NCBI GenBank assembly: GCA_021806295.1
Contig: JAJZXS010000007.1
Location: 1 to 42,383 of the forward strand
Direction: 5' to 3'
DNA: 42,383 nucleotides
Source: Thermoplasmata archaeon
Lineage (GTDB): Archaea; Thermoplasmatota; Thermoplasmata; Thermoplasmatales; Thermoplasmataceae
Under the pieces are notes generated by a model. That model was not told the origin of the DNA. It ran no database searches and saw nothing but the letters and a program-made list of their open reading frames with translations. Positions 1-42,383 of this stretch are shown one piece after another (position 1 is the stretch's first letter; each line of letters opens with the position of its first letter). A program made the translations under genes and the position numbers.

Positions 1-1761
1 CATGTCATGGAACAGGAAAGTTTTATGGATAAAAATGTAGCGGAAAAGATGAACAGTACCTTCGTATGCATCAAGGTTGACAGGGAGGAAAGGCCAGATA
101 TAGACAATCTCTATATGACATTCAGCCAGGTTATGACAGGCACAGGAGGCTGGCCTCTCAACCTGGTTCTGACCCCGGATAGAAAGCCTGTGTTTGCATT
201 TACATACATACCAAAGGTTTCCAGGAACAATATGATAGGCATAATGGACCTGTGTGATAACATATCCTATCTCTGGAAAAATAAGAGGGATGAACTTGTT
301 AAGAACGGGGATGAAGTCATAGCCCGGCTGAAAAACATGGAAACCAATAACAGCGGAACACAAAAAATTGATTACAGCAAATACATAAATTCTGCTTATG
401 AATCCCTCAAAAGGAATTATGACCGTGAATATGGCGGATTTGGCAGCTCACCAAAATTTCCATCATTTCAGCATCTTATCTTTTTAATGAATTACTACAG
501 GAAAAACGGGGACAAAACGGCACTGGAAATGGTGGAAACCACTCTGAAAAATATGTACCTTGGCGGGATGTACGACCATATAGGTGGTGGATTCCATAGA
601 TACTCAACCGATCCGTTTTTCAGGATACCCCATTTTGAGAAGATGACATACGATCAGGCCATGGCTATTATGGCATATTCCTATGCATACGATATAACAC
701 AGAATGACTTCTATAAGGATACAGTTTATGAAATATATAAATTCCTCAAAGACAATATGTTTTTTAAGGGCTTTTACACCGCAGTTGATGCTGATTCAGA
801 AAATCAGGAAGGAAAATTTTATACATGGACTTATTCAGAATTAAAGGATAATACAGGAAAGGATTTTCTTTATGATTTCAACGTACTTCCGGAGGGAAAT
901 TTTTACGATAATAATTCGAGGCAATCCGGCAGGAACATTCTCTTTATGAACCGCGATTTAAAGGGGAACCCGGCCAGATCACACAGGGATGAACTTGAAA
1001 AACTAAAGCAAATAAGGAATCTGAGGAAAAAACCGTTGGTGGATGATAAAATCCTGGCAGATATCAACGGCCTCGTGATAAAGGCCCTATCTCTTGCATC
1101 CATGGTTTTCCATGATAAAGATATGCTTGCCACCGCTGAGGATTCCGCCGATTTTATAATGAATGATATGTACCGTGATGGAAAGCTTATGCACTCCTAC
1201 AGGAATGGAACAGCAGCAATTGACGGCATGTTTGATGACTATTCTTACATGGTATCAGGGCTGCTTTCTCTTTATGAAGCATCACAGAACGGCATATACC
1301 TCAATTACGCTAGGGAGCTTCATGAAAAACTGATCAAGGTCTTTTATGACAGTGCAAACGGGGGATTTTACTCTGCAGGAGGTGATCTCCTTGTAAGATT
1401 GAAGGAAACCTACGACAATGCCATACCCTCGGGATTTTCATTTGAAATAGGAAACCTGGCAGTACTGAACTATCTGGACGGCAACTTACAGGATGTGCTG
1501 GATAAGTCCATAGGATCCATAGCCGGTGACATGGAGAGACAGCCCATATTCTTTTCCTACACCATTTCATATCTTTTCAATCTTATTGAATTTTATAAGG
1601 TTGAAACAGGATCAGGTGAAGTTTTGAGTTATCTGGGAGGCCACTATCCATATAATTATTATTTCGTCGGGTCAAATGGCAATGAAATATCTGTATGCGA
1701 TACAAATAAATGCTTTATAGTAAAGAGCCTCTCAGATCTAAAAGGGCTGATCAAATATTAA
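1..1761 (+). CDS. Thioredoxin-domain protein, DUF255/YyaL (SPATA20-like), 5' truncated
   Basis: The reading frame is open from base 1, so the gene starts upstream; 586 residues are visible. The first codons read H-V-M-E-Q-E-S-F, the sequence that follows the CxxC of the thioredoxin-like domain in this family, so the catalytic cysteines lie just outside the window. The visible IKVDREERPDID and GGWPLNLVLTPD blocks are hallmarks of the DUF255 domain. The rest resembles the (alpha/alpha)6-barrel region of the family (for example GGMYDHIGGGFHRYSTD, HFEKMTYDQA). Family members are commonly about 650-700 residues, so perhaps 60-70 residues are missing. The molecular function is not well established; a cytoplasmic redox or sugar-epimerase-like role is speculative. 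Its stop lies 25 bases before the likely NMD3 start. Confidence 0.9.
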   Translation, partial: HVMEQESFMDKNVAEKMNSTFVCIKVDREERPDIDNLYMTFSQVMTGTGGWPLNLVLTPDRKPVFAFTYIPKVSRNNMIGIMDLCDNISYLWKNKRDELVKNGDEVIARLKNMETNNSGTQKIDYSKYINSAYESLKRNYDREYGGFGSSPKFPSFQHLIFLMNYYRKNGDKTALEMVETTLKNMYLGGMYDHIGGGFHRYSTDPFFRIPHFEKMTYDQAMAIMAYSYAYDITQNDFYKDTVYEIYKFLKDNMFFKGFYTAVDADSENQEGKFYTWTYSELKDNTGKDFLYDFNVLPEGNFYDNNSRQSGRNILFMNRDLKGNPARSHRDELEKLKQIRNLRKKPLVDDKILADINGLVIKALSLASMVFHDKDMLATAEDSADFIMNDMYRDGKLMHSYRNGTAAIDGMFDDYSYMVSGLLSLYEASQNGIYLNYARELHEKLIKVFYDSANGGFYSAGGDLLVRLKETYDNAIPSGFSFEIGNLAVLNYLDGNLQDVLDKSIGSIAGDMERQPIFFSYTISYLFNLIEFYKVETGSGEVLSYLGGHYPYNYYFVGSNGNEISVCDTNKCFIVKSLSDLKGLIKY

Positions 1762-1786
1762 ATAGCCTTTTGTAATGCTTAGAGTT

Positions 1787-2779
1787 ATGAAGTGTATTAT
1801 TTGCGGCAAAAATGAGGCGTATAAATCAGGTATCTGCCGTAGCTGCCTTTCGGATAAAATCCAGCTCAAAGCCGAAAATATGGATTTGACTGTATGTCCG
1901 AAATGTGGGGCAGTCAGGGTCAATAAATCATGGCATTACGATGATGCAGACCGCTATATAGTGAGGGCTGCTGAGTCCCATATTAAATTTGATAAAAACG
2001 ATAAGATCGCCAGGGTTGAAAGCTACCATATCGGTGAAAATGAGGTTTCCCTTGATCTTATAATCAATGATAAAAACCTCGGAGAAGTGGAAAAGGAAGT
2101 GTCAGTGCCTTTGAAAATTTCAAAGGAAAGCTGTCCAGTATGCAATAAGGTAACCGGGTCATATTATGAATCAGTAATACAGCTGAGAACATACACCACA
2201 GAATATGGAAAAATACTGGAAGATGCGAAAGATACGATAGTGAAGTTCATGAAAGGCCTTAATAAAAACGATCCGAATTCATTCATATCAAGGATTGATA
2301 CATTAAGGGAGGGGCTGGATATCTATCTGGGAAAAAAGGAAGATGCCATTAAAATAGATAAATTGATGGAGCTGGATTACTTCTGCAACATGAAAATTAC
2401 AAAATCCCTTGCAGGAAGGAAGGATAGCAAGGATCTTTTCAGGTACACCCATTTAATAAGAATACTTGACCTTGTACCCGGGTCAGTTATTTACGGTGGC
2501 GCATATCTTATGGTAAAAAACATCAGATCTAACACCATGGATGTTATAGATACTGGAAATGGCAATACACTGACAGTAAGTTCCAAGGAATTTTTTAGGG
2601 GATCCTACCGGGTGATTTCGAAAGAACCGGACAGGGAAAAATTTATTGTACTGTCCAGCCATGACGGGGAATCGCAGCTAATGAATTCCAGAACCTTTGA
2701 GATTATGACATTTAGAAGAGAATTCAGCGCAAAGGAAATTGATCTTTACAAATATGAGGATAAGTTTTACCCTCTGTGA
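1787..2779 (+). CDS. NMD3-family 60S/50S ribosome export-adaptor homologue
   Basis: This is a 330-residue protein with an N-terminal zinc-binding segment, CIICGK...CRSC...CPKCG, then a further CPVCNKV pair near residue 115. That arrangement is typical of archaeal NMD3 proteins, which bind the large ribosomal subunit; eukaryotic NMD3 is the 60S export adaptor. The archaeal role is probably late large-subunit maturation, which is an inference from the family. An upstream ATG at 1775 is also in frame. I prefer 1787 because the TATA-like ATATTAAAT at 1755-1763 then sits about 24-32 bases upstream, as for a leaderless transcript, and the zinc ribbon begins at residue 3. It follows the DUF255 gene closely but appears to have its own promoter. 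Confidence 0.85.
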   Translation: MKCIICGKNEAYKSGICRSCLSDKIQLKAENMDLTVCPKCGAVRVNKSWHYDDADRYIVRAAESHIKFDKNDKIARVESYHIGENEVSLDLIINDKNLGEVEKEVSVPLKISKESCPVCNKVTGSYYESVIQLRTYTTEYGKILEDAKDTIVKFMKGLNKNDPNSFISRIDTLREGLDIYLGKKEDAIKIDKLMELDYFCNMKITKSLAGRKDSKDLFRYTHLIRILDLVPGSVIYGGAYLMVKNIRSNTMDVIDTGNGNTLTVSSKEFFRGSYRVISKEPDREKFIVLSSHDGESQLMNSRTFEIMTFRREFSAKEIDLYKYEDKFYPL

Positions 2780-2785
2780 AAAGCA

Positions 2786-2793
2786 TTTTAAAT
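2786..2793 (+). promoter_or_regulatory. TATA-like box of arginine deiminase
   Basis: TTTTAAAT lies 19-26 bases before the ATG at 2812, right behind the NMD3 stop. The spacing fits an archaeal TATA box driving a leaderless mRNA. Confidence 0.6.
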
Positions 2794-2811
2794 CCCTTGT
2801 AATACTCAGCT

Positions 2812-4059
2812 ATGAAAATAAAGTCTGAGTGGGGTAGATTGAACAGGGTTATTATGCACAGGCCGGGAACAGAGATCACATACGCCATGCTGGCCCCCAA
2901 GCCATTCCTGTTTGAAAGGCCGTTCAATTACTCCATTGCCAAACGAGAGCACGAAAATCTCCAGACAGTACTTGAGGAAAACGGTGTACATGTGGATATA
3001 CTGGAGGATTTAATTGTTAATGGGGCGGAAAAAAATTCCTCCTTCAGGAGAAAGCTTGAAGAGAAAATTCTTTCTCTTGTAAATTTTTATGGAACCAGTG
3101 AATCCATGGAAAATGCCAGGAAGGATATGGAAAAAAACATCGGGTATGTTGATTCATTATCCCTATTCCAGGCACTGATAATGGAGCCATCCATTGATTT
3201 AAAAGAGTATGTTGCAGGCATCCAGTATCCACGTGTATATTCAAATTTGCCACTTGCCAATCTTTACTTTATGAGGGATCAGCAGGCAGTATCTTCAGGC
3301 GTGCTTATTGGCAATATGAAAATGCAGCAGAGGAAAAAGGAAACTGATATAACCTCATTTGTATTCCGTGAAATCCTCGATGCAAAGATAAAAAGAATAA
3401 ACAGTGGTTTTTTTGAAGGGGGCGATTTTATGCCTGCAGGGGATTTCTGCCTTATAGGGACTGGAAACAGAACCAATGAGGCCGGCGCAGAGGAGGCCAT
3501 GAATTCTGGAATTTTTGACTTTGACCGGATAGTGATCATTTCCAATCCAATATACAGTTTCATGGATGGCCATGATATCATGGTCAATATGCACCTCGAC
3601 ACATATTTCAATATACCTGCCGCAGGAACTGTAATTACATCTGTTGAGCTGGCAAAATCTGCACAGGCAAGGGTATACGTCCGTAATTCCGGGAATACAT
3701 ATACAGAGGATTCTAAAACAACGCTGTATCAGTTCATGAAAGACGAGGGATATAATTTTATAGACCTGGGCATAAGCGAGCAGCTTTCATACTCGTCCAA
3801 TTTCCTTACTGTTTCAGATGGAAAAATAATTGCCATAGATTCCTCACGTGTTATTGAAAAGCTTCTTGCAGAAAATGTGTTTGATAGTTCAACCAGGGAC
3901 AGGATAATTAAGGACATACAGTTAAGAAAGGGCAAAATGTTCCCGGACAGCAGGGAGATCAGGGAGAGCGGTGTGGATGTAATAAAAATAGACCTCAGTG
4001 AAATAACTGGCGGGTATGGTGGTGCCCACTGCATGACTTCTACAATTGAGAGAACATAA
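2812..4059 (+). CDS. arcA: Arginine deiminase
   Basis: This 415-residue protein hydrolyses L-arginine to citrulline and ammonia, the first step of the arginine deiminase pathway; in acid-living cells it can supply ammonia and, with downstream enzymes, ATP. All signatures of the guanidino-modifying family are visible. They are an N-terminal SEWGRLNRVIMHRPG, a FFEGGDFMPAG segment with the substrate-binding acidic residues, MDGHDIMVNMHLDTYF carrying the catalytic His, and a C-terminal GGAHCMT with the nucleophilic Cys407. Length is normal for ArcA. The ATG at 2812 fits the TATA-like box just before it. No carbamate kinase or ornithine carbamoyltransferase is adjacent, so the rest of the pathway must be elsewhere or absent. 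A gap of about 190 bases separates it from S3Ae. Confidence 0.93.
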   Translation: MKIKSEWGRLNRVIMHRPGTEITYAMLAPKPFLFERPFNYSIAKREHENLQTVLEENGVHVDILEDLIVNGAEKNSSFRRKLEEKILSLVNFYGTSESMENARKDMEKNIGYVDSLSLFQALIMEPSIDLKEYVAGIQYPRVYSNLPLANLYFMRDQQAVSSGVLIGNMKMQQRKKETDITSFVFREILDAKIKRINSGFFEGGDFMPAGDFCLIGTGNRTNEAGAEEAMNSGIFDFDRIVIISNPIYSFMDGHDIMVNMHLDTYFNIPAAGTVITSVELAKSAQARVYVRNSGNTYTEDSKTTLYQFMKDEGYNFIDLGISEQLSYSSNFLTVSDGKIIAIDSSRVIEKLLAENVFDSSTRDRIIKDIQLRKGKMFPDSREIRESGVDVIKIDLSEITGGYGGAHCMTSTIERT

Positions 4060-4187
4060 CATTTGTGGATAAACCGGAATACAATTTAAATGTTTTTTGC
4101 CTTTTCTATTGTAGTTTTTCTTACCAAACATTAATCGGGTCATTTGTGCAATAAAATAACACTGAAAAGGTTTTAGAAACAATAACC

Positions 4188-4196
4188 TTATAAATT
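4188..4196 (+). promoter_or_regulatory. TATA-like box upstream of S3Ae
   Basis: CTTATAAAT would place the transcription start near 4215-4222. That is too late for an ATG at 4208 and leaves a leader of roughly 35 nt before the ATG at 4253, so it decides the start of the ribosomal protein gene. Confidence 0.5.
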
Positions 4197-4252
4197 TATA
4201 AGCAATAATGTATTTCACTAATAAGTTAAGCTCAATTAATAAGAGGGATTTA

Positions 4253-4882
4253 ATGGCAGATAGAAGAAGATCAACTACAAAGGATAAGTGGAAGGAGAAA
4301 TCTTGGTACACAATAGTTGCACCATCCTATTTCGGGGAAAAGGAAATCGGTATGAGTCCCAGTTCTGACCCAAATTATATGATAGGCAGGACTATTGCAG
4401 TTCCCGTTTCAACATTTACAGGGAATTTCAAAAAGGCAAGTTCAATGGTTTTATTCAAGGTCGATAACTGTGAGGGAAAGCGGTGCACGACCAAATTCAT
4501 TGGGCACGAGGTCAGTGATGATACTATTAGAAGAATGGTTAGAAGAAGAAGGGAAAGGATGGATATTGTAACCGATGTAAAAACAAAAGATTTTTTCAAC
4601 ATAGCAGTCAAGCTGGTCCTTGTGGCTGATCAGAAACTTACCGGGACAAAAAGATCTGAAATCAGATCCTCTGTAGTGAGTTTCGTTACTGGAAAAGCTT
4701 CAGAGATGGAACTGGGTTCTTTTGCAAATTATATAATCGGTGACGATGTATATGGAGACCTTGTGAATGCCCTTAAGGACGTCTATCCCATAAGAAAAAT
4801 TGAAATCAGGAAGACTGAAATTGGACAGCGTGAGGCCCCAGAAGCAAATACCCAGGAACCTGTTGAGGCCGTTCCAAACTGA
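4253..4882 (+). CDS. Small-subunit ribosomal protein S3Ae (eS1)
   Basis: This is a 209-residue basic protein of the archaeal/eukaryotic S3Ae (eS1) family, a structural component of the 30S subunit near the mRNA exit. The start MADRRRSTTKDKWKEKSWY, then SYFGEKEIGMSPSSDPNYMIGR and the arginine-rich RRMVRRRRERMD, are family hallmarks. The track-length frame opens at 4208, but the ATG at 4253 is preferred. It follows an AGAGGGATTT Shine-Dalgarno-like stretch, homologues begin at the equivalent of MADRR, and the TATA box position leaves no room for 4208. The C-terminus has a short acidic, Pro/Glu-rich tail. The stop is 10 bases before tRNA-Met on the same strand, so co-transcription of the two is plausible. 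Confidence 0.93.
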   Translation: MADRRRSTTKDKWKEKSWYTIVAPSYFGEKEIGMSPSSDPNYMIGRTIAVPVSTFTGNFKKASSMVLFKVDNCEGKRCTTKFIGHEVSDDTIRRMVRRRRERMDIVTDVKTKDFFNIAVKLVLVADQKLTGTKRSEIRSSVVSFVTGKASEMELGSFANYIIGDDVYGDLVNALKDVYPIRKIEIRKTEIGQREAPEANTQEPVEAVPN

Positions 4883-4892
4883 TATTTTACAT

Positions 4893-4981
4893 GCCGGGGT
4901 GGCTCAGTTGGTAGAGCGTCGGACTCATAAGCCAACAGCTGAGATATCCGAAGGCCTCGGGTTCAATCCCCGACCCCGGCA
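4893..4981 (+). tRNA. tRNA-Met(CAT), elongator type, with 16-nt intron
   Basis: A full cloverleaf can be drawn: acceptor GCCGGGG (4893-4899) with CCCCGGC (4974-4980), anticodon stem TCGGA (4919-4923) with TCCGA (4947-4951), T-arm TCGGG/CCCGA (4957-4961 and 4969-4973), and discriminator A at 4981. No CCA is encoded. The anticodon CAT is at 4926-4928. The anticodon stem lacks the GGG/CCC pairs of initiator tRNAs, so it is an elongator Met; a tRNA-Ile decoding AUA (modified CAT) is the main alternative. The anticodon loop closes only if 16 bases are removed. Confidence 0.88.
4930..4945 (+). other. tRNA-Met intron with bulge-helix-bulge motif
   Basis: The 16-nt intron follows position 37, the canonical archaeal site. 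A 4-bp central helix CTCA (4924-4927) with TGAG (4940-4943) is flanked by 3-nt bulges TAA (4928-4930) and ATA (4944-4946). GC (4931-4932) pairs with GC (4938-4939) around a 5-nt loop. Cleavage after the second base of each bulge removes exactly 4930-4945, as the archaeal splicing endonuclease does. Confidence 0.85.
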
Positions 4982-5043
4982 TACTACTAAAGGTTCAATG
5001 TGCTACCGAGTAAGGCATTAGAATTTTTATTTTGCTTATATAC

Positions 5044-5054
5044 TCCCGATCCGG
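5044..5054 (+). repeat. Candidate left attachment site of the accessory element
   Basis: TCCCGATCCGG, a GC-rich word in an AT-rich gap 63 bases past the tRNA-Met, recurs in the same orientation at 17007-17017 just outside the integrase gene. The stretch from the first to the second copy (about 12 kb) contains all the accessory genes. It is an inferred att core. Confidence 0.4.
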
Positions 5055-5134
5055 TTTTTGTAATATAAAAATAAGATTATATAATCATTATGCTATATTA
5101 TAATTGGAATAAAAAGATAATTAATTCCACTGCC

Positions 5135-5362
5135 TTAATGTTTTTTCTGGCTTAAAAGATATCGCTTATAGACTGCGAAGAATCCATTTCTAGGCATGTT
5201 CTTAATTTTCAGGCTTCCCCTTACCTTCCATGTAAAGTCGTATAAATCGTATTTGTCATATTTATCGGTGCCATAAGCCTTGATATATTCACTGATCAGG
5301 AAATCGAATTCCTGGAAGATCTTTCTTTTAGGCCTGAAATCTTCCAATCTTGCCTGCATCAT
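5135..5362 (-). CDS. Small unknown protein, paralogue of the 77-aa protein at 5590-5823
   Basis: This 75-residue protein begins MMQARLEDFRPKRK and carries the run GTDKYDKYDLYDFTWK in its middle, followed by a basic C-terminal half (LKIKNMPRNGFFAVYKRYL). I do not recognise a family. The protein two genes upstream has the same layout and an identical central motif, so the pair arose by duplication. The longer frame to 5476 is rejected because a strong Shine-Dalgarno GGGAGGAATG precedes the ATG at 5362, and the Sm-like gene ends 1 base before it. It is the last gene of a tightly packed minus-strand operon; a T-rich stretch follows the stop. The mix of Tyr/Asp-rich and basic segments suggests protein or nucleic-acid binding, which is inference only. 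Confidence 0.7.
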   Translation of the reverse strand: MMQARLEDFRPKRKIFQEFDFLISEYIKAYGTDKYDKYDLYDFTWKVRGSLKIKNMPRNGFFAVYKRYLLSQKKH

Positions 5363-5363
5363 T

Positions 5364-5588
5364 TCATTCCTCCCCGGATCTGGAAGATTGCGGCTGCCCT
5401 TCAAAGCAAACAACAGATTCCCATGGAATGAAAACCATGACATTATCCGATTTGATGAGCATTCCATCTGCGTCAAAGTCTTCCATGTACCCCTCGCTGA
5501 AAGAAACAGGGTCTCCGGTGGAGTAATACACCTTTATTTTTTTGCCCCTGAATCTTTCTATGAGCCCGATGCTTTTTTTTATATGCAT
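5364..5588 (-). CDS. Small Sm-like (LSm-type) protein, tentative
   Basis: This is a 74-residue protein. Residues about 8-62 have the spacing of an Sm fold. A short N-terminal helix (IGLIERFRGKKIKVYY) is followed by a strand and an FDADGMLIKSDN segment resembling Sm1 (usually ending FDxxMNLxL). FIPWESVVCFEG then resembles the Sm2 strand in which IPxxxVxxIE is common. The resemblance is by eye and the family assignment is uncertain; another small beta-barrel is the alternative. It sits between two paralogous genes with single-base gaps on each side (stop of the 77-aa gene at 5590, start of the 75-aa gene at 5362), so the three are surely co-translated. If Sm-like, it would bind RNA as a ring. 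Confidence 0.6.
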   Translation of the reverse strand: MHIKKSIGLIERFRGKKIKVYYSTGDPVSFSEGYMEDFDADGMLIKSDNVMVFIPWESVVCFEGQPQSSRSGEE

Positions 5589-5589
5589 T

Positions 5590-5823
5590 TCAATTCCGCC
5601 TCTCCCTGCTTTTTAGATATTTCCTGTAAGCTGAAAAGAACCCGTTTCTGGGCAGTGCCTTTATCCTTAGCCTTCCGGGGCATTTCCATGTGAAGTCGTA
5701 TAGATCATACTTGTCATATTTATCAGTGCCATAAGCCTTGATGTATTCACTGATGAGGTATTCGATTTCATGGACTGCCCTTGCCCTTTTGGGCTTGAAG
5801 TCGTAAAGCGTTGCCTGCATCAT
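5590..5823 (-). CDS. Small unknown protein with GTDKYDKYDLYDFTWK motif
   Basis: This 77-residue protein begins MMQATLYDFKPKRARAVHE and is clearly homologous to the 75-residue product of 5135-5362 along its whole length. DNA over the shared centre (about 5690-5765 against 5230-5305) is close to 90% identical by eye, so the duplication is fairly recent or under strong constraint. It has a basic C-terminus ending KSRERRN. The start ATG overlaps the stop of the winged-helix gene by 4 bases (ATGA) and follows a GGGAGAGGAA ribosome-binding site. No known family is recognised, and there is no signal peptide or membrane segment. Confidence 0.7.
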   Translation of the reverse strand: MMQATLYDFKPKRARAVHEIEYLISEYIKAYGTDKYDKYDLYDFTWKCPGRLRIKALPRNGFFSAYRKYLKSRERRN

Positions 5824-6029
5824 TTCCTCTCCCTCAACGCTATTGCTGTGCCATTGATCCTCACAATGCCGAGCAGCTTCATTCCGCTCACTATCTTCCT
5901 TGCTTTCCAGACCTTCACCCCTGATCTTGAAGCGATGTCCTCAATGCGTCCAGGCCCCTCTCTGAGCGTCGCTATAATTTTCTTCCAGTCCTCTGGCAGT
6001 TCAACTACTATTCTCCCATCCTTAATCAT
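5820..6029 (-). CDS. Small winged-helix DNA-binding protein
   Basis: This 69-residue protein reads MIKDGRIVVELPEDWKKI and then IEDIASRSGVKVWKARKIVS, a helix-turn-helix with a plausible recognition helix, and ends with a short beta-wing (LLGIVRINGTAIALRERK). It is probably the transcriptional regulator of the operon. Start choice: a frame opens with TTG at 6092. The ATG at 6029 has a GGAG site 8-9 bases upstream and overlaps the stop of the preceding 46-aa gene by 8 bases, which is typical of coupled translation. Homologues would decide. It has a 4-base overlap with the next gene. Confidence 0.65.
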   Translation of the reverse strand: MIKDGRIVVELPEDWKKIIATLREGPGRIEDIASRSGVKVWKARKIVSGMKLLGIVRINGTAIALRERK

Positions 6030-6162
6030 CGGGCTCATCTCCAGGGTCATCATCCGGATCTTCGGGCTCCACAGGGCTATCCGGATAATCAACTTCAGGG
6101 CCTTTTCCCGGGTGGAATGGGATTATGAAGGGAAATGCTTCGCTGGGGCTATCTGCATGCAT
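6022..6162 (-). CDS. Small acidic Asp/Pro-rich protein, first gene of operon
   Basis: This 46-residue frame starts at the ATG at 6162 with MHADSPSEAFPFIIPFHPG and ends in a tail of Asp, Glu and Pro ending DDDPGDEPDD. Three observations support it as a real gene. A TATA-like CTTTAAAA box (6189-6196 on the minus strand) sits 27-34 bases upstream. The stop overlaps the winged-helix start. The composition is coherent for a disordered acidic peptide. The frame is also open upstream to about 6275 but has no start codon there. Acidic low-complexity peptides of this kind are common in archaeal viruses and plasmids; no function can be assigned. Confidence 0.5.
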   Translation of the reverse strand: MHADSPSEAFPFIIPFHPGKGPEVDYPDSPVEPEDPDDDPGDEPDD

Positions 6163-6188
6163 GCCTTTATTTGAGAAATTTAGAGGGG

Positions 6189-6196
6189 TTTTAAAG
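6189..6196 (-). promoter_or_regulatory. TATA-like box of the small-protein operon
   Basis: On the minus strand this reads CTTTAAAA, 27-34 bases before the ATG at 6162, consistent with a leaderless transcript covering the genes from 6162 down to 5135. Confidence 0.45.
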
Positions 6197-6230
6197 GGCT
6201 TTCGTGTACTGGAATGTGATTCATGTAGAA

Positions 6231-6320
6231 TTATGCCACCCGATGCGCTGTGCCATGAAAATGAATGGGAAAGGTGCCTTTTTTATAAACAGCCTTCACC
6301 CCGTCCTTTTTCTCTTCCAT
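6231..6320 (-). CDS. Possible leaderless micro-ORF, 29 aa
   Basis: ATG at 6320 opens a 29-codon frame, MEEKKDGVKAVYKKG... ending FHGTAHRVA. A clear TATA-like box, CTTATATACC (about 6340-6349 on the minus strand), lies 20-30 bases upstream. It precedes the small-protein operon on the same strand and could be a short leader peptide or simply mark the operon's main promoter. No homology is recognised. Confidence 0.3.
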   Translation of the reverse strand: MEEKKDGVKAVYKKGTFPIHFHGTAHRVA

Positions 6321-6697
6321 AATGAAAAATTGCTTTTGAGGTATATAAGAATAGCCTATGAAGAGCCATCCGAATAAATTTTATTATAATAGAATTATAA
6401 ATCAATCTATATATTTATTATAATCGTGCAATACCAAAAATATTTAATCTTAATACTTTAATAAAAATAAGCAGATTTAACTATTGGGTGGGAAGTCTCA
6501 AATCCTGATTTATAGGGCAAAAAATGGCATAAGAAGGTTAATGGAGGAACTCTCTGAAAAAATACGCTTAGAATTGAAATTTTTGTTACTTCACACCTGT
6601 ACACGCCACGCCTGCACGGTGCATTGCTACCCCTTTAATTATATAATATAATATGAGAAACAAAAATTCTATTTTTAGAAAAAATATGCATATACTG

Positions 6698-6716
6698 GAA
6701 TACAGTGGCTGTATTC
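6698..6716. repeat. Perfect 8-bp inverted repeat, 3-nt loop
   Basis: GAATACAG (6698-6705), TGG, CTGTATTC (6709-6716). The word ACTGGAATA that begins in the left arm recurs at about 6737. It could be a hairpin in RNA or a dimer-binding site. Confidence 0.6.
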
Positions 6717-6859
6717 AACGGGATGGCATCCACGCACTGGAATAAAGAGGGAGCTAATGCAGAGGTGTTATGTTTTCAGTGTGAATGCACTGTTAAATAA
6801 TTTATCTTTGTTTTCATGATGAAACAGGGTGTGCTTTTCACTGAAAAAGGCAAAAATAA

Positions 6860-6877
6860 TTGTTACTACTGTAACAA
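6860..6877. repeat. Perfect 7-bp inverted repeat, 4-nt loop
   Basis: TTGTTAC (6860-6866), TACT, GTAACAA (6871-6877). The half-site GTAACAAAAA also occurs near 9315 and, reversed, near 6585. Confidence 0.55.
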
Positions 6878-6980
6878 AAATTTAATTGCAATAATTTTCA
6901 AAATCGTTCAAATTAAAAGGTTTTGAATATATTTAACTGATAAAAATTATTGAAATTAGCTCTTATCTGTCTTATTATGA

Positions 6981-7030
6981 ACAGGGGTTATATTTACACA
7001 AATATGGTACACAACTATGATGCCCCCTGT
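6981..7030. repeat. Nested stem-loop structure upstream of the 63-aa gene
   Basis: The outer arms ACAGGGG (6981-6987) and CCCCTGT (7024-7030) pair. Inside lies a second hairpin, ATATTT (6990-6995) with AAATAT (7000-7005) around ACAC. The GC-rich outer stem stands out in this AT-rich region. It could be part of a small RNA or an operator. Confidence 0.45.
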
Positions 7031-7141
7031 CTATATATTGTCTTACGATAAAATTGCCCTCAAATTTATGTTTTACTGTACTTAAAGCGTTAAAAAATAT
7101 AATACCACAATTATTAAATACCTATAAATATTATGATTTTT

Positions 7142-7333
7142 ATGGATAAAGCTGTTACAAAAAGTGAGAATATAATAGTTGGATGGGACCCAAAGAGAAA
7201 CAAGAATGGAGAGGTAAATACATTTTTTCTTCACTACAAGGATCGGGGTGTTGTTTTTGCCCATCAAGAAGACCTTACAAAAAAGATAACCGAATTAATT
7301 GATATAGTAGATAAAGAAAAAGGTAGAATCTAA
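7142..7333 (+). CDS. Small hypothetical protein, 63 aa
   Basis: MDKAVTKSENIIVGWDPKRN is followed by NTFFLHYKDRGVVFAHQEDL and a charged C-terminal helix ending KEKGRI. No family is recognised. It is cytoplasmic with no membrane segment. The preferred start is ATG 7142 rather than 7133, because TATTAAATA at 7112-7120 is then 22-30 bases upstream. The codon composition is AT-rich like the rest of the island. It stands alone, with 190 bases of non-coding sequence to the next gene. Confidence 0.55.
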   Translation: MDKAVTKSENIIVGWDPKRNKNGEVNTFFLHYKDRGVVFAHQEDLTKKITELIDIVDKEKGRI

Positions 7334-7527
7334 ATTCTTCTAGTAGATATAATATATATGAAAATAAATAATGTTTCCATTTATGCGCAGTATGCAAGTA
7401 TAAGAAATAAAAGAATTGGCTACAACTGTAGTAGCCCAAAAAAAGCTTGGTGATGTAGTTAAATAATTCTTATTATATGCTTCTAAAAGGTGTTTTTGAT
7501 AAACTGAAACATTAAAAATTTATAATA

Positions 7528-8022
7528 ATGAATATTATAAGTAATGATATAAAAATGATTGTAATTGATAGAATAGAACCGGAAAAACAAAAATGTAGGC
7601 ACTGCATTAAAAATATAGATTCGGCTAGACCTCTCTGGTATATATTTTTTAATCAATTTAATAAAAATACTTCTTTATGGGCCCATAGATCCACAACTCC
7701 ATCATGGATGATTCTACAACCATACAATTTTAACAAAATAAAAGATGATGATAAAATTCCAATAAAATATGCAGAGGAACATGGTGTCAATGTTGCATTA
7801 ATAGAAAAAGGGTATCATCATGAAAGTACAAGCACCGTTATTTTTTATCCAGAGAATAAAGAATTATTTATAGAAACTGTTAAAAATAATTATAATAATA
7901 TGTCTCTAAAATACGAAGAGTACGTAAAATATATAAAAAAACTTGATAAAAAAGGTTACAATCCATCAAAACCTGAAGAATGCCTCCAAGCAGCATTGGA
8001 TTTCTTAACATGGAAATCTTAA
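7528..8022 (+). CDS. Hypothetical protein, 164 aa, with one CxxC
   Basis: I do not recognise this protein. It has a CRHC pair near residue 23, a Trp-rich segment (residues about 37-66, with WYIFF, LWAHR, PSWMILQPYNF), a middle with HGVNVALIEKGYHHES, and a Lys/Tyr-rich helical C-terminus ending ALDFLTWKS. The single CxxC with nearby histidines might bind a metal. The coding sequence is very AT-rich, unlike the core genes, which suggests transfer. The ATG at 7528 is the first in frame; another at 7555 is possible. It is followed after 63 bases by the DUF4145-like gene on the same strand, with a separate TATA-like box between. Confidence 0.6.
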   Translation: MNIISNDIKMIVIDRIEPEKQKCRHCIKNIDSARPLWYIFFNQFNKNTSLWAHRSTTPSWMILQPYNFNKIKDDDKIPIKYAEEHGVNVALIEKGYHHESTSTVIFYPENKELFIETVKNNYNNMSLKYEEYVKYIKKLDKKGYNPSKPEECLQAALDFLTWKS

Positions 8023-8085
8023 TATATTAAGTTCCAGTAGTACCCACTTGAATAAATATTAAATTTATATATGTATTTCATCATT

Positions 8086-8760
8086 ATGCATGAATTTACC
8101 AGGGATGAATGCTTAAAGCAAATAAATGACGGAATATATTTAAACAACACAAGAGATAAACAGGGGAGAAAGGAAAGGGATAAAGAATGTGATGATTTGC
8201 TTTTAAGATACTTTGACCATTGTAGATACACAGAACTAAAAAACGATACAAAATTTGATGTTTTTTCAGAGGGTACAACTACTATGATACAGGCAATAGA
8301 ATCGTATAGAATAGGAATGTTTGATGCCTGTATGGTGATGGTTAGAAATACAATAGATGCAACAATGCTTGCTGCTTTATACTATGAAGTTATATTTAAT
8401 GAGAATAAAACATCAGTATGGTATTTAAAACCAATTATTGAATGGCCGACACTTAAAAATTATAAAAACTGGGATAAAAGAATAGAAGCACTAAAACAGA
8501 AAAAATTTATTGATGACAATGATGCGGAAAGACTTGGAGAAATACACAAAGCTAGCAATTTTTCAGCACATTATTTTATAATTGGCAAGGAGAATATGAA
8601 TAACTTTATAAAAGAAAGAGCAAAATTAGATGATGGTAATAATGAAAAGTATCCAAAGACATTCACAAATGAACAAGAGTGCAAGAAAAATTTGAATAAT
8701 GCATTTGATATTTTAGAGAAATTAATTAATAATTATGTATCAGCATCAATTAACAAGTGA
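8086..8760 (+). CDS. DUF4145/HEPN-like protein
   Basis: This is a 224-residue helical protein. The segment AIESYRIGMFDACMVMVRNT resembles the DUF4145 pattern in which a helix with A..cy..g.y.A..vm.R is followed about 70-90 residues later by a short motif ending in GN.aaH. Here that second motif reads IHKASNFSAHY. DUF4145 belongs to the HEPN superfamily, often RNases or partners in defence and restriction systems. The usual Arg of the R-x4-6-H motif is replaced by Lys or absent, so nuclease activity is doubtful. ATG 8086 is chosen over 8071 because TATTAAATTTATAT at 8057-8069 is then correctly spaced. It is very AT-rich and encoded within the accessory island. Confidence 0.5.
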   Translation: MHEFTRDECLKQINDGIYLNNTRDKQGRKERDKECDDLLLRYFDHCRYTELKNDTKFDVFSEGTTTMIQAIESYRIGMFDACMVMVRNTIDATMLAALYYEVIFNENKTSVWYLKPIIEWPTLKNYKNWDKRIEALKQKKFIDDNDAERLGEIHKASNFSAHYFIIGKENMNNFIKERAKLDDGNNEKYPKTFTNEQECKKNLNNAFDILEKLINNYVSASINK

Positions 8761-8896
8761 AATATTATCCGATTTACCAAACACGTAGTTTTGTAAAAGT
8801 GTTTTAAATGACAATTTTTTAAATTGTAATAGATCTCTTCCATGATAAAAAATATTTTATTTAATATTAGTTAATGTATATAAAAAGTGTTAAGCG

Positions 8897-9130
8897 ATGA
8901 ATGATATAGCAGTTAAACAATTTCATGAGGTAATGAAGGTTAAGGATGAATCCAGCCTGCATCCACATATGTTCAGGCATGGACTGGCCATATATTTATT
9001 GCAGCATGGGGTAAGCGATAAAATCATAGCCAGGAGATTAGGTCATTCAAGTGCCGCAACCACAATAAAGTATTATATGGTGATCACTCCAGAAATTGAG
9101 AGAGACGCACTAAAAGGAATATTATTATAA
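8897..9130 (+). pseudogene. Tyrosine recombinase fragment (C-terminal catalytic end only)
   Basis: The 77-residue frame holds HPHMFRHGLAIYLL (the HxxR box), RRLGHSS (the second His) and TTIKYYMV with the nucleophilic Tyr. It then ends normally. The N-terminal DNA-binding domain and the part with the first catalytic Arg and Lys are missing, and I cannot find them in other frames upstream. It differs in sequence from the intact integrase at 15737-16963, so it derives from a second element. It is most likely a remnant; a short independent protein is possible but would be inactive as a recombinase. Confidence 0.75.
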
Positions 9131-9189
9131 TAAAGGTGTGATAAGGCTAATGCAATTACTTTAAGGGATATCCCATGAATTAAATTTAT

Positions 9190-9263
9190 CTTCAACGTCT
9201 CTGGATCCTTTATATTCCTTCCATGAAATTCTCTATTAGCATAGACTTTAACAATCCCGGCAC
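9190..9263 (-). pseudogene. Degraded copy of the integrase 3' end
   Basis: These 74 bases align to 15767-15841, the end of the intact integrase gene, in the same orientation. The shared core GTCTCTGGATCCTTTA is exact, and identity overall is roughly three quarters to 80% by eye with two single-base gaps. A missing T in the ATATT(A) segment shifts the frame, so it codes nothing. It lies immediately left of the helicase gene, so this copy and the intact integrase flank the restriction-like module. Confidence 0.7.
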
Positions 9264-9341
9264 ACTTATCCTTTATATAGAGAAGCCTCTGTTTTAAGAG
9301 TTAATTTTTCACTACAGTAACAAAAACTAACAGTACATTAA

Positions 9342-12300
9342 CTATTCTCTTGAAAGTAGGCACCAGCATATTCTCCTGAGTGTTATTTCCTTTTTAGGCG
9401 ATATACTGTCTTTGCTGGACTGCTTAAGTATGACATCCCGGGCTTTTTCAAAGAAGTCCTCCTCATTCAATGATTCGTAAAGCGATCGCACCAGAGTTTC
9501 CCTGTTTACCAACTGCCTGAATTTAAGGGCTATGTCCTGATTATATTCCCCTAGCTTATTGAATACCTCACCGCTCTGTTTTGTGAGGTTCGGAATTGCT
9601 GTGGACGATTCCCTTCTCTGTTTTTCCCTCGAAATAGAATCCATTACAGACTCTTTCAAATCTTTGAGTTTTTTAACAAGGCTGCTGTACTCAATCTTTT
9701 GGCCACCGACATCTTTATCGCTGTCTTCCATAAGGATTAAAATTATCTGCCCAGGGTCGCTTATTAGTGCCTTTTCGCCCTCCATTTTAAGCCTCCAATA
9801 GAATTTTTCACCATCTGTGAAAAGGCTAAAAACACCGTTTTTATCGTACTTTTTGAATGCCCCAATGCCACGTGGGATGTTTTTAATCCATTCCTCGCCT
9901 TTCTGATCTATTATTTCCATTAGCTGATCCTTGGGGTCATTTGTGAACTGCTCCATCTCCTTTTCCAATTCAACCAGGATATCGCTCCTACCCTCTGCTA
10001 TAAGTTTCTGCGTTTTACCGAAATCCTTAGGATCAGCGTCTTCACCAAGAACAGGGGAATCAATGCCTATTGTGGCCTTTATGCCTATGATCTTTTCATA
10101 AAGCTTCCCCATAAGGCCTATAAAATGCTCAAGCGATTTCTCATCATTTTTGTTTGAATTTTGCAGCATAATATTCAATAGGTAAACATGGCTATACTTT
10201 GAGCCCATCCTGTCTATTCTTCCTACCCTCTGAATGAGGACTACAGGATTCCATGGAAAGTCATAGTTTACCACATACTGTGCATTCTGCAGATTTTGCC
10301 CCTCACTGAGCACATCTGTGCTTACTATTATGCCGCCATGATCCTGAAAATCTTCAACAATATCGGTTGTATTGGAATCTTTGCCACTGGCATTTATGCA
10401 TTTATTTCCTGATGTAAGGTATGTTCTTTTATAAGCCCTTTTAATAGTATTGAAAAGATACATTGCTGTGGCTGAATACTGGGTAAAAATAACTATGCCA
10501 TTCGGCTCTTCAATTTCAGGCATTATCTTATTTAGCCTAGATATTAAAGCCTCAATCTTTGTGTCCTTTTCAGGCATTTCACTTAATATTTCTTCCAGGA
10601 TCTTAATGTCCTCTTCGCATGAATTCACAAACCATGTTTTTTCATCTTCTGAAAGAATGCATTTAGCTTTCAAATCTTTGTATTTTGAATTATTGAATAT
10701 ATCCTCCGGAATTTCCTCATCAAAATCAAAAAGGGCATCATCTGAAGCTGCACGTGGTAGAAAATACCCGGTTTTCTCTGCATATGCCTTAGCATTCTTC
10801 ATGTAATCTATTATTGAATTTATTGTGTCCCTGAATGCTGCAATAGAGCTTTCAAGCCTTTTGAAGATATTTAAGATAACAATTGTTTTGACCAGGCTCT
10901 TCAGCTTTTCCTTTTTTTCCTTCTGGTTGAACTGGGATATGGCCTCGCCGCTGGGAAGCCTCAGGTCAGAAAACCTGTCGATTGAAAGATCATAGGTTGC
11001 AAAATTAATTTTTTCCAGCCTGGAATAGAGAGTATCATAAGGTATTGTTGATTTGTAGGCATTGCCCGGATCCTTATCCACTATTCTTTGGGGGAAGCTC
11101 AGGTCGGGCTCCACTGCCTGGGCAAATTTTCTTGAATGCCTCACAACAAACCTCTCAAGAACCTCTGACATTTCAAAGTTTTTGCCCTCAATAAGCATTT
11201 TTTGGTTGCTGGAAAAATATCCCTTAAGTGTGGATCCTGTAATATCCTGGATAGAATCATCTTTGGCAAACAGGGATATGAGGTTGTAAAGATCCATTAA
11301 GCTGTTATTCACAGGCGTAGCAGTGGCAAGAACCACCTGGGCATCATTATGAAGTATAAGGTCTCTAAGTGCCTTATACCTGTTGGACGATGAGGATTTG
11401 AAGTAATGCGCCTCATCAACAAGTATGAAATTGGTTCTTTTCCGCATGTATTTTTCAAGGAATCCATCTGGATTTGCCGATACATATTCAGAATTTACGG
11501 AATCTATATGTGTGTCAAGGTTTCCCATCTCCTTTTCCCATGTTGTTTTCAGCACACTCTTGGGGGCAATCAGTAGAACTTTCCTTCCCTCCTGCCTTGC
11601 CTCATGGGCAAGAGCTATCATGGTTCTTGTCTTTCCGAGCCCAGTCGAATCTGCAATTACAACCCCGTTATAAGAGGAAATAATTCTTCTAGCTTCAAGA
11701 AGAGAAACTATCTGGAACTTCTTTAAGCCCATTATTTTAACTCTTTCTGACTGCTCAAGGTCATTCTTATAATTCTCGTATAGGGCCTTTGCCACAACCT
11801 CATAGGGTGTGTGCGTTACTGTATAATTTTTAAGAAATGATAAAAACTCTTCTTTATAGTCCTCAGCAGAATTCCACTTACCCTGGAACCACTGGCTTAT
11901 ATCCCTGACAAGCTCCCTGTCAGTATTTACAACGTTAAGTTCACTATTTGTTTTCAAGCCTGCGTATGTAAAGTTGCTGGATCCCACTATTCCTATTCCG
12001 CTTTTTACAGAGTTAAGGGATGGGCTGGCCCCAATGTATGCTTTTCCATGGAAAAAAGGCCCGTTTATCTTCTTAATTGATCTGGCTGCATCAGAAAAGT
12101 AGGAAACAGCCTCAACCATCAAATTAAAATATTCCGGATCATCCTCGTTTTCTTCTAGCTCCCTAACTATCTGCTCCTCAAATGATATGCTTTCATCCTG
12201 CGGCCTTCCAACAAGGAAATTCATGGGCTTATCCTTAATTGCATCCCTGATAAGGCTAAAGCCTCTTATGTTGAAGTATGCAGATGCAAATGCAAGCTCA

Positions 12301-12371
12301 TCTGCCGCCGGTATCTCCTTGTTGAGAACCTCAAACATCCTCTCCTTTTCATTGTCAATTATCCTGCTCAT
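9342..12371 (-). CDS. PLD-nuclease/SF2 (SNF2-type) helicase of a restriction-like module
   Basis: This is a 1009-residue protein. An N-terminal phospholipase D-like domain has HGKAYIG at about 108-114 and GSSNFTYAG at 130-138, the HxK...N layout of PLD nucleases. A superfamily 2 helicase of SNF2/RapA type follows: Walker A DSTGLGKT (241-248), DEAH (319-322), ATATPVNN (349-356), IVIFTQYSAT (626-635), STDVLSEGQNLQ (684-695) and QRVGRIDRMG (714-723). A long charged C-terminal part has no recognised domain. It probably translocates on DNA and cleaves through the PLD domain. Its start overlaps the end of the methylase gene by 17 bases, so the two are coupled. Compare DISARM, where SNF2 helicase, PLD protein and methylase are separate genes; here the first two are fused and DrmA/DrmB are absent. 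Confidence 0.85.
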   Translation of the reverse strand: MSRIIDNEKERMFEVLNKEIPAADELAFASAYFNIRGFSLIRDAIKDKPMNFLVGRPQDESISFEEQIVRELEENEDDPEYFNLMVEAVSYFSDAARSIKKINGPFFHGKAYIGASPSLNSVKSGIGIVGSSNFTYAGLKTNSELNVVNTDRELVRDISQWFQGKWNSAEDYKEEFLSFLKNYTVTHTPYEVVAKALYENYKNDLEQSERVKIMGLKKFQIVSLLEARRIISSYNGVVIADSTGLGKTRTMIALAHEARQEGRKVLLIAPKSVLKTTWEKEMGNLDTHIDSVNSEYVSANPDGFLEKYMRKRTNFILVDEAHYFKSSSSNRYKALRDLILHNDAQVVLATATPVNNSLMDLYNLISLFAKDDSIQDITGSTLKGYFSSNQKMLIEGKNFEMSEVLERFVVRHSRKFAQAVEPDLSFPQRIVDKDPGNAYKSTIPYDTLYSRLEKINFATYDLSIDRFSDLRLPSGEAISQFNQKEKKEKLKSLVKTIVILNIFKRLESSIAAFRDTINSIIDYMKNAKAYAEKTGYFLPRAASDDALFDFDEEIPEDIFNNSKYKDLKAKCILSEDEKTWFVNSCEEDIKILEEILSEMPEKDTKIEALISRLNKIMPEIEEPNGIVIFTQYSATAMYLFNTIKRAYKRTYLTSGNKCINASGKDSNTTDIVEDFQDHGGIIVSTDVLSEGQNLQNAQYVVNYDFPWNPVVLIQRVGRIDRMGSKYSHVYLLNIMLQNSNKNDEKSLEHFIGLMGKLYEKIIGIKATIGIDSPVLGEDADPKDFGKTQKLIAEGRSDILVELEKEMEQFTNDPKDQLMEIIDQKGEEWIKNIPRGIGAFKKYDKNGVFSLFTDGEKFYWRLKMEGEKALISDPGQIILILMEDSDKDVGGQKIEYSSLVKKLKDLKESVMDSISREKQRRESSTAIPNLTKQSGEVFNKLGEYNQDIALKFRQLVNRETLVRSLYESLNEEDFFEKARDVILKQSSKDSISPKKEITLRRICWCLLSRE

Positions 12372-15300
12372 TTAACCCCTCCTGTGACTTTAGTCCTCTG
12401 TCAGCTTTGATAAGCCTGTCGTCAACAATCTCAATAAATTCTTTGTAAAATTCATCAATATTGAAGTTATCTATAGATAGTAATTTCAATATTCCACTGT
12501 CAAGTTGTCTTCTATCTTTCATTTTAACCTCTTCAAAATATCTTTTCACGCTCCTATCAAAGGCGCTATTAATAGTGGTTAGGTTAATTTTTTGTAAATC
12601 TGGAACGGGCATCTGTTCATAATCGTCTACCATGATCTCACCTACACCCCCACCTAACCTCCTGAGGTAAAGTTCCATGGTGGTGTAAAATAGCGTGGAA
12701 TTCAGGTATGATTCGATTCCGTTTACTTTCGATTTTATTGTATAAAGTGTATGATCACAAATTACTGGTTCATCTGATTTTGGCACAAAGAATCTGTCCA
12801 TTACATACATAGGCATTATTATATTAGCAGGTTCCAACTCGTTAAGGGAATACCAGTTTTTTCTTCCGGATACTGAAGGAACATTGTTGTAACCTATTAC
12901 AGGATCTTTTCTTCCCTTGATTTTTATACTTTGTTCTTGCCCCCACTTAATGTATTTCTTTGTCATTTCTCCGGGGTTATTAGTATACAAGCATAATTTT
13001 TTCATATCGGTTATCGTGTAAGTTTTTAGATCTTTCGTTGTTCTGACAAGTGGCTTTATATCTGATCTGTTTATGGCAAATCTCCCCCCACCCTCATTCT
13101 CAATGTAAATAAGCCCCTGCTCTTTTAATTCCTTCTCATTCCTGGCAATAACACCCCAGTCCTCAAATTTTCCGTGATTCTCAAGATAATCTTTCTCATA
13201 AGATGCTGAAACATCCTTCATATAAAAGAAGTCATTGGCGCCTGTTTTAATCCCAAACTTTATTTCTGCGAATTCTTTAAGCTTGTGTGTCAGCTTTGGG
13301 TATATCTTTTCCATAAACATCTTCGGTGCCCTTAGGTAGAACCATTTTCCGGGTTTCAGATCCTTTCTCACGAATTGTATATGGTTCCTTATTAAAAGAG
13401 AGGAATAGGATTCCAGATAGATAAAATCTGTTGTTTTTAAGCTATCGGTTTCACTACTATATACGTATATAACGCTGTTAACATCAGCTCCAAATGCTCT
13501 CTCCCTCTGCCCATATATCCCAATCAACCTGCTTGAAAGCATCTTTTGTAGATCCTTACCATATCCTGTTTCCAGCCACTTATCTGAGGATATAACTGAT
13601 ACAACCCCGGCCTGGTTAACCAGCTTGAGTGCCCTCAGCACAAAATAACAGTATAAATCCGATTTTTTATTGACTTTGTACTTTAAATGATAAAATTTTT
13701 TCTTTTCAATAGGAATCGATTCCTGTCTTACATATGGGGGATTCATGACAATAATGTCAACCTTTTTCGGTACCCATGATTCTATGATGCCGCCTTCCAC
13801 CCCAGTTTTCCTCTCAATATTATTCTGTATTCTCTGGAGTTCATTTCTGAGTTTTGCCCTTATATCTGGCTTCTTTGCGGTGGCAAACTTCTCTCTTATT
13901 GTCCGCATCTCATCCCATATTGAATTAGGTTTGTCCTCTATCTTTCTCTGGATCCCCTCAAATGTAATTAAAGAATCTGAAATTCTAACAATGTTAAGGT
14001 CCAAGCTCTGAAGGGGCTCTGGCTGCTTTTTATCCACAATCATGGAAAGCCACATCCTCAGTCTGGCAATTTCAATGGCCTCATCCTCGATATCAAACCC
14101 GAACAAATTCTGAAGAATTTTTGTTTTATACATGTCTAAATCAGAATTCCAGCCTACACTTTCATCTGCCTGCCTGAGAATATTTACCATCTCCTGCATC
14201 ATCCCCAGAAGGAAACCACCAGAACCAACTGCAGGATCGAGCACAGTTATGGAGAGGATTTTTTCTCTCAGCTCTCTCACTTCTTTTTCACTTTTATTTT
14301 GATTCAGTCTTTCTATAAGTGAGTTTATGCCATCCTGAAGAACCTCATTTCCGTCAGTTTCCTTTATAGTTTCAGGCAACTTTAGATATGAAGCCAGCGC
14401 CCTTCTACATATAAATGAAACCTCTTCAGGCGGTGTGTAAAATGTACCCTTTGACCCCCTCTCATTTTCAGGCAGCATGTTTTCAAATATTGTTCCAATC
14501 ATTGCAGGGTCAAGGCTTACCTCAACCTCCTTAGGAGAGAGCTCGTCCACTGTAAAATTATACTGGTTAAATAGTTCTCTCGCTTTCTTGAATATACTGT
14601 CCATACCACCCTTAAGCAGTTCCTCTTTTTCAAGGGTAAGATATTCCTCTCTCTCAAACAGTGTGCCATCCAGGTATGGCAGCCCTTCGTTTCCCTCTGT
14701 GCTCAGCCCAACATAATACACCCCGTTCAGTTCTGTATAATCTTTTATTGTATCAACGAAATGCAGGTTGTCTTTTAACCAGCCTTTTCTTTGCAGAAAG
14801 TATAGAAACATAAGCCTGCCAAGAAATCTCTGTGCATATGAATTGGAATGCTCTTGAAGCACTGGCTCAACAGTTTCCACTGCTTTCTTGTATATATTGC
14901 GGTAATCCTCAAAAAAGTCTTTTCTAATCTTCTCATAAGGCAGGAAGTTTTTATCATATTTATCCCTCAATTCCTTGGGTTCGTCTGTATATTTTAAAGA
15001 ATTCAGGGCTTCCGCGTCAGTCTTATATATTTTTTCAGAAAGGCTTAAAATTCTCATTTTTGTTTCAGGTTTCTCAACTAAATTCGGTATTACTATGGCA
15101 TAACTATCATCTCCATCTGTAAATACCATGAGCTGCCTGCTGCCCTGATGTTTTTTCCAGTATCTGGCTATTCTAGCAGCACCTATTCTGGACGGTAGTT
15201 TTTCAAATTCAAGGATTACTATGTCTATTCCGAGCTCATCATGATAAACCAATGTTGCATCAGTTAAAATTACCCCTGGGGGAATTGCCCTCTTATCACG

Positions 15301-15396
15301 TAAAAACTGTGCAGGTATTTTTGATTTTGACAATGGATAACCTAAATTTTCAAGCTGGTTCTCCCAAAATGAGAAATTAAACTTTGTAGATTGCAT
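12355..15396 (-). CDS. Adenine-specific DNA methylase with specificity region (Eco57I/type IIG-like)
   Basis: This is a 1013-residue N6-adenine methylase. SKGTFYTPPEE (about 315-325) and the S-adenosylmethionine motif DPAVGSGGF (387-395) precede the catalytic NPPY (552-555). The C-terminal 350 residues look like a target-recognition domain (MVDDYEQMPVPDL near the end). The N-terminal 150 residues contain GIDIVILEFEKLPSR and resemble the leading module of large type IIG/ISP enzymes; I cannot show an intact PD-(D/E)xK site there, so cleavage is probably left to the PLD-helicase. GTG at 15402 and ATG at 15396 are both possible. ATG is preferred because TTTAATTA at 15412-15419 is then 16-23 bases upstream. 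It is the first gene of the two-gene operon. Confidence 0.88.
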   Translation of the reverse strand: MQSTKFNFSFWENQLENLGYPLSKSKIPAQFLRDKRAIPPGVILTDATLVYHDELGIDIVILEFEKLPSRIGAARIARYWKKHQGSRQLMVFTDGDDSYAIVIPNLVEKPETKMRILSLSEKIYKTDAEALNSLKYTDEPKELRDKYDKNFLPYEKIRKDFFEDYRNIYKKAVETVEPVLQEHSNSYAQRFLGRLMFLYFLQRKGWLKDNLHFVDTIKDYTELNGVYYVGLSTEGNEGLPYLDGTLFEREEYLTLEKEELLKGGMDSIFKKARELFNQYNFTVDELSPKEVEVSLDPAMIGTIFENMLPENERGSKGTFYTPPEEVSFICRRALASYLKLPETIKETDGNEVLQDGINSLIERLNQNKSEKEVRELREKILSITVLDPAVGSGGFLLGMMQEMVNILRQADESVGWNSDLDMYKTKILQNLFGFDIEDEAIEIARLRMWLSMIVDKKQPEPLQSLDLNIVRISDSLITFEGIQRKIEDKPNSIWDEMRTIREKFATAKKPDIRAKLRNELQRIQNNIERKTGVEGGIIESWVPKKVDIIVMNPPYVRQESIPIEKKKFYHLKYKVNKKSDLYCYFVLRALKLVNQAGVVSVISSDKWLETGYGKDLQKMLSSRLIGIYGQRERAFGADVNSVIYVYSSETDSLKTTDFIYLESYSSLLIRNHIQFVRKDLKPGKWFYLRAPKMFMEKIYPKLTHKLKEFAEIKFGIKTGANDFFYMKDVSASYEKDYLENHGKFEDWGVIARNEKELKEQGLIYIENEGGGRFAINRSDIKPLVRTTKDLKTYTITDMKKLCLYTNNPGEMTKKYIKWGQEQSIKIKGRKDPVIGYNNVPSVSGRKNWYSLNELEPANIIMPMYVMDRFFVPKSDEPVICDHTLYTIKSKVNGIESYLNSTLFYTTMELYLRRLGGGVGEIMVDDYEQMPVPDLQKINLTTINSAFDRSVKRYFEEVKMKDRRQLDSGILKLLSIDNFNIDEFYKEFIEIVDDRLIKADRGLKSQEGLNEQDN

Positions 15397-15402
15397 CGAC
15401 AC

Positions 15403-15736
15403 TTATAGGGATAATTAAACAAAAATCTTTGCATTTCATAAGGCGTGTCATTTCCATTTTATACAATAGTTTCCCAGCTCAAATAAATTGGCAGATTTTT
15501 AATAGAAACGTTGTTTTATTTATATACTTCCTAAAATGAACGCACTTAAGGGTATAATCATACCCGAAACATCTTTCAATGTTTAAAACCCCTTTATAAC
15601 CTATCTAAATTTTACAAATAATGCCATATATTCAGATCGTTTCTAGGTATCATTTCATGTGGTTTGTCGCAATAAAATATCTGAATCAAAGAGAAGTGGG
15701 TATAGAAAAGAATTCAAATAATGGTAGTAATCAATA
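15403..15736. other. Gap between methylase and integrase 3' end
   Basis: No full gene is seen. It holds the methylase TATA-like box (15412-15419), and a perfect hairpin GGGTAT-AATC-ATACCC (15550-15565). A 16-codon plus-strand frame (15536-15586) spans that hairpin and has a TATA-like TTTATTTATATA just upstream. The rest is AT-rich. Confidence 0.55.
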
Positions 15737-16963
15737 TCAACTCTTATCTATTTCATTCCTGAACTTCTTCAGTGTCTCTGGATCCTTTAATATTTCTTCC
15801 AGGACATTCTCCATTAATTTAGATTTAAATGATTCCGGCGCAGCTTCGATCATCTTCTTGGCTATTCCTGGTATTGCTTCAGATTTCTCTATTGTGGCCT
15901 CGATCTCCTTCTCCCTGTTCTCATATTCCAATGCCAGTTTCTCATCGAATGGAAGCCAGCAGTTATGGCAGTACTTCTCATTAGCAGGATTTAAATAATC
16001 GCACCTGGGGCATTTCTTGGGTTTTTCTTCTACCTCATTCTTCTCCTTGACATCTATGCCATAGGCCTTGAGTATTGCATTGTCCTGGTCTCTCATGGAT
16101 AAATGAACATAAATAGATGTCATCTTAGATCCGTGAACCCATCCCATCTGATTTTCCAGTGGTGCTTCAGGAACCTTTGAAGCCAGCAATGATGCCCTGG
16201 AATGTCTGAATAAATGTGGATATATCCTTTTATCTATGCCTGTCCTGGCTTTTAGAGTAACAAATAATTTCCTGGCATCGTAGTATTTCATGGCATGGTG
16301 CAAATTCTGCCTCTGCAATCCAGTAAACAGGTATTCATCCTTATCATCCTTTGACTTTATGTAATCCTTTAAATATGCTATGGAATCCCCTATTATCCTT
16401 ACGCTTCTATTACCTGTCTTTCCATGAACCCTTAAAATCATGCCGTACTCATCGAATACTATGTCTTCCATCCTCAGCGTTAATATTTCCCCGATCCTGC
16501 ATCCTGAATCATATAATAATGAAACCAATGCCTTATCCCTGGTGTTGTTGCATGCACCTGTTAATTTTTCTATATCCGGCCTTGTAATCAGATCTATCTT
16601 TTTCTCATGGCTTGACTTATGATTGAATTTAATATCCATGAAATCAGGCAATGAACCAAAATGCCATTTATAGAATCTTTTCATGACATTCTCATAATCC
16701 ATTATGGTGCTATCAGTGTATTTCTTCTTCAGGCCCAGGAACATGTTTATTATTGCCTTTTTGTCTGGATTTAAGAATTTATCCCCTAATATGCCATATA
16801 TCATCCTGATCCTTACCAGGTAGAAATATTCCCTGTATTTTGTTATGCCGGTAATCTTTATCTCATTAACAAAATCTATTATCTGGGTTCTTTCATTTTC
16901 CGGTATTTTATCAAGCCTCTTATACTCTGAATCGAGGTCTCTATCGATAGAATATATGTCCAT
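15737..16963 (-). CDS. Tyrosine recombinase/integrase with C-terminal zinc ribbon
   Basis: This 408-residue protein has a SAM-like N-terminal half (1-120) and the catalytic domain (125-300). It carries every expected residue: R156 in SGCRIGEILTLR, K182 in HGKTGNR, H250 and R253 in PHLFRHSR, H277 in GWVHGSK, and Y285 in SIYVHLS. After it comes a zinc ribbon with C318, C321, C332 and C335 (CPRC...CHNC), then a coiled charged tail. Phage- and plasmid-type archaeal integrases recombine att sites for integration and excision. The gene is intact and its 5' end lies 44 bases from the candidate right attachment site, the usual arrangement for an integrase. A degraded copy of its 3' end is at 9190-9263. 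Confidence 0.9.
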   Translation of the reverse strand: MDIYSIDRDLDSEYKRLDKIPENERTQIIDFVNEIKITGITKYREYFYLVRIRMIYGILGDKFLNPDKKAIINMFLGLKKKYTDSTIMDYENVMKRFYKWHFGSLPDFMDIKFNHKSSHEKKIDLITRPDIEKLTGACNNTRDKALVSLLYDSGCRIGEILTLRMEDIVFDEYGMILRVHGKTGNRSVRIIGDSIAYLKDYIKSKDDKDEYLFTGLQRQNLHHAMKYYDARKLFVTLKARTGIDKRIYPHLFRHSRASLLASKVPEAPLENQMGWVHGSKMTSIYVHLSMRDQDNAILKAYGIDVKEKNEVEEKPKKCPRCDYLNPANEKYCHNCWLPFDEKLALEYENREKEIEATIEKSEAIPGIAKKMIEAAPESFKSKLMENVLEEILKDPETLKKFRNEIDKS

Positions 16964-16999
16964 AATATGCCTAGCGATTGGAAGTGTATTAAACCTTTA

Positions 17000-17019
17000 G
17001 GCTCATTCCCGATCCGGCA
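17000..17019 (+). repeat. Candidate right attachment site; resembles a tRNA 3' end
   Basis: GGCTCATTCCCGATCCGGCA looks like the T-arm and acceptor end of a tRNA with one base lost from the T-loop. It also resembles the end of the left-hand tRNA-Met (CCCGACCCCGGCA). It contains the 11-bp word found at 5044-5054. Confidence 0.4.
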
Positions 17020-17131
17020 TTATATCTAAATGCAAATCCCAAAAGAATGCAGTAAAAATATAACTTTGTCAAATACTATTTTTAGTGTTTTTGTGTCTTG
17101 ATTTAGATGTAAAAATTATACACAGAGCGAT

Positions 17132-17677
17132 TTAAGCATAAACTACTAAATAAGCCATCAGGCTTATTATCGCAACCTGAAATATTAACTGAACCGTGGC
17201 AACCCTTGAAATATTCATCAGGTTTTTTGATACAATCCCCCTGTCTAAGTTTTCTGAATACTGTTCCTGGTAAATTTTTAAAGACATCGGTAAAATGAAG
17301 AAAATTGTGAGTATGAGCAATAATGTAGCTATGGAAAAAATACCAATAAATAGAGGATCTAATGAAATTATTTTTTCACGTATTGCCAGTGCAATTCCTG
17401 ATGAAACCGTAAATATAGATATAGCCGGAATAAAATAGAGGGTCATGGGTATTAGCCTCCTGGCTATATCCGCCTTAATAGTATTATCCAAACTGTTGAT
17501 CACTATGAAGAATATTGCGCCCAGAAACACATCTATCCCGGTCCATAATGCGCCGTATAATACATGCACATAATCAAGTACAAGAATTCCAGGAGTAATT
17601 ATGCCCGCAGAGAACACTATTGCCAGCACTATAACAGATATTAAACCTGTAATTGACTCATGCTGCAATGGTTTCAT
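17132..17677 (-). CDS. Integral membrane protein, paralogue of upstream neighbour (DUF2269/CopD-like, tentative)
   Basis: This 181-residue protein has about five predicted membrane helices (near 10-31, 37-60, 75-98, 104-130 and 157-180). The second helix starts YVHVLYGALWTGIDVFLG, and the pattern VHV..G..WTG.D...G is shared with the neighbouring gene. A His and Trp at such a helix start recall CopD- and DUF2269-type membrane proteins, where His may bind haem or metal; the assignment is tentative. The ATG overlaps the stop of the upstream gene by 4 bases, so the two are co-translated and probably form a heterodimer. It lies just outside the proposed element boundary. Confidence 0.65.
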   Translation of the reverse strand: MKPLQHESITGLISVIVLAIVFSAGIITPGILVLDYVHVLYGALWTGIDVFLGAIFFIVINSLDNTIKADIARRLIPMTLYFIPAISIFTVSSGIALAIREKIISLDPLFIGIFSIATLLLILTIFFILPMSLKIYQEQYSENLDRGIVSKNLMNISRVATVQLIFQVAIISLMAYLVVYA

Positions 17678-18264
17678 AGCAGTCCCCCCGTCGCAAAGTG
17701 TGCCATCAGTGCTATTATGGCTATCTGAAGAATTACCTGGCTTAGCGACAGCCTGAGGTTAAACATTGTAAGCCTTATAATCTTGTCCTTATCTTTGGCT
17801 CCATGGAGAATCTCATTATAAACTCTCAGCTCATTGGGCAGAAATATTCCTATGCCCTGGATCAGAAGCGCAAAGGCGATAACCAGCGCAGCAATTATAT
17901 AAGGAGATGAAAATGGTATGTGCATGGATATGGCCAGATAAATTCCGGCAGTTATGGTTACAGAAGAAATTGAAGGCATGAAGAAAAGCATTGTAGGAGT
18001 AAGCCTCATGGAAATATTTGTTTTTTCAGCATTGTTCAGGCCTTTCATTACATATGAAAAGAAGAGGCCCATGATAAGATCCATCCCAGTCCACATAGAT
18101 CCAGAAACCACATGCACATATTCAAGAAAGTAGAAGTTATGCAGGTACAGGACCACAGCAAGCAGAATCGGGGGAATAAGGAGCATTGGGAGTCCCCTGG
18201 ACATAGAATTTTTTATATCAAAACGCCTGTCAAAATACACTGATCTGGAACCGTCCGTTATCAC
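17674..18264 (-). CDS. Integral membrane protein, first of a paralogous pair
   Basis: This 196-residue protein has the same fold as its downstream neighbour. Helix one is a hydrophobic stretch after residue 22, then YVHVVSGSMWTGMDLIMG begins helix two, RLTPTMLFFMPSISSVTI corresponds to RLIPMTLYFIPAISIFTV in the partner, and a final helix follows (QVILQIAIIALMAHF). The frame opens with GTG at 18264; an internal ATG at residue 19 (MSRGLPML) would shorten it by 18 residues and still keep all helices. A TATA-like box on the minus strand at about 18281-18290 suits the GTG start moderately. The function is unknown; a small two-subunit membrane complex is a reasonable guess. Confidence 0.65.
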   Translation of the reverse strand: MITDGSRSVYFDRRFDIKNSMSRGLPMLLIPPILLAVVLYLHNFYFLEYVHVVSGSMWTGMDLIMGLFFSYVMKGLNNAEKTNISMRLTPTMLFFMPSISSVTITAGIYLAISMHIPFSSPYIIAALVIAFALLIQGIGIFLPNELRVYNEILHGAKDKDKIIRLTMFNLRLSLSQVILQIAIIALMAHFATGGLL

Positions 18265-18334
18265 GTCTTAAAAATATTATCAAATATAAAAGGATATTTA
18301 TAGAAACAATTCTTTGTAACTTTAATAATATATA

Positions 18335-18407
18335 TGCGAGTGCCGGGATTTGGACCCGGGTTAGTGGCTTGGGAAGCCACTGTGATACCAGGCTACACTA
18401 CGCTCGC
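18335..18407 (-). tRNA. tRNA-Gly(CCC)
   Basis: On the minus strand the acceptor GCGAGCG pairs with the 3' strand ending in discriminator A at 18335 (one G-T pair). The anticodon arm is GTGGC-TTCCCAA-GCCAC with anticodon CCC, and the T-arm is CCGGG-TCCAAAT-CCCGG. It is 73 nt, with no intron and no encoded CCA. Confidence 0.93.
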
Positions 18408-18605
18408 TTTTTTAATTATCTTCTGGAAGTGTTCTCTAACCCATCTTATAAGCAACCCTGTAATCAGCCAACAAAGCTGAACTGCAGGTTTCATGTGGTA
18501 AACCTTCCCAAATCAAAACGGTTATGTTAAAAATATTTATAAACGTTCCTATGGCAATCCGAATCACAATGTCCAGTACTTCTATTCTCCATAGAGATAA
18601 TTTAT

Positions 18606-19094
18606 TTATATCTTTATCTGCCTTCTTCTGGCAAGGTCGAGTACCTTCAATCCCATTTCGGTTGGCTCATAATTTTTATCCATAATACCCATTTCATATA
18701 GCTTCTGGCATTTTTCTGCATTATCCTTCCTTTCCCTTTTCAGGAGTATAAGCCTGAGGCAGGGAATATCAACATATTTTATGTACTCCCTTTCTGTCAT
18801 GTCCCTGAGTATGTAATGACCCTTATTTGCAATATGGTAATATGTATGGTGTTTATGAACCTCATTGGTCTTCTTCAATTTTGCCTCTGTCCTTTTTACA
18901 GATGATCCTGAATATTTTTCTATGAGTCCCATTGCATACAGCCGCTCTATGTATATTTGAACCTTATCCTGCGGTATACTGGTATAAATTTTTATATTTT
19001 TGGCATAATCTAGTTTGGCAAGCTCAAAGTGCTTCAGCACCATGAGCATTTCATGATCCATAACTAGCATTTTTTTTATTTCCTCATCTTCCAT
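18606..19094 (-). CDS. Winged-helix protein, DUF2250-like
   Basis: This 162-residue protein has an N-terminal winged-helix unit: residues about 14-62, with AKNIKIYTSIPQDKVQIYIE as the helix-turn-helix and LYAMGLIEKYSG leading into the wing. A YHIANKGHYILRDM segment then gives the second half, ending with a short repeat of the theme (LYEMGIMDKNYEPTEMGLKV). Proteins with this pattern in Thermoplasmatales carry the DUF2250 label and are presumed DNA-binding regulators; the target is unknown. The start at ATG 19094 fits a TATA-like TTTATAGAG on the minus strand about 24-33 bases upstream. It is transcribed divergently from glutamate dehydrogenase, which it might control. Confidence 0.65.
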   Translation of the reverse strand: MEDEEIKKMLVMDHEMLMVLKHFELAKLDYAKNIKIYTSIPQDKVQIYIERLYAMGLIEKYSGSSVKRTEAKLKKTNEVHKHHTYYHIANKGHYILRDMTEREYIKYVDIPCLRLILLKRERKDNAEKCQKLYEMGIMDKNYEPTEMGLKVLDLARRRQIKI

Positions 19095-19222
19095 ATATTA
19101 TTTATAATGTTAACACTCTATAAAAATCTAAGTTATTGCTGGATACGCGTTATCAATTGTCATACAATAGGTGCCAAAGCAAACCTTAAACTACCCCTTC
19201 GTGATTTCAACCCGGTGTTTAT

Positions 19223-20473
19223 ATGGAAGATTTAGATCCGTTTGATATAGCGCTGGCCCAGCTAAACAAGGCTGCGAAGGTAATGAAGCTAGACAGTGCA
19301 ACTGTAGATGTGCTGAGTTCTCCCAAGGAGATTCTCCAGGTGAGTATACCTGTAAAGATGGATAACGGCGAGACAAAGGTATTCACCGGATTCAGAGTAC
19401 ATTACAATAATGCAAGGGGGCCAATGAAGGGCGGAATAAGATATTATATAAAAGAAAATCTATCAGAGGTAAAGGCTCTATCTGCATGGATGACATGGAA
19501 AACAGCACTTCTGGGGCTACCATTCGGCGGTGCCAAGGGTGGAATTATCTGCGATACAAAGAAGATGAGCAAGAATGAACTTGAAAAATTAAGCAGGGGA
19601 TACATAGACGCAATTGCTGACTTTATAGGGCCAGAGATTGATGTGCCTGCCCCGGATGTCTACACAACCCCACAGATAATGGGATGGATGATGGACGAAT
19701 ATGAAAAGATAGTCAGGCATTCTGCTCCTGGTGTCATCACAGGAAAGCCACTTACAGTTGGCGGGTCCCTCGGAAGAGGAGATGCCACAGCAAAAGGCGG
19801 AATGTACGTTTTGAGAGAGGGTGCAAAATACAAGGGAATAGACCTGACAAAGGCAAAATATGCCATACAGGGCTTCGGAAACGCCGGCCAGTTCGCTGTT
19901 AAATTTGTGAATGAAATGTTTCAGGGAAAAGTTGTTGCAGTTTCTGATTCCAGCGGCGGAATATACAAGGAAAGCGGAATAGATTACAAGGAACTTCTTG
20001 AGCACAAGGAAAAGACAGGAACAGTGGAAAACTTCCCGGGATCCAAGAACATAACAAATGAGGAGCTTCTGGAATCCGACGTTGATGTACTTATTCCTTC
20101 TGCAATAGAGGATCAGCTAACAGGCGAAAATGCATCAAAAGTAAAGGCTAAAATTGTGCTGGAACTTGCAAACGGTCCTTCAACCCCCGAGGCTGATGAG
20201 ATATTCTTCAAGAGAGATATTTTACTTCTTCCAGATTTCCTGTCAAACGCAGGAGGAGTTACAGTATCGTACTTTGAATGGGTGCAGAACATAACCGGTG
20301 ATTACTGGACAGAAAATGATGTATACAGCAGGCTTGACCAGAAGATGACTGCAGCAACCAAGGATGTACTGGATGTACATGAAAAATACAAGACAGACCC
20401 GAGGACAGCAGCATACATAATAGCCATACAGAGAGTCGTAGATGCCATGAAGGCAAGAGGACTCTTAAATTAA
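19223..20473 (+). CDS. gdhA: Glutamate dehydrogenase
   Basis: This 416-residue hexameric-type GDH catalyses L-glutamate + NAD(P)+ + water to 2-oxoglutarate + ammonia. It shows the glutamate-binding [10 protein letters not shown] (K69), the catalytic block [13 protein letters not shown] (K105) and the dinucleotide fold GFGNAG at 217-222. Length and order match archaeal GDHs. The start at 19223 is the first ATG, with CTTAAAC about 30 bases upstream. Together with arginine deiminase in the same window it connects amino-acid breakdown to ammonia. Coenzyme preference cannot be settled by eye. Confidence 0.95.
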
Positions 20474-20503
20474 TTTTTTGTATTTACTTTTTTGAAAAGA
20501 ATG

Positions 20504-20511
20504 TTTATAAT
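20504..20511 (+). promoter_or_regulatory. TATA-like box of PCNA
   Basis: TTTATAAT lies 24-31 bases before ATG 20535. It supports that start over the in-frame ATG at 20544. Confidence 0.55.
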
Positions 20512-20534
20512 ATACCTATCTATGTCATGATTAT

Positions 20535-21275
20535 ATGACAAGAATGAATATTTCTGTGAAAAATCTAAAAGATGTAGTAGAAATGCTAAATACCGTGGTT
20601 ACCGAGTCAAAGTTCAAGATAACTCCATCTGGCATAACCGTCAATGCTGTTGATCCTGCCCATGTAGCCATGGTTTCCCTGGAAATCCCGAAAAATGTTT
20701 TTGCAGAATATGATGTGGAGGCTGAGGAGGAAATCTCACTTGACCTTGAGAAGGTAAAAAGCATTTTAAAGCTTGCCTCAAGCAACGATTCCATGGTAAT
20801 TGTAAAGGACAGGGAAAAATTGAAATTTGAAATAGGGAATATAATAAAGAGCATATCTCTACTGGACAATAACCAGATTACAACTCCAAGAGTTCCCCAG
20901 ATTGTCGCAGAGGATTATGTGGTAATGATCAAGGGAGAATTCGAAAGAGGACTAAGAGCAGCAGAGGATGTTTCTGATGCAATAAGGCTTACAATGACCC
21001 CTGACAATTTTTCTGCCAGGTCAATGTCCGATGCAGATGAAAGTGAAATGATATTACAGAAGGATATGCTGAAAGAAATCCAGTGCCATGAGACCATAAA
21101 ATCATCCTATCCACTGGAATACCTTCTGAAATTCATGAGGTCAATATCACCTAGTGAAGAAATAAAGCTTTCATTTAAAAGTGATTATCCACTTACCATT
21201 GAGTTCAATCTTGGAACTGATTCTCCTGAAAGAATAAAAGGAAGATTTCTCCTGGCACCGAGAATGGAATCATAA
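20535..21275 (+). CDS. pcn: DNA polymerase sliding clamp, PCNA
   Basis: This 246-residue clamp protein forms the trimeric ring that tethers replicative polymerase, FEN1 and ligase to DNA. Recognisable segments are the first-domain helix LKDVVEMLNTVVTESKFKI, ITVNAVDPAHVAMVSLEIP, the interdomain connector near residues 118-130, and the C-terminal LTIEFNLG...GRFLLAPRMES. Length is normal for archaeal PCNA. The gene ends 1 base before the 3' end of the oppositely oriented tRNA-Arg, so the two converge with no spacer. Confidence 0.95.
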   Translation: MTRMNISVKNLKDVVEMLNTVVTESKFKITPSGITVNAVDPAHVAMVSLEIPKNVFAEYDVEAEEEISLDLEKVKSILKLASSNDSMVIVKDREKLKFEIGNIIKSISLLDNNQITTPRVPQIVAEDYVVMIKGEFERGLRAAEDVSDAIRLTMTPDNFSARSMSDADESEMILQKDMLKEIQCHETIKSSYPLEYLLKFMRSISPSEEIKLSFKSDYPLTIEFNLGTDSPERIKGRFLLAPRMES

Positions 21276-21276
21276 G

Positions 21277-21351
21277 CGGGCACGAGGGGATTTGGACCCC
21301 TGATTTACAGCTTAGGAGGCTGTTGCCCTATCCATGCTAGGCCACGTGCCC
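21277..21351 (-). tRNA. tRNA-Arg(CCT)
   Basis: On the minus strand acceptor GGGCACG pairs with CGTGCCC. The anticodon arm is ACAGC-CTCCTAA-GCTGT with anticodon CCT, and the T-arm is AGGGG-TCCAAAT-CCCCT. The discriminator is G at 21277. It is 75 nt, without intron or encoded CCA. Confidence 0.93.
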
Positions 21352-21427
21352 ATTTCATAGGTAATTAAACAAAAGCATTTAATTTTTTTTAATTGTGTGC
21401 CAAAAATATATTTATTTATGGTCAAAT

Positions 21428-21844
21428 TTACAGTGAATTTATTTCCTTTATCATTTTGACACAGCTTTCCATGGCGTCTTTTGCCATATCTATCCTTGCC
21501 TCTGCCTGCAATCTGGATTCCCCGGATCCAGAGATACCGAGCGCCACTGGTTTTTCGTATTCTAGGGACAGATCAGTTATCTTCCTGGCAGCGTTATCCA
21601 TAATAACCCTGTGGTGGTCTGTTTCTCCACGTATTACGGCACCCAGGGTGACAACACCATCTATATCGTCCATCTTGAGCAGCTTTTTTATGGCAAGAGG
21701 CATATCAAATGTGCCCGGTACCCTGAAAATCCTGGCAACCTCAACTCCGAGGAATTTTGCATGATCTACTGCCCGCTCCATCATCATCTCTGTTATATCA
21801 AAGTTAAATTCCGCAACAACTATTCCAACTCTTATTTTTTCCAT
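21428..21844 (-). CDS. ribH: 6,7-dimethyl-8-ribityllumazine synthase
   Basis: This 138-residue enzyme condenses 5-amino-6-ribitylaminouracil with 3,4-dihydroxybutanone 4-phosphate, the penultimate step of riboflavin synthesis. Family marks are AEFNFDITEMM, the phosphate/ribityl segment VPGTFDMPLAI, GAVIRGETDHHRVI with the catalytic His, and PVALGISGS. Size is normal. The ATG at 21844 follows a GGTGAT Shine-Dalgarno site at a 4-base distance, and the preceding riboflavin synthase ends 8 bases upstream. It is the last gene of the minus-strand rib operon. Confidence 0.95.
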   Translation of the reverse strand: MEKIRVGIVVAEFNFDITEMMMERAVDHAKFLGVEVARIFRVPGTFDMPLAIKKLLKMDDIDGVVTLGAVIRGETDHHRVIMDNAARKITDLSLEYEKPVALGISGSGESRLQAEARIDMAKDAMESCVKMIKEINSL

Positions 21845-21852
21845 ATTATCAC

Positions 21853-23018
<1,166 letters not shown>

Positions 23019-23020
23019 AC

Positions 23021-23047
23021 AGGGGAATTGCCCTAATATATTTAATA
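23021..23047 (-). promoter_or_regulatory. ribB promoter with near-palindrome
   Basis: On the minus strand a TATA-like TATTAAAT (23040-23047) lies 22-29 bases before ATG 23018. Between them AGGGCAATTCCCCT (23021-23034) is palindromic apart from one mismatched pair. Archaeal riboflavin genes are known to be controlled by the kinase/regulator RbkR, so this is a candidate operator. The RbkR motif itself was not checked. Confidence 0.4.
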
Positions 23048-23056
23048 TTTTAGTAT

Positions 23057-24064
23057 CTACTCAAAAATATGTATAATAGAGGACCTGAAATAATGTTTCT
23101 TCGTTACGATCTGGTATTCATTGATTAGCTGGTTTTTAAAAAATATATAGGCTTCTTTAATACTAACTCCATTTTTTTCCAGTAATTTTCTCGGATTGTC
23201 TATTGCAAATTTAAGTATATCAGACGGGTTAATGTACGTGCTGAAGCGTTGATACCTGTAAAGGAAATCCATCTCGCTGAACATATCCGGCTCCGTTATA
23301 AACACATTATCTGTGCCCATCATTACTTCAATGCCTGATTTAATAAATCTTCCATAATCCGGCCGCTTTCCATAAAAAATATTCGATCGCGGAGTTATTG
23401 CTACAGGGATTCCAGTTTTTCCAAGTAAATTAAGATCATTATCATCTGCCTCTATCCCGTGTACCAGGAAAGATGGTTTAAGATCCAGGATTCTTTGAAT
23501 ATCCTCTCTTTTGTTCTCACTGAAATGAAGGGCAAATATTTTTCCCCTCCGTCTGGTTTCAACAGATGCCTTCATTGCATCTTCATAATCAATATCTGAA
23601 ATAGAACTTAGTGCAATTCCATCGGAAGTATCCAGAATATCTTCAAGGGGGTCACTGCCGTAGGGTCTTCCCAGTACAACAGGCCGTATATGCCGCGGTT
23701 TAGATTTTCTGATAAGCTTATTCCCATTCAGGCCGCCCTCCCTGAAATCAATATATGAGCCTGTTCCATTTTTCCACATAAACCTGTTAGAATTCCTGAT
23801 TCCTTCTATAATTGAATCTTCACCAGCATGTTCGAGCATCCTGTGTTTGAGCCCCCCGGGGCCAACTATGTCCGGCAGTGTGCCGGAGGGTTCGTCACCG
23901 ATGAATGAATCACCCACATGTGTATGTGCATTTATAGGCACTGGTATAAGGGTCCCGTAAAGCCCATCATTTGCAATACCTGCTTTGAACAAAGGCACTC
24001 CGGAGAGATCAATAGTCCCGTGCCTTAATTTTCCATTGAAATATATATGACCGCTGACCTTCAT
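23057..24064 (-). CDS. Metal-dependent amidohydrolase, linked to riboflavin genes
   Basis: This 335-residue protein of the amidohydrolase superfamily (cytosine-deaminase/chlorohydrolase-like) has the metal-binding set HTH (H47, H49) in PVPINAHTHVGDSF, H180 in ALHFSENK, H202 in LVHGIEA and D252 in MMGTDN. The substrate is unknown. It lies at the head of the ribB-ribC-ribH run and is divergent from the RibD-type reductase. In the archaeal pathway GTP is opened to a formamidopyrimidine whose formyl group must be removed (ArfB in methanogens), and the product later needs deamination. An amidohydrolase here could do one of these steps; this is inference from position. The last 35 residues are rich in aromatic and basic residues. 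Other possible substrates are nucleobases or imidazolones. Confidence 0.8.
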   Translation of the reverse strand: MKVSGHIYFNGKLRHGTIDLSGVPLFKAGIANDGLYGTLIPVPINAHTHVGDSFIGDEPSGTLPDIVGPGGLKHRMLEHAGEDSIIEGIRNSNRFMWKNGTGSYIDFREGGLNGNKLIRKSKPRHIRPVVLGRPYGSDPLEDILDTSDGIALSSISDIDYEDAMKASVETRRRGKIFALHFSENKREDIQRILDLKPSFLVHGIEADDNDLNLLGKTGIPVAITPRSNIFYGKRPDYGRFIKSGIEVMMGTDNVFITEPDMFSEMDFLYRYQRFSTYINPSDILKFAIDNPRKLLEKNGVSIKEAYIFFKNQLINEYQIVTKKHYFRSSIIHIFE

Positions 24065-24182
24065 AAACCCACTTCCATTGCATTATTCTGGTATACCTAC
24101 TTTTTCTATATTGTTAACAGTTATAAATACTTATTTTTTAGTAGTATCTCAAAATTGTTATATTAGAACATTATTAACCTAT

Positions 24183-24752
24183 ATGCTTCCAAGGGTAACA
24201 ATAAACGTTGCTATGTCTTTGAACGGGAAAATATCATCAGAAAGTGGGCGCTATAATATTTCTGACGCAGATGATATGGAGAGGGTAATTTCGCTAAGGA
24301 AATCCGTTGACGCTGTGCTTATTGGTGCAAATACCGTTATTGTGGATGACCCTGTTCTCCGCTATTCCAAATGCAGAATAATCCTTGACGGCGAATTCAA
24401 GTTATCGGACAGTTATAAAATCTTTGATGGCAGTGTGAAAACTTATATAGTGTCCAGGAAAAATAAACACATAAACAATGCCCAGACAGTTACTGTAAAC
24501 GACACCGGGATAACGGGAATAATGGAAAAATTATACTCATTTGGAATAAAATCCGTACTGGTGGAGGGCGGTGTACAGGTTATAAATGAATTCCTTGACT
24601 CTAATTTATTCGACCAGTTTTTTATATATATCAATCCGGGGCTTATCCTGTCAGGCAAATCCCTGTTTCCAGCCATGGACAAAAAAATGGAATATACTGT
24701 GGATGAATGTGGCAGGGGAATTCTTTTAAGCATCAAAAGTATACACATATGA
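24183..24752 (+). CDS. 2,5-diamino-6-ribosylamino-pyrimidinone 5'-phosphate reductase (RibD C-terminal/ArfC type)
   Basis: This 189-residue NAD(P)H-dependent reductase converts the ribosyl to a ribityl side chain early in archaeal riboflavin synthesis. Motifs are VTINVAMSLNGKISSESG, SVDAVLIGANTVIVDDP, and VLVEGGVQVINEFL with the conserved Glu-Gly-Gly. The frame opens at 24078, but the ATG at 24183 is chosen: homologues begin with a strand such as PRVTINVAMS, and TTATATTA (24158-24165) is 18-25 bases upstream. Its stop overlaps the start of S-adenosylhomocysteine hydrolase by 4 bases. Confidence 0.9.
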   Translation: MLPRVTINVAMSLNGKISSESGRYNISDADDMERVISLRKSVDAVLIGANTVIVDDPVLRYSKCRIILDGEFKLSDSYKIFDGSVKTYIVSRKNKHINNAQTVTVNDTGITGIMEKLYSFGIKSVLVEGGVQVINEFLDSNLFDQFFIYINPGLILSGKSLFPAMDKKMEYTVDECGRGILLSIKSIHI

Positions 24753-25984
24753 TTATAATGGAAAGCAATGGATTTTTAAGATTAAAGTGGGCAAGAGATC
24801 ATATGCCTGTATCTGCAAGTATAAGGGAACGCTTTTTGAGGGAAAAACCATTTAAGGGCATAAAAATAGCCATGGCATTGCACGTTGAGGCTAAAACAGG
24901 AATATTTGCACTTCTACTATCTGAAGGGGGTGCAGAGGTAAGGCTTGCATCATGCAACCCCCTGAGCTCTGATGATAGTGTTGTTGATTCACTCAGGAAG
25001 GATTATAATTATATGGTATACGCAAAAAAGGGGGAAACAGAAACAGAATATTATGACAATATCAAGAAAACTGTTGAGATTGCGCCAGATATTATAATCG
25101 ATGATGGTGGAGACCTCACAAATCTGGTCGCATCTGACCCAAATCTTGTAAAAAATGTAATCGGTGGGAATGAGGAGACCACAACAGGAGTCGTAAGGCT
25201 CAAGGCAATGGAAAAGGCCGGAGCCCTGAAATTCCCCATGTTTGATGTGAACGATGCACAGATGAAGCATTTCTTTGACAACAGGTATGGTTCCGGGCAG
25301 AGTGCCCTGGACGGATTTATGAACGCAACAAACATTCTGATAGCAGGAAAAAATGCCCTTGTAGCAGGCTACGGCTACGTAGGAAAGGGAGTTGCAATGA
25401 GGCTGAAGGGGATGGGTGCAAGGGTAACAGTTACAGAGGTTGACCCTGTAAAGGCCATAGAGGCAGTCATGGATGGTTTCAACGTTGATCGCATGAATAG
25501 CGCTATCAGGGATGCTGACCTTCTATTCACAGCCACAGGCATGAAAAATGTAGTTAGCTATGATGATATGCTTGTTGCCAAAAAAGGAATAATAATGGGA
25601 AATGTTGGGCATTTCAACAATGAGATTGATTACTCCTCACTGGAGAAAAGAAATACAGAAAAGGTACAGGTAAGGAATCTTGTGACAGAATACAGGCTTG
25701 AGAATGGGAATACAGTAGATCTGATATCTGATGGAAGGCTTTTAAACCTTGCCGCAGGCCAGGGCCATCCAGTTGAAATTATGGATCTGAGCTTCGCACT
25801 TCAGGCCCTGACAGCAGAATATATAGTAAAGCACAGAGAAAATCTGTCAAACAAGGTATACCCGGTACCTGAAGAGATCGATTATGAGGTTGCAAAAATT
25901 GCACTGGAATCAATGAATTTTAAAATAGATAGCTATACAGAGGATCAGCTGAAATATCTTAACAGCTATCAGGAAGGGACATAG
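24749..25984 (+). CDS. ahcY: S-adenosylhomocysteine hydrolase (adenosylhomocysteinase)
   Basis: This 411-residue NAD-dependent enzyme splits S-adenosylhomocysteine into adenosine and homocysteine, relieving product inhibition of methylases. It shows MALHVEAKTGIFALLL, DDGGDLTNLV, GGNEETTTGVVRL, DNRYGSGQSALDG, the NAD fold AGYGYVGKGVAMRLKGMGA, and the C-terminal signature with GQGHP. The start ATG 24749 overlaps the reductase stop (ATGA); an alternative ATG at 24758 removes three residues. The coupling to a riboflavin gene has no obvious metabolic reason and may be accidental. Confidence 0.95.
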   Translation: MIIMESNGFLRLKWARDHMPVSASIRERFLREKPFKGIKIAMALHVEAKTGIFALLLSEGGAEVRLASCNPLSSDDSVVDSLRKDYNYMVYAKKGETETEYYDNIKKTVEIAPDIIIDDGGDLTNLVASDPNLVKNVIGGNEETTTGVVRLKAMEKAGALKFPMFDVNDAQMKHFFDNRYGSGQSALDGFMNATNILIAGKNALVAGYGYVGKGVAMRLKGMGARVTVTEVDPVKAIEAVMDGFNVDRMNSAIRDADLLFTATGMKNVVSYDDMLVAKKGIIMGNVGHFNNEIDYSSLEKRNTEKVQVRNLVTEYRLENGNTVDLISDGRLLNLAAGQGHPVEIMDLSFALQALTAEYIVKHRENLSNKVYPVPEEIDYEVAKIALESMNFKIDSYTEDQLKYLNSYQEGT

Positions 25985-26013
25985 ATTTTTATATAATTTT
26001 CATATTTATCCAT

Positions 26014-26838
26014 ATGAAAATAGCTGCTGTTAATATAAATGGACAGAGGCATCTGGCACTGTATAACAATGGAGGGCTGGCGCTTCTTGATGATTACGGT
26101 ATTAAAACAACCGAAATTTCGTCTCTTTCTGGTGATGATTTTAAAAAGATTCATGATATAAATGACTTTAAGGATTATGATTTTTCATTTGAATCAATCA
26201 TAGATGAAAGATCAACACTTATGTGCATAGGCCTTAATTATAAGAGCCATGTTTCAGAGCATGAGGGCGGCAAGGTACCTGAAACACCGGTAGTTTTCAC
26301 CAAATCAAATAATACATTCGCCGGCAGTGGTGCAACAGTTGAGGCAGGAAACGGAATGAAGGTTGATTACGAGGGAGAACTCTGCGTAATGATCGGTAAG
26401 ATGGCAAGGAATGTTCCGGAAAAGGATGCCCTGGACTATGTACTTGGTTATTTTGTGGGAAATGATGTAAGCTCCCGGCTTATGCAGTTCAAAACTACAC
26501 AGTTTTACCTTGGAAAAAGCTTCGATAATTTTTACCCACATGGCCCGTATATATCCATAGATGAAATCAAAGACCCGCAAAAACTTAAGATACAGACACA
26601 GGTGAACGGCGAGCTGAGGCAGAACTCTAACACTGAATTTATGATATTTCCAGTAAACACTCTTATAAGCTACATATCAAAATATATCACATTGAGGCCC
26701 GGAGACTGCATTTCAACAGGCACCCCTGCCGGAGTTATAATGGGCATGCCAGAGGAAAAGCAAAAATGGTTGGGGAATGGCGACAGGGTGGATGTAACCA
26801 TAGAGTCCCTGGGAACATTATCCGCAACTTTCAAGTGA
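26014..26838 (+). CDS. Fumarylacetoacetate hydrolase-family protein
   Basis: This 274-residue protein has the FAH catalytic core: CIGLNYKSHVSEHEG, PVVFTKSNNTFAG, the metal triad in VDYEGELCVMIG, GYFVGNDVSSRLMQ, GKSFDNFYPHGPYI, and the C-terminal GDCISTGTPAGVIMG. The family splits or decarboxylates beta-diketo and 2-oxo acids such as acylpyruvates, oxaloacetate or aromatic catabolites. The particular substrate cannot be told from sequence. It has its own TATA-like TTTATATAATTTT upstream. Its stop is 1 base before the next gene (ThpR), so they form an operon. Confidence 0.88.
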   Translation: MKIAAVNINGQRHLALYNNGGLALLDDYGIKTTEISSLSGDDFKKIHDINDFKDYDFSFESIIDERSTLMCIGLNYKSHVSEHEGGKVPETPVVFTKSNNTFAGSGATVEAGNGMKVDYEGELCVMIGKMARNVPEKDALDYVLGYFVGNDVSSRLMQFKTTQFYLGKSFDNFYPHGPYISIDEIKDPQKLKIQTQVNGELRQNSNTEFMIFPVNTLISYISKYITLRPGDCISTGTPAGVIMGMPEEKQKWLGNGDRVDVTIESLGTLSATFK

Positions 26839-26839
26839 A

Positions 26840-27379
26840 ATGCAGTACACCCTTATATTGAAGCCACCGGCAGGCATTCGCAGCAGGATTACCAGGATAA
26901 AAAAGAATCTGGAAGCAGTTTATGGGTATACAGGGTCACTGAGCTGCAAAGGTGTGCACATAACCATGGTATATCTTAGAAATCCAGAGTACATGGATGT
27001 CCATGCTGTTGAAAGTATATGTAAAAGCACATCCCCATTTTACTTCGACATAGGTGGTGCCGGTTATTTCCAGAAGGAAAAAAATGGTAAAAAATCCTAT
27101 ATTGTATACCTCAGCGTTATACCATCTCCGGAAATGGTGGCATTTCATTCCATGCTTGTAAGATCACTGGATTTGAATGCCATGGACAGGGGAATATTTG
27201 TCCCGCATATCACTCTCATAAGAAAAAATGTTGATGCTGTACGGCTGAATGAAATAATGGAATATGTTAAAAATTTAAATATCGCTGGCCATTTCCATTC
27301 AGAATACCTCATACTGGGTAAAAGGAAAAAACAGAATACCCACTGGCATTTCGAACATTTTGATTTCAGTAAAATTTAA
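26840..27379 (+). CDS. thpR: RNA 2',3'-cyclic phosphodiesterase (2'-5' RNA ligase family)
   Basis: This 179-residue 2H phosphoesterase has two catalytic HxT motifs, GVHITMVYL near residue 38 and VPHITLIRK near 132. It hydrolyses 2',3'-cyclic phosphate RNA ends to 2'-phosphates and may ligate tRNA halves in vitro; the biological role in archaea is still open. The size suits the family. It begins 1 base after the FAH-family gene and ends 22 bases before the phosphoglycerate mutase gene, which has AT-rich sequence ahead of it. Confidence 0.88.
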   Translation: MQYTLILKPPAGIRSRITRIKKNLEAVYGYTGSLSCKGVHITMVYLRNPEYMDVHAVESICKSTSPFYFDIGGAGYFQKEKNGKKSYIVYLSVIPSPEMVAFHSMLVRSLDLNAMDRGIFVPHITLIRKNVDAVRLNEIMEYVKNLNIAGHFHSEYLILGKRKKQNTHWHFEHFDFSKI

Positions 27380-27401
27380 AAGCATTTCATAATAACAATA
27401 T

Positions 27402-28610
27402 ATGAAGAATGTTATTCTTTTGATCATGGACGGGCTGGGAGATAGGCCGAATATGGAACTTGGAGGCAAAACAGCGCTTCAGGCGGCAGTTAGGCCCAAT
27501 TTGAACAAACTGGCATCTAGCGGGACCACCGGCCTGATGTCACCGGTATCAACCGGAATTAGGGCCGGGTCTGATACGTCCCACCTTTCCATACTGGGAT
27601 ACGATCCGTTAAAATATTACACAGGAAGGGGACCATTTGAGGCACTCGGCCTGGGAATTGAATTGAGGCCGGGAGATATTGCCTTCAGGGCAAACTATGC
27701 AACAGTTATGGATGGGAAAGTTGTGGACCGCCGTGCAGGGCGCGTGCATGATACAGATACCCTCTCCTCAGACCTTGAAACAGAGATAGACGGTGTAAAA
27801 TTCATAGTAAAATCGGGGGTAGAGCACAGGGCGGCAGTTGTCATGAGGGGAAACAACCTGTCGGATAGGGTATCTGAAACCGATCCACATTCTATAAACT
27901 CTCCACCAGAATTTGCCAGGGCCCTTGAACCTGATGCACAGTTCACGGCAGATGTAATCAATAAATTCCTTGCAAGATCAAGAAAAATACTTGAAGAACA
28001 TGAATTCAACAGGAATCTTGTCTCCCGGGGGAAGTTGCCGGCCAATGAAATTATGCTAAGGGGGGCTGGCAGAATACCGGAAATCCCTTCATTCAAGGAA
28101 AAATACGGAATGAAAGCAGCATGCATATCAGGTACGCCCCTGATAAGGGGCATAGCAGGACTGGCCGGATTTACCAACCTCAAAGTTGATGGCATGAACG
28201 GCAGAATAGATACAAACTACAAAAATATAATTTCTGCTGCAGAGGATGCTCTTGGTGAATATGATTTTGTGCTGGTAAACATAAAAGGCACCGATATTGC
28301 TGGCCATGACAAAAAGCCTGAGTTGAAAAAATACGTAGTAGAACAGGTAGATTCTGTTATAGGTCCACTGCTGGGGCGGCTCGCTGATACCCTGGTGGTG
28401 GTTACAGGAGACCACAGTACGCCGTGTTCCTATGGGGACCATACCGGTGACCCGGTTCCTATAATGTTCTCAACACACGGGATTTTAAATGATAACGTCA
28501 GGTGTTTTGATGAGCTCAGCGTCTCCACGGGTTACTATAAAATTAGCAGCAACGACATCATGCCAATTATCATGTCCTATTCTGACAGGGCCGAAAAATA
28601 CGGTGCATAA
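27402..28610 (+). CDS. apgM: Cofactor-independent phosphoglycerate mutase, archaeal type
   Basis: This 402-residue glycolytic/gluconeogenic enzyme interconverts 3- and 2-phosphoglycerate. It belongs to the alkaline phosphatase-like superfamily: LLIMDGLGDRP with the metal Asp10, then RAGSDTSHLSILGYDP (54-69) with the active-site serine region, GRGPFEALGLG, GHDKKPE and VVVTGDHSTPCSYGDHTGDP near the C-terminus carrying metal-binding Asp and His. Length is normal. It ends 1 base before the end of the RNase Z gene, which is convergent. Confidence 0.94.
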   Translation: MKNVILLIMDGLGDRPNMELGGKTALQAAVRPNLNKLASSGTTGLMSPVSTGIRAGSDTSHLSILGYDPLKYYTGRGPFEALGLGIELRPGDIAFRANYATVMDGKVVDRRAGRVHDTDTLSSDLETEIDGVKFIVKSGVEHRAAVVMRGNNLSDRVSETDPHSINSPPEFARALEPDAQFTADVINKFLARSRKILEEHEFNRNLVSRGKLPANEIMLRGAGRIPEIPSFKEKYGMKAACISGTPLIRGIAGLAGFTNLKVDGMNGRIDTNYKNIISAAEDALGEYDFVLVNIKGTDIAGHDKKPELKKYVVEQVDSVIGPLLGRLADTLVVVTGDHSTPCSYGDHTGDPVPIMFSTHGILNDNVRCFDELSVSTGYYKISSNDIMPIIMSYSDRAEKYGA

Positions 28611-29543
28611 TCAGCTCATTTTAACTATTCCTTCTGGCTTGCTGACGTCATATGCCAGCAGCTCATGGCTTAGGAATGATTCAGGAAAAATAGACCTTGC
28701 GTCTTCAAGTAAAATATTCAGGTCATTATACCTTGAACTGTAATGAAATAAAAATAATTTTTTTACCGATGCCTCAAGTGCAATTTCCGCAGCCTGCCTT
28801 GAAGATGTGTGCCCATATTCGTTCACTGTTGGCTCCATGGATGAATCCATTGTCGTGTCATGGATGAGCACATCTGCATATCTGGCAAACTCTGGCATAT
28901 CCTTCACAGGTCTTGTGTCACCGGTATATACAATCTTTCTTCCGCGCTTTATTCCCTCTGCCATATCCTTTAATTCATATTTTTTGCCGGCTATTGTTAC
29001 ACTTCCCTCATTGCGCAGCTCCTCAAGCCGGTAAACCGGGAATCCGGCCTCGTCCACCTTATGCCTGTCTATCTTTACGAGGTCTTTTTCCTGAAGAGAG
29101 TATGTTACTGATGGTACAGTATGATCATTGGCCAGGCTTCTTACAGTGAATTTTCCGAAGTCATACGCCATTCCGGGAGTGACTGTGTACACATTTATGT
29201 TATATGTGATTCTGCTATATCCAAGATTCACGGCATTTCTGATGAACGTGGGAGCACCGGGTGGGCCAAATATATTGAGATCATCAGTACGCCCTAAAAA
29301 TGCAAGTGAATTAAGTAGCCCCGGCAATCCAAGAAAGTGATCTGCATGGAAATGGGATATAAATATATTTTTTAATGACATAAATGACACACCACTCTTC
29401 ATAAACTGTTTCTGTGTTCCCTCTCCGCAATCGAAGAGATTCAGTATATCATCCACCTGAACTGCCACCGCAGGCAGTGCCCTTCCTGGCTTTGGCATTG
29501 ATCCTCCTGTCCCCAGAAAGATAATTCTTATATTGGATGCCAT
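28611..29543 (-). CDS. rnz: Ribonuclease Z (tRNA 3'-end endonuclease)
   Basis: This 310-residue metallo-beta-lactamase-fold nuclease removes tRNA 3' trailers. This matters here because the visible tRNA genes do not encode CCA. The zinc motif HFHADHFLGLPGLL (near 63-76), GTGGSMPKPGRA near the N-terminus, YTGDTRPV and HGHTS-like EYGHTSSRQAAEIA are diagnostic. The gene is convergent with apgM with no gap. ATG 29543 is the likely start. Confidence 0.94.
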   Translation of the reverse strand: MASNIRIIFLGTGGSMPKPGRALPAVAVQVDDILNLFDCGEGTQKQFMKSGVSFMSLKNIFISHFHADHFLGLPGLLNSLAFLGRTDDLNIFGPPGAPTFIRNAVNLGYSRITYNINVYTVTPGMAYDFGKFTVRSLANDHTVPSVTYSLQEKDLVKIDRHKVDEAGFPVYRLEELRNEGSVTIAGKKYELKDMAEGIKRGRKIVYTGDTRPVKDMPEFARYADVLIHDTTMDSSMEPTVNEYGHTSSRQAAEIALEASVKKLFLFHYSSRYNDLNILLEDARSIFPESFLSHELLAYDVSKPEGIVKMS

Positions 29544-29610
29544 ACATGTGTATTTCTCGATAATATATTATTTTTGATAAATTAATTATATCCTTTAGTT
29601 ATGTATTATC

Positions 29611-29898
29611 ATGATAAACCAGGAAGTAGAAATCGGGAATAAAAAATACCAGTATATAAATGAAAAGCTCGGCAAAAAGGCACCAATGATAGTTATCAAG
29701 GGGGAGACAGGTTACATTATGTGTGGATATCTGAATATAGACGCCGCCAATTCCCTGGGGGATGTTGCAGTACGTGTAACGGGGGTAAATGATATCAATG
29801 ATGTTCTGAATAGCCAGGTAAATTCCTGTACAGATAACGCTGCGAAGCTGGGAATCAAGCCGGGGGACAAAATAATGGATATAATAGGTAAACTTTAG
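29611..29898 (+). CDS. DUF1805 (YunC-like) protein
   Basis: This 95-residue protein includes GYIMCGYLNIDAANSLGDVA, the conserved core of DUF1805, whose biochemical role is unknown. The Cys in IMCGYL is conserved in many relatives as far as I recall. The C-terminal region (CTDNAAKLGIKPGDKIMDII) is typical of the family. It has its own start (ATG 29611) just downstream of the divergent RNase Z promoter. The next gene follows after 48 bases containing an inverted repeat. Confidence 0.8.
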   Translation: MINQEVEIGNKKYQYINEKLGKKAPMIVIKGETGYIMCGYLNIDAANSLGDVAVRVTGVNDINDVLNSQVNSCTDNAAKLGIKPGDKIMDIIGKL

Positions 29899-29906
29899 AA
29901 ATCTGG

Positions 29907-29934
29907 TAAACCAGTAAACTTATATATTGGTTTA
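29907..29934 (+). promoter_or_regulatory. Promoter with inverted repeat flanking the TATA box
   Basis: TAAACCA (29907-29913) and TGGTTTA (29928-29934) form a perfect inverted repeat around the TATA-like TTATATAT (29920-29927), which is 20-27 bases before ATG 29947. CTGGT-AA-ACCAG (29903-29914) is a second, shorter palindrome overlapping the left arm. It is a plausible operator for the ribbon-helix-helix-like protein encoded next. Confidence 0.6.
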
Positions 29935-29946
29935 TAATATATATTT

Positions 29947-30420
29947 ATGGCAAACGAAAATAATGAAAATGAAACCACACCGGAAGATGAAAAGATAGTA
30001 AGAAAGACAATATCAATAAAGGGCGTGAGCGCTGACCTGTATAAAAGGATACAGAAGATTTCAAATGACACAGGAAAAACAATAGGTCAGGTTACAGATG
30101 AGGCATATAGGTCATTTATGGGTACTGTTGAAAATGCAAAGCGCCTGTCCGACGGGTTTGTAAAGGGCATGAAAGAGGGTTCATCCCAGTATATAGAAAA
30201 CATTAAAGAGCTTGAGATAACTGGAGACGACCTGCAGGAAATCGGAAGAAAGATAATCTTTAAAAATATAGATACCCTGACATTCAAAAACATTGATAAT
30301 GATATGTTTGACAGGTATGTTAACGCCATAATAATGGTAAAGACCGTAAATATACCGAAATCTGTGAGCAAGGCCAGGGTTCTTTTAAAGGGGAGCTTTA
30401 TAGATAGAATTGTCCAGTAA
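29947..30420 (+). CDS. Ribbon-helix-helix-like protein, 157 aa
   Basis: After an acidic N-terminus (residues 1-17), residues 18-58 look like a ribbon-helix-helix: strand VRKTISIKGV, helix SADLYKRIQKISNDTG, turn, and helix TIGQVTDEAYRSFM. The remaining 100 residues are helical and contain an internal IFKNIDTLTFKNID repeat; no family is recognised. Such proteins usually bind operators as dimers. The inverted repeat that straddles its own TATA box suggests autoregulation. It converges with the next gene, 4 bases apart. Confidence 0.6.
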   Translation: MANENNENETTPEDEKIVRKTISIKGVSADLYKRIQKISNDTGKTIGQVTDEAYRSFMGTVENAKRLSDGFVKGMKEGSSQYIENIKELEITGDDLQEIGRKIIFKNIDTLTFKNIDNDMFDRYVNAIIMVKTVNIPKSVSKARVLLKGSFIDRIVQ

Positions 30421-30424
30421 TGGG

Positions 30425-30970
30425 CTATAAATTTTTTTCTCTGTAGAAAAAGGCGCTCTCAACATCAGTGATAACAGCATCAAAACTATTTTTTTCTCTT
30501 TCAATATACCTGTATATTTCCATATGCAGGGGATTCCAGTATTTTTCAATATAGTCATGGTTGACAGATTCCATAAATTTATTCTTAACCTTGAAGATGC
30601 TGTCCGTGATTTCTGAATTCACAGTTTCAGGGTTCTTCCAGTATCCTGTTAAATATGAATCTATAACAGTTTCAATTATATCAGTAATGTTCTTTTTGGT
30701 AATATCTTCGGCATTCTGGGCCTTTAAGGCATATTTCTCAGAGAGCTCATAATATTTCTGATAATCTATTTTCGGGAAATGCACGTTGAATTTCTCCTGC
30801 AGCATCTGTATTTCAATATAATCTTCTCTGTTATCAGTAAAATTTTCCTCAGAGGTATATGTAACTATAAGGTTTCTGGCATTACTTTCAGTAATGTATC
30901 TGATAAAATCTTCATAGGAATATCCAACAGTCTTTCCATGCAGTTTGCCTATGGTTGAAATTATATTCAT
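30425..30970 (-). CDS. Hypothetical protein, 181 aa
   Basis: This is an unrecognised protein, mostly helical and acidic, starting MNIISTIGKLHGKTVGYSYE. It has an early strand-like stretch (ARNLIVTYTSEENF) and a long helical C-terminal two thirds rich in Tyr, Glu and Lys. There is no signal peptide or membrane segment. It is transcribed convergently with the ribbon-helix-helix-like gene. The codon composition matches the surrounding core genes rather than the AT-rich island. Confidence 0.65.
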   Translation of the reverse strand: MNIISTIGKLHGKTVGYSYEDFIRYITESNARNLIVTYTSEENFTDNREDYIEIQMLQEKFNVHFPKIDYQKYYELSEKYALKAQNAEDITKKNITDIIETVIDSYLTGYWKNPETVNSEITDSIFKVKNKFMESVNHDYIEKYWNPLHMEIYRYIEREKNSFDAVITDVESAFFYREKNL

Positions 30971-31104
30971 AATATGTTATGCTATGCTAGCATTTAAAAC
31001 TAATTTCACACCTGCAGGAAGATGATTCCCATAAACAGTTATAATTAACTCATAAGTATGAAAGATAACTATTTATACATTTAATCATTGTTAATGTGAT
31101 TAAA

Positions 31105-31662
31105 ATGTCAGTGTTAGGTGAAAAGACAGAAGCTGGTCTTAAAGATCTCTTGACAGCCAATGCAGAAGACCATATGAGACTGAATGCAGCAGCCGGTTAC
31201 TTCGAGAAGATGGGCGATTACAAAACAGCAAAGGAACTTAAGGACAAGGCCAATGTTGAGCTCGGCCATTTCAATGCAATCTTCGCAACCCTTGTAAAAT
31301 ACGAAGGCATAAACGGTGTGGTAAACGGTATGGCAAAGGAAGAAACAGAACAGCACGTTTCTGAATACACAAACGTAGCCAATGCTGCAAAGGCAGAAGG
31401 TCACGATGACATAGAAGCAATGTTATGTGCATTTTCCGAGCAGGAGAAGGGCATAGCTGAAACTCTTAACAGGGTCGGCATGCAGAGAATGATTTCAGAT
31501 ATGGCAAAGGAAGAAACAGAACAGCACGTTTCTGAATACACAAACGTAGCCAATGCTGCAAAGGCAGAAGGTCACGATGACATAGAAGCAATGTTATGTG
31601 CATTTTCCGAGCAGGAGAAGGGCATAGCTGAAACTCTTAACAGGGCTAAAAAAGCTTTCTAA
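31105..31662 (+). CDS. Rubrerythrin-like/ferritin-like protein with duplicated second half
   Basis: This is a 185-residue helical protein. Residues about 12-66 give two helices with Glu and His spaced as in a ferritin-like diiron site (NAEDHMRLN, NVELGHFNAIF). Next comes a helix pair with ETEQHVSEY and SEQEKGIAETLNR. That pair then occurs a second time, identical in protein and DNA, before the tail AKKAF. Removing one copy leaves about 128 residues, a normal size for small rubrerythrin-type proteins, which handle peroxide or iron. The frame opens with GTG 31096, but ATG 31105 is better placed relative to TATA-like TTTATAC (31072-31078). How six helices would pack is unclear; a domain swap is possible. 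Confidence 0.8.
   Translation: MSVLGEKTEAGLKDLLTANAEDHMRLNAAAGYFEKMGDYKTAKELKDKANVELGHFNAIFATLVKYEGINGVVNGMAKEETEQHVSEYTNVANAAKAEGHDDIEAMLCAFSEQEKGIAETLNRVGMQRMISDMAKEETEQHVSEYTNVANAAKAEGHDDIEAMLCAFSEQEKGIAETLNRAKKAF
31329..31474 (+). repeat. Direct repeat copy 1 (146 bp, exact)
   Basis: Read against 31500-31645 I find no mismatch over 146 bases. The offset is 171 bases (57 codons), so the frame is kept. The 25-base spacer is not obviously part of the repeat. Confidence 0.9.
31500..31645 (+). repeat. Direct repeat copy 2 (146 bp, exact)
   Basis: This is the second copy of the repeat at 31329-31474. After it the gene runs on for only five more codons and a stop. Confidence 0.9.
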
Positions 31663-31696
31663 ACAATCTAAAATATTTTTACACATACCATTAAAA

Positions 31697-32113
31697 TCAT
31701 TTTTCTATTATATGAACAGGTTTTACAGAATTAATCATTTTGGAAATGAATTCCCTTGTGCTTTTATTGACAGAATCTCCCAGTTCTTGCATATCAAAAT
31801 AGGCAGCTTTCAATGCATCTGATCCCGGTTTGATATCCCAATTTACCGGGGTGCAAATATAATCAAGTATTATGTAATGAAACTCTTTCGTAATAATCTC
31901 TGATATCCCTGCCAGATCATTTACCTCAACATCCAGTAAAAGTTCCTCCTTTATTTCCCGTTTCAATCCATCTTCAAGTGTTTCGTTTAATTCAAGTTTT
32001 CCACCAGGTATTGCCCACTTATATCTGTCAGGTTCATCACGCCTTAGTGTTAGAAGTATTTTATTATCCTTCAGGATAATCCCACCAACAGCGACTCTAG
32101 GATACCGTACCAT
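31697..32113 (-). CDS. Nudix hydrolase
   Basis: This 138-residue protein has the full Nudix box: GGKLELNETLEDGLKREIKE followed by E-L (GX5EX7REUXEEXG-like, with L in place of the last Gly). It cleaves a nucleoside diphosphate linked to another group; the substrate cannot be predicted. The frame opens further upstream at 32176, but ATG 32113 (MVRYPRVAVGGIIL) is preferred. Nudix domains begin with this strand, and TATA-like ATATAAATAAA on the minus strand (about 32132-32144) is then 20-31 bases upstream. Confidence 0.88.
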   Translation of the reverse strand: MVRYPRVAVGGIILKDNKILLTLRRDEPDRYKWAIPGGKLELNETLEDGLKREIKEELLLDVEVNDLAGISEIITKEFHYIILDYICTPVNWDIKPGSDALKAAYFDMQELGDSVNKSTREFISKMINSVKPVHIIEK

Positions 32114-32255
32114 TATTATATATTGGCTTGATTTATTTATATATTCCCAGAGTTTTTCAGTGTGTGCTTTACCCAAATACGAAAAAATTCCCTTAAAGTA
32201 TATATTTCTTTAAAGGTGGAAGAATATATATGCTGGTATATACCTTGCTTATATA

Positions 32256-33782
32256 TCATCCCACAAATTTTCTGAGAAGTGCCATTTCATAAGCATATTT
32301 CCCGACCTCATCGAATTTTTTGTTTTTAAATGCAAGAAGTAACAAAGTAGAAAATATGTTATGCTTTTCTACACTGTATGAACTGTCTGTTGATACTCCT
32401 ATGTTGTTTTCTATATATCTGACATCCTCTCTAATCATTTTTATTATTTCAGTGTCAATCTTCCAGATGTCGATCATGTATTTCAGTGAGTCATAATTGA
32501 AATATCTGGCGCTTGATCGTAGATCAAAATACATATTTTTATAGTTCTCGCTCAGCAATGCATGATATTTTTCTGGCAACTCTGCGAGCACTGATGCCCC
32601 CAGTATCTCTGGCGGTATTCCCATTGAATAAAGCGCACCCACAAATGCAATAGCCCTAGGGAGTCTTGCACTTCCAGTGCTCCGGGAATAACCGAAAAGC
32701 CCCGTGTGTAATTTTCTGGTCCTCCTTTTCGGGAGATAGGTTGTTATATCATTTATTGGTCTTGAGATTCCTTCTACTATTTTTTGAAATCTTGAAGAAT
32801 AAAGGTCTATTATATGTTTTATAATTATTTCCTGATCATCGTTAAATAAGTTGGGGATAACTGGTTTGTGGGCATTGATCATGGAAACAGCGTCCTTAAC
32901 TGATGTTTCATCATAGTCATACCTGAAGGCCGATTGCACAGAGAAAGTATAGTATGAGTCATATTCAGCCAGAGACCTTTTAATGGTGTCAGGGCCAAGA
33001 TTCCCTCTGAATGGCGAAGAGCCTGCCCCTATAATTGGATAAAGTTCCATTCCCGTTTTCTCTGATATTCTGTACATTCCCGATACAGCATATTTTGAAA
33101 GCAATGTAGCGGGTATCATCCCGTAGTTCATTGCTGGATCTGACCTCGCTATAAAGATCCTCATATAACTGGGTTTCATGATTTCGCTGTATTTCCCGAT
33201 TATGGATTCAATGTTAAATATAGAATCCCTGTCCTCTATGAGGGGTATCAGATTTATTTTCTCAGGCATTACTTTTCCGGTAATATCCATCATACGGACA
33301 TCTTCGTAAAGTTTAATATTTTCGGTATCCACTATGCCTTTTTCGTAGAATTTGACGACGTTTAGCATGCTCCTGTAATCTGTAGTGAATGGGAGTATGA
33401 CCTCGAATACCGGTGCAATATCACGGTCATACATCCTAGTGGCCACATCATAATTCAACGGTATGCTGTTGAGGGTTTCGTTCAATATTTTTCTTTCCGC
33501 TCCCTCAATGAGTGGATTTGGAACCCTGTATGTCAGGAAAATATCCTTCCCGAGAACATTTTTATCAAAGAATTCTCTATCTTTAGAAAACAATTTTCTT
33601 ATAACATGTGTATCCACATCCTTGCCTTCGGCATCCCACATAACCTCCTGTATTCCTATGTGCTTGTACGCAATATACGCCTCTTCTATTTCATCCTCAT
33701 TTGAAATTATATTCTTGCCACTGGCCCAGGAAGGCATTTTTGCATTGTCAGGATGCTGTGTGGACATGGTTTTAGGTATCAT
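32256..33782 (-). CDS. ppcA: Phosphoenolpyruvate carboxylase, archaeal type
   Basis: This 508-residue enzyme carboxylates PEP to oxaloacetate and replenishes the citric acid cycle. The short archaeal form (about 500 residues against 900 in bacteria) begins MIPKTMSTQHPDNAKMPSWA and contains IQEVMWDAEGKDVDTHV, FLTYRVPNPLIEGAERK, and IGAGSSPFRGN with the PEP-binding Arg, then TTYLPKRRTRKLHTGLFGYS. Relatives often start at MSTQHPDN, so residue 6 is an alternative start. TATA-like TATTTATAA on the minus strand (33804-33812) is 22-30 bases upstream of 33782. Confidence 0.94.
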   Translation of the reverse strand: MIPKTMSTQHPDNAKMPSWASGKNIISNEDEIEEAYIAYKHIGIQEVMWDAEGKDVDTHVIRKLFSKDREFFDKNVLGKDIFLTYRVPNPLIEGAERKILNETLNSIPLNYDVATRMYDRDIAPVFEVILPFTTDYRSMLNVVKFYEKGIVDTENIKLYEDVRMMDITGKVMPEKINLIPLIEDRDSIFNIESIIGKYSEIMKPSYMRIFIARSDPAMNYGMIPATLLSKYAVSGMYRISEKTGMELYPIIGAGSSPFRGNLGPDTIKRSLAEYDSYYTFSVQSAFRYDYDETSVKDAVSMINAHKPVIPNLFNDDQEIIIKHIIDLYSSRFQKIVEGISRPINDITTYLPKRRTRKLHTGLFGYSRSTGSARLPRAIAFVGALYSMGIPPEILGASVLAELPEKYHALLSENYKNMYFDLRSSARYFNYDSLKYMIDIWKIDTEIIKMIREDVRYIENNIGVSTDSSYSVEKHNIFSTLLLLAFKNKKFDEVGKYAYEMALLRKFVG

Positions 33783-33913
33783 GATTTTAACATGGAAAAC
33801 TATTATAAATAAAGATGGCTGGGAAAAATGACAGTTATCTCATAAATTAAATGAGGACCCAATGATAATGCAAAACCTGCAAATTATAATAAACCTATAA
33901 GCTTCTAACATCA

Positions 33914-34663
33914 TTAATGGCTCGCCCCGAACTCAACAGGGAAAAATCGTATGCCCTCAGGTGACATATAACTGTCAAATTTCGCATCATATGTCGTTTC
34001 CAGGTTTTTTATATTTACTGCAACATTCCTTGATCCCTTAGACACAATTTTCCCATCTTTCATGAGGATAATAGAATCAGAAATATTGTATGCGAGATTT
34101 ATGTCGTGTAGAACAAGCAGTATGCCCTTTCCCCTACTTTTTAAATCTTTGAGTATCTTTATAAGGAGATTAATTTTGTCAATATCAAGGAATGATGATG
34201 GTTCATCAAGCATAATATACTCTGGATTCTGATACACCACTGCAGCTATCATAACCATTCTTTTTTCTCCTCCGCTCAGGGTTGAATAATCACGGTCCAT
34301 AAAATTTTCAACACCACACGTTTTCATTGAGTTATACAGATCATTATAATCATATTTTCTTGTGAAGCCGTTTATTTCCATGATGTCCCTGACATTTAAC
34401 CCCAATGGCTCCGGGAGTTCCTGTTGAACATAGCCAGTGTACCTGGAAATTTCTTGGGCCTTCAGAGTTTTTAGGCTTTTGTCATTTATAACTATTTCTC
34501 CAGACTCAGGCTTTATCTCCCTATTAAGTGCCAAAAGGGTTGACGTTTTTCCGGAGCCATTCTTACCACATATTGTCAGAATCTCGCCAGAATGGAGGGA
34601 AAAATTTATGGGTCCTATATCCAAATTTCCCCTCTTAAATGATATATTCCTGAGTTCAAGCAT
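33914..34663 (-). CDS. btuD: ABC transporter ATPase, probable corrinoid uptake (BtuD-like)
   Basis: This 249-residue ATPase has Walker A GKNGSGKT (33-40), Q-loop Q80, signature LSGGEKRMV (129-137) and Walker B YIMLDEP (149-155) with the following His in LLVLHDINLAY. It belongs to the FecE/BtuD/FhuC group for metal-chelate import. It overlaps the permease gene by 8 bases. Assignment to cobalamin rather than siderophores rests on the neighbouring CbiZ. Confidence 0.9.
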   Translation of the reverse strand: MLELRNISFKRGNLDIGPINFSLHSGEILTICGKNGSGKTSTLLALNREIKPESGEIVINDKSLKTLKAQEISRYTGYVQQELPEPLGLNVRDIMEINGFTRKYDYNDLYNSMKTCGVENFMDRDYSTLSGGEKRMVMIAAVVYQNPEYIMLDEPSSFLDIDKINLLIKILKDLKSRGKGILLVLHDINLAYNISDSIILMKDGKIVSKGSRNVAVNIKNLETTYDAKFDSYMSPEGIRFFPVEFGASH

Positions 34664-35687
34664 TGTAATACCCCCTCTTCGAAATCCTTGTCATTAAAAG
34701 CATAAAAAACGGAACCCCAATTATTCCAGTTATTATTCCAACCGGGATTACTTCACCGATTATTATCATATGCGCGATATCATTGGCAATGATTAAAAAT
34801 GTCGCGCCCAGAATGGCTGATGATGGTATTACATACTTATTTGAACCTCCGTAGATCATCCGGGAAACATGTGGGAATATAAGCCCTACAAAGCCTATGA
34901 GGCCTGAGATTGAGACGCAGGCTGCAACAGAAACAGTGGTTAATCCCATGGATATAAGCTTCGACCTCTCTACGTTTATTCCCACCGATCTAGCATATAC
35001 ATCTCCCAGCTGCAATGCGTTCAACTGCCTGTACATAAAAAACAGGGCAACTGAGGTAAAAATTACCAGGGGGGCAACTATATAATCATCAGACCACGAT
35101 ATGCCGGAAAGCGATCCGAGTAGCCAGAAAAATAGTGAATTTATGTATCTTGGCCTGGAATAAAGAAGAAGCGCAACGAATGATGAAACAAATAAAGATA
35201 TTGCTATTCCTGAAAGCAGCAGGATCAGTGGGGGCGCCCTGCCATTTCTGATTGAAATGGTGTAAACAAATCCAACCACAATAATAGCAAATATAAAAGC
35301 AAGCAGGGGAAGTGTAAGTATTCCGAAAATAGTCAGGCCAAAAACAATAGCAAGCACAGCTCCAAGGGTTGCACCGCTGGATACTCCCGTAATGTAAGGT
35401 TCTGAAATGGGATTCCTGAATATGCTCTGTATCACTGCACCTCCAACGCCCAGTGATGCTCCAACAGCAGCGGCACCTATGGTTTCCGGCTCCCTCAGCT
35501 GGGTAACAATGATGTAATCCGATAATTTAACATTTCCATAGATACCGAACTGGGCAAGCACCGATTTAATAACATCTATAACAGGTATTTTTACGGGTCC
35601 GATATCCAGAGATAAAATAAAAGATGCCAGAAGTGCCAGTATCGATACGATGAAATAAAGATAAGTTTTACTGTGAATTGTTTTCAA
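34656..35687 (-). CDS. btuC: ABC transporter permease, FecCD/BtuC family
   Basis: This 343-residue integral membrane protein has about ten hydrophobic helices. Family signatures are REPETIGAAAVGASLGVGGA...FRNPISEPYITGVSSGATLGA and the loop contacting the ATPase, GLIFPHVSRMIYGG. It forms the pore for corrinoid or other chelate import with the ATPase encoded just downstream. The start overlaps the substrate-binding protein reading frame by 20 bases, so the operon was built for coupled translation. Confidence 0.92.
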   Translation of the reverse strand: MKTIHSKTYLYFIVSILALLASFILSLDIGPVKIPVIDVIKSVLAQFGIYGNVKLSDYIIVTQLREPETIGAAAVGASLGVGGAVIQSIFRNPISEPYITGVSSGATLGAVLAIVFGLTIFGILTLPLLAFIFAIIVVGFVYTISIRNGRAPPLILLLSGIAISLFVSSFVALLLYSRPRYINSLFFWLLGSLSGISWSDDYIVAPLVIFTSVALFFMYRQLNALQLGDVYARSVGINVERSKLISMGLTTVSVAACVSISGLIGFVGLIFPHVSRMIYGGSNKYVIPSSAILGATFLIIANDIAHMIIIGEVIPVGIITGIIGVPFFMLLMTRISKRGYYNA

Positions 35688-36642
35688 TATTGACCACCGC
35701 TCCCGGCTCTGGACTTGCTTTCAGGTTAATTGGAAATTGTGGAATTGTAACATTTTTGTTAAATGCGCTTGAAAGCATCCACTGGATTGCATAAATATCC
35801 CTGAAGTTCGGTTCTGCAAATATGTTATAGCTGAAAGCTTTATAGTACTTATTATGGATAACTGCATAGGTTTTATTATAGGGTGTATACTTTAGGTCCG
35901 TGGTGTCAAATGATGGACCCAGTATCAGTGTAGAAATATTTTTGCTTGCTATGTTTTCATTTGATATCTGGTAAAAACTGGACCCATTTGCAATATTTAT
36001 AAGGTGTGCATCCTTCATCATTGAGGAAATAAACGTGTTGTTCCCCGCAGTATAGGTTTCTCCATCATAAACACACATAGCATACATGGCAGTTTCGTTT
36101 TTAACGTGTACATTTTTAAAGTCTTCCAGAGATTTATTAATCCAGCCGTTAAGAAGGGATGCATTTTTTGAATTTCCTGTAATTTCTCCCAGAAATGTAT
36201 CCTGCTTTTCAATAACATTAAATGTTGTATTTGCACCTGATGATAGAAATATATAATCTATTCCTGCATTCAGTAATTCATTGATCTGCGATTGTTTGTA
36301 ATCAGAGAATGATATCACAGCCTGCGGACTTTAATTGAGTATCTCCTCCACATTCATATTTGGATAGGCTGACACTGCTGTTATATTCCCCGTGATATTG
36401 GAACCGGGCCATAATCCAGGATATGCATATACTCCTTTAACATCTTTAATCGCGCCTATTGCGTAGAGGGTTGCTGTTACACTGGGGTCAAGAGACACAA
36501 TTTTATTGAAGTGCATGCCGCTTATATTTGAATCTAATGTAAGTTCCATGCCTTTTTTTACCGCAGGATGGTATCCATAGACATCTGCAACATAAATGCC
36601 CGATGCGACCACTATGATCACAACGATTATAATTCCCAGCAA
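35668..36642 (-). pseudogene. btuF: Substrate-binding protein (BtuF-like), interrupted by one in-frame stop
   Basis: Residues 1-103 (36642-36334) begin with a hydrophobic anchor (LGIIIVVIIVVASGIYVADV) and continue KIVSLDPSVTATLYAIGAIK...NMNVEEILN. A TAA at 36331-36333 then interrupts. The same frame runs on as SPQAVISFSDYKQSQINELL to a normal end at 35668. The two halves together make a complete class III periplasmic binding protein like BtuF. Relatives usually have a residue such as Leu between EILN and SP, and TTA to TAA needs one change. Either the gene is a recent pseudogene, the stop is read through, or the base is a sequencing error. The start appears to be TTG 36642, with no ATG in frame. 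A GTG restart at 36318 would lack the signal anchor. Confidence 0.8.
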
Positions 36643-36756
36643 TTTGATATGTTTATCCGTGCAGGTAGATTTAATTACTATTTATAAAGTTTATTTAATT
36701 ATACTAAAGCATACTTCACAAGAAAATAAATATTCCTGATATAATAGAAGCATGAA

Positions 36757-37371
36757 ATGAAGACAAAATTCAGCATTCATAAAAGATTTTACTATATAGA
36801 ATTTCCCCAGGGAGCCAGAAAATACAGCTCTGCCCCGTACCAGGGCGGTACTGGGATATCTTATGGATATGTAAACATGCATGTGGAAAATAATTATAAC
36901 TCTGATGTAAACGAATACATAAAATCATTTCTTATAAAAAACAATTTAAGCACTGAGTTAACAGTTAACATGACTTCTGCAGATATAAATAATCTCAGGA
37001 GAGGTAATGTATACGTTGACAGTTATTCCGTTTGTGCTTTTATAACAGCAGGATTTGACAATGCACTTTCCATGGGCAATAAATCAGGCAAACCCGGGAC
37101 CATAAATATATGCATTATCACTGATTATCCACTCACCGATTCCGGTGCAATGAATCTGTACCAGACTTGCATAGAGTCAAAGGCACAGGCATTGAATGAT
37201 ATGGGAATAAGGGACATGAGGACCGGCATGCTTTCTCCGGGGACCTCTACAGATACCCTGAGTATTTTTGTCCTAAATGAGGCTAGAAAACACGATTATG
37301 CCGGAAGGCTCACAGAGATAGGATATTCAACATCCATGCTTGTTTACGATAATCTCAAAAAATTTGGATAA
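36757..37371 (+). CDS. cbiZ: Adenosylcobinamide amidohydrolase (CbiZ)
   Basis: This 204-residue enzyme cuts the aminopropanol side chain from adenosylcobinamide, producing adenosylcobyric acid so that scavenged corrinoids can re-enter cobalamin synthesis. CbiZ signatures are CAFITAGFDNALSMGNKSG, GTINICIITDYPLTDSGAMN, YQTCIESKAQALNDMGI and the GTSTDTLSIF motif. It is divergent from the BtuF-BtuC-BtuD operon, with back-to-back TATA-like boxes in the 114-base gap. That pairing identifies the transporter as a corrinoid importer. Confidence 0.9.
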   Translation: MKTKFSIHKRFYYIEFPQGARKYSSAPYQGGTGISYGYVNMHVENNYNSDVNEYIKSFLIKNNLSTELTVNMTSADINNLRRGNVYVDSYSVCAFITAGFDNALSMGNKSGKPGTINICIITDYPLTDSGAMNLYQTCIESKAQALNDMGIRDMRTGMLSPGTSTDTLSIFVLNEARKHDYAGRLTEIGYSTSMLVYDNLKKFG

Positions 37372-37470
37372 AGCTCCTATTCCTGGATGCCCATGCTATT
37401 TGCACCGAATAAGCAACAGCCAATCAAGAAGCACTAAAATGTTAAATATTCTTTAATAATGGTAGTCAAC

Positions 37471-38760
37471 ATGACTGAAACTGATGAAATATTTCAATAT
37501 CTTAATATCAGTAGCGATGAAGACCTTTTTGCCGATATACCGGGCAGGTTAAGGGTTTCAACGGATCTTGGATCTCCAATGGATGAACTTTCTTTAATTA
37601 ACTCAATTACAAAAACTGCAAGAAAAAACATAGCACCAGAAATGAACTTCCTGGGAAATGGGATATATGATAGATTTATCCCGCCCCTTGTTGATGAAAT
37701 AATAGGCAGAAATGAATTTCTCACTTCCTATACCCCGTATCAGCCAGAAATTTCTCAGGGTATACTTCATTCCCTCTTTGAGTACCAGAGCATCATTTCT
37801 GATCTCACCGAAATGGATGTTACTAATTCTTCCATGTATGATGGATTCACATCCCTTGCTGAGGCGGTCAGAATGGGATACAGGATAAATGGCAGGAATG
37901 AGGTGCTTGTACCGGAGAACATCTACAGGAGCCAGCTAAGCATTATAGAAAATTATGTTCTTGGCCTGAATATAAAGATAATCAAATATAAATTCGGAAA
38001 TGACGGGTTAATAGATATGGAAGACCTAAAATCAAAAATATCAGACCGTACCTCATCCATAGTGGTTGCAAATCCCAATTTTTTTGGACTTATAGATGAA
38101 AATTCATTTCACGTTAGTGAAATCAAGAAAGATGCGCTGTTGATAACATATTATGATCCCGTTTCCCTTGGGCTTATCATACCACCTGGAGGGTACGGAA
38201 CCGATATTGCAGTGGCCGAGGGGCAGCAGCTCGGGATTCATATGAATTACGGTGGCCCTCTTCTCGGGTTATTTTCGTTCAAGAAAGAATATGTCCACAG
38301 GTCGCCCGGAAGGCTCATAGGTCTTTCAAACGATAACTCCGGAAGAAAGGCATTTGTTATGACACTTCAGGCAAGGGAACAGCATATAAGGCGTTCAAAG
38401 GCAATGAGTAACATATGTTCCAATCAGGCACTTCTGGCAGTGGCATCACTTGCGTACCTTTCCATAATGGGATCGGATGGAATGAAAAAGATAGCCCTGA
38501 TTACCATGAATAAAAGCAAGAGGATGAAAAGTGTCCTGAGCCATGCCGGAGTGGCCCCTGTCTTTAACGGAATCAATTTTTCTGATAATCTGTTCTACTT
38601 CAACAGGCAGGAAAAACTGACCGCCAGTAATATATCGGGAGGCATAAGGCTCTCTGACCTTTCAGATTACCCCGGCTACAAAAACTCAGCATTCTTTTCG
38701 GTTACGGAGAAAACAGCAGATGACAGCATAGAAAGGCTTGCTGAGATAATAGGTGAATAA
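37471..38760 (+). CDS. gcvPA: Glycine dehydrogenase (decarboxylating) subunit 1, GcvPA
   Basis: This 429-residue N-terminal half of the glycine cleavage P-protein shows FLGNGIYDRFIPP, FLTSYTPYQPEISQGILHSL, DVTNSSMYDGFTSLAEAV, and GQQLGIHMNYGGPLLG. It works with subunit 2 to decarboxylate glycine and load the aminomethyl group on lipoyl GcvH. ATG 37459 is in frame, but GTTAAATA at 37441-37448 suits ATG 37471 (MTETDEIF). The stop is 1 base before the ATG chosen for subunit 2. The GcvT and GcvH genes are not in this window. Confidence 0.93.
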   Translation: MTETDEIFQYLNISSDEDLFADIPGRLRVSTDLGSPMDELSLINSITKTARKNIAPEMNFLGNGIYDRFIPPLVDEIIGRNEFLTSYTPYQPEISQGILHSLFEYQSIISDLTEMDVTNSSMYDGFTSLAEAVRMGYRINGRNEVLVPENIYRSQLSIIENYVLGLNIKIIKYKFGNDGLIDMEDLKSKISDRTSSIVVANPNFFGLIDENSFHVSEIKKDALLITYYDPVSLGLIIPPGGYGTDIAVAEGQQLGIHMNYGGPLLGLFSFKKEYVHRSPGRLIGLSNDNSGRKAFVMTLQAREQHIRRSKAMSNICSNQALLAVASLAYLSIMGSDGMKKIALITMNKSKRMKSVLSHAGVAPVFNGINFSDNLFYFNRQEKLTASNISGGIRLSDLSDYPGYKNSAFFSVTEKTADDSIERLAEIIGE

Positions 38761-38761
38761 G

Positions 38762-40195
38762 ATGTATAAACAGGCACATTATGATGAGGATTTTTTGAAT
38801 TCGTTCAACACAGGAAACGATTTTTATATGGAGGATGTGGAGGACACATACCCTGTTTCAATAAAGAGAAAAAAGCTTGAACTGCCCAATGTAAGAAGCG
38901 TTGACGTATCAAGGCATTTTACCAGACTATCGGAAATGAACTATTCTGTAGATCTCGGCATGTACCCACTTGGTTCCTGTACAATGAAATTCAACCCGAA
39001 ATATGCGGATTATATTGCTTCCCTTCCAGAATTTCAGAATGTACATCCACTGGAATCTGAATCGCGGATCCAGGGGACCCTCGAGGTTATGTACAGGCTA
39101 CAGCAGCTGCTTGTTAAAATTTCCGGAATGGACTTTGCCTCCCTTCAGCCTTCAGCTGGAGCCCACGGGGAGTTTACAGGCATATTAATGGTCAGAAAAT
39201 TTTTTGAGGTTAAGGGCGAGCTTGATAGAAGGGATGAAATTATAATACCCGACTCTGCACATGGCACAAATCCCGCCTCAGCAGCAATGGCAGGTTTCAA
39301 GGTGGTGGAGGTACCATCCAATGCAAAGGGCCTTGTGGATATTGAGGCTCTGAAAGCAGCTATAACTCCCAGAACCGCGGCTTTCATGATTACCAATCCC
39401 AATACCCTTGGAATTTTTGATGATCAGATAGTTGAAATAGCAGATATCATACATAAAAACGGTTCCCTGCTGTATTATGACGGGGCAAATTTCAACGCCA
39501 TCCTCGGAATAACCACACCAGGCATCATGGGTTTTGACATTGTGCACTTCAATTTGCACAAAACCTTTGCAACCCCTCATGGAGGCGGTGGCCCCGGTGC
39601 CGGCCCCGTGGCAGTCAAAGCCTATCTGAAGGAATATCTACCAGTTCCGGTTGTCGTAATGGAAAACGGCAAATACTCATTGTATTACGGGCTAAAAAAC
39701 ACTATCGGTAAGGTATCATCATATAATGGATCGTATGGTGTGGTATTGAGGGCATTTGCATACGCCCTGAAAAATGGGAATAACCTCAGCCTGAATGCAA
39801 GAAGGGCGGTGATGAACTCAAATTATATGGCCAGGAAATTGTCCGGATCCTTCGAAATTCCTTATAAAACCCTGAAAAAGCACGAGTTTGTATTATCTAC
39901 AGCCAGAACCGGCAGGAGGGCGCTGGACATATCCAAGTTTATACTGGATTACGGCATACATTCTCCGACAACGTACTTCCCGCTCATAGTTAAGGAGGCA
40001 ATGATGATTGAGCCCACCGAATCCGTAACCAAAAAGGATATGGATTACTATATAGATGTGATGGAGAAAGCACTGGAGGTGCCGGAAGACACCCTGAAGT
40101 CATCTCCTGTAAATACATCTGTGGGGCGTATAGACGAAATAGCTGCCGCAAGAAATCTCATACTGAAATGGCCGGATCCATTTGAAAACTCTTAA
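38762..40195 (+). CDS. gcvPB: Glycine dehydrogenase (decarboxylating) subunit 2, GcvPB
   Basis: This 477-residue C-terminal half of the P-protein carries the pyridoxal phosphate lysine K267 in VHFNLHKTFATPHGGGGPG. Other signatures are YPLGSCTMKFNPK, LQPSAGAHGEFTGIL, PDSAHGTNPASAAMAGF and YDGANFNAILG. The frame opens with GTG 38753 inside the gcvPA end. ATG 38762 is better because AGGTGA, a good Shine-Dalgarno match, lies 6 bases before it. The two subunits form the active dimer. Confidence 0.94.
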   Translation: MYKQAHYDEDFLNSFNTGNDFYMEDVEDTYPVSIKRKKLELPNVRSVDVSRHFTRLSEMNYSVDLGMYPLGSCTMKFNPKYADYIASLPEFQNVHPLESESRIQGTLEVMYRLQQLLVKISGMDFASLQPSAGAHGEFTGILMVRKFFEVKGELDRRDEIIIPDSAHGTNPASAAMAGFKVVEVPSNAKGLVDIEALKAAITPRTAAFMITNPNTLGIFDDQIVEIADIIHKNGSLLYYDGANFNAILGITTPGIMGFDIVHFNLHKTFATPHGGGGPGAGPVAVKAYLKEYLPVPVVVMENGKYSLYYGLKNTIGKVSSYNGSYGVVLRAFAYALKNGNNLSLNARRAVMNSNYMARKLSGSFEIPYKTLKKHEFVLSTARTGRRALDISKFILDYGIHSPTTYFPLIVKEAMMIEPTESVTKKDMDYYIDVMEKALEVPEDTLKSSPVNTSVGRIDEIAAARNLILKWPDPFENS

Positions 40196-40218
40196 ATAAA
40201 CTCAAGAGATGCGAAATA

Positions 40219-41268
40219 ATGAAAATAGATGAAATCCATGGAGAAACCCCCAATTTAGAACTCAAGGTTAAAATTCTCTCGCTGTCCAGGAGAGAAACAA
40301 CTACATCCAGGGGCGAAACAGTATATTATTACGGCCTTGTTGGGGATGAGACGGGAGTTCTTCCATATACTGCATGGGAGTTCCCGGCACCTATTAAGGC
40401 CGGGGATACTGTGCAGATAAAATATGCCAGATCAAGGGTTTACAATGAGAGAATAAGGCTATATTTTGATTCGAAGACAGAGATACTGCTTAAACCCGGG
40501 GAAGATATTGAGGTAAAAAGGACATACAAAGAGACAAAATTAATGGATCTTTCCCTGAAGAATCCCTTTGTTACTGTAACCGGAAAGATAAGCAACATGG
40601 CGGGCAAGGAATACAGCAAGGCTGGAAATACATTTACAATATACAATGGGTTTATAGAGGATGATACGTCCCGTGTCAGAATTTCATCCTTCGGGCAGCC
40701 ACTGGAAAACGGCAAAATTTACAGGCTAGTTGGAGCCCGCGTTTCTGAGTTCAACAAACAGCTCGAGATTTCAATAGGTGACAAAACTGAGGTTTATCCG
40801 GAAAATGAAGACATGGACTTTGAAAGATATTACAAATTATTTGAGGTGGACAATCCTGCCGGGGGCATAACAATACTGGGGTTCATAATAACACTGGGCA
40901 CAAAAAGCGGGATAATAAAGCGCTGCAGTGAGTGCAATAAACCATTAAGTACCGGTGTCTGCCCTGATCATCCAGATAAGCCAACAAAACTGGACATATT
41001 CTCATATTTCACGCTGGACGATGGGACAAGGTATATACAGTGCATAGCCGGAAAAAAGGCAGTAATGCCATTTCTGGGAATAAAGGAGGAGGATCTCCCG
41101 AGGGTTGCTGGCGACATCTACAGGATGCTGGAGGACAGGCTATACGGGCATGCAGTCCGTGTCAACGCAGATTTTATTAAAAACGAAGATGACCTGTCAC
41201 TGAGGGTCAATGCCATAAGTGCTATAACCAGGGAAGACATAGAAAAAGATATAAAGGTCAGTCAATAG
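40219..41268 (+). CDS. Replication protein A (RPA), ssDNA-binding, with zinc finger
   Basis: This 349-residue protein has three OB-fold regions: about 12-92 (ending LYFDSKTEILL), 115-192 (FVTVTGKIS...LEISIGDKTEVY) and 215-335. The last is interrupted by a zinc finger C236-C239-C248-H251 (CSECNKPLSTGVCPDH), as in archaeal RPA large subunits. It coats single-stranded DNA in replication and repair. TTAAATAA (about 40193-40200) is correctly spaced from ATG 40219. It is followed after 9 bases by its partner gene. Confidence 0.9.
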   Translation: MKIDEIHGETPNLELKVKILSLSRRETTTSRGETVYYYGLVGDETGVLPYTAWEFPAPIKAGDTVQIKYARSRVYNERIRLYFDSKTEILLKPGEDIEVKRTYKETKLMDLSLKNPFVTVTGKISNMAGKEYSKAGNTFTIYNGFIEDDTSRVRISSFGQPLENGKIYRLVGARVSEFNKQLEISIGDKTEVYPENEDMDFERYYKLFEVDNPAGGITILGFIITLGTKSGIIKRCSECNKPLSTGVCPDHPDKPTKLDIFSYFTLDDGTRYIQCIAGKKAVMPFLGIKEEDLPRVAGDIYRMLEDRLYGHAVRVNADFIKNEDDLSLRVNAISAITREDIEKDIKVSQ

Positions 41269-41277
41269 GTGATTTAA

Positions 41278-42159
41278 ATGGCGTATACAAAAAGAGAAAC
41301 TTCATACTGGGTATTTTCACGGGAACTTAAAGATTCCAACAGGCTGGAAGGCGAGGAAAAGAGGCCATATGTAATAACTCCTCTGGGGACAAAGCTGAAG
41401 AGGGTCCTGCTCGCAGGAATAATAACTTATAAAAGTTCAGATGACCGGATGGTAAAGGTAACCGTTGCGGATTATCTCGGGTCTTTCTATCTAACCGGGT
41501 TCAAAACAGGTTTCAGCAGTGAAATGGCAGAGGAGCTTGATAAATATAATGTAAACGATACTGTTGTTGTAATGGGAAAGGTAAGCTCATTTAAAACAGA
41601 CGATGGCATATTCTACTTTTCAATCAATCCCGAGCTGATAAAAAAGATATCAGACACAGAAAGGTATTTCTGGGGGGTAAGGGCATCATACGTTACCCGG
41701 AGAAAACTTCTCGGCATCACAGAGGCCCTGAAGGATGAGAATGCCACTGCAGATACACTTGTAGGGCTGGGCTACTCCCGGGATGAGGCAGATGATGCTA
41801 TACGTGCCAGGGAAAATTACCATGACTATGATTTCACATCTTATATGAATGCCCTGTCATCAATAAACTTTGAATCCCCGGCTCCTGTAGAAAACCAATC
41901 AGGTTACAGTGGAGAGGCCGGGCAGGCAACACTGGAGGATGAAAAACCATCCACTTCAGGTGAAACAGTAAACGTTGAGGCATTCCTCCTTGATTATATA
42001 AAAAATAATGACAGCGGACCGGGATGCAAATACGATGATATTGTAATTTCATGTTCCAATGCAGGAATCCCGAGGGAAAGGGTGGATGAGATATTAAATG
42101 CCCTTGGATCCATGGGAGAGATATATGAGGTTTCATTAAAAAGATACAAGGCACTATGA
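41278..42159 (+). CDS. RPA-associated protein (COG3390, RPA32-like)
   Basis: This 293-residue protein starts with an OB-fold (residues about 35-125: GTKLKRVLLAGIITYKSSDD...VNDTVVVMGKVSSF). A linker follows, rich in Ser, Glu and Pro near 200-230, and then a C-terminal winged-helix-like segment (VEAFLLDYIKNNDSGPGCKY...ALGSMGEIYEVS). This is the usual companion of archaeal RPA. A GGTGATTTAA Shine-Dalgarno site precedes ATG 41278, so it is translated from the RPA transcript. Confidence 0.88.
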   Translation: MAYTKRETSYWVFSRELKDSNRLEGEEKRPYVITPLGTKLKRVLLAGIITYKSSDDRMVKVTVADYLGSFYLTGFKTGFSSEMAEELDKYNVNDTVVVMGKVSSFKTDDGIFYFSINPELIKKISDTERYFWGVRASYVTRRKLLGITEALKDENATADTLVGLGYSRDEADDAIRARENYHDYDFTSYMNALSSINFESPAPVENQSGYSGEAGQATLEDEKPSTSGETVNVEAFLLDYIKNNDSGPGCKYDDIVISCSNAGIPRERVDEILNALGSMGEIYEVSLKRYKAL

Positions 42160-42245
42160 TGGTATTTTAAAAAAGAAAATAACAGACATTCTGAATATTT
42201 ACTTTATAATCAAATATTTAAAATACTTTCCCGTGTTATTAGTTT

Positions 42246-42383
42246 ATGGTTACTTCAGACGAAATTGTTAAATGGCTTAGTTCAGGAAACGATAATGCAA
42301 AAACGCTTATAGATCTTAAATGGACTATATCCAAGGCTGGAGATTATACGGTGCTCCAGAATGAAAAAATTCCCTTTGATATA
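42246..42383 (+). CDS. Unknown protein, 3' truncated by window end
   Basis: The first 46 codons read MVTSDEIVKWLSSGND...LIDLKWTISKAGDYTVLQ. The ATG lies 18-29 bases after a TATA-like TATTTAAAATAC (about 42217-42228), so it is a likely leaderless gene. Too little is visible to name it. Confidence 0.6.
   Translation, partial: MVTSDEIVKWLSSGNDNAKTLIDLKWTISKAGDYTVLQNEKIPFDI

Follow-up and report, generated by a model that had tools for sequence, protein, structure and literature searches.

A PLD nuclease-SNF2 helicase fusion paired with an adenine methyltransferase in a Thermoplasmata archaeon: a predicted two-subunit restriction-modification system

The classification of ATP-dependent restriction enzymes rests on which polypeptide chains carry the nuclease, the motor, the methylase and the recognition domain. 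In a 42,383-nucleotide stretch of a Thermoplasmata archaeon contig (JAJZXS010000007.1, positions 1 to 42,383, referred to here as the window), an earlier note made from the sequence had pointed to two adjoining genes, termed HEL and MT below, as a possible minimal system in which one protein marks self and the other translocates and cuts. This raises the question of whether the two genes form a real unit and, if so, what kind of system they encode. Our analysis favours a two-subunit ATP-dependent restriction-modification (RM) system, to which we assign a probability of about 0.7; the best reading would be a system type I/ISP-like in logic and SauUSI-like in effector.

Domains of the two proteins

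The two-gene structure lies far beyond chance, consisting of two ORFs of about 1000 codons with curated domain matches and an overlap of exactly 17 nt, as counted earlier (Table 1). At least 7 further loci with this gene orientation (L022-L026, L059 and L034) overlap by the same 17 nt, and most others by 4-20 nt.

The description of HEL as a PLD nuclease-like domain fused to a complete SNF2 motor was borne out by Pfam matches to PLDc_2 (2e-8), SNF2-rel (1.5e-16) and Helicase_C (9e-18), and the HGK and GSSN motifs lie at residues 108-110 and 130-133, as claimed. The earlier note had staked its reading on conservation of these residues in relatives. In the alignment of PLD-bearing HEL sequences, HxK, S131 and E144 were kept in 28 out of 28 and N133 in 27, at overall identities down to roughly 22%. 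This HxK ... GSxN ... E set, which we take to be the Nuc/BfiI catalytic set, identifies the predicted HEL nuclease as a Nuc/BfiI-type PLD domain. The Asp of the textbook HxKx4D motif is absent from the window HEL (Ala115), while several relatives have it (e.g. L030 and L050). Walker A, DEAH and the motif VI arginines showed no variation across all 30 aligned sequences. The C-terminal region of HEL is a candidate coupler or partner-binding region, and no recognition domain was identified in HEL by Pfam. The best PADLOC match, for HEL and likewise for its relatives, was PDLC01075 (C3a139, HKD+Snf2; 1.9e-55 over HEL residues 121-894), a model that has no curated cut-off. With Foldseek, the PLD-SF2 restriction enzyme SauUSI (7clg) ranked fifth and was the sole restriction enzyme among the top matches listed.

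MT spans 1015 residues from GTG and 1013, the length noted earlier, from an ATG two codons in. Its assignment as an N6-adenine methylase agrees with Pfam matches to Eco57I (1.7e-28), MmeI_Mtase and N6_Mtase and with Foldseek matches to CamA, MmeI, BrxX and DrdV. As no nuclease was recognisable in MT, either by Pfam or in the aligned MT sequences, the PLD domain of HEL is the only evident cutter of the pair. The N-terminal domain of MT, where the alignment holds no conserved (D/E)xK, could be a divergent nuclease of the kind that type IIG enzymes carry at the N-terminus of the methylase chain. Acidic residues in the E65/E67 region were considered as a PD-(D/E)XK remnant; as the expected lysine is not conserved, they would at most be a degenerate one. 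AlphaFold models of both proteins were weak (pLDDT 66 for HEL and 60 for MT), so that neither a complex nor a fold assignment for the MT N-terminus is leaned on here.

Table 1. Features of the HEL-MT locus and its carrying element, in window coordinates.
Feature	Position	Strand	Basis
tRNA-Met, integration target, with the left boundary at its 3' end (~4959-4982)	4892..4982	plus	
HEL, PLD nuclease-SNF2 ATPase fusion, predicted restriction/translocation subunit	9342..12371	minus	intact ORF, ATG start, 1009 aa
HEL C-terminal region, residues 740-1009, with terminal conserved CWC peptide	9345..10154	minus	conserved in A5
HEL SNF2-type motor, residues ~216-735 (STGLGKT, DEAH, TATP, QRVGRIDR)	10167..11726	minus	Pfam SNF2-rel and Helicase_C; catalytic residues invariant in 30 sequences
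HEL PLD (PLDc_2) nuclease domain, residues ~1-180	11832..12371	minus	Pfam PLDc_2 at 99-166; entire N-terminal domain alignable in relatives
HEL GSSN motif 130-133 (S131, N133), then E144	11973..11984	minus	S 28/28, N 27/28, E 28/28
HEL HxK motif H108-G-K110	12042..12050	minus	kept in 28/28 PLD-bearing sequences
Overlap of MT end with HEL start, 17 nt	12355..12371	minus	
MT, Eco57I/MmeI-like gamma-class N6-adenine methyltransferase, predicted modification and specificity subunit	12355..15402	minus	intact ORF, 1015 aa
MT mosaic C-terminal region, residues ~690-1000, predicted target-recognition domain	12403..13335	minus	sliding identity, Mantel decoupling, Lactococcus cassette homology
MT motif IV, NPPY, 554-557	13732..13743	minus	near-invariant in alignment
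MT motif I, DPAVGSGGF, 389-397	14212..14238	minus	near-invariant in alignment
MT N-terminal alpha/beta domain, residues ~1-150, without conserved canonical (D/E)xK triad	14953..15402	minus	
XerA-like tyrosine recombinase of the carrying element	15737..16963	minus	Pfam/NCBIfam
Degenerate right-hand copy of tRNA-Met 3' end, marking the right limit of the ~12-kb element	16999..17020	.	alignment to empty site L099

Pairing across genomes and the carrying element

Among 390 genomes of the phylum, a gamma-class methylase adjoined HEL or lay within one to two genes of it at all 16 other PLD-type HEL loci, and the HEL-MT pair was present in each of the 7 genomes with a strong MT match. Two loci (L037 and L038) were left out of the pairing count because their HEL has no PLD motif and adjoins type III Mod/Res genes; they were assigned to a different family. 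A contig scan for further archaeal loci gave matches with an alignment query and none with a single-protein query. These loci belong to Nitrososphaeria, Aigarchaeota/Calditenuaceae, Hadesarchaea, Marsarchaeota, Bathyarchaeota and Thermogymnomonas, and MT lies upstream in all that have enough contig. Joint conservation of the two genes across archaea, a check proposed with the original observation, is thus found both within the phylum and in further lineages. The HEL-MT pair is a real unit, and its arrangement is not unique to the window archaeon. In the neighbourhood comparison HEL and MT were the only genes consistently common to these loci. Several relatives have IrrE with DUF4411, DUF262 or AbiEii genes between MT and HEL, and some of the systems are therefore not strictly two-gene. 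Matches on viral contigs were confined to partial hits of low identity, to the helicase or to the methylase.

The window pair is carried by a roughly 12-kb element in a tRNA-Met gene (Table 1), and a sister genome (L099) has the empty site. A pair that forms the main cargo of such an element next to an integrase, and whose relatives are common on plasmids, might serve mainly as an addiction or stabilisation module, with RM acting as a selfish maintenance system of the integrative element. We consider this a very improbable alternative, as no shared integrase lies nearby at most loci and such a role is in any case compatible with RM function.

Co-divergence and exchange of the recognition end

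Distances between HEL proteins followed those between MT residues 1-680 closely (Mantel r=0.98, p=0.0001, 8 close pairs), with r at 0.96 over 21 pairs, whereas the correlation with MT residues 690-1000 was r=0.34 (p=0.09). The HEL proteins of L022 and L023 are about 86% identical and most of their MT N-part windows in the sliding-identity comparison lie at 70-90%, with C-parts at about 50%; between L022 and L025 the MT N-part windows are mostly at 30-60% and the C-parts at about 70-85%. The C-terminal third of MT is decoupled from HEL and visibly swapped, which fits the expectation for a target-recognition domain, and the target-recognition end suspected earlier is predicted to be of this kind. 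A bacterial locus points the same way: plasmid pJM1F (Lactococcus, L047) carries an overlapping HEL-MT pair and, as an extra over the window, a spare recognition domain in inverted orientation, which shares 47% identity with MT residues 799-1018, together with an Mpi-type invertase. The predicted recognition region is thus exchangeable, as in ATP-dependent RM systems.

The co-divergence also bears on an alternative in which MT would be a stand-alone type IIG-like enzyme with a divergent N-terminal nuclease, and HEL a separate type IV/SauUSI-like defence merely travelling along. MT has 'REase_MTase_IIG' as its best PADLOC models, and SauUSI, of PLD-SF2-SRA architecture, acts alone (PMC7913695). 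Nevertheless, pairing that is near-obligatory, divergences correlated this tightly, an MT N-terminus with no conserved (D/E)xK and a HEL in which Pfam identified no recognition domain make independent action of the two proteins improbable. Assignment of HEL itself to SauUSI-like type IV enzymes was rejected, since the PLD-SNF2 part is present but Pfam gave no SRA match.

The two-subunit RM system accounts for a methyltransferase and its cognate motor-endonuclease being encoded together, as in ATP-dependent RM. Judged by their families, the proteins would be expected to perform N6-adenine methylation, translocation and cleavage, to form a physical complex and to confer an antiviral benefit. The C-terminal domain of MT would recognise a DNA sequence in which MT methylates adenine as a mark of self. 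Where the site is unmodified, the SNF2 motor would be fired, either in the MT-HEL complex or in HEL brought in by MT, and would translocate along the duplex. The PLD domain, with two copies per active site, may make a double-strand break by complex dimerisation or collision, probably independently of metal. That one protein marks self and the other translocates and cuts, as first suggested in the earlier note, is the best-supported reading, given the strict pairing, the conserved motifs of nuclease, motor and methylase, an MT core that co-evolves with HEL, and the swapping of the MT recognition end. If the system works in this manner, one constant PLD-motor subunit serves methylases with a swappable recognition end, and both the specificity code and the coupling of the partners become testable. 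For structural studies the archaeal proteins will probably prove robust.

Relation to known systems

Membership in named classes was evaluated against the domains of the pair and a search of the host genome, in which HsdS, DUF499, PglZ and the DrmB-type domain were not found. Type I RM (HsdRMS) was rejected as no Methylase_S (HsdS) match occurred in the genome, while control genomes did match. Type ISP enzymes (LlaGI, LlaBIII) contain the same functional modules, namely nuclease, translocase, gamma-methylase and recognition domain (PMC3874165), but one polypeptide holds them all and its nuclease is Mrr-like (typically PD-QxK); with two ORFs, split between motor and methylase, and a PLD nuclease, HEL-MT does not belong there. 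SauUSI is ATP-dependent, dimeric through its nuclease and, like HEL, has an N-terminal PLD domain followed by an SF2 motor in one chain (PMC7913695). It differs in having its own SRA recognition domain and attacking methylated DNA, whereas specificity and protection in HEL-MT should come from the partner methylase. CglI and NgoAVII likewise combine a PLD nuclease with an SF2 helicase-like ATPase in ATP-dependent RM (PMC7913695), but as separate subunits (R2H2) with a B3 recognition domain on the nuclease, while HEL is fused and recognition is predicted to reside in the methylase.

Parts of the pair also occur in DISARM, which has SNF2 helicase, PLD and a methylase of type IIG, and in BREX-related type 2 systems, comprising DUF499, an N6-MTase, an HKD-helicase and DUF3780 (PMC12839542), where an HKD/PLD nuclease is N-terminal to a Swi2/Snf2 helicase as in HEL. 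The pair might act by BREX- or DISARM-like exclusion, with methylation marking self and HEL translocating to block the replication of phage; the PLD domain would then be an auxiliary or inactive nuclease. The pairing of N6-MTase with HKD-helicase in BREX-related type 2 systems (PMC12839542), the closeness of MT to PglX/BrxX and further gamma-MTases of solved structure, and the scores of HEL against DrmD/BrxHI models are in line with this. The retention of the PLD H-K-S-N-E residues across about 22% identity, however, argues against an inactive nuclease, and the curated DrmD and PglX cut-offs were missed several-fold. DISARM was rejected with no DrmA/DrmB/DrmC neighbour, a DrmD score of 149.5 against 610 bits and no MZB domain found genome-wide, in agreement with the contrast to DISARM drawn earlier; BREX with a PglX score of 72 against 500 bits and no PglZ found; and BREX-related type 2 with no DUF499 found genome-wide and no further conserved partner gene. 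Exclusion is thus an unlikely explanation of the pair, and restriction by HEL and MT is preferred.

The distribution of parts in HEL-MT appears to lie outside the current names type I, ISP, IIG, IV, DISARM and BREX, yet is widespread and mobile, and annotation libraries now file its halves apart, one as a type IIG enzyme, the other as an 'HKD+Snf2' helicase. Tentatively, and at somewhat under even odds, it may represent an undescribed RM class, a 'split ISP' that joins the PLD cutter to the motor and leaves specificity entirely to the methylase. Such a class would occur in many archaeal lineages and on bacterial plasmids, and would change specificity modularly, by exchange (in lactococci also inversion) of the methylase recognition end with the cutter kept constant.

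A literature search found no characterised two-gene system matching the pair, a match that the earlier note had said would speak against its proposal, and one mention as putative RM (PMC6098607). Although HEL-MT is found in both archaea and bacteria, it appears to be uncharacterised, the arrangement having been noted this once. The mention concerns orf33/orf34 of the lactococcal plasmid pLd8, annotated as a putative type IIG-like RM system, whose authors drew the same inference on the PLD domain and the same comparison with DISARM (PMC6098607). By description these have the same two components: one protein with PLD, SNF2 and Helicase_C domains, and an N6-adenine methylase that resembles type IIG but lacks a nuclease of its own. 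In pJM1F and L. plantarum plas2 (L048) the HEL and MT genes overlap as in the window, but in reversed order with HEL first, and encode longer proteins, of about 1230 and 1110-1155 residues, that are roughly 25-29% identical to those of the window.

Gene pair and catalytic residues

One gene of the pair encodes a predicted PLD nuclease-SNF2 ATPase fusion (HEL) with the Pfam domains PLDc_2, SNF2-rel and Helicase_C, and the other an Eco57I/MmeI-like N6-adenine methyltransferase (MT) matching Eco57I, MmeI_Mtase and N6_Mtase. The open reading frames, the 17-nt overlap between them and the lengths of 1009 and 1013 residues agreed with those proposed in the earlier note, the latter when counted from an in-frame ATG. 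Sequence and alignment placed a motif X-like FYTP, motif I (DPAVGSGGF) and NPPY in this order in MT, as is characteristic of gamma-class adenine methylases.

Conservation of catalytic residues was evaluated by aligning 30 archaeal and bacterial HEL sequences, or 28 for the PLD residues as two proteins lack that domain. H108, K110, S131 and E144 were invariant in all 28 and N133 was kept in 27, so that the HxK/N residues pointed out in the earlier note are conserved in relatives. Together with the N-to-E spacing of 11 these constitute the Nuc/BfiI set. The HKD aspartate (HxKx4D) is missing from HEL of the window and was found in several relatives. The Walker A lysine, the DE of DEAH and the motif VI arginines were invariant in 30/30 sequences. 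The two proteins without a PLD motif (loci L037 and L038) are SNF2 proteins resembling HEL that adjoin the Mod and Res genes of type III systems; L038 additionally has DUF4391.

Features of the gene pair and of the surrounding element
Feature	Position	Strand	Remarks
HEL	9342-12371	-	1009 aa
MT	12355-15402	-	1015 aa from GTG, 1013 from in-frame ATG
Integrative element (~12 kb) in tRNA-Met gene	4959-17020		empty site in G116 (L099, 16922-16947) and G392 (L100)
tRNA-Met	4892-4982		insert starts at its 3' end
Degenerate tRNA-Met 3'-end copy	~17000-17020		right end of insert
XerA-like recombinase	15737-16963		right end of element
Candidate second tyrosine recombinase remnant	8948-9067	+	HPHMFRHG...GHSSAATTI; weak match, E 0.095
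164-aa orphan ORF and 229-aa DUF4145 protein	within 7000-9000

Occurrence of the pair and exchange of the predicted recognition end

Pairing was surveyed in 390 genomes of the phylum and in contig and plasmid collections. HEL relatives at E<=1e-20 were observed in 18 of the 390 genomes, that of the window included, and a gamma-class methylase lay beside HEL or 1-2 genes away at all 16 further PLD-type loci, as counted in up to 20 kb of context each and including, as a presumed PLD-type locus, L039 with its truncated HEL. Strong MT matches occurred in 7 genomes, all of which hold the pair. A contig profile scan resulted in further close full-length pairs in Nitrososphaeria, Aigarchaeota/Calditenuaceae, Hadesarchaea, Marsarchaeota, Bathyarchaeota and Thermogymnomonas, a further relative (G230 is ASS_A1, CP009479.1, of the window's own family), and MT was present at every scanned locus with upstream sequence. 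Judged by these two relatives, a Thermoplasmata origin of the window is probable. The pair recurs across archaea, a point that the earlier note had proposed to examine. The MT-HEL locus L055 has a gap of ~2 kb, and frame breaks were seen in L055, L059 and L065. All-against-all ORF comparison of 22 loci returned HEL and MT as the only genes consistently in common; they overlap by 17 nt in 8 loci of the window's gene order (window included) and by 4-20 nt in most others.

At four loci of the window's family (L030, L031, L032, L035) MT and HEL are separated by an HTH-IrrE (M78 peptidase) and a DUF4411 protein, which resemble a toxin-antitoxin pair inside an RM operon. Deinococcus pRadio5 (L049), a Thermococcus profundus plasmid (L053) and L033 have a DUF262 protein, an AbiEii nucleotidyltransferase and a Schlafen/AlbA protein between or beside MT and HEL, which are possibly extra effectors.

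Co-inheritance was investigated by Mantel tests on crude identity distances (8 close or 21 total pairs). In the 8 close pairs HEL distances followed those of MT residues 1-680 (r=0.98, p=0.0001) but not those of residues 690-1000 (r=0.34, p=0.09). By sliding identity, L022 and L023 are ~86% identical in HEL and 70-90% in most MT N-part windows, with C-parts at ~50%, while L022 and L025 share C-parts at ~70-85% with N-part windows mostly at 30-60%. By these comparisons the motor-nuclease is constant and co-evolves with the MT core, while the MT C-terminal third moves between backbones, which is the signature of a target-recognition domain.

Lactococcus plasmid pJM1F (L047) carries the pair in reversed order with a 14-nt overlap, followed by a gene fragment in inverted orientation, which shares 47% identity with residues 799-1018 of its own MT, and by an Mpi-type serine recombinase. 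At 7794-9579, inverted repeat arms of 321 nt (71%) pair the MT 3' part with this inverted recognition-domain cassette, making phase-variable specificity probable in this PLD-helicase RM system. Other lactococcal plasmids match pJM1F at 93-99% up to the 799-1018 part, where the match ends. Based on the cassette, the recombinase and this break, specificity switching very likely occurs in the broader family.

Relation to known systems and proposed roles

The nearest description is that of lactococcal pLd8, compared here by description only, in which orf33 (PLD+SNF2+Helicase_C) and orf34 (a IIG-like methylase without restriction domain) were proposed as a putative RM system with PLD as the cutter and compared with DISARM (PMC6098607). 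The pJM1F pair, a homologue of that in the window, has the same arrangement and shares ~27-29% identity with it, and the PADLOC 'HKD+Snf2' model (C3a139) was the best match of every HEL tested. HKD-helicases are also found in BREX-related type 2 systems (PMC12839542) and PT-associated Pbe/CxC systems (PMC10853773), but with other core genes. In the open-access literature, a search that most subscription papers fell outside, neither a functional study of the pair nor a close match to a characterised two-gene system was found. On account of these precedents we place the pair, from its sequence, among the ATP-dependent RM systems, where it forms a new variant and archaeal clade and not a categorically new system.

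Profile searches of the host genome, a 96% complete draft in 49 contigs, returned no HsdS (Methylase_S), DUF499, PglZ or MZB/DrmB-type domain, each model being positive in some control genomes. MT was the sole N6_Mtase match, and one N6_N4_Mtase match lay elsewhere.

Most likely, MT would supply modification and recognition, and HEL translocation and cleavage. Each HEL holds one HxK set, and in PLD nucleases such as SauUSI and BfiI two protomers jointly make up the catalytic site (PMC7913695). Two copies of HEL would therefore be expected to be required for cleavage, brought together by dimerisation or collision. AlphaFold models were weak (pLDDT 66 for HEL and 60 for MT); their Foldseek matches, at low TM-scores, were SNF2 motors and SauUSI for HEL and CamA, MmeI, BrxX and DrdV for MT, which is weakly consistent with these predicted roles.

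The integrative element

In the sister genome G116, whose flanks are ~87-91% identical, the sequence is uninterrupted, window 1-4991 being joined to 17005-19989. This empty site, the tRNA-Met boundaries and the recombinase indicate that the pair is cargo of an integrative element. Positions 7000-9000 are AT-rich (28% GC vs ~39% around), and the two proteins encoded there had no homologues in other pair loci. Beside the candidate recombinase remnant, a 43-nt stretch (~9196-9238) matches the intact integrase gene at its 3' end with 88% identity; the two, next to HEL, are possible signs of nested or repeated insertions. A 91-nt direct repeat (88%; 5226-5316 and 5684-5774) spaced by 458 nt, accompanied by a 41-nt repeat at a similar spacing (461 nt), represents a partial tandem duplication within the element.
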